A stretch of 64,000 nt of DNA from positions 25,824,182 through 25,888,181 of the forward strand of contig NC_088711.1 in NCBI RefSeq assembly GCF_963576615.1, in the 5' to 3' direction. The stretch comes from Watersipora subatra. Its lineage: Eukaryota > Bryozoa > Gymnolaemata > Cheilostomatida > Watersiporidae. Shown here one piece after another: positions 1 through 64,000 of this stretch (within the stretch, counting starts at the first letter, position 1; each line of letters begins with the position of its first letter). Under the pieces are notes generated by a model. The model searched no databases. It was not told the origin of the DNA and saw nothing but the letters and a program-made list of their open reading frames with translations. Both the position numbers and the translations under genes were made by a program.

Positions 1-332
1 GGTGCCGGAAATGTGATTGCTTAAGAGTTAATATTAATTCATTGCTTGTATTGAACGGTTTTTTCAGTTTTTCTGTGTATCTACTATCTTGTATGTATAT
101 TGATTCTGGTCGTTGTGGTAATCTTATGCTTTAAATTATGTACATTTTTGTAAAAAGTTATTAGTCAAAAACTGCTTCTATATTGTGTTGAGCATGTGAA
201 AGAGCCTACGGGTAGCTTGATATTGAATAGCAAAAAGGTGGAAAATTTGATCAAAATCTCGTCATTTTTTACCAGCTCATCAGCTAGCTAGTTTTTATAT
301 AGCCCCCCACTTAATTCTCATCTTCTTACCAG

Positions 333-518
333 CAGTTCACGCAGTATCATAATTTGTTGGAGGGAAAATGTAACAACTTGAACAGGAGTTTGGACAAATT
401 GCTTAGCGAGGAAAATTTACATCCAGTATTCATCGCTTTAACTAAAAACCTCACTGCAGCCCTCGATGATGTTACCCATTGGTTAGTCGCGCCACATTTT
501 AGTGTGCATCTAAAATAA
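333..518 (+). CDS. Candidate terminal exon of an unidentified gene
   Basis: A strong pyrimidine-rich acceptor (cttcttaccag) precedes an open frame that runs to a taa at 516-518. The translation is amphipathic and helix-like, with the segment LDKLLSEENLHPVFIALTK followed by an N-glycosylation-like NLT. A canonical AATAAA at 760-765 lies 240 bases past the stop, so this could be the last exon of a gene entering from the left. Alternatively it splices at 482 (g|gttagt) into downstream exons, but the phases I tried there give stops. The family is not recognised. Its helical composition differs from the beta-rich exons of gene A. Confidence 0.35.
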   Translation, partial: QFTQYHNLLEGKCNNLNRSLDKLLSEENLHPVFIALTKNLTAALDDVTHWLVAPHFSVHLK

Positions 519-759
519 TTTAACGTGAGAGGGTAACACTCAGCATTGACTAGATGACTCGATACAACTATTTCTTTTGCTTTTGCCTTGAACAATCTTC
601 GAAGCCTTATGTTCTAAGTTTGTTTGCTATATACGGTGCATATTTGCATTTCATAATTCTTACCTTGACAGTAAAATGATTTGTTGGATTAAAGAATAGG
701 ACTATATTAAAAGTTGTCTATTCCGCTACGACTATAGTCATATGGTTTCCGTCTGTTTA

Positions 760-765
760 AATAAA
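760..765 (+). terminator. AATAAA polyadenylation signal candidate
   Basis: A canonical AATAAA hexamer lies downstream of the stop codon at 516-518. It is consistent with, but does not prove, a 3' end for the candidate terminal exon at 333-518. Confidence 0.25.
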
Positions 766-854
766 GATATTCTGAGAATGAACTTGTGATGTTCATCTAC
801 TTCTGAACATGCAGTAGTTTTTAACAGATTGGTACCACATTTGTATGTTTCCAG

Positions 855-892
855 GAAATGAGCTGCATTGCGGTTGCTCATTTTATGCTCTG
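855..892 (+). CDS. Possible small exon (5' part of gene A)
   Basis: A tttccag acceptor and a gtaaag donor bound 38 bases that are open in phase 1 to phase 0 (NELHCGCSFYAL). The phases chain with the possible exon at 971-1010 and then with the phase-1 exon at 3899. The exon is very short and unsupported by homology, so it is a weak call. Confidence 0.2.
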
Positions 893-970
893 GTAAAGTG
901 TAAGCTCATCATTTGGTCCAAATGCAGCTATCCTCAAAGTATTGCTTCTATTCCCCTAATGTATCTGCAG

Positions 971-1010
971 GAACGGCATCTCTGTCGCTACAGCGACTTG
1001 AAAAAGCACT
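971..1010 (+). CDS. Possible small exon (5' part of gene A)
   Basis: A 40-base segment sits between a ctgcag acceptor and a consensus gtaagt donor. Read in phase 0 it gives ERHLCRYSDLKKH and leaves one base, which fits the phase-1 start at 3899 and would place the 27-bp minisatellite in the intron between them. It is also open in phase 1. Evidence is splice sites and phase only. Confidence 0.25.
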
Positions 1011-1176
1011 GTAAGTCATTGAGATTGTCTTCCTGAGTAAGTAGACAACTTCTATTTGAATGTGTTTAGTTGTTCTTGAGCAAATACTGCATAAGTTACA
1101 TTATTAATTTATCATGCAGTGTCTGTAATCAGCAAAACCAGTTTAGCTACATTTGTTATCTCTAAAAGGCCTTCAA

Positions 1177-3516
1177 TAGACACTAGCTCTAAAATACTTG
1201 TAATAGACACTAGCTCTAAAATACTTGTTATAGACACTAGCTCTAAAATACTTGTTATAGACACTAGCTCTAAAATACTTGTTATAGACACTAGCTCTAA
1301 AATACTTGTTATAGACACTAGCTCTAAAATACTTGTTATAGACACTAGCTCTAAAATACTTATTATAGACACTAGTTCTAAAATACTTGTTATAGACACT
1401 AGCTCTAAAATACTTGTTATAGACACTAGCTCTAAAGTACTTGTTATAGACACTAGCTCTAAAATACTTGTTATAGACACTAGCTCTAAAATGCTTGTTA
1501 CAGACACTAGCTCTAAAATACTTGTTATAGACACTAGCTCTAAAATACTTGTTATAGACACTAGCTCTAAAATACTTGTTCTAGACACTAGTTCTAAAAT
1601 ACTTGTTATAGATACTAGCTCTAAAATACTTGTTATAGACACTAGCTCTAAAATACTTGTTATAGACACTAGCTCTAAAATACTTGTTATAGACACTAGC
1701 TCTGAAATACTTGTTATAGACACTAGCTCTAAAATACTTGTTGTAGATACTAGTTCTAAAATACTTGTTATAGATACTAGCTCTAAAATACTTGTTATCG
1801 ACACTAGCTCTAAAATACTTGTTATAGACACTAGCTCTAAAATACTTGTTCTAGACACTAGTTCTAAAATACTTGTTATAGGTACTAGCTCTAAAATACT
1901 TGTTATAGACACTAGCTCTAAAATACTTGTTATAGACACTAGCTCTAAAATACTTGTTATAGACACTAGCTCTAAAATGCTTGTTATAGACACTAGCTCT
2001 AAAATACTTGTTATAGACACTAGCTCTAAAATACTTGTTATAGATACTAGCTCTAAAATACTTGTTATAGACACTAGCTCTAAAATACTTGTTATAGACA
2101 CTAGCTCTAAAATACTTGTTATAGACACTAGCTCTAAAATACTTGTTATAGACACTAGCTCTAAAATACTTGTTATAGACACTAGCTATAAAATACTTGT
2201 TATAGACACTAGCTCTAAAATACTTGTTATAGACATTAGCTCTAAAATACTTGTTCTAGACACTAGTTCTAAAATACTTGTTATAGATACTAGCTCTAAA
2301 ATACTTGTTATAGACACTAGCTCTAAAATACTTGTTATAGACACTAGCTCTAAAATACTTGTTATAGACACTAGCTCTAAAATACTTGTTATAGACACTA
2401 GCTCTAAAATACTTGTTATAGACACTAGTTCTAAAATACTTGTTATAGACACTAGCTCTAAAATACTTGTTATAGATACTAGTTCTAAAATACTTGTTAT
2501 AGATACTAGCTCTAAAATACTTGTTATAGACACTAGCTCTAAAATACTTGTTATAGATACTAGTTCTAAAATACTTGTTATAGATACTAGCTCTGAAATA
2601 CTTGTTATAGACACTAGCTCTAAAATACTTGTTGTAGATACTAGTTCTAAAATACTTGTTATAGATACTAGCTCTAAAATACTTGTTATCGACACTAGCT
2701 CTAAAATACTTGTTATAGACACTAGCTCTAAAATACTTGTTCTAGACACTAGTTCTAAAATACTTGTTATAGGTACTAGCTCTAAAATACTTGTTATAGA
2801 CACTAGCTCTAAAATACTTGTTATAGACACTAGCTCTAAAATACTTGTTATAGACACTAGCTCTAAAATGCTTGTTATAGACACTAGCTCTAAAATACTT
2901 GTTATAGACACTAGCTCTAAAATACTTGTTATAGATACTAGCTCTAAAATACTTGTTATAGACACTAGCTCTAAAATACTTGTTATAGACACTAGCTCTA
3001 AAATACTTGTTATAGACACTAGCTCTAAAATACTTGTTATAGACACTAGCTCTAAAATACTTGTTATAGACACTAGCTATAAAATACTTGTTATAGACAC
3101 TAGCTCTAAAATACTTGTTATAGACACTAGCTCTAAAATACTTGTTCTAGACACTAGTTCTAAAATACTTGTTATAGATACTAGCTCTAAAATACTTGTT
3201 ATAGACACTAGCTCTAAAATACTTGTTATAGACACTAGCTCTAAAATACTTGTTATAGACACTAGCTCTAAAATACTTGTTATAGACACTAGCTCTAAAA
3301 TACTTGTTATAGACACTAGTTCTAAAATACTTGTTATAGACACTAGCTCTAAAATACTTGTTATAGATACTAGTTCTAAAATACTTGTTATAGATACTAG
3401 CTCTAAAATACTTGTTATAGACACTAGCTCTAAAATACTTGTTATAGACACTAGTTCTAAAATACTTGTTACAGACACTAGCTCTAAAATACTTGTTATA
3501 GATACTAGCTCTGAAA
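1177..3516 (+). repeat. 27-bp minisatellite, about 87 copies
   Basis: Tandem copies of a 27-base unit built on atagacactagctctaaaa plus tacttgt(t) run without an indel that breaks the three-base frame. An 802-codon frame on + (repeat IDTSSKILV) and long frames on - are therefore open by arithmetic. Unit variants include both silent (gac/gat, agc/agt) and replacement changes (ata/cta/gta, aaa/gaa), so there is no clear coding constraint. A higher-order repeat is visible: the run of variant units from about 1700 to 2210 recurs at about 2590 to 3110, an offset of about 33 units. Confidence 0.95.
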
Positions 3517-3522
3517 TCTTAC

Positions 3523-3563
3523 CATAACAGTGCCTTCATGCATTGCATGAAGGCACTGTTATG
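3523..3563. repeat. Perfect 20-bp palindrome with 1-nt spacer
   Basis: The arms at 3523-3542 (cataacagtgccttcatgca) and 3544-3563 are exact reverse complements separated by one base. The palindrome begins within a few bases of the end of the 27-bp minisatellite. Confidence 0.9.
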
Positions 3564-3898
3564 CTTTCAGTCTTGTCAGCTGTTGTACAAGTAATTATAA
3601 ATGGGGAAATGGTGACTTGTGTGTTAGCTATCAGAGAAGAACACATGTAGCCAGTTTTTACAGTGTTTATCAGTTACAAAGCATTCAACCTTGCTGATAT
3701 CTTTTTCATGGCACTACTGTGTAGTATTCACTGTGTAGTGTTCACGTATTTCATCACACATAAAAATGTAGCAAAATGGTGTAAAGGTTTCATCATCGTG
3801 ATTGGCGAATCTTTTACGTAATTTTTTGTTTTGAATGTTGTACACACAAAGAATGCAAATTAAAAAAAACTGCAAAACATGTTTGAATTGCTTTGCAG

Positions 3899-4054
3899 AT
3901 TTGTCTTTAAGATTTTCGTCAAATAACTCGCATATGCTCGTGACTCTGCCTGATGATGAAAAGTGGGAGGAATTTGACAACCTCGTCCACAATGGTAGCC
4001 ACTTGCTCCTGCACCAATTCGCACTGCCCGTTAGCTCTCTTGCAATCAAGTCAG
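3899..4054 (+). CDS. Gene A exon, beta-rich ectodomain
   Basis: The exon has an acceptor ctttgcag, a donor g|gtatgc and phase 1 at both ends, like most later exons of gene A. The product includes WEEFDNLVHNGSHLLLHQF with an N-glycosylation site (NGS). It joins in frame to the exon at 6768. The opposite strand is also open here, but it lacks the matching splice sites and phase. Confidence 0.55.
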
Positions 4055-4114
4055 GTATGCTCTGATCTGGGTTAATAGGCTGCCATTCCATTTGAGTTTC
4101 AACTCGCCTTTGTG

Positions 4115-4385
4115 TCTTTCACACCATGTTATATAGTGCATTTTATATAGTGTATTTTATATAGTGCCTTTTATATAGTGCACTGTATATAGTGCATTTT
4201 ACATAGTGCCTTTTATATAGTGCATTCTATATAGTGCAGTGTATATAGTGCAGTGTATATAGTGTATGTTACATAGTGCAGTGTATCTAGTGCATTTTAC
4301 AAAGTGCATTTTATATAGTGCATTTTAAATAGTGCATTTTATATAGTGCATTTTATATAGTGCATTTTATATAGTGCATTTGACT
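4115..4385 (+). repeat. 14-bp AT-rich tandem repeat (tatatagtgcattt)
   Basis: About 19 degenerate copies of a 14-base unit (tatatagtgcattt) lie directly after the exon at 3899-4054 and before the MITE at 4401. Confidence 0.9.
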
Positions 4386-4400
4386 GTGTGTGGATATGGG

Positions 4401-4963
4401 TGGTGCTCACTTAATGACGACTTGGAGTTATGACGGCATGTTAAAAATGGTCAAAAATATGCTTGAAGAAGGTAAAAGGAAATAATAATAAAATACATTT
4501 CTTAAACCGTTAAAGTAGCCGTGCATGTATAGTTATTACACATGTATCGGGTGTTATACTGATATCTGTCCTAGTTGAAGCATTGTAAAAATAAACTATG
4601 GTACATACAAATGCTGAATGGAAGAAGAAATCCCAAAAAATTGAGCACAAATAATAGATAGAAATACGTAATATCTACCGCAAAGCACTCTACAGTAGCC
4701 TGACATTTGCCTACACGCTTGTGCACTCACAAAAGCTAAATAATACAGAAAACAGTTAAATTCTAATTTTTTGTTGAAAGTTCACACTTATTATTAAAAG
4801 GCCAATGGAAAGTAGAGAAGGAGAAATGATGAAGAATTAGAGTGAACGCCAATAGCCTACACACATGTAGTGGAGGCTCAAAGAGATGGTTCGTTTAATG
4901 ATGGAATCACTTAACAACCGTTCTTCAGAACGTAACTCTCTCGTCATTGAGTGAAGACTACCA
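4401..4963. mobile_element. MITE family 2, copy 1
   Basis: The ends form a degenerate inverted repeat: tggtgctcacttaatgacga at the left, and tcgtcattgagtgaagacta plus cca at the right. There is no coding capacity. The interior (acacgcttgtgcactcacaa, then a mononucleotide-rich run, then ggaggctcaaagagatggtt) matches the element at 47156-48090 in the same order. Confidence 0.6.
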
Positions 4964-6767
4964 GTAGTTCATTAGCTGTGCTTAATCTAGTCTATTTAGA
5001 GATGTGATATTCACTGTTCAGTTATCTTTGTTAATCGCAAACTAGTACGCACGCAATTCACCAGTTTGCAATAACTTTTTATAATGCATGATTGATTTAC
5101 ATTTGGTGTGGGCCAATAGAAGTAGGAAACGACGAATAATAATAACTCATTGATTCTCTGTGTCTCCACTAAATATTCATCATTCTGGAGCTAGAGTGAA
5201 CAAAAATATGTAATGGCTAAAAATATCTGAGCTGTTATCGGTCAATTTGCTGCAACGAATCACTTCAACCAGCACAGAAGGATTGGCAGCAGTTATTGTT
5301 GGTGTTATTAGCTTGAGACAATTGCTGGAATTTAATGCTCGCTTTTTATATGAGATTCTAGTAAGGCAACTAGAGTTTTGAAAATCATATGAAAGTGTAA
5401 AAACAATTAATTGTTCTGTACTGATGATTGGAAAGTTTGATACTGGTAAACATCGATCCCACTCAAGCTCACTGTAAGCTCACCGTAGGCTCACTCTGCT
5501 TAAACGTCCTAGAGCTGTGAGAGATTAATTAGTCCATGATAATTGCTTAGATTCAGCTTGATGCATGTTTCAGCTTTTTAGGGAAAAGAAAATAACATTG
5601 CCAGCTTTTTCTACTTTGTGCTTCACTTTTGTAAATGTATTTTTAGGGTTGTTATTTTTAGAGAAAAAAAAGTTTTCAATCACCGTCATAATTAAATTTT
5701 GAATTAGATATATATATTAGAAAATATTATATTATATATTATATTAGAAAATTACACATCCTTTAGACAAAATTTTAAAAGACTGAAACGATTTAAGCGT
5801 CGAGTGAAAGAATCCAAGTCACCATTCTTTTCTAGAAGTTTAACCAAAATCATGTGTGAACATGTTATTGTATAGTGGTAGAATGTGCACAGTCGTGCAC
5901 GATGTTTTTCAAGTAGTCTCACACGCAGCAATAGTTGCATAGAAGTTTTCTTTGTCAACTATGACAGCCAACTTACAACAAGAGGTTGTTCTAGACTAAA
6001 AGGAGACAACTCTTCAAGGTTGTTTGTTAGCATAGTGGTAACTGGTTAGTAATTATCGAAAGACGATGGACTATGTGTAAGAGAGGTCAAGGTGAATTTA
6101 GAGAAGCCAAGGGAAGCTTTTTTAGATTCGACTTTTTATTATCTAAAAGAGCTTATCATTATCGATGTTAATGTTTGTGGAATAAACTTTTTATTATTGT
6201 TGTTATTCATCAGTGTGCCATATTCATTGCAGAGACTATCACTAGGTAACTTAAAACATAGTTATAAGAAGTTATATGAAGAAGTTAATTCTATAATGTG
6301 TATAAATATGTGCTACATGAACTACTGGTAATTTTATCTTCCCTTACATTGTCTGAATGTTAATAGAATTTTTGCTACAACTTGCGTTGCCGTGGTTTCC
6401 TAAATTACCCTAGAAACAATTATTTTTATGAACATCTGTTCAACAGTTATCGTCATGCGAGCTGGTTTATTTTTTTAGTATTTCTTTTAAAGCAAATAAT
6501 GACACAGTGAGCACATAATCTGATATAAAAAAGCTAATATATTGCCTCATATTTAATAGGTAATCATTTGAGGGTTGGAAGAGCAAGCATTTTGGGTACA
6601 TTAGTTTGTCTGAAGTAAATTATGAAAGATAACTTCCCTGAACTGCTCATTAAAGGACTTGTTCCATTTTAAACTATTTGGATAGTATCACATTTAAATA
6701 ACGATGCAGAGCTGTTTGTTCTCAACTTTAGTAGTTATGCAAATATCTCTCACTTTTTTATATTTAG
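4964..6767. other. Gene A intron, no recognised feature
   Basis: AT-rich intronic sequence with a short (at)n-like stretch near 5706-5745. I see no exon with matching splice sites, no RNA gene and no clear repeat. Confidence 0.4.
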
Positions 6768-6984
6768 ATGGTTCCGCAATATTCAGTCACAACAACCAAG
6801 AAGTCTTCACAACAAATGTGCATCTTCCAATCAGGGCTTCATCCAATAATCTTACTTTAAACTTGGCATCCGGACAAAGCATTTTCATATCTACCCCTAA
6901 TTTTACTGCGAACTTACAAGTTGATGAGCTACAGCTCAAAGGATTATTAAACACGACTCTACAGCTGCCAGGAGATAATCTCAG
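6768..6984 (+). CDS. Gene A exon (or first exon from ATG at 6704)
   Basis: The acceptor tatatttag and donor ag|gtagcg give phase 1 in and phase 2 out. The phase-2 end fits the one-base start of the next exon and rebuilds a Ser codon. The product has at least three N-x-S/T sites (NNLTLNL, NFT, NTT). As an alternative, an ATG at 6704 in the same frame adds MQSCLFSTLVVMQISLTFLY, which looks like a signal peptide, so gene A or a shorter isoform could start here. Confidence 0.7.
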
Positions 6985-7193
6985 GTAGCGGCTATGTAAT
7001 GCCATTTTAGCAAATGCCAGTCTATAGTTCTGTTATACCTTTGTTCGATGCGAGTCACCCATTCTTCTTCCTAATAATCTTGTCATCATGCTGGTTTTAG
7101 TACCAGCTGTGATGTCTCCATGAGCTTTAGGCTTGCGTTTGCTTGAACGTGTTAAAATGTTTACTGAGATTTTAGTAGTTGTGTACAAATTAC

Positions 7194-8036
7194 TTAGCAC
7201 TGAATGTGGCAAGCACAAACTCCGAGTATCGTGTGGCTAGATCTTGACAACCAGAAATGCGAGACAGACACTCTATTCAAGTAATATTAAATGCTAAGTT
7301 GTAATTGGAATATGTGTAAAACCCACAAACCTGATTAAATTGTATTAAAATCTTAAAATGTTGGACTTGTTATTATTTTGTGTGTGAACGCAATTTACGG
7401 TAGTTTAATATTCCTTGAACAGCTTTTTGCACGCTGGTTCATTTAAGAGCAACATCGGCCTCTACATGAAACTTTACAAATTAGTGAAGGATACTCGAGT
7501 GTCCCTTTCAGATTCATCTTAGCCTCGTGCAACTCTATTAAGTTTACATTCATTACACTTGCAGAATATTGTCAAATTTATCCATGCATATTCTGTAGTG
7601 TTGAAATGTACCGTAGTGAGATTCTTGTAGTTACTTTTTATCTCTTCAAATCATACTACCAGAACAGTTTCATGTATTTTAATACATGCTACTTTGATAA
7701 CTTCCAACCAAAAATAGAATAAATTCCCTCACTTTTTGTCAAAATGTCAAGATGGACAACAGGGTGACGGTAATAAATACAGTGTATCATTCAGTTCAAC
7801 AAAGTAGTCTGTACAGAGCATTTTTTGCATCAACATTTCAAATGCGCTCAGCTGGTCTCACGTGGCTCAGTTGCTGTTTGTTAATGCAGTACTGCTGATC
7901 TTCCTGTTATATTTCAGTCTCAGCTTGGACGAAGAGCTGCGAGTTGCAGTCAGCGGGAAGGATGTGTTTGCGTTCAAGGCAGACCCAGGATTGAGCATTG
8001 GTGTCTCTTCGAAATCGATTGTTTTCACCAACTCTG
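7194..8036 (+). repeat. Source half of an inverted segmental duplication
   Basis: This segment, intron sequence plus the first 119 bases of the exon at 7918, reappears in reverse orientation at 17543-18392. Long stretches are shared, for example agggacactcgagtatcctt on the reverse copy. Confidence 0.9.
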
Positions 8037-8300
8037 ATGGCCATAAGTTTTTAGATGTAGAAGATGTTACATCCATTCTCACTCTTGATGCAAATGGGAT
8101 GCTTTCAGTTGGTGCTGACCCGTTTTTCACTCTTAATGCTTCGTATCTGCTGCCAGTCATACAGCACGGTCGGCTAAAGTTCTTGTCAGAAGATGGAGAG
8201 AAAAAGATTGAAGTGGAGCCAGAAGTTAACAGCATTTATGTGAGCTATGACAGCATCGTGGTCATAGCTAGAAATCTTAGTGCTGTGCTCAACCTCTCAG
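7918..8300 (+). CDS. Gene A exon, glycosylated beta-rich segment
   Basis: The acceptor atatttcag and donor g|gtacca give phase 2 in and phase 1 out (127 whole codons). The product starts LSLDEELRVAVSGKDVFAFK and carries NAS, NLS and NLS-type glycosylation sites. The hydrophobic residues read upstream of the acceptor come from the polypyrimidine tract, and no ATG is available there, so this is an internal exon. Confidence 0.75.
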
Positions 8301-8458
8301 GTACCACAATATTGCTTGCTTATTGAAAGAACCACATTTTGTAGTCCTATGGCATATTTGCATGATCACTGGCCATCTTGTTGTTGTAACCGCCATAGGT
8401 GCGAATCTTCATTGCTAAATCAGTAGACCTAATCAGTAGATGAAATGCTATTTAGAGC

Positions 8459-8622
8459 AAGTTGTCAATGTACACACGAGTAAGTTGTCAATGTACACAC
8501 GAGTAAGTTGTCAATGTACATAATAACATTGACAACTCACTTGTGTGTACATTGACAACTCACTTGTGTGTACATTGACAACTCACTTGTGTGTACATTG
8601 ACAACTTACTCGCGCGTACATG
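8459..8622. repeat. Tandem array folded into an inverted repeat
   Basis: Copies of the 23-base unit aagttgtcaatgtacacacg plus agt are followed, after a short centre near 8520-8525, by copies of its reverse complement (tgtacattgacaactcactt). The whole region is a long imperfect hairpin built from a minisatellite. Confidence 0.85.
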
Positions 8623-8805
8623 AGTGACTGTTTTTTTTTGCTCATACTACTCGTTGACTCACTATTACATTTTTCTAATTCCTCTCTACCTGAAGCACTC
8701 TGTTGAGAGATCTTATTACATGGTCACTCAATATAAGTGCTGATGGAAACAACCTTCCTTTCTGAATGCACTCTGTATTTTTTGGTCGAATGCTATTGCC
8801 TGCAG

Positions 8806-8952
8806 GAAATGTTCACATGAACCGCAGCTATGTAGTTATCAAAAGCCTTTCCGGGGATGGTACACAAGCTGTTATATTCACTTCTAATGATACTCTATCG
8901 TACTGGAACGGCACTCATCTAATTAGAGACTCACTTGTCATCGATGCAGAAG
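8806..8952 (+). CDS. Gene A exon (phase 1-1)
   Basis: The acceptor cctgcag and donor g|gtatgt bound 147 bases in phase 1-1. The product contains HMNRSYVVIKSLSG and YWNGTHLIRD with glycosylation sites NRS, NDT and NGT. The WNGTH motif recurs in the next exon, which suggests the modules are related. Confidence 0.7.
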
Positions 8953-9008
8953 GTATGTGTGACAGTCTAGTTGCAAAAATTTGGTTGGCAGCGGCCTGGC
9001 TGCCCAAG

Positions 9009-10278
9009 TAATAAGTGTAAAACAGTAGACTTGCCCTTATTACATGTTCAGTCAGTGTAATAAAGCATTAATATAAACTTTTGGTAAGCTATATTAGTAT
9101 TGACATCCAAATACTCCCCTCTATTTAATTTATCTAACATTATTTGTGATATGATCTGGCTCAGGAAAAAACTGGAAAAAATAGAATTAGTCTCTCTAAT
9201 TTTGGCGGTGCATGAATGCGACAGGCAACAAATTTAGGTGGGGGAAATAGATAGATTCGATATTTTATTAACATAGAATTTCACATCATGTCACATGGTC
9301 AATAAAACAAAAGAAATATTCTTTGGTCTCAGATTAACTCCAAAACTAATAGGTAATAAGAACTATTTAAATTGAATGACTAATAATTTAGTCCTGCTAG
9401 AATTGTGATTGATAATGCCTTTGGCGAAATGCTTAATTTCGAGTGCTTTCACCTCATTTTTGATAGTGTAGTAGATTTGGTACACATAGCCAAAAATTGA
9501 TTTGTCCGAAAGCAAGCCTGGAAGGTATTTAGTATACTGCATGGACACATGGCTCATCAGTGTCAATAACAAAGTTACATATGCATCTAAGTTAAAATCT
9601 CCCGTGTGAGTTTCTATATTGGCCAATTCTAATCCAATCAGTATGCCCTATTAGCTTAGTCCCTCTTTGCGTACCAGTTTTCTTGACATTGTCAACGATT
9701 AGTTGCTCTGAGTTTTTATACATTTATGCCATAAGCCAGAAATATACATATAAGATCACCATTGTTCTGTTCTCGGCCAAAACATTACATAAACTAACAT
9801 GATGTGAAATAATCATAGCGGATAGTTTTATGCATTAATTGCAGTGATTTGAATTAATGTTTGGCTTGTTTCCAAACAGCCGTATACTAGAACTATGATG
9901 TTATAGCCAATCAATCGAGTGAAGTCGATCTTAGGAATGTCAAACAATCACTGTTTTTGTTCATCAATGGAAATGTTTTCTGTACTTTATTAGCGACTTG
10001 GAAATGTAAGTAGATTAATTACTCATTGTAGTTTTATGTTTATAAATTAGATCAATATTTTGACTCAATACTGTTTTAAATCGATCGGTGAACTTGCACT
10101 TCATTTATTCAAAGATTTACCAAAAAGCTCGCTTAAGTCTCTTACTAGCATGCATAAATGTTAGTAAAATGATAAGTGTTTGTGACTGGAAATGATTTTT
10201 TTTCTTATCTGTACAGAATACCTACATGTAACAGGAGAGGTGAATGAGTAATAGTAGTGTGTTTGTGTTTTGCTAAAG
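9009..10278. other. Gene A intron, no recognised feature
   Basis: AT-rich intron. The reverse-strand open stretch at 9363-9626 shows no splice sites or familiar motif. Confidence 0.35.
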
Positions 10279-10416
10279 GTCTGCTGCTGTTGACACCTGG
10301 AATGGTTGAGATTCAGAACAGCAACAACCGGAGTTTGTACATGGAACAGGGGAAGGTAACTTCTAGTCTTTGGAATGGAACTCACATTGTTGTGAAAGAG
10401 GGCTCTACTGGCATTG
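10279..10416 (+). CDS. Gene A exon (phase 1-1)
   Basis: The acceptor gctaaag and donor g|gtaggc bound 138 bases in phase 1-1. The product contains NNRSLYMEQGKVTSSLWNGT. The arrangement x-L-W-N-G-T-H-I-V-V parallels Y-W-N-G-T-H-L-I-R-D in the exon at 8806, so the two are probably duplicated modules. Confidence 0.7.
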
Positions 10417-10789
10417 GTAGGCATGCTATTAAACGCGTTTTATTGTCCATTTTATGCGTTTCAACAATTAAAAGCAAATCCTGCGTTTCACCTCCGATTG
10501 TAATTAATTGTAATCATCATATTATAATCAATGTTGTATTTAAAAATAAATTAGCAAAAAAATTGCACCAAGGTATTTAATTTAGTCGGTTATCAGTTAG
10601 TTAATTCAATCAGTAGGGTTTTTCAGTCTTCAGGGTCTTCAGTGATCAGTGAAATATGTTTACATGTGAGCAAACACTTCTATTGATTCCTGAGAGTATC
10701 GTTAGTGTTGATTACATATTTACTGTTCTTAATAATGAGCTTGTATAGTAATTAACGTTATGATTAAAGAAGGTCTTTCAAACCATGCC

Positions 10790-11890
10790 AGACCAATCAT
10801 AGAAACTATACCAATCATAGAAACTATAACAATCCTAGAAACTATACCAATCATAGAAACTATACCAATCGTAGAAACTATAACAATCGTAGAAACTATA
10901 CCAATCATAGAAACTATAACAATCGTAGAAACTATAACAATCGTAAAAACTATAACAATCGTAGAAACTATACCAATCGTAGAAACTATACCAATCGTAG
11001 AAACTATAACAATCGGAGAAACTATGCCAATCGTAGAAACTATACCAATCGTAGAAACTATACCAATCGTAGAAACTATACCACTCGTAGAAACTATACC
11101 AATCGTAGAAACTATAACAATCGTAGAAACTATAACAATCGTAGAAACTATAACAATCGTAGAAACTATAACAATCCTAGAAACTATACCAATCGTAGAA
11201 ACTATACCAATCGTAGAAACTATAACAATCGTAGAAACTATAACAATCGTAAAAACTATAACAATCGTAGAAACTATACCAATCGTAGAAACTATACCAA
11301 TCGTAGAAACTATACCACTCGTAGAAACTATACCAATCGTAGAAACTATAACAATCGTAGAAACTATAACAATCGTTGAAACTATAACAATCGTAGAAAC
11401 TATAACAATCCTAGAAACTATACCAATTGTAGAAACTATAACAATCGTAGAAACTATAACAATCGTAGAAACTATAACAATCGTAAAAACTATAACAATC
11501 GTAGAAACTATACCAATCGTAGAAACTATACCAATCGTAGAAACTATACCAATCGTAGAAACTATAACAATCGGAGAAACTATGCCAATCGTAGAAACTA
11601 TACCAATCGTAGAAACTATACCAATCGTAGAAACTATACCACTCGTAGAAACTATACCAATCGTAGAAACTATAACAATCGTAGAAACTATAACAATCGT
11701 AGAAACTATAACAATCGTAGAAACTATAACAATCGTAGAGACTAACAATCGTAGAAATTATACCAATCGTAGAAACTATACCAATCCTAGAAACTATACC
11801 AATCCTAGAAACTATAACAATCCTAGAAACTATACAAATCGTAGAAACTATACCAATCGTAGAAACAATAACAATCGTAGAAAAAACATT
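10790..11890 (+). repeat. 18-bp minisatellite, about 60 copies
   Basis: The unit is aactataccaatcgtaga, with an alternating ccaatc/acaatc variant. It keeps frame for most of its length, so long open frames (ETIPIV/ETITIV) appear on both strands. A short deletion near 11742 shifts the + frame. Blocks of variants such as cactcg and cggaga recur, showing higher-order duplication. Confidence 0.95.
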
Positions 11891-11902
11891 ATCTTCAGCT
11901 GA

Positions 11903-12703
11903 TGGTTATTTTTGAAAACGGCCTATTTGTAGTTAAAAAATTTCTACTGTAAGACTTTACTCCCCAACTAGTTAAACTATATTTTAACATACAAAGAGTG
12001 TATCTTGTTTAACCGTTTTTAAACATTTAAAGGAATAATCAAACTAATCATGTTTTTGAAGTTCAGGTTTATGCAGATGTAAAAAATCATGTTCTCTTTA
12101 TTAAGGAAATTTCCAAGTAATGCTAGAGCTTTTCAGCTATAGTGATAGCAAACTACTATATTAGAGCATATGAGGGCATAGTTCTACAACAACTCATGAT
12201 AACTTCACAGAATAAATTAAAAACAATAAAAATTGATCGCAATTATTGAAGTTGTACTTCACTTCGATCGCCAGACTGATTACATTAAGATATCCTACAA
12301 TTCCATGATACACACCTTTTTGTATTCAACGATATAATTAATTCATATTGATATTAAATAAAGTGGAGTCCTGCCAACAGCGACAAAGCTGCTAACCAAG
12401 CTTTACAGGGGCAAGCTTGGTATTTTTGGCTCATTGGGCACAAGAATTAATCACCATTGCTATTGATACAGATCTTTCACTTAATAAATGAAATGATTAT
12501 TGGTATTTTTGCAAATGAGCTTCATCTCTGGGTAATTTAACCCCTCTCGTTGTTTTACAAGTAATAAGCTTTGGAGACTGAACTGCTAAATAAATTTGTA
12601 GAAATAAGCGATAGGACGTTTGTTAAACTTTATTCCCATCTCCTGTCTTCGTCATCACAACTCACAAACCAACTAAACTCCAAAAAAGGCTGCGTAATTT
12701 ATC
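11903..12703. other. Gene A intron, no recognised feature
   Basis: AT-rich sequence. No gene, RNA or repeat is supported here. Confidence 0.35.
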
Positions 12704-12705
12704 TA

Positions 12706-13128
12706 CAGTGATGTGCAAAAGAAAGGGCCCACCCTAAATTGTTGTGTATTTCGGACAGTAAACCTGTGCTGAAACAAAGGTGTTCGCTCCAAGTATAATA
12801 ATGTATATATTTTTGGAATCAGCAGCTTCTGGAGAATCAGAACCTGATGTCATTTTTGATCTATCCTGCAAAATGTAATGTCTGGGATAGAATTTCCATT
12901 GCAACTTCGGAAAATGCCTAATATGGCATACTTTAATTTCATCACTATTACATAAAGTATCATTGGGAAACTCTTTTTGTCGAACAATTCACTCTCTTGG
13001 AAGTGTTGGTGGCCCTGAAAAGGGCCGTTGGTGTTGATTTTGGAAGGTCATTAGTACTTTGAGAAATTAGTCATTAGTGCTTAGTGCAAAGAGAATCAGA
13101 GGTGGGCCCTTTCTTTTGCACATTATTG
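12706..13128. mobile_element. Tc1/mariner-type MITE with TA target duplication
   Basis: Terminal inverted repeats of about 28 bp (cagtgatgtgcaaaagaaag plus ggcccacc at the left, the reverse complement at the right with one or two mismatches) are flanked by TA at 12704-12705 and 13129-13130. The 423-bp element has no transposase frame. TA duplication and a CAGTG start are usual for Tc1/mariner elements. Confidence 0.8.
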
Positions 13129-13621
13129 TACATGTAGTCCTGTTGACTCAACTGGTAAAGCTGCTTTACAGCTTTAATAGCATAAAGTATCATCTACATG
13201 AAATAACATAAACGCGCCCCTAATATAATTTTTCACTATTTGCATAATTGACTCGCACCTGGTGTCACGTCACTATCATCGCTTTATGACCACCACCCCT
13301 ATGCAGCAGTTTTGTGATCGTGGTTTATTTTTCGTATTTTCAGTACCAAGTAATCAATAATAAAATGTAAATTTACTAGACATCTGTTACCTTGTACTGT
13401 AATGATATGTAGGTTGTTTGCAGATAGAAGTTGTTGTGTTTGCATAAAAACATATAAAATTTCCTAAACTAGGAGTCTAATACAGAACAGTAATTCATGT
13501 GACAAGATTTAGAAAACATTTTTAGATATAATGTGCGTTATTTATAATTTTGAGGATCCGAATGTCTGTATGTTCTTGAAGCAGTTTTTATACTGCTAGT
13601 ATGAAGCATCTGGTTTTATAG

Positions 13622-13765
13622 ATGATTCTGCAATGTTTGCCGTCAGAGGACTTCCTGGCTATGAAAAAGGCAACATTACATTTAACCTTTCCTCAAATAT
13701 TTCTGCTATAATATTGGTCCCCAGACAGATTCCACGCTTTTTGAGAAATCGGGTAGAGTTTGCAG
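13622..13765 (+). CDS. Gene A exon (phase 1-1)
   Basis: The acceptor ttttatag and donor g|gtgagc bound 144 bases in phase 1-1. The product reads DSAMFAVRGLPGYEKGNITF followed by NLSSNISA, giving three glycosylation sites. Starting with an Asp formed across the intron (G|AT) is a habit shared by several exons of this gene. Confidence 0.7.
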
Positions 13766-14370
13766 GTGAGCAGCTTTACAAACTCATTAAAACTGGACTT
13801 GAAAATTAGATTTGCTATCGTTTTCATCAGGTGTTATGAGAGACTTTTACTATTTGTATAAAATCCCTTGTCATCTTCAAATTGCATGACTACATTTTAT
13901 TCCTCCGGCTTGCCTTTTATACTATCACCTTACTAGCAAATGTTTATTTTAACAGCTAGCTATGCTATAGTTTACCATTGTGAGTAGTCGGTGATGTTTA
14001 GTAGACAAGGTACTATAAGACTTTTGGTATAGAAATGAATGGTTTAACTACTACTGTGAAGTATTAATAATTCAAGTATTCCAAATGAAAACGAGGTGTC
14101 TCTCTCGGAACAGTGTAGACGCGCTGCTGTCATACTTTTTTTAAACTTTGTTGACTGAAAATTCTAGCTTGTGTGGAGATGTACATGTGTTTGCTCATCG
14201 TTTGTACTTTATATATATAAATAAACACTTTGTGTGAGTTTTAGTAGCATTTCACATAGGTGATTAACGACTCACCCGCCAAAACTCATGTAGAATAAGT
14301 CGGTATACACGAAGGTTAGGAGAAAGTTGACATTGTCATGAGTATACCTTTCTTTGTTATTCTGATGCAG

Positions 14371-14612
14371 ACTCTAGCGGCCACAACGTTTCCCTGCAAA
14401 TGGAAGGGGAGGTGTATGTCAACAAGAGCCATTTAGTGGTAAAAAGAGCAGCCCTTGAGAACCAGGAGTCAGAGGACAAGAAAGAGTTGCTGGGTGTATT
14501 TGCTGCTCCTGGTAATATTCTTGATAATGGAAATGAGATGGTCAAGCGGGACTTTACTACGAACAAGACAACAGCAGTTTTGTCGTCCACTTATGCGCCT
14601 GGCAGTATGATG
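14371..14612 (+). CDS. Gene A exon with triplicated donor site
   Basis: The acceptor ctgatgcag leads into phase 1 and the donor atg|gtaggt ends in phase 0, matching the phase-0 start at 15330. The product contains NVSLQMEGEVYVNKSHLVVK and NKT. The 3' end of the exon is tandemly copied, so a second identical donor at 14654 would add 14 codons in frame. A third copy at about 14695 is out of frame. Confidence 0.75.
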
Positions 14613-14696
14613 GTAGGTGTAGCAAGGGGGGGTGAGTTACCTGGCAGTATGATGGTAGGTGTAGCAAGGGGGGTGAGTCACCTGGCAGTATGATGG
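14596..14696 (+). repeat. 42-bp tandem copies spanning a splice donor
   Basis: The block cctggcagtatgatg|gtaggt with its downstream gcaagggggggtgagt is repeated, giving three gta donors and two internal gtgagt donors. The second spacer has one G fewer, which breaks the frame. Confidence 0.85.
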
Positions 14697-15052
14697 TATA
14701 TTACTTATATATTACTTCACCATGTATTTTAGTTTGTTCATCTTTATAAAGTTTTAGTTCATACCAGATGCATTCATATTACTGTTGCTTATTAGTGGTA
14801 AATGCCTTTACACTAGTTGTGAGCAAAATACTTCCACAGTGCTGCTTTCTTGATTGTAAAATTTTTGTCAGTATTAATATTATTTTTGGCGATTCTATAT
14901 TTTTGGTTAATGCATCCCATGACCGAAGCCTATTGAACAAACAAAGGAAAACGGTATCACTGATCACATCATATCTCTCAAGTTCTGCCTCATCATCATC
15001 TTTTGGGACTGAAGCATCCGCTGCTTTATTCTCATTGTCAGTGGAGCGCATT

Positions 15053-15292
15053 ACGCCATGTATACTGTCATGTATACTGTCATGTATACTGTCATGCATC
15101 TTGTCATGTATACTGTCATGTATACTGTCATATATACTGTCATGTATACTGTCATGTATCCTGCCATGTATAATGTCATGTATACTGTCATGTATACTGT
15201 CATGTATACTGTCATGTATCCTGCCATGTATAATGTCATGTATAATGTCATGTATCCTGCCATGTATCCTGCCATGTATCCTGTCAGTTTAC
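15053..15292 (+). repeat. 12-bp minisatellite (tgtatactgtca)
   Basis: About 20 copies of a 12-base unit with variants tgtatcctgcca and tgtataatgtca. They are open in several frames because the unit is divisible by three. The array lies in the intron between the exons at 14371 and 15330. Confidence 0.95.
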
Positions 15293-15329
15293 CTCTGAAA
15301 AAAGTGTTTTAAATTCTCTTATTTTACAG

Positions 15330-15447
15330 GCTGACCAGCCATACGCGCCTAACAGGATACAGATTGTGGTTCGTGTCAAGGGCAATGAGTCATTGTTTCA
15401 CTACCCACCAAGGCACTACAGCTTTCCTGGCATACCCATCTATAACG
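15330..15447 (+). CDS. Gene A exon (phase 0-1)
   Basis: The acceptor attttacag and donor g|gttagt bound 118 bases, phase 0 in and phase 1 out. The product includes ADQPYAPNRIQIVVRVKGNE with an NES site, and joins in frame to the preceding exon end APGSMM. Confidence 0.7.
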
Positions 15448-15620
15448 GTTAGTGAGCTAGTCGCGTTGTATGTATATGTATACTTTTGTATATCTTTGTA
15501 GATGTACATTTTAGTGTTAGAGTATGCAATATACATGTAGTAAATTATTTAAAGCTTTTTGTACCAGCATTAAATACTGCTTTCATTGCATCTTGAGTTT
15601 TTTGCCATCTCATTGAACAG

Positions 15621-15737
15621 GTGTAGATGAAATCCGAGTGGGACGCAACAGCTTCATCGCTAGCGGTGTACCAGTCATCTTTAATGCTAGCTATATACGC
15701 CTAGAGAGCAAGATAACCGAATACACGTTCCTATTGG
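15621..15737 (+). CDS. Gene A exon (phase 1-1)
   Basis: The acceptor attgaacag and donor g|gtgggt bound 117 bases. The product includes VDEIRVGRNSFIASGVPVIF with NAS. It joins in frame to the long exon at 19109 across a 3.4 kb intron that holds a transposon and an inverted duplicate. Confidence 0.7.
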
Positions 15738-15892
15738 GTGGGTCACAGCATATACCCTTGTATATATTTCTTGCCATCTTTTACTGCCTACATCTTACTA
15801 TTTTGTTGATTTTTTGCTTTTAAAAAATCAATTGAAAGTTTCATTAAACTTAGCTTTAAGATGGTTTCAAGTTAATATCTATTGCTAATTAA

Positions 15893-17340
15893 TATGCCAT
15901 AAAACCTCTAATTGAACGCCACCTCTATTTGAATGCCACCTCTATTTGAACGCCACCACTATTTGAACGCCACCTCTATTTGAACGTCACCTCCATTTGA
16001 ACACCACCTCTATTTGACCGGCACTAGAGATAAGGGTTGAATAATAGCGGGCCATCCTCTATTGGAACACCCCCTCATTTTGACCACCACTTTGACATTC
16101 TTTGATCTTCAAAAACACATCATATTAATTGATTAGTAGAAAAGTGTCCACAAGATCGTCTTAATAATGAATTGTTTACATCAATAACAATCAATTCTCT
16201 TGTTATCCATCTCTAAAGCTTTTCACTTTTTCTCTCGTTGAAACTTTGAAAGCGACACCATAGAATTAATTAATAACTCTCTCAGGCTGATTGTAGTTCT
16301 TTGTTTAACGGTCTTGATAGTTCAAAGTACGTGTATAAAAAAACGGTTTACATATACGATGGTAGATGAACAACTAGTTATAGGCTAAAGGTTGCGTTTA
16401 GCGAGCAAAACTTTTACGCGATGCATTTAGCACAACTGCAACACGCAAAAGTTTTGCTCTGCCAATAGATTGTTTGGACGCTTATATCAACTAGTTCAGC
16501 AGTGCAGAAGAAGAGTTGAGGTTAAAAGACATTGTAGAAGGTATTGGACAACTAAAAATTGTTGGTTCCGTCGAAAGCAACAATAAGAACACAGCCATGC
16601 GAGCAAACGATGCAAATATTTTTGTTTTACAGACAATAATTTTTGTTTCTGCATGTAATTTAGGTATGGTTTGTTTATGTCACTTGTTCATGAATATATG
16701 TTTGTAGCATTTATAGATTATCATTATATTAACTTATAAATTTGCAGATTTACAGCATATTATTTGAAAGCATCATTGCGATAATCTGATCTTACAATGA
16801 ATCCACACTCGCACCTCCTCTTCTATTACACATAAAAAGCTAGTTTTGGCTTCAAACTGTAGCAAACATATCAATGAGTGCAGTGAGCTTTTATGCAATA
16901 TTGGTAAATATAGATGTAAAATAAAAATGTCTTCAAATTCAGAATGAAATAAAAATTTAAAGCTTCAACAAATTGCAAAGCAGGATACGGCTATAATATT
17001 ATTGCAGGTTAATTGCAAGCAATATATATCAACTAGTTGAGATATCTCTCGGTTTTTCAATGCTTATTTGTTAAGCGATCTTTGACGAGGTGGAGGTAAG
17101 TTAGCAATTTTATTGCATCCAAAAGGCTCAATGTTGCTCCACCAGAAAAAGAGGGCAAAATATAAGCAACATTCGCTTCACCCCTAAAAGGGCTAAATTT
17201 ATCTTCTGAAAATTCTGATGAGCCATTGAAAAAATGCAACAACAACCTCTATTTGTACACCACCTCCAATTGACCACCAACATAAAAGAAGTTTTGAAAA
17301 ATGGAGCACCATGGCGTTCAATTAGAGGTTTTACGGTATG
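15893..17340. mobile_element. 1.45-kb TIR element, family 1, copy 1
   Basis: The left end ccataaaacctctaattgaa and right end ttcaattagaggttttacgg are inverted repeats, each followed by subterminal 17-bp repeats (tatttgaacgccacctc). The interior matches the element at 37227-38711 in opposite orientation. No intact transposase is visible. A short acidic frame near 16510 may be a remnant of one. Confidence 0.8.
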
Positions 17341-17542
17341 TGCTACAAATTTAGGGGTAATATATACGTATTTAAATGAATTATTTAAAAAATAAAGTTC
17401 AGTTAAATTCTTTTGAAAACAAATATTTAGCTTTTCTTAGTTGTCTTAACGTGGTCAGCCATTTTAGCCCATGGTTTGGCTATAACGTTTTAGTCTATAA
17501 GTATAGCAGATATGCATATCTTGACCCAAGGAATATGTAAAA

Positions 17543-18392
17543 CATATTAGAGTTGGTGAAAACAATCGATTTCGAGGAGACATCAATGCTCAATCCCGGG
17601 TCTGCCTTGAACGCAAACACATCTTCCCCTTCCCATCTGACTGCAACTCGCAGTTCTTCGTCCAAGCTGAGACTGAAAAATAACAGGAATATCAACAATA
17701 CTGCATTAACAAACAGCAACTGAGCCGCATGAGACTAGCAGAGCACTGTTGAAATGTTGATGCACAAAATGCTCTGTACAGACTACTTTGTTGAACTGAA
17801 TGATACACTGTATTTATTACCACTACCCTGTTGTCCATCTTGACATATTGACAAAAAGTGAGGGAATTTATTCTATTTTTGGTTGGAAGTCATCAAAGTA
17901 GCATGTATTAAAATACATGTACATGTTCTGGTAGTATGATTTGAAGAGATAAAAAGTAACTACAAGAATCTCACTACGGTACATTTCAACACTACAGAAT
18001 ATGCATGGATAAATTTGACAAGTTTGCAAGTGTAATGAATGTAATTTTAATAGAGTTGCATGAGGTTAAGATGAATCTGAAAGGGACACTCGAGTATCCT
18101 TCACTAATTTGTAAAGTTTCATGTAGAGGCCGATGTTGCTCTTAAATGAACCAGCGTGCAAAAAGCTGTTCAAGGAATATCAAACTACCGTAAATTGCGT
18201 TCACACACAAAATAATTACAAGTCCAACATTTTAAGATTTTCATACAATATAATCAGGTTTGTAAGTTTTACACAGATTCCAATTACAATTTAGCATTGA
18301 ATATTACTTGAATAAGGTGACTGTCTCGCATTCTCGTTGTCAAGATCTAGCCACACAATACTCGGGAGTCTGTTGCCACATTCAGTGCTACA
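17543..18392 (-). pseudogene. Inverted duplicate carrying a truncated gene A exon
   Basis: The segment is the reverse complement of about 7194-8036. On the minus strand it reads through the same splice acceptor into SLSLDEELRVAV and VFAFKADPGLSI, then stops matching after TNS. The copy has a small in-frame change (RWEGED for SGKD). It lacks the rest of the exon and its donor, and it lies antisense within the same gene, so it is a non-functional exon fragment unless transcribed from the other strand. Confidence 0.85.
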
Positions 18393-18472
18393 TAAAGAGC
18401 ATACATATCAGTACAGATAGTGTATTTGTTGTAAGGTATTAATTATATTTAAAACAACTGATATCTGTTGCA

Positions 18473-18516
18473 GTTTTTATTGTAAAGAGCAACTTGCTGC
18501 TCTTTACAATAAAAAC
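18473..18516. repeat. Perfect 19-bp hairpin
   Basis: The arms gtttttattgtaaagagca (18473-18491) and its exact reverse complement (18498-18516) are separated by acttgc. Confidence 0.9.
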
Positions 18517-19108
18517 TTGTCACATTTGTTATAATTACAAATACCGGGGCCAAGCAACATTTCATAAAGTGATTCAGCATGAATGAATGGGTTTTATATC
18601 TTTAAGTTCTACTGCATGCTCTTTAGAATATTCTAAAACATCAGCTACCAATAACGGCTGCATCAAATGCAAGCATTAAATGCAAGCATTAAATGCAAGT
18701 GGTGCTGCAGCATTCTCTTCAACGTGATAGATTTATACTTTAAATGCACTTATTCATTTATTAGACAAAAAGCACAGTAAATGACATCACCATTAGTTTG
18801 TCTTTGGCTACAAAAAACTTGCAAACTTGCGAAATGAATTTATGAAGATATTTTTTTATTTTAGCACCTAGGTAATCTTGGCTATACAAGTTATCTCTAT
18901 CAGAATGATTTTACCTTTTCGTACCAAATTTATCTCATTTTAATTTTGTTCGCTTTAATTATTAAGTGTAAATCAAGAGTTTCTTTAAGCAGTGCCTACG
19001 GCATCACTCTGCAGCTTTTTGTGGCACAAGTATGCATTACGATGATTTTCATTGCATGTTCAGATTATTAGCGATGTATGCTGGTAGTGTCAAATTTTCA
19101 TTCTTTAG

Positions 19109-20182
19109 ATTCTGCTGAGAAAGTCTTATCTACGCCGGATAGCATTGCCTTTACCACATCAGCTGGTGAAGAACAGTTGAGATTTCCTTCTGCGCATGAC
19201 CAAGTCCTACAGTATAATCCTGGAGGTCAATTGCGATTGGGTAATTCCAACTTATCATCTGCTGTGTTTAATCACGACTTTCTTCCAGCTGATGTAACGA
19301 TTAATTTAACAAGTGGAAGTCTTCTCGCTATTGGACCGGTGTTAACCCATAGATGTCCTGTTGACAGCAGAGTCTATGTGAACAAGACTGGAGTTAGTAT
19401 AATCTCGAGGAAAGGCAGTCCATGCGCTTACATCTCCAAGGTGTCTCATGCTCTCTTGTACCCAACTAACATTCTTAAATTCGCTCACTCGAAGCATGTC
19501 TGCGGTTACTATCAGCTGCACGGTTCAGCTTTGTTCGCTAGGAACTTTGTAGCTTTCTCTGAAGAGCACATCGCCCTAGATGAATCCTCACCTAGCATTG
19601 CACTGGGAGGACAACTTCATTTGGAAAATGGAAGTCTTTCTTACAGAACTACGGCTGGAGTTATCCTTGAATCTCCCCTTGTCCGTGAGCTGACCGTAGA
19701 TGAGGGTAAACCTGCCCTTATGCTGCCCTCCTCTTACTCAAGCTATTATCACATACAGAAGGTCACCTATAACAAGTCACTCCTTGTTGTGCATGATAGC
19801 AAAGGTCAATGGGCTTATCTGCCCTCAGCCGTGCGAATAGAGTGTAAAATGGACGTGTTAAAGGTCTTCTCTGCCAATCGTTTAGAGCTCCTAATCAATG
19901 TTCAAAAAAAGGATCTACCATTACGCTTTGACAACAATCGCTTTATCCTTGGCTCCAAGTTCATTTCAGTGAGCGATTTATTGACAATGAGTGGGGAGCT
20001 GGAAGGTGTGGCCATTGTAAAAGCTAGCATAGCTCAAGTTGGCATGCTGACAGTTGAAGGCTGGATACATGTATTCTTCAAGAAGGGAAGAATAATTCTC
20101 AACTTCGCTGATGGCTTCCTAGTAACACTAACAACTGTTGATCAGAGTGTTATTGTAGGTAAAGGCAATCTTGTATATATTG
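19109..20182 (+). CDS. Gene A long exon (358 codons)
   Basis: The acceptor ttctttag and donor g|gtaagt bound 1074 bases in phase 1-1, with no stop in 357 whole codons. This is the strongest coding evidence for gene A. The product is rich in alternating hydrophobic residues typical of beta strands, has Cys at CPVDSR, SPCAY, HVCGYY and IECK, and glycosylation sites NLSS, NLT, NKT, NGS and NKS. There is no hydrophobic segment long enough for a membrane helix. I recognise no named domain. Confidence 0.85.
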
Positions 20183-20276
20183 GTAAGTAACATTTCTTTG
20201 TTTCTCTCTTTTCTGTTACATAAGTTGCTAGTTGCGCTTACTTAGTTAATATTTCAGTAAGATGCATTACGTGTAG

Positions 20277-20485
20277 CTATCTCTTGGGTAGATTCAAATG
20301 AGAGGGTGAAAACAATTGTCTCATCAAAAGTTTTCGACAACTCTAGTCCATTTGGAAGCACTGTAATCTTCAAACACGGAAGGCTTATGATTGGAGAGTC
20401 ATCTCCACTTACCTACCAAGGTATCGATTTCTGCTTTCTTATCTTATGTTCTATCACATTGGCTATGATTGTTTTGAAAGCGTAG
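20277..20485 (+). CDS. Gene A last recognised exon, with possible C-terminal tail
   Basis: The acceptor acgtgtag starts phase 1, and the product is AISWVDSNERVKTIVSSKVF followed by a segment with an NSS site. A weak donor g|gtatcg at 20420 would continue in phase 1. If it is not used, the frame reads on through GIDFCFLILCSITLAMIVLK to a tag at 20483-20485. That hydrophobic end resembles a tail anchor or GPI-attachment signal and would finish gene A. The choice cannot be made from sequence alone. Confidence 0.6.
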
Positions 20486-20827
20486 AAAACATTTTTTCGT
20501 TCACTACTTTGTTTTTATCGTGTGAAAAATTGAAATGCCTTTATTGAAGAATAATGGAATCAGCAGTGTTATATTAAATGAGGCATTTATAGCCTGCTTA
20601 AATTACTTTCTGCCTAAATCATGACCATGATGTCTATTATGCTCTGCTGCAATCATGACAAAGATATTCTTATTTCTGGGACATGTTAAAATTAATTGAA
20701 ATTGAAAATCATAGAAGTGATTGATCAAACCAACTTGGGACTCTTCCAAGAAGTTAGATACATAACTTTTAACATAACATAGGTTTGGCTAACCTTTGGA
20801 TACACTTGTTATAAACTAACCATAGTA

Positions 20828-22896
20828 CGAGGGTCAGTCAATAAGTAGTGGGAATTTGGTCACAACTTTTGTTCTATTTTATTAAGCAATTTAATATTTT
20901 CTAGACTTTTATAAATGGGAGTTCTCATCACTTACCCAAAAATTCATCATTTTAGTGATTCAACTATTTGACATTATCCCACGACCAACTGAGCGGAGCG
21001 AACGTTTAAGAGTTTTTATGATAATTGCATGTGCACACAAATTACGAAAATTATTCATCAACAACGTCGCAAACCCTTGTACCGAAATCTCATCAACAAA
21101 TTTAACCATTTTTCTGTGGAGTCGTTTAAGTATAATAACGATACAAAACACATATAAACCTATTTAAATATATTACCAAGTCTTTGAAAAGTGTCGACAG
21201 TATCTTAAAACTTACCCATCTGATCGGATTATACATAGATAGACAGATTAATTCGGCCAAAAATCGCCACAAAACGCTTGAAAAGCTTGGTTTAATAATA
21301 GTTAAGACCGGCCTACGATACGCCAATAAAGCCGTGCGACAGATAGTAGAACTATTTAGCAGTGCGCATTTCACGAGAAAAACAAGCTCATTTCACCAGT
21401 CTATGGCATTGTTTACTTGCTAAGGTTTTTAATATTTTTGTTAGATTTAATTATAAGAATAATTAATCGAATTTATTCGAAGGTTTCTGTAATAAACGTA
21501 GACCGTTTGAGGCGTAGACCGATTTACAGGTACAAAATTGTGGTACACAGTTCATCAGCCTATGTTTTTTTGTCCAATTACCGAAGGTTTCATTAAATTA
21601 TTTAAAACGTTAGCCGAAATTCTTTACAACTTATGTACAAGCTAAGGCCGAACTACAATGCCCCTTTATGATGAGAAAATTTTTTTATTTTGCCCCAGTT
21701 TGCAGAAAACTTCCAGATGCGTGAACGCTCATGCTTGCTTTCTGTTTATGATCGCTTTCAAAACCATTCTACATTCAACACAACCAAATTTCAAACTGTG
21801 TATAGTACACAGTAGCTTGCCATTTTACTTTTAATTTTGAATTTCAGAGTTATAATAAACATATTTCCTTATTGTTGTTGTTAAATTACATACATTACAG
21901 TAGGTTAGGCCTACAGCTTTAATTAATATTTATTTTATTGTTGTTAAACATAGGTTTGAGATAGTAGTAGATTAGGTGTGCCTTCATTTACACTATACTC
22001 TGCCAATTCCTGCTGACGACTACTTTTTCAACAACCAGAACTGCCGTTTCTTTTTTCCATTATCACTTATTCCATTATCAGGTCGTGGGCTGTATGACAG
22101 GGGAATTTCTAGTTTATATTCAAAATGGCCGCCAAGCTGAAAACATGCTCACTCATAGAGCAAAGAGCTGTTATAAGATTTTTGAGAGCTGAAAGTGTGA
22201 AAACAAGAGTCATACACAGAAAAATAAAACCACAATATGGGGAAAGCTGTATGTCACAAACAAGCTGCTATTGGTGGGTCGATGAATTCAAGAATGGGCG
22301 AGAAGACAACCTCTCCTGTGAAAAAGAAGTTCAAATCCCAGAGAACGACACGGAAAGTAATGCTCACAGTATTCTGGGATAGAAAGAATCCTATAACTTG
22401 GGATTTCAAGAGCCAAGGTAACACTGTTAACTCTAAAAACTACTGTGAGCTCCTGGCTGTGGTGAAGCAAGACATGAGGAACAAAAGAAGCGGCCTCCAG
22501 AATAGAGATGTTGTATTCCACCAGGACAATGCCCGCCCACATACTGCTGCTCGTACAATGGCCAAAATTGAGGAACTGGGCTGGGAGGTGTTAGTACACC
22601 CTCCTTATAGTCCAGATCTAGCACCAAGCAATTTTTATCTTTTTGAACTATTATAGAACCACATGAGAGGCAAGCACTTCACTACTGATGCAGTTGTCAT
22701 GGAAGCTGTGCACGAATGATGTGGAACCCAGCGGCCAGAATTTTATTTTGCAGGAATTGAGAAACTTCCAGAAAGGTGAAACAAGTGCATAGAAAAAGAA
22801 GGGGATTATGTTGAAAAGTGAACAAAAAATTGTAGCTATATCTTATTGTAATAAAATGTTATGACAAAATTCCCACTACTTATTGACTGACCCTCG
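20828..22896 (+). mobile_element. Mariner-family transposon, inactivated
   Basis: Terminal inverted repeats of about 30 bp (cgagggtcagtcaataagta plus gtgggaattt) are flanked by TA at 20826-20827 and 22897-22898. The element is 2.07 kb, longer than a usual mariner of about 1.3 kb, because roughly 1.3 kb precedes the transposase. That extra part holds no frame I recognise and may be a later insertion. Confidence 0.9.
22125..22830 (+). pseudogene. Mariner transposase pseudogene
   Basis: The start codon at 22125 opens a helix-turn-helix region (EQRAVIRFLRAES, QYGESCMSQTSCYWW) typical of mariner transposases. A deletion plus frameshift near 22310-22330 removes the linker between the DNA-binding and catalytic parts. 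The catalytic part then reads in another frame: VFWD, HQDNARPHTAA and YSPDLAPSNFYLF. The third catalytic Asp, expected 34 residues after the second, is Asn. In-frame stops follow at about 22654 and 22717 before a recognisable C-terminus (GIEKLPE). Three independent lesions make it inactive. Confidence 0.88.
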
Positions 22897-22898
22897 TA

Positions 22899-23517
22899 TA
22901 AAGCTTCTAGGAGTTAATTGTAAAAAACATTTCAACAAAAGAAACATCCATCATCATTTAAATCTTGAAACTTCAGTGATAAAAACATGTACGCTTTTGT
23001 ATGTGAGTATTTTATCGTTAAACAGAGAGGTTAACTTGAGCAGTATTTAATCAGTTGAGTATGCTGCTCTGTTGTTGCATGAATAGAGCACTTCACCGTT
23101 TGTAGTTGACGTAGTTAAAGTATCTCACAGAATAAGTGGGAGTTATTTTCTCTATGCAGTGGGTGGTTAAAGTTAATAACAGTTCACTGTGTCATGTGTG
23201 ACAAAAATAGTTGTTATGTAGAGCAAGGTTACACAACTTCATAAAACAGTTTTCAAGTAATTAGCCATAATCTGGCTGTTAGCCCCAGTCATGATCGCTG
23301 CTCTAGGCGAAGAGAAGACAATTCATTAAGCTGCGAGGTTAATTGGATTTCATTGACTTTGACTAGTGCAAGCAGATTGCCCTTGCGAAAGGGCAGCATA
23401 GGCCAATTCAGGGAAAACCTGTTATTATTAAAGATAACGATGCAGGAAATCTGTGATCAATATACATGTCACTTTACCTATTGTTGCGAATGGTGTAAAT
23501 AATGTTCATAAGACTCG
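22899..23517. other. Non-coding gap, no recognised feature
   Basis: I see no exon, RNA gene or repeat between the mariner and the composite MITE. Confidence 0.35.
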
Positions 23518-24310
23518 TGTACACCAGAGCCGTATAGTTTCACAGAGTCCCGCGACCAACAGAAGTGTATACGGGAGCTCGGTCGATTCCAAACAAGCAG
23601 GCCACGCCTCCTATTTTTATATAAGTTATAATGGAGAGGCCGCAACATTAATCAACAAAAACTACTCCCATTAGCAGTCACTTGAAAATTGATTGTTGTA
23701 TCATGAACCATTTGAAAGAAAACAAAATTTCCTACATAAAGCTACTAATAACGTTTTTGTAAACACGTAAAGTAAATGCAAAAAAGAGCGGTATTGAGAG
23801 CGAGGTATGAATGTTCCATTAGAGATCAGTATGTCGATCGGGTTTGTTTGGAATCAGACGTTTTTGTTTCCGGTTTTGGTCGCGAGACTTTGTAAAGCTG
23901 TATGGCTCTGACAGTACAGAGCTGTATAACTTCACAGAGTGTCACTGCTAACGGATGCGTATGTCAGAGCTCGCACGGCTCCAAACAAACAAGCCGCACC
24001 CACTGTTGTTTTATATAAGTTATAATGAAGAGGCCGCAACACTAACCAACAAAAATTACTCCTATTGGCAGTCACTCTGAAATTGATTGTTGTATTATAC
24101 ACCATTTGAAAAAGGACAAAATTCCCTACAAGAAACTACAAATGATTTTTTGTAATAAAGTACCGTAAATGCAAAAGAGTGAAACTTTGAGAGCGAGGTA
24201 AAAATATTCTATTAGAGATCAGTATGTCGATCGGGTTTGTTTGGAATCAAGTGTTTTTGTTTCCGGTTTTTGGTCACGGGACTCTGTGAAACTATATGAC
24301 ACTGGTGTAC
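23518..24310. mobile_element. Tandem pair of MITEs sharing outer inverted repeats
   Basis: The outer ends gtgtacaccagagccgtata and, at the right, tatatgacactggtgtacac form an inverted repeat that extends through tagtttcacagagtcccg. The middle (about 23895-23935) holds a tail-to-head junction with gctctg-acagta-cagagc. Two 390-bp units thus lie in direct orientation, sharing interior blocks such as agagatcagtatgtcgatcg and ttatataagttataatg. No coding capacity. Confidence 0.85.
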
Positions 24311-24971
24311 ACAAGCTGACAAGGTCAGCTAGTTCCTGTCAACAGGCTAACAATTATTTTAACAATATTATCTTTAGCTCTTTTAATAATGTTCCATGTA
24401 ATATCCATTCTATTTATAGAGAGAGGTATTTTAAATGCTACAAGTATACGTCAAACCATTTATTTGATTCGATTAACTAACGGTTGCTCTTTTTCGTGAT
24501 TTTTCTGTGGCATAATTTGGAAAACATGTTTTCTAAGATGAAATTATAACCAATGATGTACGCTAATAAAAAGGTTAATTGGTTTGACTATGGCTGGAAG
24601 GTAGAGGGTACCGACTTGTATTCATGTGCGTATAGTTGGAGTTGACTAGGCTAATTAAAATATCCCTGTGTAGTTTGCGTGGCTGGATGACAGGTGTTGT
24701 CTGACGCTAATATCAATCATCAGGTTTGAGAATGGTGCATGAGGATGCTAGCTTTATTTTGTTTTTACAAATGGAATTTATCCAGGACTCAATTGTATTT
24801 CTCTCATCAATACTGCTGCTTGTAGTAACATCAAACTCAGACTGTGTGAAAAGCCTTTGCACTTTGGTACTGGTCATTGTATCATCCTCTCTTTTGCTCT
24901 AGGGCATTTAGCTTCTCTATGTCTGACCTTACTCTAGCAATCAGTTGATAGGCATAGTCGAGTCACTGCAG
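24311..24971. other. Region upstream of gene B start, no defined promoter
   Basis: If gene B starts at 24974 its promoter should lie here. I see no convincing TATA box or initiator. A phase-1 acceptor (cactgcag) ends at 24971, so this could also be the end of an intron. Confidence 0.3.
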
Positions 24972-24973
24972 TC

Positions 24974-25232
24974 ATGATTTGTCTGCTCCTCGAGTTGCTG
25001 CTGTTCTCACTCGCCATCCCTGCCAGGGATTGTCAGGATATGGTTTTTACTTACCACGGCTATAGAGCTATTGTCATGTACACAAACGCTAATGGTCATG
25101 GCCAGTGGATGGGGACTCTGCGAGATGTAGGTAGTGGTATGACGCAACCACGAGCTGTTTTTAATTTTTCACAAATCGGAGTTGTCGACTTGTCTACAGG
25201 GATATTACATCAGATTTACAAAAATGTGACGG
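24974..25232 (+). CDS. Gene B exon 1: signal peptide
   Basis: The ATG begins a short n-region, a Leu-rich hydrophobic core (LLLELLLFSLAI) and a small-residue cleavage region (PARDC). After it come DMVFTYHGYRAIVMYTN and one NFS and one NVT site. The donor is g|gtgagt, phase 1. Confidence 0.75.
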
Positions 25233-28200
25233 GTGAGTGAAACTACTAGCTTGAAACTTGATAAACTCTGACAATATTACAGATACTAGTTCTCTGTGCC
25301 ATGAGAGACCGCCAGGAGTGCCAATAAAGCACAGAGAATAAGTATGTGCACAATGATTCGTAAGTATAGAAAGTAAATAATTGGCGCAGTGGTTAGTGTG
25401 TCGGTTACACAAAGCCTATGGTTGGAAGTTCAAATCCTGGACGATGTAATCATTTTTTTCACCGCCCAACCGTGGCGAGGGATCGACACGGTTCATATTA
25501 TCGTAAATATTTTCCGTTATGAATCTGCATAGTTTTACATTGGTCTTACTAGAACGATTTATTATGCTGGTTGAACATTGTAGAAAAAATGTCAATTGTT
25601 TTACTGATGCATATATATTTGTAAAAGGTTAAAATGTTTTTTGTTACTTTATTTTCTGTGATCATTTCAAAGCGCAAGCAGATAATTATTCAAACTGTTT
25701 AATGATTGCTGACATGAGCTGGCCAGGAGAGACAAAGTCATCTTGAGAGTTCAGCAGCTAAAACTGACGTTGCAGTTGTTTCGTTTGTTGTCACGAAAAC
25801 ATGAGTTTAATTTTGCTCCGCCCTATGAATGACGGCTAAACTAGACTGTAAGTTGATCTAGCAGCACCTTTGGATAGCTGCCATTGCTTGGTTTGTCTTG
25901 ATTAGCTAAAGTTGATGTTATCAGGCTCATAAACTAAATACCAATGCCAAATATTCCCCATTTATTTTATTTTCACTAAAAATACATGTATGAAAATACA
26001 TGTATTTTTAGTGAAACATATACAACAAAAAAATTTTGTTATATATGTTTATGAGAAATATTGAGTGAATAGCAGCAGAGGCATACTCAGCGGTAATTAG
26101 GCATTTCATTTTTGAAGGAAAAGGACAAGGGAGGCAAATATTACTTTCATTTTGTCATAAATCATAACATGAAGTTTGTACCGCAAAAATTTTGGAAAAT
26201 TTTCATGTCACGCTTTCTTTAAACTGCTGATAAACATGCAAATCAATGATAACAGTGCTATTGTTAGCACTTAAGCTTTAGCACTTGTTAAAGGAGCTTG
26301 ATGTGGTCTGTTCTAATACCTCTACTCTGAGCTTATCTGCAAGTCTAGAGGTTTTCTTACAATTGAAGATGGTTAGTAAAGAATCTCCATTATACATATG
26401 TTGATTAATTACAGTTAAACATCTACCTTAGACACACAACACTTCATACATATTGTGCACTTTCAGGATACGGTGTTGTTCCTTTCCAGAGTTGGCATAG
26501 TATGTAGGGATGTAGAAACCATAGTAATTATATAATGCAAACATCCCCTGGTAAAAAATTATCAAAATTTTATATAAGGGCTGTACATATTAAAAGTTAG
26601 TAACAAAATAGTATGTTAACCTTAGTAACTATAGTTATCTACAAAAGCTTTATTATATTTAGTGAATTTATTGGTTACGATCTGCATTAAAATGTAACAT
26701 TACAATTTTGCTATGAGTACTGCGTACTGTAGAAAGTTCTTACCTTTAAGACAGACATGTGTATAACAAAAACTTTGAATTCAATTCAAATAAGTTTAGC
26801 TTACTAAGCACACACACTTAAAGCTAAGTATTGGTATGTATTTTCAACGATTTTACTGAATTTCAACTTTTTATCACTAAAATTTTATCACTCATCAGTT
26901 TCTGTCTTTGTTTTCACTATAACTTTTAGCAGACCTGTTTAAAACAATTTTCCACTGAATTCGGCAAGAAAACCATACGATGCTGTTTTCGTAATGAAGT
27001 AGATTTTTGTTAGCAGGTCAAGTCATTCGCTACTGCATTAAATTCTGACCGAATGATTATTCTCCCCAAATTAATTCAAACGGATTTTCGAAAAATCGAT
27101 ATACCGCTAGTATTTAAACAATATCTCGAGAATAAAAACAAATATCGTTTGACTGTAAAATGCATCTTATTTAGAAAGAGATTCTCTACAAGATATGTAT
27201 AAAATTGTTTAGTAAATAAAATATCACTCTAGCCACTTTTTGCGTTGAACCAACGCGGTGTGTTTCTTATATCTATGACGACAACGATCTGGTTTTGCCG
27301 TTTTGAAAAATAATTAAAAATGGAATTGTTGAGCCAAAAAATTTTCTCTTGGTTGCACGTGATTGGCAACGAGGTTGTTTCGTTAGAGACAAAATTTGAT
27401 TAGTCTAGCTAATGTGTGGGCTTCGTCGTACTTATATTACTGTGCAAGCCGAAACATCGACTTGCACAGTAATATAAGTATTACTGGGAGCTTAATAACT
27501 CTTAATTCCCTTAACTCTTTCGCTACTCTTTGAGTTCGCTACCCGCTAACTCTTTTGTGGTAGCGAAAGAGTTAAGGGAAGTTGTCTGACTTCTGTATGA
27601 AGAGATTGCAACTCCAACTTTGCGACTGGTTTTGAAGGGAAACTATTACCGTTTTACACACGAGAATTGCTGAACTGAAATAAATCGATCATCATATCTC
27701 TTTTAGGCGTTGTGAAAATATTTTCAGCGGACAGCATTTCGGTGTCTTTTTTATTTTGACATAAGCATACCGATTGACAAATTTGAACTTGGGCAAAGAT
27801 TTTATTGAAATCGTATGGTGAGGTGAAAAAATCATTATGTCCCACTTCGTAAGGTTAAAAAATCGTATATCAGGGTAATCGTATCATGAGGGTGCACTGT
27901 ATTAGTAAGAGCAGTAGACAACTGGCTTACTTGAAAACCGTTCAATAAAAGCAATGAATTAATATTAACTCTTAAATGTTGACTGGCAATAAAATTCACA
28001 TTACAGTTATTTAATATCAAAAGATTCACCATGTCTTACTCTGCTGTGTTGTAGGTGCAAAATATGTGGAAAGGTGATTACAAGCTCTTAAAAGCTAAAA
28101 AACCAACACTTAATCACAGCCACACGAGACCGCCGTAGTTTGGATTCTCTTTCCAAAACGGCTCAAATGTGATGTACCCTAGGACACTTATGTATTCGCG

Positions 28201-31200
28201 GCATCTAACTTTCGCGTTTTCGCGGCAACAGCCTCTCGCGAAAATTTCATGAGCGAAACTAAACTATCATAACGAACGAGCGAAAACGCGAAAATAAATG
28301 GCTTTCTTCATTGATATTCACAATAAAATCGTCATATTTGAAATGCAGACAATTTTCGTGTGTGGTTGGCTCATTGGGCAAGTTTTGCTAAACTCATTAT
28401 AGCTAATACACCGACTGAGCAGCTTGGCAAAACAAATTACGATAATAAATTTTTTTTGGAAAAGCCTAGACAAATGAAGAAGATGATGATATTAGTTTAG
28501 TCATTGAATTTGTAACTGATGAGGATGACAGTCTGGTAGGAAAAGTCATAAAATTGAATAATAATTATTGTGGTGATGAATTTTATTACCAACCAAAAGC
28601 AATAACAACCCAGTGCCATGGCCACCGCGGTGCCGCGTGCTATAAATACTTGAATTCTAATATTGGTACCAATCAGTCACTGCGGCTTTGACGTCATTGA
28701 TAGTCTAGGAAACAAATGGCAGCAAGCGATCAAATTACATTATTGATCTAGCCTACACATTTCTACCTGCGGTTCACAAATACAAACTACCGTACTTTTC
28801 GGACAATTAGCAGCTACTTTTTGCTGATGATTTGAGCCATGCGGCTTATAGGTAGGCCTACAAGGGTGCGGCTAATCACTGTGGCTTATTCTGTGGCTTT
28901 TTCTTTCACTAGGGCGCACTAACGGGAATCTCCAATTAGTGCACTTTTAGCTGTGAAAGAAAATACGAAACAATGCCTCACGGTACTGTCCCGTTAGGCA
29001 CTAAGTTAAAAAGCGTCGGATAATACGAAACTGTGCCGTTCTGCACTGTTCCCTTTTAAATGGCGTTAAAAAGCACAGTCCTTAGTTCTGCGGCCTATAG
29101 TAAGGTGCGGCTTATGTATTGTTTTATAATCGTTTTTGGAAAATAAAGCATATGTAGCTTATATAGAGGTGCAGTTTATAGTCCAAACAGTACGGTAGTC
29201 CCAAATTGAAAAATATTTCGTACCAGCGAACTGGACAGGAATCTGTTTGTTCCACTGCATTTATTTTCACATCACTATATTTTCGCACTCATCAGAGCTG
29301 CGAAATTAAGTTCCAGCGAAATTTTACTCTGTATGCTACTCACGAAACTAAATACTAGCGAAATATAAGTGTCCTAGTGTAGTTGTGAAAGATGGTTTCT
29401 GTTTACACTTTCATGCAACCTTATTCGTCAAAATATTTTCACAAATATACTTCACGCATTCAATAACACCATGGCTATTGTTCTTACGCGTCTATTTTAT
29501 CATCATTGTAATTCTGTCACTTTTAGCAGTGATATCTTATAACTTACCGTAAAAATTCATTTAATTTTTTAACCTTAGCTCGAAGGAGTACATATCATTG
29601 TCTGATAATCATGACATGGTAACCTGTGATAATCGAAAAGTGCTGCAAAAATTATTTGCGAAGTATTGGGTCACATGATCAGATTACGACTTGATGATTT
29701 GATCAAGCCAAAACAAAACTAAAGTAGCGAGCATCTATATTTGATACGGGGTCTTCGGTAAAACCCGAAGTGTTTGTCATAAACTAGTGCTACGATAAGT
29801 TTTATATTGAGCTTTTTATTGGCCTTTCAATTCCTGTGAGAACATCACGTGACAAGACAATAACCAAACTGTAATGAATACGTCAGATAAATAAAGAGAT
29901 TCCAATCTACGGCGGCTTTTCGTTTTACAGCTTTTAAGAGCTTGTAATCGCATTTCCACATATTTGGCACCTACAACACAACAGAGTGAGACATGGTGAA
30001 TCTTCTGATACCAAATAACTGTAATGTGAATTTTGTTGCAAGTCAACCTTTAAGTTAGCCATTGGCAATGTGCCAGGCTAATGACAAGCGGCAGCCCTCT
30101 GAATGACAAATGAATGGCTTACCTCTCTGTCTTTCACCTTGAGTTTGCAAATAGTTGCATGTAATGTTCATGGCCATAAAACTATGTCACAAATGTTAAC
30201 AACAAAGCACATGGTTGGCATGGTCTCCCCTAATATAGTGCAAGGTTCAACGTATTTGAACTGATGTTCAACTTGTTTTTAAGTTTGAAGTTTAGTGTAG
30301 CAAGAATAGAGAGGCAGTCCTTCTGTTCCAAAGGTCTGCCTGTTAATGGCTTGATGGAAATGTTGGCTTGAACTCCTTCGTTCAAAGAGCCTAGGTTTTC
30401 GCCATTTGCTAGTCTGTCATCCTGTGTGATAAAGATCAATTACTCGATTAGTTTTGAAATTTTGTTATCGTTCTGCTAACTGTCATACAGTTAGACTACT
30501 TGGTTTTTTATACAAAGCTCTCTCAAAGCAATTGCCTTGCATATAAAGCAAAAGAGATCTCATTCTTATGTAGTGCAATGTCACAAATAATTTCACCTTT
30601 GTTCTTAACCAATCTGTGGATCAGGCATTGTACGCAGACTAGCGTGTATCTGAACTGATCTATTTCATAGAATACATTCTGAACAAATATATGATGATGG
30701 ATGGAACATAGTTCATGCATTTTAGTTGTTTATATTGAGTAGCCAACTTATGAGTGCAATAAACAGACCAGTGTCAATAGGACAGTAAGCACGATTCACA
30801 TGATAATGGGAAAGGTCCACATAACAGTGGGCATGGTCCACATAACAGTAGGCATGGTCCACATAACAGTGAGCATGGTCCATGTGACAGTGGGCATGGT
30901 CAACATAACAGTGGGCATGGTCCACATAACAATGGGCATGGTTCACATATCAATGGGCATGGTTCACATAACAGTGGGCATGGTTCACATAACAGTGGGC
31001 ATGGTTCACATGACAGCGAGGATGACTTACATGTAGTTTATATGACAGGGCATGATCTACATGGCAGTGAGAGTGGTCCACATGCAGTGGGCATGGTCTA
31101 CATGACAGTGGTTATGGTTTAGTCTTCAGAACAGTAGGCATGGTCCGCCCAATGATATATAACCTCCCCACAAATAATGCAGGTTTTACTAAATCTGGTT

Positions 31201-34200
31201 TTATGTTTGTATACAATTTTGGCTTGTAGATTCAGTATGGATACAGTGATGTGAATATTCCATTCTTCTTGTGTTCATATTATTTTTATTGGAAATCTCT
31301 AAAAAAGTGTCTCTCTGCTCATGCTACCAAATGCGCTATAACTGGGTTTTATTTTCAAAATGTGTGTATGCAGATGCACAGACAGTACGCCTCGTGGGTA
31401 CCAGGGTTGATGTGTACGGGCGAGGTGGTGAAAGACTGGGCACAATAATTTCAGATGGCGTGCCTCATTTTAACGGGTCCTGCGTCAACTACGTTCTGGC
31501 TGATGGAGAGGTGGAAGCTACTATCTATGTCGGTTTGTAACTATTATAATAAGCGGAGTTACCCTACCATCACCTTAATTTCTTTAGCCATGTGTTATGG
31601 AACTTTGTAAAAAGTTTTCATCGAATGTGTTAAAGCTGCTGTTAAATCCATAATGCTGGAGCTCAATGGGATCATTCTCCTTTACTTTATATAGTGAATA
31701 TAGTTTATACAGCCATAAAGAAAATTGGGCTGCATCTGCTACCTCCTCTTAGATGCAAACTATACATGTTTTGCATTTTTGATTTTTTAAATATTTGTCA
31801 GAAACATTCTTGTATACTAAAATGTGCATACGATCATATCCTTTGATCAAAACATATTAAGGTGAGACATCTACCCAAATTTATCAAAACTGTCTTTGTT
31901 TATCTAGTACATTAATTTGGTTTTCAAATAGAGGCTGGTGTTGTATTTTTCAAATAGCTCGTTAGAATTTTGGGGAGATAAATTTGACCCTTCTGCGGGT
32001 GAAGGGATGTCGTCTACATTTTGTTTTCTTCTTCCAGTGGAGTGACATTAATCTTTTTGGATGCAATAAATTTCCAACTTGTCAAAGATCTCTTAATAAA
32101 TATGCATTGGCAAGCTGAAAAATATCTCTACCGGTTGATATCTATTGCTTGCAATTGACCTGCAATGATATTATAGCCTGTGCCCTGCTTTGCAATTTTT
32201 GCAGTTTACAATTTTTATTTCGTTCTAAATTTGAAGTTATAATTTTATTTTATAACTGTATTTAACAACGTTGCATAAAAGCTCACTGCACTCATTGATA
32301 TGTTTGCTACAGTTTGCAGCCAAAACTGGCTTTTTATGTGCAACAGAACACGAGTTTTGGGCGTTGATCCATTGTAAGCCGTTTTAAGATAACCGCACGT
32401 AAGCTATCAAATGATATGGTATAAATCTACAAGTTTACAAGTTATATTACAATCATAATAATCTATTAAATGTTACAAATATATATTCAAAAACAAGTGA
32501 CATAAACAAACCATGCTTATAATATGTGCAGAAACAAAAATTAACAGTTTTGAAACAAAAATATTTGATTCGTTTGCTCGAATAGCTGCATTGTAATTGT
32601 TGCTTATTTTTCTTTTTCCGGTGGTGCGGCATTAAACCTTTTGGATGCCATAAATCTGCTAACTTACCTCCAACTCGTCAAATATCTCTTAATAAATATG
32701 CAATTTACTTACATTGCTTTACCATATTGCTCATGCTTTCCATTTTAGGCTATCCGGTGCAGGAAAAGCTAGAGAATGTTGCAGCTCGGGATACACTGAG
32801 TTTAGACATGCGATGGGCGGAGAATAACTCTTTTATAGAGTTCTTGGGAGAGCCAAAAAACTGCTCGGTCTATTTCGATATTAATGATGTGCTCAGACGA
32901 GAGGTGCTTGTCAACAGCACCCATTTCATATATGGCACTAGAAATGAATCTCTTTACTTGCCAGGTATTGCTCTGATAATATTATCATGCCATGATTGGC
33001 CTTTGTAACAATCAAGTGATAGTTGCCTCCTCTTTTTGTTATACTGTGGCCAATTGTCAAATATTCAAATAATTAATAACAATTATTAGAACTCATGTTG
33101 TTGTGGAAGTGGCTAGCTAGTTTAGTGTTTCATTCTGCGTGCTTAACCATGAAACACCTGTCATACCAGATGAAGGATCTTTTAAGATTTCTTGAGGTTG
33201 TCCTCTTATTTTTTACATATCAAACATATTTGGCACCGAGACAGGCAAGTCGTAGATTTTAAGGTACTTTAAAATTAATCAGGAAAATAAACTTTTTCCT
33301 GATTAAAATAGCCAAAAAATAAAAAAATAAATTTTCTCGTTAGTTTTGAGTTTGACGTAATTTCTTGTAATCATTAGCAGTGACATAGCCAGGTATGCAT
33401 TTTTAACCTTGAGTTGTGTAGTGTAGAGCACATTGCATATATAGTTGCACTGTATCTGTAGTTCATAGTGACGAATTTTTGTGACTGTTTACTTATTGCC
33501 TAATCCACACAGCTATGTGGTTTAGGTAACTAAACCAGGCTGCTAGGCTTACTACATGGTATCCCTTGGGTTAGTCATTCCTCCACAGTGCGCAGTACAC
33601 ATGGCTGAATTACAGCTCTATCACTGTTCCAAACTGTGCACTTCCTTTATCTATCACATAATTAGTTGTCATACTAAACTGTCAACAACAATATTTCAGA
33701 TGTTTGTCCTATAGCTGTGGTGAATACACAATCAATTTTATTCATGACCAAAAGCTGTAAACCATCATCTAACACCAAAAGAGAGCAACAGTTACAAGTA
33801 CTATTATATGAAACGTTCTTCAAGTACATTTTATTGTTAGAAGTGTTCTCATATCATCTTAAGCACTGCACTGTTTGTGTACAGCTTGAGCGAAGATTTC
33901 GTACATAAAGCATGTTTTGTTAACACTAAAAATGTTACATCAAATTAAATAAATGTATACCAAAAGTTGACAGTGTCGTATATGTTATGGGACTACAGAA
34001 AGTGTCTGTATGGTGCTGTAAGTAACTCTACTCGATTGTCTGTGTGTGAGAGATTCTTCTGTTTATCCACCATCTTAGGTCTCTGCTAAGACATTGCTCT
34101 TGATTACAAATTACTTTTTGGGTATTAGCAATAACACCATAAAATGTATCTGTCAGAATATATTACAAAGATAGACAACTCCAAGTATCTGAACAACTGA

Positions 34201-37200
34201 TGATAAATGGATAGCTTGTGAGTATATAGAAATTTACATTAGACACATTTGAATGCTCATTAACATGTTGAAGACATTGAAGGTCCACGTTGTGTAGTCT
34301 ACTAAAAAGCTATCAGTAAATCTATCGAGTCTATAAAGTGGACACATTGCAATTATGAGCAATGTTCTTTTGTAGGAGATATGTATGTGGGTGGTTATGA
34401 TTCTGTCCTTACCATTGCGTCACACTCATCCAACTCCACACTACACATGCCTGCGGTTCAGCCCCATATAAATATCACCAACAACACAGTAAGGATTTCA
34501 TACGATCCTTTTGCCATCCTCATGAGAGGACCGTATGTGACAGTGAGTGAAACTAGTGGCAGCTTTTCTATCGCTGTTGGTGGCAGAGGTAAGTTGATGG
34601 TCTTCTGATTTTATGTTAAATATAATTTGCAATTTATGACATGTTTTGTAATTCAGTGTAGCAACAATTGGTTTATGTTTCACATGATAAACAATCATGT
34701 TTTATAGGTAAATAATGGAAATATTTTCCTTTTTTGTACATCTAAACCGGGTAATTTTTACCTTCCAATACTTCATACTTCACTTTCACATAACATAATT
34801 AAAGACTTAATGAAAAGTACTTGTTTGGTCAGAAGCGAAAGAATGAAATTTATTTTCAAATAAAGAAATTTAATGAGATCTCTTTAGTCAAAAATTGGAG
34901 TTGCTAGTATTACAAACTATTGGTGTCGGTTTAAGCAGAGTTGTATGACCTATCCTTCGTGATGACTAATTTGTAAATTCTCAAACCAAGACTGGCATCT
35001 TACTCACACTGGCTTATGTCAAGATCTTTCTTTTGTTTTCATGAATATAGGAAAAATTCTTTTGAATTTCAACTATTTACATCTCACCGATAAGCATAGC
35101 ATTTAATAGTTCATTTTCCAGTGTAATAAAATTATTACCGCAATTCTACATTTAGCATTCTACTAGTTAGATAGGATGAAAATAAAGATGTTCGTCGATA
35201 ATGTTGAACAAACATATGTAAAATTTTTACCAGACCACGAAACCTGCAGCTCGGTGAATAGCGTCGAAGACATTTTCTTTGGTGAACTTTTAGAAGCTAC
35301 ACCTGTGGTATGCATGTGCCGTGTTTCCTTATTAACCATTGACATTGATACACCGCATTGTCACTATATATTATATATGATGTATATATGTATATATGAT
35401 GTCAGTATGTACATTGTATTATATATGATGTCAGTATGTATTATATATGATGCTAAATATTAGCTATGTGTAATTATTTATTGCTTTGCAATTTGTAGTA
35501 TTTTTTGTACTCATGCAATTCTGTAGTGAGGAATGGCTTGTAGTCAATACATGCACATAAAAAAATTGAGATTTTGCCACTTTTTTCTGTTGAACTTTGA
35601 GAAACCTTTCCATTTGTTAGCGCTGAAGCTGGAGTACTTGTCAAAGGAGCCTGATGTGGTCTCTCCTGGTACCTACACACTGAGCTTATCTGGAGGTCTA
35701 GAGGTTTCTCTTTCAATTGAGGATGGTTAGTGAAGAATCTCTGTTATACATACATGTATGTTGATTAATTACAGTCAAACATCTCCCTTAGGCACACAAC
35801 ATTTCATACATATTGTGCAAGGTTCAATGTATTTGATGTGATTTTCAACGTGTTTTGAAGTTTGTTTTATAAGTAAAGAGGCTGAAATTAAGAATTAAAA
35901 GGAAACCACTAAAAAGTTGTAGTATTTAGAAGCTAAAATAGTTTAAACTTCACTTAGTCTGTGTTAGACTAAGTTACCGTGTGTATCTCTATTACTTCGA
36001 CCTAGTCTATGTTAGACTAAGTTACCGTGTGTATCTCTATTACTTCGACCTAGTCTATGTTAGACTAAGTTACCGTGTGTATCTCTATTACTTTGACCTA
36101 GTCTGTGTTAGACTAAGTTACCGTGTGTATCTCTATTTTTTCGACCTAGTCTATGTTAGACTAAGTTACCGTGTGTATCTCTATTACATCGACCTAGTCT
36201 GTGTTAGACTAAGTTACCGTGTGTATCTCTATTTCTTCGACCTAGTCTGTGTTAGACTAAGTTACCATGTGTATCTCTATTACTTCAACCTAGTCTGTGT
36301 TAGACTAAGTTACCGTGTGTATCTCTATTACTTCGACCTAGTCTGTGTTAGACTAAGTTACCGTGTGTATCTCTATTACTTCAACCTAGTCTGTGTTAGA
36401 CTAAGTTACCGTGTGTATCTCTATTACTTTGACCTAGTCTGTGTTAGACTAAGTTACCGTGTGTATCTCTATTTTTTCGACCTAGTCTATGTTAGACTAA
36501 GTTATGCTGTGTATCTCTATTACCACCTCTAATCTCGCACCTCGATCACCGAGTCTACACTTCCAATCGCCGGTTGTTCAAGGTACAGTAACCATAAAAA
36601 CTTCTTTATTGATTATTTCCTTATATAATTATTAATCTCTTTAAATTTCTTCATAATGTATTTATTTAAAAATGCTTTTAGATTTCCTATGCATAGGAGG
36701 TATGTAATGGTTTGCCTCATGTGTTATATTATATGTAAGAGTTCACATTACACATGAGGCGTGTGGATTCCAATCAGGTACCCCCTACACATTTTTAGGC
36801 ATGTTTGGGTTACCTATGTTTTTATTGTTTGGGTTTTACGAGGCTAAATGATAAAGTGTATGTTTTGTAATTTTTATACACATTTCCTGTCTTTCAGTTA
36901 CTGAGAACTGAGCATCGCATTATAACGTAGCAGTTTGGTGTATGCTAGAATGTATTATCAGACTTTTTCTAGGATCATGGATGAATTAATTCATTAATTA
37001 CATCTCATTGAAATTCACATGTAGAGGACAACTTCACGTAAGATTGCAAGAGTGTTTCATGTGTACCCTATCCTAAAATAGATGTTTTCTTTCCTGGGTA
37101 TGTGTGAGTGCGCTTATTGCAGTGTGTGATTAACTATTTGCAGCATTATTAAGGAGTTGAATAAACTCTGATGCTATCTTACTGGAGTGTATGACTGAAC

Positions 37201-40200
37201 ACTCGTCAGTTTTAACACATACCGTCCGTTTTAACACATACCGTAAAACCTCTAATTAAACACCATGGTGCTCTATTTTTCATCCCTTTCTCAATAGTGG
37301 CAGTCAATTCGAGGCGGCGTTCAAATAGGAGCTAGCAGTGTATTTTGCAAATGCCTCGTCAGATTTTTCGGGAAATAAATTTAGCCCTATTACAGACCAA
37401 GCGAACGTCGCCTATATTTTGCCCTTTTCTCCGGTGGAGAACCAATATTAAACCTTTTGGAAGCAATAAATCTGCTAACTTACCTGCAACTCGTCAAAGA
37501 TCTCTTAATAAATATGCAGCGAGAAACCGAGAAATACATGTATCTCTACTAGTTGATATCTATTGCTTGCAATTGACCTGCGATGATATTATAGCCTGTG
37601 TCCTTTTTTGCAATTTGTTGGCATCTTCAATTTTTATTTCATTCTAAATTGGAAGTTATAATTTTATTTTATAACTGTATTTAACAACGTTACATAAAAG
37701 CTCACTGCACTCATTGATATGTTTGCTACAGTTTGTAGCCAAAACTGGCTTTTTATGTGCAATAGAACAGGATTTTTGGGCGTCGATCCATTGTAAGCCA
37801 TTTTAAGATAACCGCAAGTAAGCTATCAAATAATATGCTATAAATCTACAAGTTTACAAGTTATATAATGATAATCTATCAAATAGTACAAATATATATT
37901 CATGGACGAGTGACATAAACAAATCATACTTATATTACATGCAGCAACAAAAATTAACGTTCAGGAACGAACATCTTCTAGTTGTCCAATACCTCCCACA
38001 ATATCTTCTGGCTTCAACTCTTCTTCTGTACTGCTGAACTAGTTGATATTAGCGTCCAAACAATTTTTTGGCAAATTGAAATGTTCACGTGCTGCATGTA
38101 ACACAAATGCAACGTGTCAAAGTTTGCTCGCTAAATGTAAATTTTGGCCCAAAATTTGCAAACTGTTTTTCTATGCATGTTCTTCGAAGTATTAAGACCG
38201 CGTTAAACAAGGAACTCTTATTAGTCTGAGACAGTAATTTTTTCTATGGCGTTGCTTTCAAAGTTCATTTACTATCGTAAATTTACACCCTTTTTTATAG
38301 ATACATGTACTACGAAGTATCAAGACTGCATTAAACAAGGAACTACTATTAGCCTGAGACCGTTATTAATTATTTTTATGGTGTTGCTTTCAAAGTTTTA
38401 ACGAAAAAAAGCGAAAAGTTTCAGAATTGGACAATGGGAGACTTGATTGTTATTAATGTTAACGATTCATTATTTATATGATCTTGTGGGCACTTTCTAC
38501 TAATCACTTGATATTATAGATTCATAAAGATCAAAGATAATCAAAGTGGCCGTCAAATGGAGATGGCGTTCAAATAGAGGGTGGCACTCTATTTTTCAAT
38601 CCATCTCTCGTAGTGGCGGTCAAATAGAGGTGGCGTTCAAACAGAGGTGGCGTTAAAATAGAGGTGGCGTTCAAATAGAGGTGGCATTCAATTAGAGGTT
38701 TTGCGGTATGTATAGCACTGTAGTAATGGTACACAACTCTGTTTTAGGACTCCTTACCATGGAAACCACAACTAATGGTCTAGGAACAACAACAGAAGAT
38801 AATATGGTTGTGACGAGCACTACTGCTGCTCCAGCTACAACTGACCACACCTTTGAAATGAGAACAGTAACAACTGATATTGACCTAGTTACTACGACGA
38901 ATGATCCCACTGTTGAAACAACTGATAGTGACCCAGTTACCTTCACCACTGACCTCAAATATGAAACTATTACTGGTTTTCATCATATGACCCCGACAAC
39001 TGATATTGACCTAGTCACATCGACAAATGATACCCCTGGAACAACTACAGACATTGATCCAGTTACCACGATAACTGATGTTGACTTAATGGCCTCGACA
39101 AATGTCTACACAATTGAAACAACTGACAGTGACCCAGTTGCCACTACAACCGACTACTCCTTTGAAGCAACAACGGATAGTGACCCAGTTGCCACTACAG
39201 CTGACTACACCTTTGAAGCAACAACAGATAGTGACCCAGTTGCTACTACAGCTGACTACACCTTTGAAGCAACAACTGACAGTAACCCAGTTGCCACTAC
39301 AGCTGACTACACCTTTGAAGCAACAATTGACAGTGACCCAATTGCCACTACAGCTGAATACACCTTTGAAGCAACAACAGACAATGACCCAGTTGCCACT
39401 ACAACTGATTTTGATGTACTTGCAATGACTACTGACAAATTATTGAAAACGACATTTGGTGGGAACCTAGTAACAACACAAGAATCCCTAATGACATCTG
39501 ATACTGACCTGACTAGCACGACAACCGGTCAGACATTTGAAGATACAAAAACTGGCATGGCGACCTCTTTGACAGATGAAACACTAGAAATAAGAACTGA
39601 CACCCCTAAAATTGGTGTTGCTCTAGTCGCCATGACAACTGACCATGCCTCAGAAATAGTGAGCGGTACTGGCCCAGCTACTACAAATACCCACCTTGCA
39701 TATGAAGAGGCCACTAATATTGGGGAACATGTTATCAGAACTGACCATTTATTAGAAACTAGAAGGTTGCTTACAACGACTGATATTGACCGTGTTGTTG
39801 AAGTGAATAAATCCACTTCTCAAGCAACTGAAACTGACTTGGGTACTACGAAGCACAGTTTAGACTCATCAGGTCAGAGCGTAAACACGACAGCAGATTT
39901 TGACCTAGTTGCTTCATCAGATGACCCAACAACTAATATCAACCTCAGTGCCGTAATCACAGAAACCCATCAACAAGTAGCAACTCGTGAAATGGTCATG
40001 AATGGACCTGACAAACATGGCACAATCCAGGATGTACATCAAACAGTTGACACAACAGCATCTTCATTGAGCACACAGAGAGCCTTACCTGAAACGCCAA
40101 CAACTGTCAATACAGCCAGTTCATTGCGGACTAATGAATATTCTACCGTTGCAGATATAGCCAAAGACACGCTACAGGTTTTATCAGCCAATCAAGGTAA

Positions 40201-43081
40201 TGTGTCTACAGAGAGAGCTATCCGCCTAGACACAACCGCGTCATCTACTTTTCGATCTTTGTCAGATAGCGCAAGACAGGCGACCGCCACAGCTGGCAAT
40301 AAGTCTGATGCTATGAGAGTGACGACTGGCAAGTCGACCACGCAAAAGGAGTCGCTTTTAAACGCACGTCAAACATCTTTGCAATCAGTTATGGCTACAA
40401 GAATACACAGTATGCCAGTTCAACATTTGGTCATACCCACTACAGTAGGTCAGAAATTGCCTTCCAACAACCAAACAGATCATGACAAAACTAGCAAACA
40501 AGCCATTCCACAATCATCGCTTGGTGAGACACCTCATCAGGAGCGTACTACAATTGCTACACCATTAAACAGTACTACACAAGACATCCGCGTATCTCGT
40601 GATGCAAATGTTTCTGCTATTGCAGCTACTTCTGACACATCATATCTAACAAGGATAAATTCTCTCCCAAGCTTCAAGAAGGCCTCTGAAAAACACCTTT
40701 TTACAAAGCTGGAAAAAAATGATGCAACAACGGCTTCTGGAAGTCTAACCACAGGTACCATTGACATGGATGGTACGATCTTGATGACCGATGAGCAAGG
40801 TTACACAGAGAGTCTTACACCCATAGGTAGATGCTTTAATACATACTTTTCCTTACCTTAACTTCAACCATATTACTCTTTGCCTCAGAGTTGTTTTGGA
40901 GAATAACTGACAGCATTTTAAAATAATCCATTGATGACAATACAAACATGTTTTTAGTTTTCACCAATAATCTTGATATTAGTAGCATGACAGACATACT
41001 TCAGAATAATTTTTTAATATACGACACTGAAAAAAATATTTTGCCTAAACATAGATATCTGTACTTCAGAAATTCAGAAGAAATTTGATGTCAAGGTAGG
41101 CCACCAATCTGTGAATGTGATGTGATGGCTGCTGTTTCAATCATTTCTTTGCCAGCTTTTCATGCTACTAATTTGGTGGTAGTCAGTGTGCCGCGCAAGT
41201 ACCGTAAAACATTCTGTATGGTATTTACACATCCTACATCAGTTCTAGAGTGATGGCTATAAAATTACATCAATATCCCATGTATACAAGTTGAACATTT
41301 GACAAAATTCTCTGTGCAAAACAATGACTATTAAAGGTCAAGCTCTGCTTTAATAATTAAGGATTTTGATCGACCAATTTTTAAACATTCTAGCAGAAAA
41401 ACTGTGGTTTTAATATAATCAAATAGTTTTATTTTATTGAACTTACATAAAAATATTATTTAACCAAAATTTTAATGCTACCAGTTACTAATAATGCATG
41501 TACAGTGCGTACTGTCAGTTAATTTTCAACACAATGGTTGGGGAAACCATGAGCATGTTTGGATTGGCACCTCTTTGCATTATCGCAACTGCATGCCTAA
41601 ATACAAACAAATACTTTAAAATCCAATTGAATTTTCACCCTAAATAAACTACATGTATATAATTTAGTACAACTGGCTTTAGTAGATTTACCAAAATTAC
41701 CAAATCTCCATTTACTGAAACAATATGAAGTTTTTTTTTACAACAGTTGCACTTATTACAAGCACTTTTTTAATATTAATTTGTCCTAGAAAGGTTTGTA
41801 GCCCTTTGTTATAAACAATTCAGAGTGTCATGAAAGTGAAAGCTTTATCTTTGTTTCAAATTAGCTGTTTTAAAGAAGATGCTAAACACCCAAATTTTGT
41901 ATATTTGTATTGAGTAGGCAATTCCTATTAAGCATACATTGTTATGCGTTAAACTTGTTGCACGCTGCAACAAACATTTTTATAATATTGTATTGTATTT
42001 TTGTTTAATATGTTCATCTCGCAGCGGAAAACTTAACAGATATGTCAAGTAGTTACATTTGGTAGTAAAATGAAGGCGCTATTTAAAACAACGTAAAAAC
42101 TACATGTAAAAAGCTAAACGATACATACGAAACTAGATAAATAAAATAGTAATGAATGCAAGAGGTTTTCTTTGACACATCACTTTTATGTTGAAAACAT
42201 TCAAATGATGGTACATCTGTGGCAATACAGGAGACAGATGTTGAGCAGGTACATGTAGCGATAGAGATATGGAGCCTAAATTAAATGAACTTCAAGTTAA
42301 CATCAACAATGCTTTTTTAGTTTTCACATAAATTTTCAATTATCACGGGCAGCTTGTCAGCTTTTACCAGTTTTAAGCTTCTTTTTCGTCACAGCACTTT
42401 CACAAACTTCCTAATAGTAGCTACTTGACAGCTTTAAAAAAATTTTAAAGAATTGATCCCAAGGTGTTTTTCATGTTTCCATGATATGCTGTTTTGATTA
42501 TTTAGCAATCATTGCCCTTTTCTTTTTTTCGCTACTATTAGAGTATTCTGAAGCTCTAAACTAAGAAATAAGGTATATAGCAATTTAACACCGGTTAGGA
42601 AAGGTAGTACTGATTTACAAAACTACCACAAATCATGTTTACATGATCGTGAGCTTTGTTATTGAAGATATTATGATCTTGCTTGTTTTGGTAGATTTAC
42701 ATCAAGTGTCAATATGCTAATATACATACTTCTAAATACTTATTCCATGTAAGAATTTTATACACATTGTGCTGGTTCTGCAGTCATTGTTAACCATTCA
42801 AAATCGTTCGAATTGCAGTCACCAATGAAACACAGAAATATGAGATGGGTACACATGGAAACATTCTAGTCGAACCGAGAACTGGTCAGTCAGAAATGGA
42901 TGAAGTCATGTCAGCGATTATGAAAGAAAACGATGAACCAGTACGTCGCCGGAGCATTCAGATAGCCTATGCAATTCTGTTGTCAATTGTCGGCTTTGTA
43001 GTCGTTGTTTTTGCTGTCGTGGGAATAACATATTACGTACGGTATCTTAGAGGCGAGTCCTACATTGTTAACAAGATGTAA
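24974..43081 (+). CDS. Gene B: mucin-like single-pass membrane glycoprotein
   Basis: Seven exons join in frame: 24974-25232, 31374-31532, 32749-32964, 34376-34588, 35621-35725, 38748-40826 and 42819-43081. They encode about 1097 residues, with every intron in phase 1. Domain order is a signal peptide (MICLLLELLLFSLAIPA), a glycosylated beta-rich ectodomain (to about residue 317), a Thr/Ser-rich mucin-like stalk (about 318-1010), a transmembrane helix (about 1058-1084) and a 13-residue tail ending YIVNKM. It is probably a heavily O-glycosylated surface receptor or adhesion protein. I do not recognise the family. The start could instead be an alternative first exon of a larger A+B gene, because an acceptor in the right phase lies just upstream. 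Confidence 0.75.
25380..25500 (+). repeat. tRNA-derived SINE head
   Basis: A box A-like tggcgcagtggttagtgtgt and a box B-like ggaagttcaaatcct lie 50 bases apart, as in RNA polymerase III promoters of tRNA-derived SINEs. It lies inside intron 1 of gene B. No full cloverleaf can be drawn with confidence, so a functional tRNA is unlikely. Confidence 0.6.
25971..26016. repeat. Perfect 20-bp hairpin
   Basis: The arms tttcactaaaaatacatgta (25971-25990) and its exact reverse complement (25997-26016) flank a 6-nt loop. Confidence 0.9.
26259..26459 (+). pseudogene. Decayed duplicate of gene B exon 5, left part
   Basis: The segment aligns with 35612-35819: aaaggagc.tgatgtggtct, ctgagcttatctg, tctagaggttt and the donor-side atggttagt are shared, as is intron sequence up to catacatattgtgca. 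A one-base loss in the ttctctttc region and other substitutions break the frame, so it is a relic exon lying 9 kb upstream of the functional one. Confidence 0.85.
27429..27480. repeat. Perfect 20-bp hairpin, 12-nt loop
   Basis: The arms tacttatattactgtgcaag (27429-27448) and its exact reverse complement (27461-27480) enclose ccgaaacatcga. Confidence 0.9.
27506..27580. repeat. Perfect 21-bp inverted repeat, 33-nt spacer
   Basis: The arm at 27506-27526 (ttcccttaactctttcgcta plus c) has its exact reverse complement at 27560-27580. It lies 26 bases after the previous hairpin. Confidence 0.9.
28180..29376. mobile_element. Middle nested TIR element
   Basis: The left end ctaggacacttatgtattcg and the right end gcgaaatataagtgtcctag are inverted repeats. 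Subterminal gcgaaa/ttcgcg motifs occur on both sides. It sits between the arms of the outer element. Confidence 0.7.
28787..29198. mobile_element. Innermost MITE (ctaccgtacttttcgga ends)
   Basis: A 412-bp element with imperfect inverted ends ctaccgtacttttcggac and, on the reverse strand, ctaccgtactgtttggac. Subterminal gcggcttat repeats are present. Ends of this kind are common on hAT-type MITEs in animals, which is a family-level resemblance only. Confidence 0.7.
30238..30300 (+). repeat. Decayed duplicate of gene B exon 5 region, right part
   Basis: The sequence gtgcaaggttcaacgtattt and the following cttgtttttaagtttgaag align with 35815-35870, the intron sequence just past exon 5. It completes the copy interrupted at 26460. 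Confidence 0.75.
30800..31035 (+). repeat. 21-bp minisatellite (cacataacagtgggcatggtc)
   Basis: About 11 to 14 copies with cacata/cacatg and tcca/ttca variants. Decayed copies continue to about 31145. Short frames are open on both strands because the unit is divisible by three. Confidence 0.9.
31374..31532 (+). CDS. Gene B exon 2
   Basis: The acceptor tatgcag and donor g|gtttgt, phase 1-1. The product includes AQTVRLVGTRVDVYGRGGER and ends CVNYVLADGEVEATIYV, with an NGS site. Confidence 0.7.
31920..32710. mobile_element. Truncated family 1 element, chimeric
   Basis: The sequence from about 31920 to 32590 follows the interior of the element at 37227-38711 in the same orientation. From about 32600 the 5' part of the element starts again (ggtggtgcggcattaaacct). 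Both copies lack complete ends. Confidence 0.75.
32749..32964 (+). CDS. Gene B exon 3
   Basis: The acceptor ccattttag and donor g|gtattg bound 216 bases in phase 1-1. The product includes LDMRWAENNSFIEFLGEPKN with glycosylation sites NNS, NCS, NST and NES. Confidence 0.75.
32965..34375. other. Gene B intron 3, no recognised feature
   Basis: AT-rich intron without a supported gene or repeat. A short palindromic run (aggaaaataaactttttcct) occurs near 33280-33300. Confidence 0.35.
34376..34588 (+). CDS. Gene B exon 4
   Basis: The acceptor ttttgtag and donor g|gtaagt bound 213 bases in phase 1-1. The product includes YVGGYDSVLTIASHSSNSTL and later NITNNTVRISYDPFAILMRG with N-x-S/T sites. Confidence 0.75.
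35621..35725 (+). CDS. Gene B exon 5
   Basis: The acceptor tttgttag and donor g|gttagt bound 105 bases in phase 1-1 (LKLEYLSKEPDVVSPGTYTL, then a Gly-flanked strand SLSGGLEVSLSIEDG). A decayed paralogous copy lies at 26259-26459. Confidence 0.75.
35962..36525 (+). repeat. 48-bp minisatellite, about 11.5 copies
   Basis: The unit begins cctagtctgtgttagactaa, followed by gttaccgtgtgtatctctat and tacttcga. The internal tagtctgtgttagacta is itself a small palindrome. The open 183-codon frame is a consequence of the unit length and has no splice support. Confidence 0.95.
37227..38711. mobile_element. 1.45-kb TIR element, family 1, copy 2
   Basis: The left end cataccgtaaaacctctaat and right end attagaggttttgcggtatg are inverted repeats. 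The right side carries five 17-bp subterminal copies of aggtggcgttcaaatag. A frame near 37980-38060 on the minus strand (STEEELKPEDIVGGIGQLED) is shared with copy 1 and looks like the acidic end of a lost transposase. The element stops only 36 bases before gene B exon 6. Confidence 0.85.
38748..40826 (+). CDS. Gene B exon 6: mucin-like Thr/Ser stalk
   Basis: The acceptor gttttag and donor g|gtagat bound 2079 bases in phase 1-1 with no stop (692 whole codons). Thr is the dominant residue. Between about 39115 and 39415 a 17-residue unit (EATTDSDPVATTADYTF) is repeated about six times, encoded by a 51-bp minisatellite. Spacing of Asp-Pro and Thr-Thr suggests dense O-glycosylation. The second half is less repetitive and contains several N-x-S/T sites. 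This is an extended stalk between the folded ectodomain and the membrane. Confidence 0.85.
40862..42818. other. Gene B last intron, no recognised feature
   Basis: About 2 kb of AT-rich intron. I see no exon, RNA or strong repeat. Confidence 0.35.
42819..43081 (+). CDS. Gene B exon 7: transmembrane helix and short tail
   Basis: The acceptor aattgcag, phase 1, leads to a juxtamembrane region (VEPRTGQSEMDEVMSAIMKE), an RRR cluster, and a hydrophobic helix (AYAILLSIVGFVVVVFAVVG). The tail RYLRGESYIVNKM is followed by taa at 43079-43081. The Tyr in the tail could be an endocytic or signalling motif, but no standard motif is complete. Confidence 0.8.
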
Positions 43082-43184
43082 CCTGTGAATTCGAGTATGC
43101 ATTTTTTGTTTTCGGTTGATGACTGTCAAAACTGCTGAAAGTTCCTCATTATTATTCATTTTTCGTTTTTCAAGTTTATCAATG

Positions 43185-43190
43185 TTTAAT
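43185..43190 (-). terminator. ATTAAA polyadenylation signal candidate for Trio/Kalirin
   Basis: The reverse strand reads ATTAAA, the commonest variant hexamer. No AATAAA was seen on this strand between the Trio/Kalirin stop and this point. If it is used, the two convergent transcripts overlap by up to about 100 bases. Confidence 0.3.
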
Positions 43191-43273
43191 ATAGTATAGT
43201 TGAAGTAAATCATTTGATATATATATATATATATATATGTAAAGACAATGTCTATGCACAAATGGTAGTGGCA

Positions 43274-43279
43274 AATAAA
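43274..43279 (+). terminator. AATAAA polyadenylation signal of gene B
   Basis: A canonical hexamer lies 193 bases after the gene B stop codon, preceded by an (at)n run at 43218-43238. Confidence 0.65.
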
Positions 43280-43378
43280 GAAAACAAATGCATTAAGTTG
43301 CCTAGCAAAATGAATGTGGAAAAAAATTTGTAATACTAATGCATGGTTTGACAGGAGTATGGTTAGCTGGGAGCCTCC

Positions 43379-43450
43379 TCAGCAGTTGTGTGTGTATCGA
43401 GAGTTGGAGGCTTTTTTGCGTCTTTCCGTTGATTTAAGTACATGGAAAGT
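43379..43450 (-). CDS. TRIO/KALRN: Candidate alternative last exon of Trio/Kalirin
   Basis: On the minus strand an acceptor tacccacag is followed by two overlapping open frames. One (phase 0) contains LKSTERRKKASNS and ends at 43379. The other (phase 2) contains MYLNQRKDAKKPPTLDTH and ends at 43363. The upstream exon has only weak matching donors (cat|gttttaa, or a GC donor ag|gcatgt), so this is a tentative replacement for the short read-through end at 43649. Confidence 0.25.
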   Translation of the reverse strand, partial: TFHVLKSTERRKKASNSRYTHNC

Positions 43451-43648
43451 CTGTGGGTAGGCAATTTGTTGTCCTTTTCTGGGAGCATGTTTAGCCAGCT
43501 GCATTTAATACATCTATCGGCCAGTGGTCGCATCCTGCTTAAAGATATACATGTTTGTAGGATTTATATTGCCTTAAATTGCAAATGACCATAATTTAAA
43601 TCCGTGGCGAATTTTCTTGTGAAATACAACAAAATAATACGAAAATGC

Positions 43649-43874
43649 AAGCTACAGAAATGTACAAAAGTATTTCATGCTAATTAAAACATGCCTTGGA
43701 TTTTTAATGAACATCACTTTGAGCAAGGTCAGGCAGCCTTCTGATACATGCGGAAACAGCTCATCAGGAAATGAAGGGTTTCCTTGGATGATGTTATCTT
43801 TTGTAGCTTGGACATCTTTATGATAAAAGGGTGTGACTCCGCATAACATAAGGTAGGTGAAGACTCCTACAGAC
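43649..43874 (-). CDS. TRIO/KALRN: Trio/Kalirin pseudokinase exon 4 (C-lobe) and stop
   Basis: The acceptor ctaacag starts with one base that completes the Trp of the conserved DIW motif, followed by [16 protein letters not shown] (helix F and the loop after it), then helices matching the lower kinase lobe. After FIKNPR the frame leaves the family pattern and stops at 43649, shorter than vertebrate Kalirin, which continues about 60 residues. Confidence 0.85.
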
Positions 43875-46800
43875 CTGTTAGCAAGAGCGTCATAATGTAA
43901 ACATCTTGCAAATGATAAGATGTTTTAAAACAATTTTAATGCTGGCTTTTGTTCAGCACTGCATTCCGTTGCACAGTATCAAATGAAGTTCAACAAAAAA
44001 ATTTTTGTACTTACACAAAAGAAAGCATAAAACAACATTTGGAGTGCTTTATGTAAGGCTGGTATAGACTAAAAACTATCAGCTTGAAGGAGATTAGAAA
44101 AAACATTTCTATGAAATAGCACTTAATTAAGTATATGTTTGTTTGTTTATTTTCATCTATAATATAACTACAAAAAATAATATGAAGAGTGTTTCTTACA
44201 GTATAAAAGAACAAGAGAAATAGAAAAAAAATGTCACTCCAGGGCTATGTAGTTAGGCTATGTGGACTATGATTTAAAACAATGATGTCTTTTTCTGCAA
44301 AACGTAGTATGAAACATTTCACTTGAGGCGCGAATTGCTTCTGTGCTGCCATATATTATTGTTAATCAAAAAGGGATTTGACGTTAGGAATAATAGAAAT
44401 TGTGTTGAAGATATTTACCAAATGTCTGTGGTAGGAGCAACACTTTTTGTACTGATAACTTCAATCGACTGAAACTCGATATCATCAGACAGATCAGGTG
44501 ATTCACATTCCTTGGCACACGTATCTTCATTGGCATCGAGAAATCTTGCATACTCGAAACCTGTTAGTTTTAGAATTCGACTTTCCGTAACTAGTACAGT
44601 TTCAGGCTAGAAAAGAGAAAGGACAGACAATTACTGTGAAATACATGCAGCCCTGAATGTACATGTAGCATAGATTTGCCAAAGAATTTGAGGAAGGTGT
44701 GCCATAAGTTTATGAAAAGGCTCCTTGGAAATCTAAATCTCGAGTCAGCTTATATTACCCAGAGACTACAATATAAGGTGCAAAAATTGACAAATATTTC
44801 TGCCAAAATTTTGGACAAAATGTTTTTATTATCTAGACAACTGACCGCTTTTTCAGCCGTTGCCAAACAAAGACCAGAACGCAATATACTCACAAGGATG
44901 TTGAGGTGCAATACATTGATTTCTTGGAGGCGCTGAAGAGCTTGCATTAGTTGCCGAGTGTACAACACAAAATCTACTTCACACACAGCTTCTTCCAAAC
45001 ACAGGCGCTCTAATAACGGTTCTTTTATGCTGTAAAATACAGGTTAATGATGTAATATGCAAAATTGAAGCTTCTAAACAGTTTCAGTACAACCTGGTTT
45101 GCCTTCTTGATTTTTATTTGAAGCAATGATTTATGACGAGAAAAATGTTTTCATAAATGATTCCCAGGAAGTTTGCAAGACACCAACTATTGAATCTGAG
45201 TTAGTGAACCATTAACATAAGGTGTTATAGCAATGTAGGTCAGATGGTATTTTACACAAAGCTGTTGTGATATGTAAAATGTTATACACAGGTTGCTAAG
45301 AAAAGGTATGCTTCCACATCCAAGCCACATGAACCAGTTTGACAAAATTTCCACTACATTAGTGACAAACGTTTTTAACTTTCAAATCAATGCTCGTAAT
45401 GATAATAGGAGTTAACATATAATATAACTTGAAAGTAGAAACTGCATTAATAATGTAATAATAAATTGGTAATTTTAAAACAAGTAAATTGAGGTGTGGA
45501 CTCGACAATACAGGGAATTAACAGATCATGACAGAAATAAGGAGCTAGTCTAATTTAGACTGCACACACTTTATAATTCAACAGAACATATTCATTTTTA
45601 TATTTAGTATGCATTTAAAAGTATATCATGATCAGCCTACTACTATCACTATTACTCATTTGTAGCTTTTTTCTGCATCACTCTCACATTCTTTCTCACA
45701 TTAGCTACTAGATGGTTTCAAAGATTTTACAAGAAACTAATCGAAAGATTAAATTACACGAAAGATATTGGCTCATATTTTTCGATATTTGTGGTTTTAC
45801 GTAAAAGAAAAACACTGACTTCTTTTTTTTACGACTACCATCACTGGTGCTAGTCTTCTTTAGATCAATGATTTTAAAACTATAACAAGAAATTATGAAA
45901 CTCTGCTTGATATTATTCACACACTATAGAACCAATGTATGTGAAGAAGAATTTGGTACGTATGTACCACTTTCGTAAACACCCGTAAGACAGGAATTAG
46001 TCTGTCGGGGCGAATGTCTGCTAAAATTTCACGTCGTTGTTTAGAAGATTTTTACATGTAGATGTAATCGAAGGGTGAGGTTTGATTGTGGTTCGTGTGA
46101 GAATATAAGCGATTCTTAAAAATAAACTTGCACAAAATCTTAGTACATTTAATCAGATAGTATCGATCTTTTTCTTTCTTTCATCTGTGATTTTTTTTTA
46201 TATTTGCAGTGATCTGACTGCCAGGATGTTTCAAGATTAAATTGACAAAACTTTATTTAAAATTCTGTTAAAACACTCAGATCAAGCAAAAGTGATATTA
46301 TGACATCTATAGTTGCAAAGAGACCGACAGAATAGCAACACGTAATGCTGCAACTTAACATAATAACACTTATCAACTAGTGACATAATCTTAGCACATA
46401 TTTTTTTTCTGAGCGTTTTAAACATGATCAAGTTTTATCGATTTTAATCTTGAAACGTTCTTGCAGTCAGATGACTTCAAACATTAACAATAATAAAAAA
46501 ATAAAAGAAAAATACTGATAATTTCTAATAGAATCTACTAAAACTTGGTGTAATTTCATCTTTAAAGAAAGTTCTACAAAAACCTTTAATAAAATAAAAT
46601 AGGGTGATTAATGTTACTAGTGGGCAAGAGTCTTCAATTATAATTATAAAGTATTCAACAGAAAATTACTTTTATATGTACATGTATATATCTATAAATG
46701 TAAATTAACTGCAACTTTTGAGTAAACTGTACCGATCTGTCCTGTGGCTATATTCGAAAATGCATTATACCTACACCTACAGTATTATACCTCCTTTAAT

Positions 46801-49800
46801 CTTTGCCAGTGATACTAAACATTACATTGATCATCTATTAGTGTGCTTGGGAATCCTTTCGCTTCATGATATAGTAATGTTTAGTTTCAGAAAACATACT
46901 TGGGCATGATGAAAATGTTGTTAGAGTCAGATCTGTAGTACTCTAGAGGTGTAAGTATATTGGGATGTGTGCACTGTGAGAGTATCTCTTTCTCAATTCC
47001 AGCTCTTTCACCACTCTCGAGGCATCTTGCTATGATCATTTCATTATCTAATATCCTTTTGTAACATCTTATCTCACCACCGTTAAAACTGAAAAAATCG
47101 ACACCTAAGATATTGCGCATGGGCACTGAGAACATCCGATACAAACTAAATAATGCTCTCCTCATTTAACGACGGGCTCGCTTATCGATGACTCAAAGTT
47201 ACGATGATAAAATGTTAACAAATATGTGTAAAGAAGCAAAACTAGAATAACAAGAAAATACATTTCTTGCAAATTTTGAAGTAGCCATGAATGTATAGAT
47301 ATCACGCATATATACTAGTTGTGGCATTGTTTTTATGTACATACTGTACTCGATGTTTAGGTACATAGCTATTTAGGTACATGCGGTACTTGATGTCATC
47401 CTAATATCAGCTATTTAGGTACATACGGTACTTGATGTCATACTAATATCAGCTATTTAGGTACATACGGTACTTGATGTCATACTAATATCAGCTATTT
47501 AAGTACATACGGTACTTGATGTCATACTAATATCAGCTATTTAAGTACATACGGTACTTGATGTCATACTAATATCAGCTATTTAAGTACATACGGTACT
47601 TGATGTCATACTAATATCAGCTATTTAAGTACATACGGTACTTGATGTCATACTAATATCAGCTATTTAAGTACATACGGTACTTGATGTCATACTAATA
47701 TCAGCTATTTAGGTACATACGGTATGGTACATACATACAACTATGGTACATGCAAATGCTAAATGAAAAGAGAAATGCCAAGAAAGTAAATATTAAGAAT
47801 GAGTAAAAATATGTAACATCTACCTCAATTTACTCTACGATAATGTAACATTTGTTTACTCGCTTATGCATGCACAAAAGCTAAAAGAAAAAGTTAAAAT
47901 TTAATTTAATTTAAAAAAATTCACATTTATTATTTAAACAAGCCAACAGAAAATAGAGAAAGAGAAATGATGAAGAATTACGGTATAGAAAATAAATAGT
48001 TTAGACAAATGCAACGGAGGTTCAAAGGACGGTTCATTTAACAAGGTCTTTATACTGTAACCCCGTCGTTAACGGGAACTACCTGTAAATAATGAGAAAT
48101 CGATAAAAAGATGTTGCAATAATGTTTGTGACCAAGGAGTTGGAGATAGTAAACATTCGACTCTGTTTCTGTTTGAATTGATATCCAAGGAAAAAGTTCT
48201 GTAAAACATGAAATGACCTCTTGCCAGAGTTGAGACTTTTTACAGAAAATGACTTGTTCTAAATACAAAAAAATCCTGCCATGTACGTACATTGTCAATA
48301 TTTCTACAGCCAATAGTTGCCAAATTTTTCAGTTTCTGAACTAGGGGTGACACATAAAAACAAGTGCCGTGATTAGAACTCATGTCATTTAATATTAAAA
48401 CCAAACTTCTACACCCAATTGTCTTAACACTCAAATCTTTTAAATTATGTTGTAAAGTTTGTGGAAACTTTAGATTCTAAGCTTGCTTTATTTCCCAACA
48501 CATGATGTTCACAGTCATTTTAAACAACCCAGTTTCATAAGTAAATGTTAAAAGCCTAAAGGTGAAAATCAGGAATAAATTGTAAAAAATGTTACATAAA
48601 ACTAATAACCTGTTAAATAGTGTCTAGCATATACTTACTCCAAGTTAGTTTGCTTGTCATCTCTTACTACAAACCTACACATTGCATAGCCTACACTTTC
48701 TTTCGTTTGTTTCTCGATTTAGCAAGAATGAAAACCTTTTACAGATTGCTAGTTCATTTATACATTTACGGGTACGCCTATGTATTTTATGTCTCTTTAC
48801 ATCCGTTTATAATGCATTTACGGGTACGCCTATGTATTTTATGTCTCTTTACATCCGTTTATAATGCATTTGTTTCATTGTTACGTATAACTTCATGCAA
48901 TATTATCTATAGAGTTATCATGCATTGTTTTCTACTATGGCACAAACTAAATCTCTTGTAGGGTATTCTTGTAGGAATATCTGCTCCTATGCAACAGTTT
49001 GAACACATGAAGCAATAATCAAAACAAACCAACACCATATATTGAGGCTTGACTGTAATTTATCCTGCATTGTGTCAGAGATGAAACTAGCTGAATCACC
49101 CAGAAACCTCTATGATATGACCAAACTTAGCTTAGTTTTGGCTAAACAAAATCTATCGCGAATTACACTGGAAAAGAATATTAGCATGATAATGAGAATC
49201 GCATGAAAAATGACACGCTGAAGATACATCGGCTTTGTAATAGTTTCTTAGTTTAATCATTGGTCTGTAATCAGGTTTATAAATAATGTTTAAACTTAAC
49301 ATAATAATAGTAGTTTGCCTTTATTTGTAGCAGAAAGTATGCAAAGAGGCATACTTTAAAGAGACACTTTCAAGTATGCAAAGGGACACACAGAAAAAGT
49401 TAACATGAATTCTTTTGTATCATGTTTTGGTTAATCATAGATACTAAACACAGCCGCTAACCTGGAAATTGTGGAATTGTGTCTATGCAAATCCTCAAAG
49501 TGTGATTTCCATTCTGAAGATGACGAAGTCTCCATAGGATTATCTGTAACTATCACAAGCGCAGTAGTTATACGAATACAAGATCAAGTAGCCCCGATAG
49601 TTTAACAGAATAATAATCAGATGATGTCCGGTTTTCAACACAGCAGGAGTAAAAGTTCAAATGTAGATGTTTAGAGTGAGAATGTTTTGATATCAAATCT
49701 GTATGTACAATAACAAATGGGTAACAGATATCTAAAATAACAAATGGGTAACATATATCTAAAATAACAAATGGGTAACATATATCTACAATAACAAATG

Positions 49801-52800
49801 GGTAACAGATATCTAAAATAACAAATGGGTAACAGATATCTACAATAACAAATGGGTAACAGATATCTAAAATAACAAATGGGTAACAGATATCTAAAAT
49901 AACAAATGGGTAACAGATATCTAAAATAACAAATGGATAACAGATATTTATGATAACAAATAGATAGCAAAATAATACTTATAATAACAAATGGATAAAC
50001 AGATAAATATAACTAGTTGAATGCCAGCGCTGCGCAAGTAATAAACTAATTACCCAATGAATTTGAGTAACCTACCTGATAAGCTAGTAACCTGATCTAA
50101 ATCTTTACTATAATAATAGCTGTGAAGCCAGCTTGACAGTAACGTCATTACGCGTAATGTCGAGCTGGTCAATAATATTTTTGCATGTGCTGCATCAGTA
50201 TGTGCCCTATTTTTCCATAGTGTGAGAAAGACAGCGTAGCGTATTGGATTAGCTTCCAGTCGGCGGACCCGAAGGTTCCGAGTTCAAATCCAGTGAGAAG
50301 CAGATTTGAATGATGGAATGTATATCTCTGCTTATTATGAATCGAAAACACCAGCACATCTGTATTGACATATGACCAATGAGCTGACACTTTAATAATA
50401 ATGAGCTGCTCTATGTACATGATTTTAAAATATTATTAAATGGTGGCAAAAACAATTTGCCCAGCATCTTGTACCGCTATTACGCATATTAAGAAGAACA
50501 ACTCTAGCAATATTGCTGAGCATAGATTTGTAGGACTAGAGTTTTAGCTATGATTTAGTGGTAATTTAGTCAGCACCTAACTAAAATCGTTAGAGTGAGT
50601 GGCTCATGATTGGCTACCTTTTTTACAGTGCTGAGGTATGCAGACCGGGTCAGAGACCGGTCCAGGCAGACTGACTCCGGCACCATTGAGTGTACGCACT
50701 CTAAAAAAGTAGGTTTGGGCATCTGCAAGTTTCTCCTTCTCGATGAGCTGTGAGTTTTCCTTGACATACGCTATAACTTCTTTCCACTCCCAGGATTCTA
50801 AAACAACAGATTTCCTCTTAGATTTGTGATGTGAGAAAAGGTTGAGGAGTCTGACTTGACCACAAAGTTAGTGGTGACAAAGTTAGTGGTGACAAAAGGA
50901 CACTGGTGGTGACAGGAATGACACCTGATCTTATTGCTCTGTGCAACTGGTTATGTCTGCCGTCGTCGCAGTTCCCTTACTACTGGACTCTTACATGCGC
51001 AGCCAAGATCACAGAGCCATTATTTGTGCAACAAAAACAATGAAAAAACATGCACAGCCTCTGCTAGCAATTAGTTAAGTAGGCATCATACTCAATCTTA
51101 CAAAAATTGCTCAAACACACTTCGATAGCAAAGATGACCTATAAAATCAACTTCCTGTAAATCATCGTTTCATAAATTCAAAACGAATGTGTGGTTTGAT
51201 GCAATACAAAGTTTATTAAATAGGTGGTTTGATGCAATACCAGGTTTATTAAATAGGTGGTTTGATGCAATACTAGGTTTATTAAATAGGTGGTTTGATG
51301 CAATACCAGGTTTATTAAATAGGTCTGCATATTAACTAATGTAAAAATCTACTGAGCAAAATGTGAAGTAGCTTGTTTGACAATTGCAGTTTTACGATAG
51401 AGAAAACCTAATTTGAGGCAGATATTTACATTGTACATCCGATTAGTGACAGTTCTCATATAATTTCCTAACCAACCATAAACGCCGATGGTACAAAAAA
51501 TCTGGATAACTCAATTCAGTGTTTACATAAAAATGTGGTTCTGTAAAATTCCTCAACCAAGGGATAGAGAAAAAAAGTAGACGACTCCTACCCGTGTGGC
51601 TGCTTTCAATTGCATAACCCTCTATTGGTGAACGACCCACGTATCTAGGAGGATTCCAACTAAGTACGATTGAGCCATCATCTGTGTCTTCCACCAATGG
51701 TTTATCTGGCGGATCAGCAACGTCTAAATGTCACATGAAAACAAATTCTCACATGTGCTTAACCGATGGAAGAAGCAATGAGTTTAAGGTAAGGCTAAAT
51801 CTCGACATAGCAGAGCAACATGAACTAATTATAATATTGGCTGGTCAACCAAATGGTATAAGATGTGGTTGGACTACAATGGATGGTCTGGGCAGATTGT
51901 AGATGCGATCTGAGAATTTTAGACAGCAAATATATACAAACACAGCATCAAGCATTCAGGGCATTTAGACGATGATCATAACTGTCTATATCAGGTAGCG
52001 TAACCATAAAACATAATTTTTTAAAGTGTTCTAACTTTTTGTTGATCAGGCAAAATGATACTAGTTTGTAGTAGCAGAAAACAGAATGGACAATATACGA
52101 TTCTGGTAAAATAGCGATAGGCCTTTTGGTTTTACAGCCATCTTTCTGAGCTGTAAATAGGCATTACACGTAAATAGAAAATATTGCAGATAAAAATTAG
52201 TTTCTTTAAATTTGTTTAAAAAATGTTTTACGTGTTTTATTTGAAAAATTTGTCAAAAATTATCTCAACTTATTCTGACTGAAAAATAACAACTTGGCCA
52301 TTATAGTGTCATTTAGATCATACGTATATCTAAAAAATAATAGAATCTATAAAAAGTAAATCTTGTAAATTTTCTTTGGAAGTCAAACTAGTTTAACAAA
52401 CTGCGGTAGGAAAATATTAGATAGATGTTATATGTCTGGTCATACCTATGACATCTATAAGGGCTGATCTTTCAACTTCTCCCATTTCACTGACAGCATA
52501 ACAAGTGTATGAGCCTGTGTCAGCTATTGTAGACCTCTTGAGCTGAAAAGGTCAGCAGATGTTTTTCATCATTGGAAGACAGGTGTGAAAATGTAACAAT
52601 AGCTAGTGGCAAGGAATTCAAAAAAATATTCCTGCATATGCATTTGATTATGCTAGCATTTATTGGTGTCTCATCACTGAGCATGTATCTCTGCTAATAT
52701 CTCCGTTTTGTATAATTGCAGAACATTGACAAAAAACTTTGCAGTAGGGTAATACAAAATTGAAAAAATCCTTACACTGAAACCATAGTGTCCATAATCT

Positions 52801-55800
52801 GATTCCATCCAGTCTATTCTCTCATCAGGTAAAGCAATTTTACCATCTGGTGTTTTCCAGTAAATGTTTGGTTTTGGTTTTCCTGAGATATGGCATTCTA
52901 AAAGTGCTTCTTCGCCCACTTTTACTGTAACACTGTCAGGTTCAAAATTGAAGGAAGGTTCCATCATGGAGTTGCTCAGTGCTGTGATCTGTAAATATAA
53001 ACACCGATATTATTTCTCCTGCCATGCATACCAAGAATGTACATCGAATTACACCAAAAGTCTGAAACTAACTTTAAAACTGAGTTTTTGCTGCCAGCTG
53101 TTTGATGACTTTGCATTAGGACTTCTGGATCTGCGCCGAATCAATTTTAGTTTCATTTTCTTCTCCGACTTTTCCTCATCGCCTGCTGAGAGATAGTGCG
53201 AGGTGGCATTTCCAACATCAAGAGGAAATCTGTCTTGACCTCTTCCAATAATTCCTAAAACAGCAAACAGCTGTTTTCACTCCGCACCTGGAATAACTGG
53301 GTTGCTTCTGCACGTATTTTTGTTACCCACCTAAAGCTATGCCAGATATCCATCCTTGCTGGCCAGGGTGGTGAGCACACGCAGGTTTGAAGACATGAAA
53401 CCTGTTGGCTTCTTCATCTGTGCTTAGCAGTTGCACCATGTCTCCTCTTGAGCAGCTTATATCATCAGCCGTGTCAGCATTGTACTTGGACAGCACACGC
53501 ACAAATGGTAGTCTCTGGAGACAACATGTAAAAGATGTTTAAAAAACTTTCTCATCTTGGATGATTTATTTTTAGTTTAAGTGTCAGAAGTATCGACAGC
53601 AATTTGAAAAACTTCATCAAGACTGAAAATAAGTTAAATTATTTGTAGAAATAAAACTAAGATACGCAGAATCTGTTTGAATCAAACTTATGCTTTTTCA
53701 GTCATTAACCGATGCTAGATGCTTTTAGTATGACAAACAGCATCAATATTCTTTGTATAACTGTTGCCACAACTGGCACCAGTGAGGAGTTTTGCTAAAT
53801 AATTGGATTGCAGATATAAACAGTTTGAGCCATGCGCGGTAGCGAAAGGAATGTCAACAAGCTGTATGTAGCTCTCACCTGGTAATGCTGGTGGCAATGA
53901 GAAAACAGGAGTAGTCGATGCTAGAAATAAGCTGAGATGCATTACAGCGTTTTGCAGTTGAAGTGCACTCACTCTTCAATCGAATGACTGAGGGAACTGA
54001 TCAGAAATCTGTGAATCTCAATTTATAAATAATAACACAAATCTTTAAAATAAGACGGGGACACATCAGGGGGTCCAATATTATATTCTCAGTGTGATGC
54101 ACAGACACATTGCCATCTGCATTCATGATAACAAATATACAGACGCACCATCACAAACCTTTACTAAACACATATTTTCACACAGATTAGAGGTTAGCCA
54201 AAGAAAACAAAAAAGTCACAATCACCGCTTTGATTTTTTTCAAACACCAAAATGAATTGCTCGACATAAAAAAATATATGCTGATCTCAAGCATAACATT
54301 AGGGCATACGTAACAAACTATTTCTCAAAACATAAACACACATCAAAAACTAGAAATCGTATTTAAATGCTTATGTAATATATGTTTACAAATAAAAAAT
54401 TCGTATAAGAAAATATACAGTACTGTATTTGTTAATATTTAGAAAAATGTGTTAACTAATTAGACGAAAACTGGTAAGTATGAAAGTTGAACAAAGATGC
54501 ATAATAAATGATATAAATGGAGTCAGAGTCAAGAAGATGCGCATGCACACGCCTGGGCAAGAAACACTCTTAACCGTGTCCGGCGAGCATGCAGACCTCA
54601 GTTCAGCCATACGTCACCTGATACTCACGTTTGGCTTAGGCTGGTCTGCACAAACGGACTTATGCTTGCCTTTCTTAGAAAACAACGAGGATTTTCTTTG
54701 AACCGGACGACTGATAGTTGTGCTGTCTACTTGGTCATCTAGGCCGAGAACTGGTTCGGGCAAGCCTGAAGGTTTACCTCCTTTCACATAGGACATCGGG
54801 TTCTGCAAAGCTACAAACAAAAACATTGTCTAAATGACATCCCCTATGCTCTACTCCTACTCAATTCACGTAGTCAATGTAACCAGAACTCTCTTTATAA
54901 AATATTTTTCAAAATACAAGGTTTCTAAATAGACAAAAAGATAAGCAAAGCCGCTGAAGCGACTGGTAACTCACCTCGTAAAATGTCTCCCTGCATATCT
55001 AGCATGTTCCTTATTTGGGAAGTCCACTGCTCCTTGTGTTTGCTGTTACTGGTTTGTATGAAGACTGTGAGAGAGTGACCTGGAGTTTTGTCTAGTAACT
55101 TGAAAAGGAGGGGGCTGTTTGGTACATCACTCTCTAATGACATCTTGTTAACCTGTGTAGGAAATTTTAACAGTGAGACAATTATAGTGTATAATAGTCA
55201 TGCGCCATAGCCGTCTGTCCAATGCTGCCTGAGTAGACAACTACTAAATATGGCCAATCATTTAAATAAAATGTAATTAAACGCTGATACATTTAATGCA
55301 TGCGTATGTACAGAAAATTAAAAGCTCACACTAGTACCTGGTTGTTAGTAATTATTAGAATCTGCTTTTGTGCGCTACATTTCATCTTATAATTGGGGTT
55401 TTGAAATGACAAATAAAAAATGTTCACAAATGGTAAAAAGTTACTGCTTGCAAATCTCTTTGCGTTTTAGCCATGTATGAAATTATTTAATAAACAAAGT
55501 GTAAAATATATCAATCTTTCAAAGTGTACAATACATCAATCTTTCAACTATAGATCTATGTAAACAAAACACCATAATAACAATTACATGATAGTTTAAT
55601 AAAAATATTGTGCTACAAGTGGTTATCTTGCGGCATAGTGGAGAGGTCAATGGAAAAGGGCAACTTTTTGTTGCACATAAATATTGCTGCGAAAGTTTTA
55701 AGTTTTTGTCACAACTGCCTGTTGGGAAAAATTGCAACTATTTTCCAAAATAAAGAGAGGCTTCAAATTTAAGAAAATAAATTTTCATGTTTATCATCCC

Positions 55801-58800
55801 TTGCAGAGTTGGTTTGTGGATTAGGTGTTAGATCAAACTTTCTCTTTTGAAAGATAACCAATAACGAGCTCCACAAAGCCAAATTTTTAGCTAGAGCTTT
55901 TTACTGTAAAATTAACAATTATCAGTTTACCGCAGAGAGGGCCCCAAAGCTATGGTCCTTGTCAGGTCTTTGCATGCTTTGCATGGCAACTAGCAGTAAA
56001 GAACTCTTTTCAGAGTACGTTGATGTCTAATACATAACATAAAAAAATGTCTTCATGTTTTTTAAAATAATATAATGCAATAAATTCTATTTTAATCATG
56101 GAGTAATTTTCATAAAACGGAATTGAATCAAATCTTTTTTTAAATTCAACGTAAGACGGATAGCCAAGCAATACATAAGTGAAAAAATAAGGGAATATGA
56201 ATTCTTTATACGTAACCTAGAGGAGTGAGCATGATAAAACATAAAAAGTATTTATGATTTAAAGCTCAGAGTCAAGCTTTATGTTGGCCCATAAATAAAA
56301 ACTTCCAGCTTTTGGTCTGGATAGGAAGCAAAGATGGTGAGTTATTTAGTCAGACAGCTCAGCAAAATTTAAATCCAAGCTGATTTGGGTGCCTTCAGGT
56401 TCTCTATAAGTAACCTAGATGGTTGCAGGTGACAAAATATAAAAAACTAACAATAACAGAATAGGGTAGGCGGTAAACATTCTTTTAATCCAACGCGTAT
56501 CTTTAAACTTGGAGTTGTCCTTTACACATCGACATCAGCAATTTATGACTAACATGATAATTACTCTATTGATAACCCACAAATGAATCCAATAACACAT
56601 TTTGAGCATACACTAAAGCTATTTACTGTAGTTTAAAGCATTTAAATATTTATGCAAATCTCTGGAACAGCTTTTGTTGATACATCGATGATGCATCGTT
56701 GATGCATGTCCATATCTATTGTCAATGATCCCATTCAATTCGGTTAGAGGGTACTATCTTGTAGCCCAGTCAAGGCAAACACTGCCTGTAAGGTTCACCC
56801 AAATCGAATCCACACCAATGACCCAATAAAGAATTTGATATCACATCAAACACTAGATTTTATAAACATCTAAGAAAGCTGCAATGAATACACTATGATA
56901 GATGCACATGTTAGTAAAGCTTGCTCTGGTTGGTGGCTCATTCTACAGCACGCTGACTGCTGACTTCTAGTGAGTTCCGAAAAGTAGAGGTCAGTTTAGC
57001 GGCATCAGAATTATTGAAGAACCAAATATATGCTGTTTTAAGGTTAACATCATCACACAAAGCTATTACATAGATATATCAGGCTTCTTTCAGCCTTCTG
57101 GCCTCTGGCCCTCACCTTGATGGAGTGTTTGAAGATATAATGGGGTTGGACAAGGGCGTTCTTACTCTCTATCACTTCACTTAGAATAATAATCTGCTCA
57201 AACACAAATATTCTTCTCTCTTTGAACTTCAAGTCAGTCTTATTAGGATGATATTCCGCCACTGGCAGCGTATCTTGTAATAGCAGCTTTCCATGAGCTG
57301 TCAGCTTCCCCTGTACAGAGGAATACGCAGTACGATATCAAAAGATAGCAAAGCCGCACTTGGCAAAGCCTTAGCTCCAGACATTAAACATAATATGTGA
57401 TTGTATTAGAGGCAACACACAGCTTAAAGAATGACCTTGAATATGGTAAGTGTCAAACCTCAAAGCCCTGTAGCCTGCCAACGTTCATCATGTCATTGGC
57501 TTCCTTGGGCACACGGTGCATCACTGAGATGGCATCCTCAAGTGATCTAGTTGGCTCCCCACTTCTCTTTGTGTACTTGAGGATGTCCTTGAGCAGCAAC
57601 TGGTACTTCATAATGCGCTGTACAGGCTTTATAAGCAGGTCTGTCAGCTGTAGTCGGTGGTTCAGCACTCCTTTTATTTCCTACATAAAGCCCCTCGATT
57701 AGTTAGCAAAGGGGAGAAACATCTGTTTGTAAAATTGTATGTATTCTTTGATATAAAGACAGCTTATGCGCTGACACAAATGCAAAGCTAAAAATTAGCC
57801 TCAGGCAAAAATAGTTGCATCATCTCAAATAACTAAATTTCAAAAACCTGTATATCTTATCATTCTGTATCTGCATAGCACCAACTTTAATGCATTACAC
57901 ACCACGGCTCAGCTAGAGCAACTCGACACAGCGTATGACAAAAAGTTGCGTATGGCCAGGATAGGCGTGGCTTAAATAGCCTTCTTCATACAAAATGTTT
58001 CTGATTAGTGAGTAGCTAATTAATTAGCCTATCGTATTTGTACTTAAACAAAAGGAAACAATTATCTGCCTGTGTTGAACTAATAGAAAATATGTTTACA
58101 GCCCACCTTGAGCTCAGTTTCACTTTGCAAAAGCTATTTTTCTATCGCAAATTTTTTGTCTGCAATGACCAGTCGTGTCAGACGCATTACAGCTATAAGG
58201 TTTCACTAATTGTAGATCAATGAACTAATAATGATTTTCTATTGAAAAATAGTACTACTGAGAGTAATTGTATTATTTTTAGCAGTAATAATTATCTTGT
58301 AAGCTATAATATTAAGATTAATAACTCGTCTAACTTGGAACACGCTCGACTTGTTACTCACTGTAGTAGCGTAAATGGCCGCAAATGTTTCCATTCCCAT
58401 TCTGCAAACCATTTGTAGCCGTTTATGGATCAAGTGATGTAAAATTTTAGTCTCATTAATTTGGAATAGAAATATTTTATATAAGCCATCTGACTCAAAA
58501 GTTGTGACAATTTTTATGTGCTCTTGTCAAATTTTAGGTTTTACTGAATATAGATGCTACCCGACAGACGAACATTCGTGTTATAACAAAGGTAGATACG
58601 AACGGAATTGTTTGTACAGACGCCACCCCATAACTACCCTTTATAACTATATTTACCAGAGTTGCATTAAAGCTCATTGCACTCATTGATATGCTTGCTA
58701 TAGTTTGCAGCTAATCTGGCTTTTTATGTGCAATAGAACAGGAGTTATGAGTGTCGATCCATTGTAAGCCGAATTTATATAACAATGATGCTATCAAATA

Positions 58801-61800
58801 ATATTTTATAAGCTTAAGCTATTAAAGTGGGGGTCCTACCACACAAAGCTGTCGTCAGAATAGTCACTTTTAAAATCACTGTCGTCACTTTTAAAATCAC
58901 TGTCGTCACTTTTAAAATCACTGTCAACCTTTTTCAAATTGGTAACCAAAACAACCTCTTTCTTCACATTCGTTATTTTAATACAAATATCTATACTGGT
59001 GGCACTGGGTTGCGTTAAAATTCTGAAACTTGCTAGGTTTGAACTTCTGCTAACCGAAAGCATGGCTCAACCAGCGACCTTCACAAACATATTAGTGATG
59101 TTTGGGAGCGTTGCTGATTACTCCGCGAAGAGTGACAGCCGTCTTAGGTTTTTAGAGCTATATTTCTTGTACGGAAAATAGACCGAGATTGCCTTTAATA
59201 ATCGCTGTCAGTCACAGACTTGGAAACGGATTTGCTGTCAATGTCGTGGCATTTCATTGCTTTAATTATTTGGCAGTCTATAAATGCTGGGCCAGATGCT
59301 TCAAACCAAAACTAGTGAAGTTTCGGTTGACCGTGGTGATTTATGAACAAATAATAAGTTGGCCTAAGTTAGTAATGGTACGGCAACACGTAACAAAATT
59401 TCCGTTGGTTCTAACCAAAATCACGAAATGATTGAAACACACAGAATTATTCTGCGCTGCTAGAATCGTGCTAACGAGCACGATCTCAGCAGCTTTTGCA
59501 ATTAGTATAGTCAAAGAGACGTATAATGACACACAATAGTAAAAGTATAAGTGCAAATCAACATAGTACACACGATGCAATTACTTAAATTGCGTTATTG
59601 AATGTATTTATTGTTTGGACACTATAGCTACAATTTGTTTATTTTTTAATTATATTTCCTTTTTAGCAGCAAAAGTTTTGCGGTAGAGAATGTCGACATA
59701 TCTAGCGCAAACAAGTCAGTTGCATCGTATTTACTATGATAACTTTCTGTAATAATTTTCTTGTGTGTCGCATTATGTTTTCGGACTACGTATATCTTAA
59801 AATTTGCTAGTCGTGTTTGCTAACTAATAATAGCGCGACTTAGACAGTTACATCGTGTGTTCTATGTTGAAATGCTTCCGTATTTTTATTGTGTGTCACG
59901 GTACATGTCTTGGACTATACTAATTGCTAAAGCTGCTAGAATCGTGCTCGCTAATAATTTGTTTAATCTGTTAAAAGCGTTTCGTCGACGATCTCGGTGG
60001 GCATGCACAGCTCAAATAATTCTGTGAATTTTGACCGATTAATTCTGCGTTTTTCGTGATTTCGGCCAGAACTCCAAACCAACGAAAAATTCGTTACGTG
60101 CAGCCGTACCTTTAGTAATCCTATTTACGCAATCCTCGTCACCTACATTGGTAAATGGTCGTCTCGTCTGTCACTTTTTAAATATCCCTGTCGTCGGGTC
60201 GTCAGAATCGTCACAAAACATGGGAGGACCCCCTAAAGTGTGATTGATGTCATGTTTCTATGATGCCCATGACTTGCATCATGCGGATTTGGAGTTGTGT
60301 TACCATGTAAATTAAATGTTTCTACAGCCATTCGCATTATGTGGACTGACTCCGGCGCCTTGTTGAAAAAAGGTAAGGAATTGTACGCTATAAGTTAATA
60401 ATTAGCGACGCACATGTTAACAATGCAAAGGAAATTAGGACGACGGAAGTATTGAAAATGTTTAAAATTGAATAGCTGGCGTGGTATTTTAATGCACATC
60501 ATTCGCAAGTGTTGTTTCCATTATTCGCAAGCATAATGGATTCGATAAAGTTTTGCGAATCGCAAAATTTGCTTAGCTGGCGGATTTATGCCGTTTCCAT
60601 GATGCGGTTAATTTGAGAATTGGCTCAAATTTGCGAATCATGCGCGTCATGGGAACATAGTGAATAAGTTTCTGTTATATAATAATCTATCAAATGCTAC
60701 AAATATATATTCAAGAACAAGTGACATAAACAAACCATACTTATAATACATACAGAAACAAATATTAACATTTTTGAAACAAAAATATTTGCATCGTTTG
60801 CTCGGCCAGTTGCGTTCCGATTGTTGATTTCGTTTTGAAACATTTTATCTTCCTCTGGCTTTTAAATACTTTCCACAGTGTCTTCTGGCCTCAACTTCTC
60901 TTTTACACAGCTAAACTAGTTGATATTAGCTTCCAAACAATTTTTTTAGCTGAGAAAAACTTTCATGCGTTGCTATTTGAAAAACTTTCAGCGAAAATAA
61001 TGATCAACTTTTATCCCATGCGAGCTGCACAAGTTATAGTCTGAGATAACTTATAAACGAAATAGCCTAACGAATGACCGCCCGAAATGTATCTCGTTCA
61101 CAGGTTTAGGAGCATCTGTATGTAATTGCGTCCCGATAAAACTGATTTGGTAGCAAAAGAGTTGATATAACTTTTGCGGAACTTTCTGAGCAAAGTATGT
61201 CAACCATGAGGTCAAAATTATTTAAATAAAATTTGTTACCCACTACCTTGCGTAACGACATTTTTATCTCTACCTTGTATACAAACATGCCTTGTATAAC
61301 AGAAACATGGGAGCATAAATATAACCAGGAACCTCTGGCTACCAGCAACAAATCCTAGATACACCTTTCCTTTTATACAGTGTAATCATTATAATGAGTC
61401 ATCAAGGAACTAAACAGTTCTATCATAAAATTGATGATTGTAACATATTCTTGGATTCCATTCAACTATGTGGACTATTGTGCTGTAAAAAGAGTTGAAA
61501 TTAGGACATAATTGGAAAAGAAAGTGCTACCTACATTGAATACAGTGTCTAGATATTCAGCAACGATGAACTCCGACTTTGGTTTGTTCTCACAGTACTT
61601 GACATACATGTACAGCCGCTTTTCCTGCAATGGGCATCAGTTCTACATTAATACATGCATAAATAAAATAACAAAATATTTGGATGTTGAAGATTTCAGT
61701 TGAAAGAACTAAGAGGATTACATAAGATTATTAATGAGTAGAAAGATTATAGAAATCATCTCTTGGAGTAGTATAACACTGCATAGCTACAGAGCCATTG

Positions 61801-63445
61801 AGTGTAGTATAACACTGCATAGCTACAGAGCCATTGAGTGTAGTATAACACTGCATTGCTACAGAGCCATTGAGTGGTGTAGTATAACACTGCATAGCTA
61901 CAGAGCCTTTGAGTGTAGTATAACACTGCATAGCTACAGAGCCATTGTGTGTAATTTACACTCAATAGTGTATTACACTCAATGGCTCTGCATAGCTAGG
62001 CGTGCTGAGGGGGCGCTACAAACTGGGGCTATAAGACTGAGCTAAAAGACGGAGCTAAAAGGCGGAGCTAAAAGGCGGAGCTAAAAGGCGGAGCTAAAAG
62101 GCGGAGCTAAAAGGCAGAACAAAAAGTGATACCAGAAAGCCACAAGTCAGTTTCTATGATTAATTTCTACTCACATATCTCTTGAAAAGTAAGCCAAGAC
62201 CATGAGCATCTGCAACCAGCCTGTCCACCTCTGGTAGGAATGTGCTAAAAGTTAGCCCAATATATATTTGAGTAGAGCATCAAGTTTTCCACACTACGAT
62301 GGGCATATCCATATATAGACAACCCACCATAGAGTAATCCATAGAATTATTATAATGTACCATAGATTTTACCATAGAGTGTACTATAGAGTGTCCCATA
62401 GATGGCACCATAGACATACTATAGAGTATACTATAGAGTATACTATAGAGTTTATTGTAGAGTAAAGGGTAGTCATGACCAAATGGCAGATTTCGACCAA
62501 TTTTAGGATTCTGTTTTAAATTTTTCTGGGTGACATTTTCAACTGATTTTTGAAGTATATTGTGAAATGGAGCTTGTGTCTATTTCGAAATTCTTTCTCA
62601 TTTCATAACATCGCATTTGCAAGACAAAAACGCAAAGCTGACAGTTCTGCAGTTGAATGGAACATCAGAAATGTTGTTTGGCCAACTTGTTATTAAGAGT
62701 TCGGAACACTTTCAGCAAACCTCTCCCACCTTGACATTGAAATTGACACCGAAACTGCAATCACTTGAATCAAATTTATATGGATTAGTTAATGTATTTC
62801 AGAATGACAAATGTTTAGTTTTGAACCACATAGTTTTACATTAGATTTGGTTGCAACTTAAGGACTAAATCGATTTTCAATACAGCAGAAGCTACTGCTG
62901 TACAGAACAGGTGCAGGTGTTTCTAAACACAAATGTATCTGACATTCGAATATACAGTTATGAAAAACAATTTTTTATGCAAGAAATATTTGTGAATTTG
63001 AACAAAGGATTTACTATGATAATGCAATTAACTAAAAACACATAACAAACCTCAATTATCAATGAAGTTTTTAGAGCCAGTAGAGGGCAGTTCAACACCC
63101 CTTCCTAAAGGTATATAACTAACCTAAACAATACATTGTATAATATTATTGCTGATGTAACTTACAGCTTACAATTCCGTACACAAAACCCCTAAACACA
63201 ATGCACTATTATCGCTAGCAGAAAAGATAGCATTTTTTGTTGCGCTCATAGTTTTCTTATCTTTCTGATATTGTTGCAATAGACATATTATAGTTATCTT
63301 AATGTTCTTATTTTATAATTTATGTTATGGGCCCTACTTACTCCTTGTGGAAGTCATAGATCTGATGAATGTTACCAAACACTATCTTGTCTTTTCCGAT
63401 CAGGTCTTCTGGTAGGTCCATAGTTTTAAGAGTTTCCATATATCC
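43649..63445 (-). CDS. TRIO/KALRN: Trio/Kalirin RhoGEF, C-terminal half (partial)
   Basis: Nineteen exons in gene order: 63445-63342, 62244-62175, 61624-61535, 57680-57459, 57310-57116, 55152-54975, 54810-54629, 53920-53879, 53514-53331, 53254-53073, 52988-52776, 52542-52446, 51723-51592, 50797-50627, 49543-49462, 47088-46900, 45029-44894, 44606-44419 and 43874-43649. They join in one frame (961 codons including the stop). Domain order is DH2, PH2, linker, SH3, Ig, FN3, pseudokinase. Trio/Kalirin proteins activate Rho-family GTPases by nucleotide exchange in axon guidance and cytoskeletal control; the second DH-PH pair acts mainly on RhoA in the known family. The spectrin-repeat and first GEF part lies beyond the window's right end. 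Having both Ig and FN3 before the kinase resembles vertebrate Kalirin. Confidence 0.93.
44419..44606 (-). CDS. TRIO/KALRN: Trio/Kalirin pseudokinase exon 3 (activation segment)
   Basis: The acceptor ttttctag and donor tg|gtaaat, phase 0 in and 2 out. The product [20 protein letters not shown] covers the catalytic loop end and the DFG site: the DFG is GFE. The catalytic-loop Asn is Thr (PETVL for PENIL). The segment before DIW is acidic ([18 protein letters not shown]) and longer than in active relatives; the APE region reads SIE. Confidence 0.88.
44894..45029 (-). CDS. TRIO/KALRN: Trio/Kalirin pseudokinase exon 2 (catalytic loop start)
   Basis: The acceptor attttacag and donor ctt|gtgagt, phase 2 in and 0 out. 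The product includes [20 protein letters not shown] and then LHLNIL. The family motif is H-L-D-L-K-P-E-N. Here the catalytic Asp is Asn and the Lys is Leu. Confidence 0.88.
45030..46899. other. Trio/Kalirin intron, no recognised feature
   Basis: About 1.9 kb of AT-rich intron; no exon, RNA or repeat is supported. Confidence 0.35.
46900..47088 (-). CDS. TRIO/KALRN: Trio/Kalirin pseudokinase exon 1 (N-lobe)
   Basis: The acceptor ttttttcag and donor aa|gtatgt, phase 2 in and 2 out. The product begins [20 protein letters not shown], then RCLES and the helix C region [14 protein letters not shown], whose Glu is kept. The Gly-rich loop is degraded and the beta3 Ala-x-Lys is IAR, so the ATP-binding Lys is Arg. 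Confidence 0.88.
47156..48090. mobile_element. MITE family 2, copy 2, expanded by a minisatellite
   Basis: The left part (tttaacgacgggctcgctta) and right part (aaccccgtcgttaacgggaa) are inverted. The interior matches the 4401-4963 element (actcgcttatgcatgcacaa; ggaggttcaaaggacggttc). It is longer only because of a 42-bp tandem array. Confidence 0.7.
47365..47725 (+). repeat. 42-bp minisatellite, about 8.5 copies
   Basis: The unit gtacatacggtacttgatgt, catactaatatcagctattt, aa is repeated with very few changes (aa/ag). It lies within MITE family 2 copy 2. Confidence 0.95.
48765..48868 (+). repeat. 52-bp tandem duplication
   Basis: Two near-identical copies of tttacgggtacgcctatgta followed by ttttatgtctctttacatcc and gtttataatgca. 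A Trio/Kalirin intron; no exon is affected. Confidence 0.85.
49462..49543 (-). CDS. TRIO/KALRN: Trio/Kalirin linker exon before pseudokinase
   Basis: The acceptor agttacag and donor ag|gttagc, phase 1 in and 2 out. The product ([20 protein letters not shown]) contains the W-K-x-H-F-E/D pattern that precedes the kinase fold in Trio/Kalirin. It joins in phase with exons on both sides. Confidence 0.75.
49700..49950 (+). repeat. 27-bp minisatellite, about 9 copies
   Basis: The unit ataacaaatgggtaacagat, atctaaa is repeated, with acatat and ctacaat variants. The frame is open on the minus strand only as a by-product. Confidence 0.92.
50205..50320 (+). repeat. tRNA-derived SINE head
   Basis: A box A-like agcgtagcgtattggattag and a box B-like aaggttccgagttcaaatcc have the spacing of a polymerase III promoter. 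It differs from the SINE at 25380, so two SINE families are present. It lies in a Trio/Kalirin intron. Confidence 0.6.
50627..50797 (-). CDS. TRIO/KALRN: Trio/Kalirin FN3 exon 2
   Basis: The acceptor gttttag and donor t|gtaaaa, phase 1-1. The product ends with the FN3 signature strands [19 protein letters not shown]. It completes the fold begun in the exon at 51592. Confidence 0.85.
51185..51325 (+). repeat. 33-bp tandem repeat, 4 copies
   Basis: The unit ggtggtttgatgcaatacca, ggtttattaaata is repeated four times with single-base changes. Confidence 0.92.
51592..51723 (-). CDS. TRIO/KALRN: Trio/Kalirin FN3 exon 1
   Basis: The acceptor acatttag and donor g|gtagga, phase 1-1. The product [20 protein letters not shown] and then [19 protein letters not shown] shows the W-x-P-P and G-Y-x-I/V-E pattern of a fibronectin type III domain. 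Confidence 0.88.
52446..52542 (-). CDS. TRIO/KALRN: Trio/Kalirin Ig exon 2
   Basis: The acceptor ccttttcag and donor g|gtatga, phase 0 in and 1 out. The product carries the D-x-G-x-Y-x-C motif ([15 protein letters not shown]) of the I-set Ig fold. Confidence 0.88.
52776..52988 (-). CDS. TRIO/KALRN: Trio/Kalirin Ig exon 1
   Basis: The acceptor tatttacag and donor agt|gtaagg, phase 0-0. The product includes [20 protein letters not shown] and NIYWK: the first Ig Cys and the core Trp are in place. Confidence 0.9.
53073..53254 (-). CDS. TRIO/KALRN: Trio/Kalirin post-SH3 basic linker exon
   Basis: The acceptor gttttag and donor aaa|gttagt, phase 1 in and 0 out. The product finishes the SH3 fold, then has a Lys/Arg-rich stretch ([15 protein letters not shown]), as the vertebrate proteins have between SH3 and Ig. 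Confidence 0.82.
53331..53514 (-). CDS. TRIO/KALRN: Trio/Kalirin SH3 exon
   Basis: The acceptor tctccag and donor g|gtgggt, phase 0 in and 1 out. The product includes [20 protein letters not shown] and ends [12 protein letters not shown]. The ALYDY-like strand is VLSKYNA, and the G-W-I-x-G end is typical of the Trio/Kalirin SH3. Confidence 0.88.
53879..53920 (-). CDS. TRIO/KALRN: Possible 42-bp micro-exon of Trio/Kalirin
   Basis: The acceptor atttctag and donor cag|gtgaga bound exactly 14 codons, so including or skipping it keeps frame. In the required phase 0 it reads [14 protein letters not shown]; the phase-1 reading ([13 protein letters not shown]) looks more like a linker but does not match the neighbours. 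It may be an alternative cassette or a false exon. Confidence 0.35.
54629..54810 (-). CDS. TRIO/KALRN: Trio/Kalirin PH-to-SH3 linker exon
   Basis: The acceptor gtttgtag and donor aac|gtgagt, phase 1 in and 0 out. It starts [11 protein letters not shown], corresponding to the segment after the PH helix, and continues into a Ser/Lys-rich region with [17 protein letters not shown]. Much shorter than the Gly/Ser-rich linker of vertebrate Trio. Confidence 0.82.
54975..55152 (-). CDS. TRIO/KALRN: Trio/Kalirin PH domain exon 2
   Basis: The acceptor ctacacag and donor g|gtgagt, phase 0 in and 1 out. The product ends with the PH C-terminal helix, including the invariant Trp ([20 protein letters not shown]). 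Confidence 0.88.
55153..57115. other. Trio/Kalirin intron, no recognised feature
   Basis: About 2 kb of AT-rich intron. A short open stretch at 55928-55990 on the minus strand is not needed for the frame and was not called. Confidence 0.4.
57116..57310 (-). CDS. TRIO/KALRN: Trio/Kalirin PH domain exon 1
   Basis: The acceptor ctgtacag and donor aag|gtgagg, phase 0-0. The product starts [15 protein letters not shown] and contains [16 protein letters not shown], the strongly conserved PH core strands of the second GEF module, ending IFKHSIK. Confidence 0.95.
57459..57680 (-). CDS. TRIO/KALRN: Trio/Kalirin DH2 exon 4 (catalytic helix)
   Basis: The acceptor ttatgtag and donor gag|gtttga, phase 0-0. 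The product holds the DH signature [20 protein letters not shown], and ends [13 protein letters not shown] at the DH-PH junction. These residues form the GTPase-contacting CR3 helix in the known structures of the family. Confidence 0.95.
57681..58630. other. Trio/Kalirin intron, no recognised feature
   Basis: AT-rich intron preceding the truncated family 1 element. Confidence 0.35.
58827..60235. mobile_element. 1.4-kb element with gggggtcct ends
   Basis: The left end gtgggggtcctaccacacaa and the reverse complement of the right end (tagggggtcctcccatgtttt region) match, and both continue into gtcgtcagaat/gattctgacgac blocks. A 21-bp tandem (cacttttaaaatcactgtcgt) occurs three times near the left end. 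The class is unknown and there is no transposase frame. Confidence 0.6.
58863..58925 (+). repeat. 21-bp tandem repeat, 3 copies
   Basis: The unit cacttttaaaatcactgtcg plus t is repeated three times at the left end of the gggggtcct element. Confidence 0.9.
61535..61624 (-). CDS. TRIO/KALRN: Trio/Kalirin DH2 exon 3
   Basis: The acceptor cattgcag and donor aat|gtaggt, phase 0-0, exactly 30 codons. The product [20 protein letters not shown] and [10 protein letters not shown] matches the family across its whole length. Confidence 0.95.
61760..61965 (+). repeat. 36-bp minisatellite with inverted tail
   Basis: Five copies of tagtataacactgcatagct, acagagccattgagtg, followed at 61950-62000 by an inverted part copy (acactcaatggctctgcata). 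Confidence 0.92.
62033..62115 (+). repeat. 13-bp tandem repeat (ggcggagctaaaa)
   Basis: Six to seven copies of a 13-base unit directly after a degenerate GC-rich stretch. Intronic. Confidence 0.9.
62175..62244 (-). CDS. TRIO/KALRN: Trio/Kalirin DH2 exon 2
   Basis: The acceptor acttttag and donor tat|gtgagt, phase 2 in and 0 out. The product [20 protein letters not shown] corresponds to the second helix region of the DH fold, with the F-L-x-E-L/V-x-x pattern. Confidence 0.9.
62360..62465 (+). repeat. Degenerate tandem repeat (actatagagtat)
   Basis: Runs of catagagt and actatagagt in the intron between DH2 exons 1 and 2. Confidence 0.75.
62470..63341. other. Trio/Kalirin intron, no recognised feature
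   Basis: The + strand open stretch at 62617-62844 has no splice sites, start context or familiar motif and is treated as chance. Confidence 0.35.
63342..63445 (-). CDS. TRIO/KALRN: Trio/Kalirin DH2 exon 1
   Basis: The acceptor cttttacag and donor ga|gtaagt, phase 0 in and 2 out. The product contains [19 protein letters not shown], the near-invariant first helix (CR1) of the second Trio/Kalirin GEF domain. The residues before it ([15 protein letters not shown]) also match the family. Confidence 0.95.
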
Positions 63446-64000
63446 CTGTAAAAGTTGTTTCACAGATTACAGTGCTAAAACCTGCTTTTAATACTAGACA
63501 TAAGCCACTTTCACCTGGCTGCATGCCCTTGTCACCACCTAGCTATGTTCATGAACAAAGAATAACCATCAATTTGAATAAACTATCTGCAACAGAGGTT
63601 CAAATTTAAACCTTTGTTTATGTTATTATGCAGGTCCTCCAATCATGACCAACTATGCATCCAGAATAGGACTCTAGTTGGCTTAAACCATAACTGTCAC
63701 GAACAACTTTTATCGTATTTACTAGGTAAATCAGACACGCTGATTCCGATTTTGTACTCAAAATAAAGATTAGTCCACTAACCTTCAAAGTCATTTAGGC
63801 TTTTTTAAAGCGTTTCAATATCCGTTTCGAAAACAATACAATCGGCATTACAAGCTCCGCCCATAAATATGTGACGAAACCTAGCTTTTTCAGGAACTGA
63901 AGTTAGGAATGTTTAGTCCGATTTAGAATAATAGAGATGGGTGTCTTAAAACCCATTATTATCTAAATCCAGCCTGTAAAATAATTTCAGTTTTTTATGA
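63446..64000. other. Trio/Kalirin intron running off the window
   Basis: I see no further exon. An acceptor-like ttttacag near 63975 on the minus strand leads only to short frames that stop. Confidence 0.4.

Follow-up and report, generated by a model that had tools for sequence, protein, structure and literature searches.

A probable pseudokinase at the C-terminal end of Trio/Kalirin in the bryozoan Watersipora subatra

The window, that is, the whole stretch of 64,000 nucleotides of Watersipora subatra DNA that was analyzed, carries on its minus strand the C-terminal half of a Trio/Kalirin gene with the domain order DH2-PH2-SH3-Ig-FN3-kinase. This half of the gene was modeled from genomic sequence as 16 exons running from DH2 to the stop codon, and all 15 of its introns are in phase (15/15). 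The features are as follows.

57459..57680, minus strand: DH2 (RhoGEF) C-terminal exon; Pfam RhoGEF, 6d8z match (E 9e-54), phase, same residues in RefSeq model P0037
57116..57310, minus strand: PH2 exon a; 6d8z match, phase, residues common to P0037
54975..55152, minus strand: PH2 exon b; 6d8z match, phase, residues common to P0037
54629..54810, minus strand: linker exon, the last in public model P0037; phase, comparison with P0037
53331..53514, minus strand: Kalirin/Trio C-terminal SH3 exon; Pfam SH3_KALRN over cut-off
53073..53254, minus strand: SH3-Ig linker exon; open and in phase
52776..52988, minus strand: Ig I-set exon 1; Ig I-set match, phase
52446..52542, minus strand: Ig I-set exon 2; Ig I-set match, phase
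51592..51723, minus strand: FN3 exon 1; FN3 match, phase
50618..50797, minus strand: FN3 exon 2, phase 1 at its end (AAAAAAG/GTAGCC); FN3 match, phase
49462..49513, minus strand: K0, kinase entry exon; best scored of seven phase-restoring candidates, with W-K-x-x-F/Y as in other Trio kinases
46900..47088, minus strand: K1, glycine loop, beta3 (IIAR) and helix C with its Glu kept; translation, phase, alignment
44894..45029, minus strand: K2, hinge through catalytic loop (HLN); translation, phase
44419..44606, minus strand: K3, end of catalytic loop (PET), GFE, activation segment, SIE and start of DIW; translation, phase
43695..43874, minus strand: K4, alpha F to alpha H (WSVGV ... KNP), GC splice donor gcatgt; translation, phase
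43363..43534, minus strand: K5, subdomain XI (RMRP..CSWL), C-terminal helix (LPTHRLSMYLNQRK) and stop TAA; aligns with the C-terminal ends of other Trio kinases
43185..43190, minus strand: ATTAAA, candidate poly(A) signal 172 bases past the kinase stop, by consensus match only

The assignment of the gene to Trio/Kalirin in the original prediction is supported by agreement of the DH2-PH2 segment, the SH3 and the domains further upstream. DH2-PH2 has the Triple functional domain protein 6d8z as its best PDB match (E 9e-54), and the SH3 exon scores over the Pfam SH3_KALRN cut-off and is of the Kalirin type; it is the only such match listed for the W. subatra genome. DH1 and PH1 were found approximately 92-95 kb past the end of the window on the same strand as DH2-PH2, so that a single gene has both the DH1-PH1 and the DH2-PH2 module of the Dbl GEF type, and spectrin repeats before DH1 are indicated, at the genomic level only, by two spider Trio proteins whose tblastn matches upstream are colinear. 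The C-terminus follows the Trio/Kalirin order of Kalirin-type SH3, Ig, FN3 and kinase. An identity as obscurin/UNC-89 or another Ig-FN3 kinase was rejected because of the best PDB match and the domain order: obscurin/UNC-89 is arranged SH3-DH-PH, whereas the gene in the window runs DH-PH-SH3-Ig-FN3-kinase, with a single kinase and then the stop. RefSeq model P0037 ends before the SH3 and omits SH3-Ig-FN3-kinase; it ignores the donor of exon 54629..54810 and runs on into the intron, where it comes to a stop after VSIR.

The kinase had been described as four exons in phase. Its phase and open frame hold, but the exon count does not: six in-phase exons (43363-49513) with usable splice sites encode 307 codons without a stop. 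Direct splicing of FN3 to K1, as implied by the four-exon model, was rejected because the phases are incompatible, and K0 was searched for on account of this misfit. The 5' exon K0 (49462-49513) and the 3' exon K5 (43363-43534, MRPLADRCIKCSWLN...stop), the latter preceded by a GC-AG intron, had both been missed, and the exon at 43695-43874 had been extended beyond its GC donor as far as a fortuitous stop at 43652. The start of K0 is less certain than its end, as acceptors at 49543 and 49549 fit too, and the top three of the seven candidates have one donor in common. Pfam Pkinase matched the five exons K1-K5 with 95 bits (E 5.9e-27) from helix C on, the first 42 profile positions being unmatched. 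In a search of the genome with the kinase, the matches listed were these five exons plus three unrelated kinases of weak similarity (24-28% identity). The Pkinase score, the in-phase introns and this search outcome speak against a chance resemblance.

The altered residues quoted in the original prediction (I-A-R, LHLN-IL/PET and GFE) are present on the minus strand. VAIK is changed to IIAR, HRD to HLN, DFG to GFE and APE to SIE, and the beta3 Lys, the two catalytic Asp, the Lys and Asn of the catalytic loop and the Gly of DFG are among the positions affected; the replacement of the catalytic-loop Lys by Leu and that of APE by SIE are two losses beyond those seen before. Measured against an active CAMK-group kinase, the beta3 Lys is replaced by Arg (Met in the automatic alignment), the HxD Asp by Asn, the loop Asn by Thr and the DxG Asp by Gly. 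Loss of at least one member of the triad of Lys, HRD Asp and DFG Asp is the residue signature of a pseudokinase, and here all three are lost, so that the assignment as a pseudokinase agrees with every residue test applied. The helix-C Glu, HRD His, DFG Phe, APE Glu, alpha-F Asp, Trp and Gly and the subdomain XI Arg are kept, and these structural invariants, together with the Pkinase match from helix C, indicate a kinase fold at the sequence level. The reading of the Gly loop as NGGEIRCY followed by I-A-R stands insofar as the loop is degenerate in both alignments compared, but the exact assignment depends on the alignment. Ungapped from the WK motif, the loop is S-x-F-x-x-G and the beta3 Lys position is Arg, whereas MAFFT with a 3-residue insert gives N-x-G-x-x-R and sets Met rather than Arg opposite the beta3 Lys. 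The N-lobe alignment is ambiguous, and Pfam has no match before helix C.

The family sample comprised 189 homologous kinases taken from 238 proteins supplied. K72 is Lys in 188/188 with a letter at this position, D166 is Asp in 186/188, N171 is Asn in 188/188 and D184 is Asp in 188/189; the W. subatra kinase has none of the four (0/4), an extreme degree of degeneracy within this sample. In a broad alignment with 32 other rows, 30 retain all four of these residues, namely those of a brachiopod, molluscs, a nemertean, rotifers, a hemichordate, amphioxus, vertebrates, seven insects, a crustacean and one of two nematodes. Rotifer Trio kinases have Gln at the catalytic-loop Lys. The proposal that the bryozoan kinase is an intermediate state towards fly and worm is contradicted by the intact kinases of many protostomes. 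Because the key residues are intact in brachiopod, molluscs, nemertean and insects, the bryozoan change is, as judged from this alignment, a lineage-specific and independent event. As for the neighboring domains, Ig and FN3 are missing from fly Trio and present in UNC-73, according to the account in PMC2703648. An apparent lack of animal relatives in the first protein search was traced to the length filter and rejected. Nine aligned matches of that search (P0002, P0005, P0006, P0008, P0013, P0020, P0025, P0028, P0034) have degenerate motifs of their own (HRE, TGFS), and the words they have in common with the W. subatra kinase are read as convergence.

That the pattern of loss and retention points to constraint, as had been claimed, is argued for by the concentration of losses at the catalytic site and by the open frame. 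W. subatra keeps 41 of 70 family-conserved columns and has lost 29, some of them structural. When catalytic and structural columns were divided by our own, textbook-based split, 0/8 nucleotide or catalytic columns were kept vs 41/62 others (Fisher p 4.5e-4); counting the loop Gly as kept, the figures are 1/9 vs 40/61 (p 0.003). In simulations of neutral drift the frame remained stop-free in 17% and 3.5% of runs at 0.05 and 0.1 substitutions per site, and in 1 of 1000 runs at 0.2 nucleotide substitutions per site. By contrast, the kinase branch of W. subatra amounts to 2.52 amino-acid substitutions per site; it is the longest of 24 species, and its DH2-PH2 branch (0.585) is also the longest, the ratio of the two being 4.3. 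Among the 23 other species, five have a ratio in the range 3.3-4.6 (in two it exceeds 4.3) and yet a kinase that appears intact, so that rapid evolution by itself is no proof of repurposing.

The long branch and the 29 lost columns could also reflect a decaying domain in which catalysis is gone, selection is relaxed or absent and the domain is disappearing, the work being done by a short isoform that ends before the SH3. Model P0037, without SH3-Ig-FN3-kinase, would correspond to such an isoform, and isoforms of vertebrate Kalirin and Trio without these domains are described in PMC2703648. Neutral decay fits badly, however, because the reading frame has stayed open along a long branch and the losses cluster at catalytic sites; the kinase introns are all in phase with usable splice sites, even the milder simulated drift leaves few runs stop-free, and both subdomain XI and the C-terminal helix can still be recognized. 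We consider decay unlikely, though not negligible.

It is also conceivable, at a low probability, that the exons are real but lie outside the mature mRNA, either because unseen exons for an intact kinase are used or because the kinase exons are constitutively skipped. In keeping with this, no W. subatra protein containing the kinase was among the matches listed in three protein searches: the complete set of 36 for lengths of 158-502, the best 120 of 1230 for lengths of 491-1563 and the best 120 of 1370 for lengths of 1059-3369. Against it, the motifs H.D..K..N, DFG and GxGxF were sought elsewhere in the window in any frame and none was found, the stop of the gene comes after K5, and the one Kalirin-type SH3 match listed for the genome lies here. 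Genome searches found no second Trio-type kinase. The possibility that a further DH-PH locus, C1, is another Trio gene with its kinase intact was rejected, as the best matches in the 90 kb read around it (58 kb of this downstream) were unconvincing (E 0.28 for SH3, 1.8 for Ig-FN3 and 3.3 for kinase). Isolated HxD- and VAIK-like words occur in the window without accompanying motifs.

A non-canonical enzyme that still binds nucleotide and performs metal-free phosphotransfer, AMPylation or glutamylation might draw on the Arg at the beta3 Lys position of the ungapped alignment, which could pair with the kept helix-C Glu, and PMC10129394 discusses pseudokinases with unusual catalysis, but we regard such an enzyme as exceedingly improbable in view of the joint loss of the two Asp and of the Lys and Asn in the catalytic loop, the Ile in place of the VAIK Ala and the altered hinge, no compensating acidic or basic cluster having been recognized.

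Taken together, W. subatra Trio/Kalirin probably ends in a genuine pseudokinase with a fold kept by selection. The domain is most likely a folded, nucleotide-free pseudokinase serving as a binding or regulatory module. In this lineage an ancestral, sequence-intact CAMK-type kinase would have lost the residues for ATP/Mg binding and phosphotransfer, while selection held the domain in a folded state. With Ile at the VAIK Ala (C-spine), an altered hinge and a kept R-spine (Leu, Pro, His and Phe, assigned by our own mapping), the lobes may close without ATP. The domain could then present a fixed binding surface beside the Ig-FN3 pair and recruit partners or tune the neighboring RhoA-GEF module (GEF2). 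By analogy with known pseudokinases, the scaffold or ligand-binding role put forward in the original prediction is plausible. To our knowledge, no activity has been reported for the kinase domain of Trio/Kalirin, and a natural orthologue without catalysis but with the structural residues would separate a catalytic from a non-catalytic role. If the pseudokinase reading is true, the deeply conserved function of the Trio kinase domain would be non-catalytic at least in part, serving docking or the control of GEF2/Ig-FN3, and this bryozoan lineage would have given up Trio phosphotransfer entirely. The W. subatra domain may be the first natural Trio/Kalirin kinase on record with all catalytic residues lost and the fold under selection.

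The Trio/Kalirin-12 kinases of other animals (Lingula P0161, Octopus P0159, vertebrate Trio P0041) are like that of W. subatra in family, domain order and post-kinase C-terminal helix, but nearly all keep the Lys, HxD Asp, loop Asn and DxG Asp that W. subatra has lost. Titin is not known to have a RhoGEF domain, and VRK3 is a different kinase with a different architecture from Trio. The catalytic site of VRK3 is likewise degraded while the kinase fold is kept, and VRK3 cannot bind ATP, as reported in PMC2639636; the fold in W. subatra is indicated by sequence. Vertebrate titin kinase is also a lineage-specific pseudokinase among active relatives, with a bulky second VAIK residue (Met in titin kinase, Ile in W. 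subatra) and an altered DFG in both, although titin, unlike Trio, is a muscle filament protein and its kinase inactivity is ascribed to two atypical residues in the account of PMC4042850. Invertebrate obscurin/UNC-89 carries two kinases, and PK1 of Drosophila obscurin, which like the W. subatra domain belongs to a giant protein and has Ig/FN3 neighbors, is described in PMC10129394 as an inactive pseudokinase with scaffolding properties. Its Pro at an R-spine position matches the Pro of W. subatra by our mapping, but PK1 retains GxGxxG, AAK and DFG and binds ATP in the absence of metal (PMC10129394), whereas W. subatra Trio lacks these motifs. If our reading is true, Trio would join titin and obscurin as a giant signaling protein whose kinase turned into a pseudokinase in particular animal lineages.

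The W. subatra Trio gene lies on chromosome 4, which accounts for 67.13 Mb of a genome of 783.70 Mb and 11 chromosomes in the passages available from PMC12902671. Our model comprises 16 in-phase exons on the minus strand, from 57680 to 43363, and encodes 893 residues in the order end of DH2, PH2, linker, SH3, linker, Ig, FN3, kinase and a TAA stop. Fourteen introns are GT-AG and one, preceding the last exon, is GC-AG. The original prediction held that four exons encode the kinase; these kinase exons are present, but the count rises to six with the addition of K0 and K5:

K0, 49462-49513, minus strand, kinase entry exon
K1, 46900-47088, minus strand, kinase exon
K2, 44894-45029, minus strand, kinase exon
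K3, 44419-44606, minus strand, kinase exon
K4, 43695-43874, minus strand, kinase exon
K5, 43363-43534, minus strand, kinase exon with subdomain XI and the C-terminal helix

A phase mismatch between the FN3 exon (ending in phase 1) and K1 (starting in phase 2) led us to K0. Seven candidates restore the phase, the top three of which have the donor 49462 in common and use acceptors 49513, 49543 or 49549. In the alignment, K0 contributes a W-K-x-x-F motif as seen ahead of the first beta strand in other Trio kinases, and the C-terminal helix of K5 reads LPTHRLSMYLNQRK compared, for example, with ISTTRLADFVERRK in Octopus. Each of the introns flanking K0 contains a minisatellite, the first with a 42-base unit repeated 9.4 times at 95% matches and the second with a 27-base unit in 11 copies:

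47332-47724 and 49702-50005, introns either side of K0, tandem repeats

The best match of DH2-PH2 was 6d8z, 'Triple functional domain protein' (E 9e-54), followed by 2rgn, Rho guanine nucleotide exchange factor 25 (E 3e-49); other Trio chains scored far lower, e.g. 1nty with E 4e-25. We take 6d8z to represent GEF2 of human Trio, and 1nty GEF1. The SH3 domain exceeded the Pfam cut-off for SH3_KALRN and was the only such match among those listed for the genome. When we searched with related Trio proteins, exons for DH1, PH1 and the spectrin repeats were found colinear on the same strand, approximately 92-120 kb past the window end. Among the matches listed, the top proteins for the 893 residues were, after the public W. 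subatra model P0037, Kalirin/Trio of molluscs, a brachiopod, a nemertean and vertebrates. A second DH-PH locus (G000:C1:16118270-16119925) has 69-73% identity over the DH2 exon; the 58 kb downstream gave no convincing match to SH3, Ig, FN3 or the kinase, and the locus is perhaps a p63RhoGEF-like gene. Beyond the window, at about 92046-95383 from its start (L012-L013), lie about 3.3 kb of short repeats in which, on the minus strand, two frames are open for more than 1000 codons (QLHQLY..., NCINYIN...) and the third is open piecewise (STDSTAS...).

P0037 (533 aa), named 'rho guanine nucleotide exchange factor 25-like', is the public model of the Trio gene and the closest database protein among the matches listed. 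It terminates past linker exon 54629-54810 through intron read-through (window 54617-54810) and does not include the SH3, Ig, FN3 or kinase exons. A near-identical protein is expected at top rank in length-limited protein searches; none from W. subatra that contains the kinase appeared at lengths 158-502 (all 36 matches), 491-1563 (best 120 of 1230) or 1059-3369 (best 120 of 1370), and no other bryozoan protein occurred among these matches. A candidate poly(A) signal, the consensus match ATTAAA, lies 172 bases past the kinase stop, and neither AATAAA nor ATTAAA occurs within 1 kb of the P0037 stop. Vertebrate Kalirin and Trio are also made as isoforms without C-terminal domains, according to the accessible text of PMC2703648. 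Tail to tail with Trio are two frames:

38696-40861, plus strand, mucin-like open frame with a 51-base tandem repeat at 39118-39408
ending at 43081, plus strand, open frame that appears to encode a membrane segment

Both (38696-43081) possibly belong to the same gene, and candidate poly(A) signals at 43274 (plus) and 43190 (minus) would imply that its 3' end and that of Trio overlap.

With K1-K5 as query (K0 absent), the kinase scored 95 bits against Pfam Pkinase. The match begins at helix C and continues to the end of the domain; the initial 42 positions of the profile, containing the glycine loop and beta3, were unmatched. The closest solved structures were serine/threonine kinases 17B and 17A, DAPK3 and MYLK4. 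The glycine loop originally predicted was recovered with MAFFT, which introduces a three-residue insert and places Met opposite the beta3 Lys, whereas ungapped alignment from the WK motif gives SSFNGG for GxGxxG and IIAR for VAIK, the latter in keeping with the predicted I-A-R. The loop is degenerate in either reading, and both alignments indicate that the beta3 Lys is lost and that at least two of three glycine-loop positions are altered. The predicted changes of the HRD Asp to Asn (HLN), the catalytic-loop Asn to Thr and DFG to GFE were borne out by alignment. In addition, the catalytic-loop Lys is replaced by Leu and APE by SIE, and the hinge reads PNIKEPL as against ELLPSGRL in Lingula. 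Retained are the helix-C Glu, HRD His, DFG Phe, APE Glu, the Asp, Trp and Gly of DIWSVG, and the subdomain XI Arg. Judged from the aligned residues, those for Mg-ATP and phosphotransfer have been lost and structural ones retained.

We surveyed 238 proteins from the best 120 matches at lengths 491-1563 and the best 120 at lengths 1059-3369, and 189 of them, mostly from vertebrates, had a kinase matching that of Lingula Trio. Lys72 (beta3) and Asn171 (catalytic loop) were each invariant in 188/188, Asp166 (HxD) was Asp in 186/188 and Gly in P0078 and P0083, with one gap at each of these three positions, and Asp184 (DxG) was Asp in 188/189 and Asn in Dirofilaria P0100. A broader, hand-picked alignment contained 32 rows besides the window (33 in all), with Lingula represented twice; Ptychodera, a 33rd choice, was left out because the motif search missed it. 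All four residues occurred in 30 of the 32 other rows (brachiopod, molluscs, nemertean, rotifers, hemichordate, amphioxus, vertebrates, seven insects, a crustacean and the nematode Trichostrongylus), the exceptions being Dirofilaria and the metagenome protein P0078. The DFG motif is less strict: Phe is Leu in 75/189 and Gly is Glu in 27/189, e.g. Xenopus kalirin P0171 (DME), so that an altered DFG is already present in vertebrate Kalirin and the GFE change is only partly beyond family variation. Within this sample, joint loss of the Lys, both Asp and the Asn is, by alignment, found only in the window kinase.

Two other Trio-type kinases, the metagenome proteins P0078 and P0083 (source 'lgn'), have HLG for HxD and DFS for DFG and provide a further example of degeneration in a Trio kinase. 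The Dirofilaria immitis kinase (P0100) has NFG for DFG, with the Lys, HxD Asp and Asn intact. Nine pseudokinases with HRE for HRD and TGFS for DFG (P0002, P0005, P0006, P0008, P0013, P0020, P0025, P0028 and P0034) are probably bacterial, and we think that the KLTGF word common to them and the window kinase reflects convergence.

We called a column conserved when it was at least 85% identical across 28 reference kinases, which gave 70 columns; five of the 33 rows did not serve as references, namely the window, P0078, the second Lingula isoform and two nematodes. The window kinase retains 41/70, with none of eight nucleotide/catalytic columns kept compared with 41/62 others (Fisher p 4.5e-4), or 1/9 compared with 40/61 when the loop Gly is scored as kept (p 0.003). 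In an alignment of 185 rows (the Lingula probe again, with 184 of the 189 kinases) it retains 34 of the 60 columns that pass a 95% cut-off, and an earlier count using our own textbook lists and the ungapped N-lobe gave 0/9 catalytic versus 8/8 structural residues kept. The window had a median identity of 27% to the references; the corresponding values were 36-52% among the references themselves, 30% for P0078 and 26% for each nematode. The nematode kinases are thus equally divergent, yet most of their catalytic residues are kept. With the topology of 24 species held fixed, the window branch was 2.52 amino-acid substitutions/site for the kinase (next longest 1.27) and 0.585 for DH2-PH2 (next 0.485). 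Under simulated neutral drift, the frame stayed stop-free in 3.5% of runs at 0.1 and 0.1% at 0.2 nucleotide substitutions/site. Column pattern, branch lengths and simulation together indicate rapid but constrained evolution of the kinase. What counts against this argument is that the window's kinase/DH2-PH2 branch ratio, 4.3, is not unique: it is 4.6 in Rotaria, 4.4 in crocodile Trio, 3.9 in Petrolisthes and 3.3 in both Trachymyrmex and Ctenocephalides, all with kinases that appear intact, or almost so, in sequence, and terminal branch lengths vary with the choice of sampled species.

With Ile in place of the VAIK Ala and an altered hinge, scant space or contact would be left for ATP, and by our mapping the R-spine would be Leu-Pro-His-Phe. 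A closed, nucleotide-free domain could affect GEF2, a variant weakened because human TrioC activity was insensitive to flanking regions up to the Ig domain. Alternatively, as a docking surface, the closed domain could act next to Ig-FN3, the Kalirin counterpart of which binds the dynamin GTPase domain (PMC2703648, in the text accessible).

No report of a Trio pseudokinase was found among the titles and abstracts listed from the open-licence literature, and a term search of the available portions of the pseudokinase papers PMC10129394, PMC4042850 and PMC7586955 returned no mention of Trio. According to PMC4883820 (excerpted text), every CAMK family described for human is represented in the oyster kinome. 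Since lineage-specific pseudokinases are known in titin (PMC4042850) and obscurin (PMC10129394), from the same portions, that of W. subatra Trio would be a variant of an already known phenomenon. Drosophila obscurin PK1 has, in the part available of PMC10129394, a Pro in its R-spine, and the window kinase likewise would have one.
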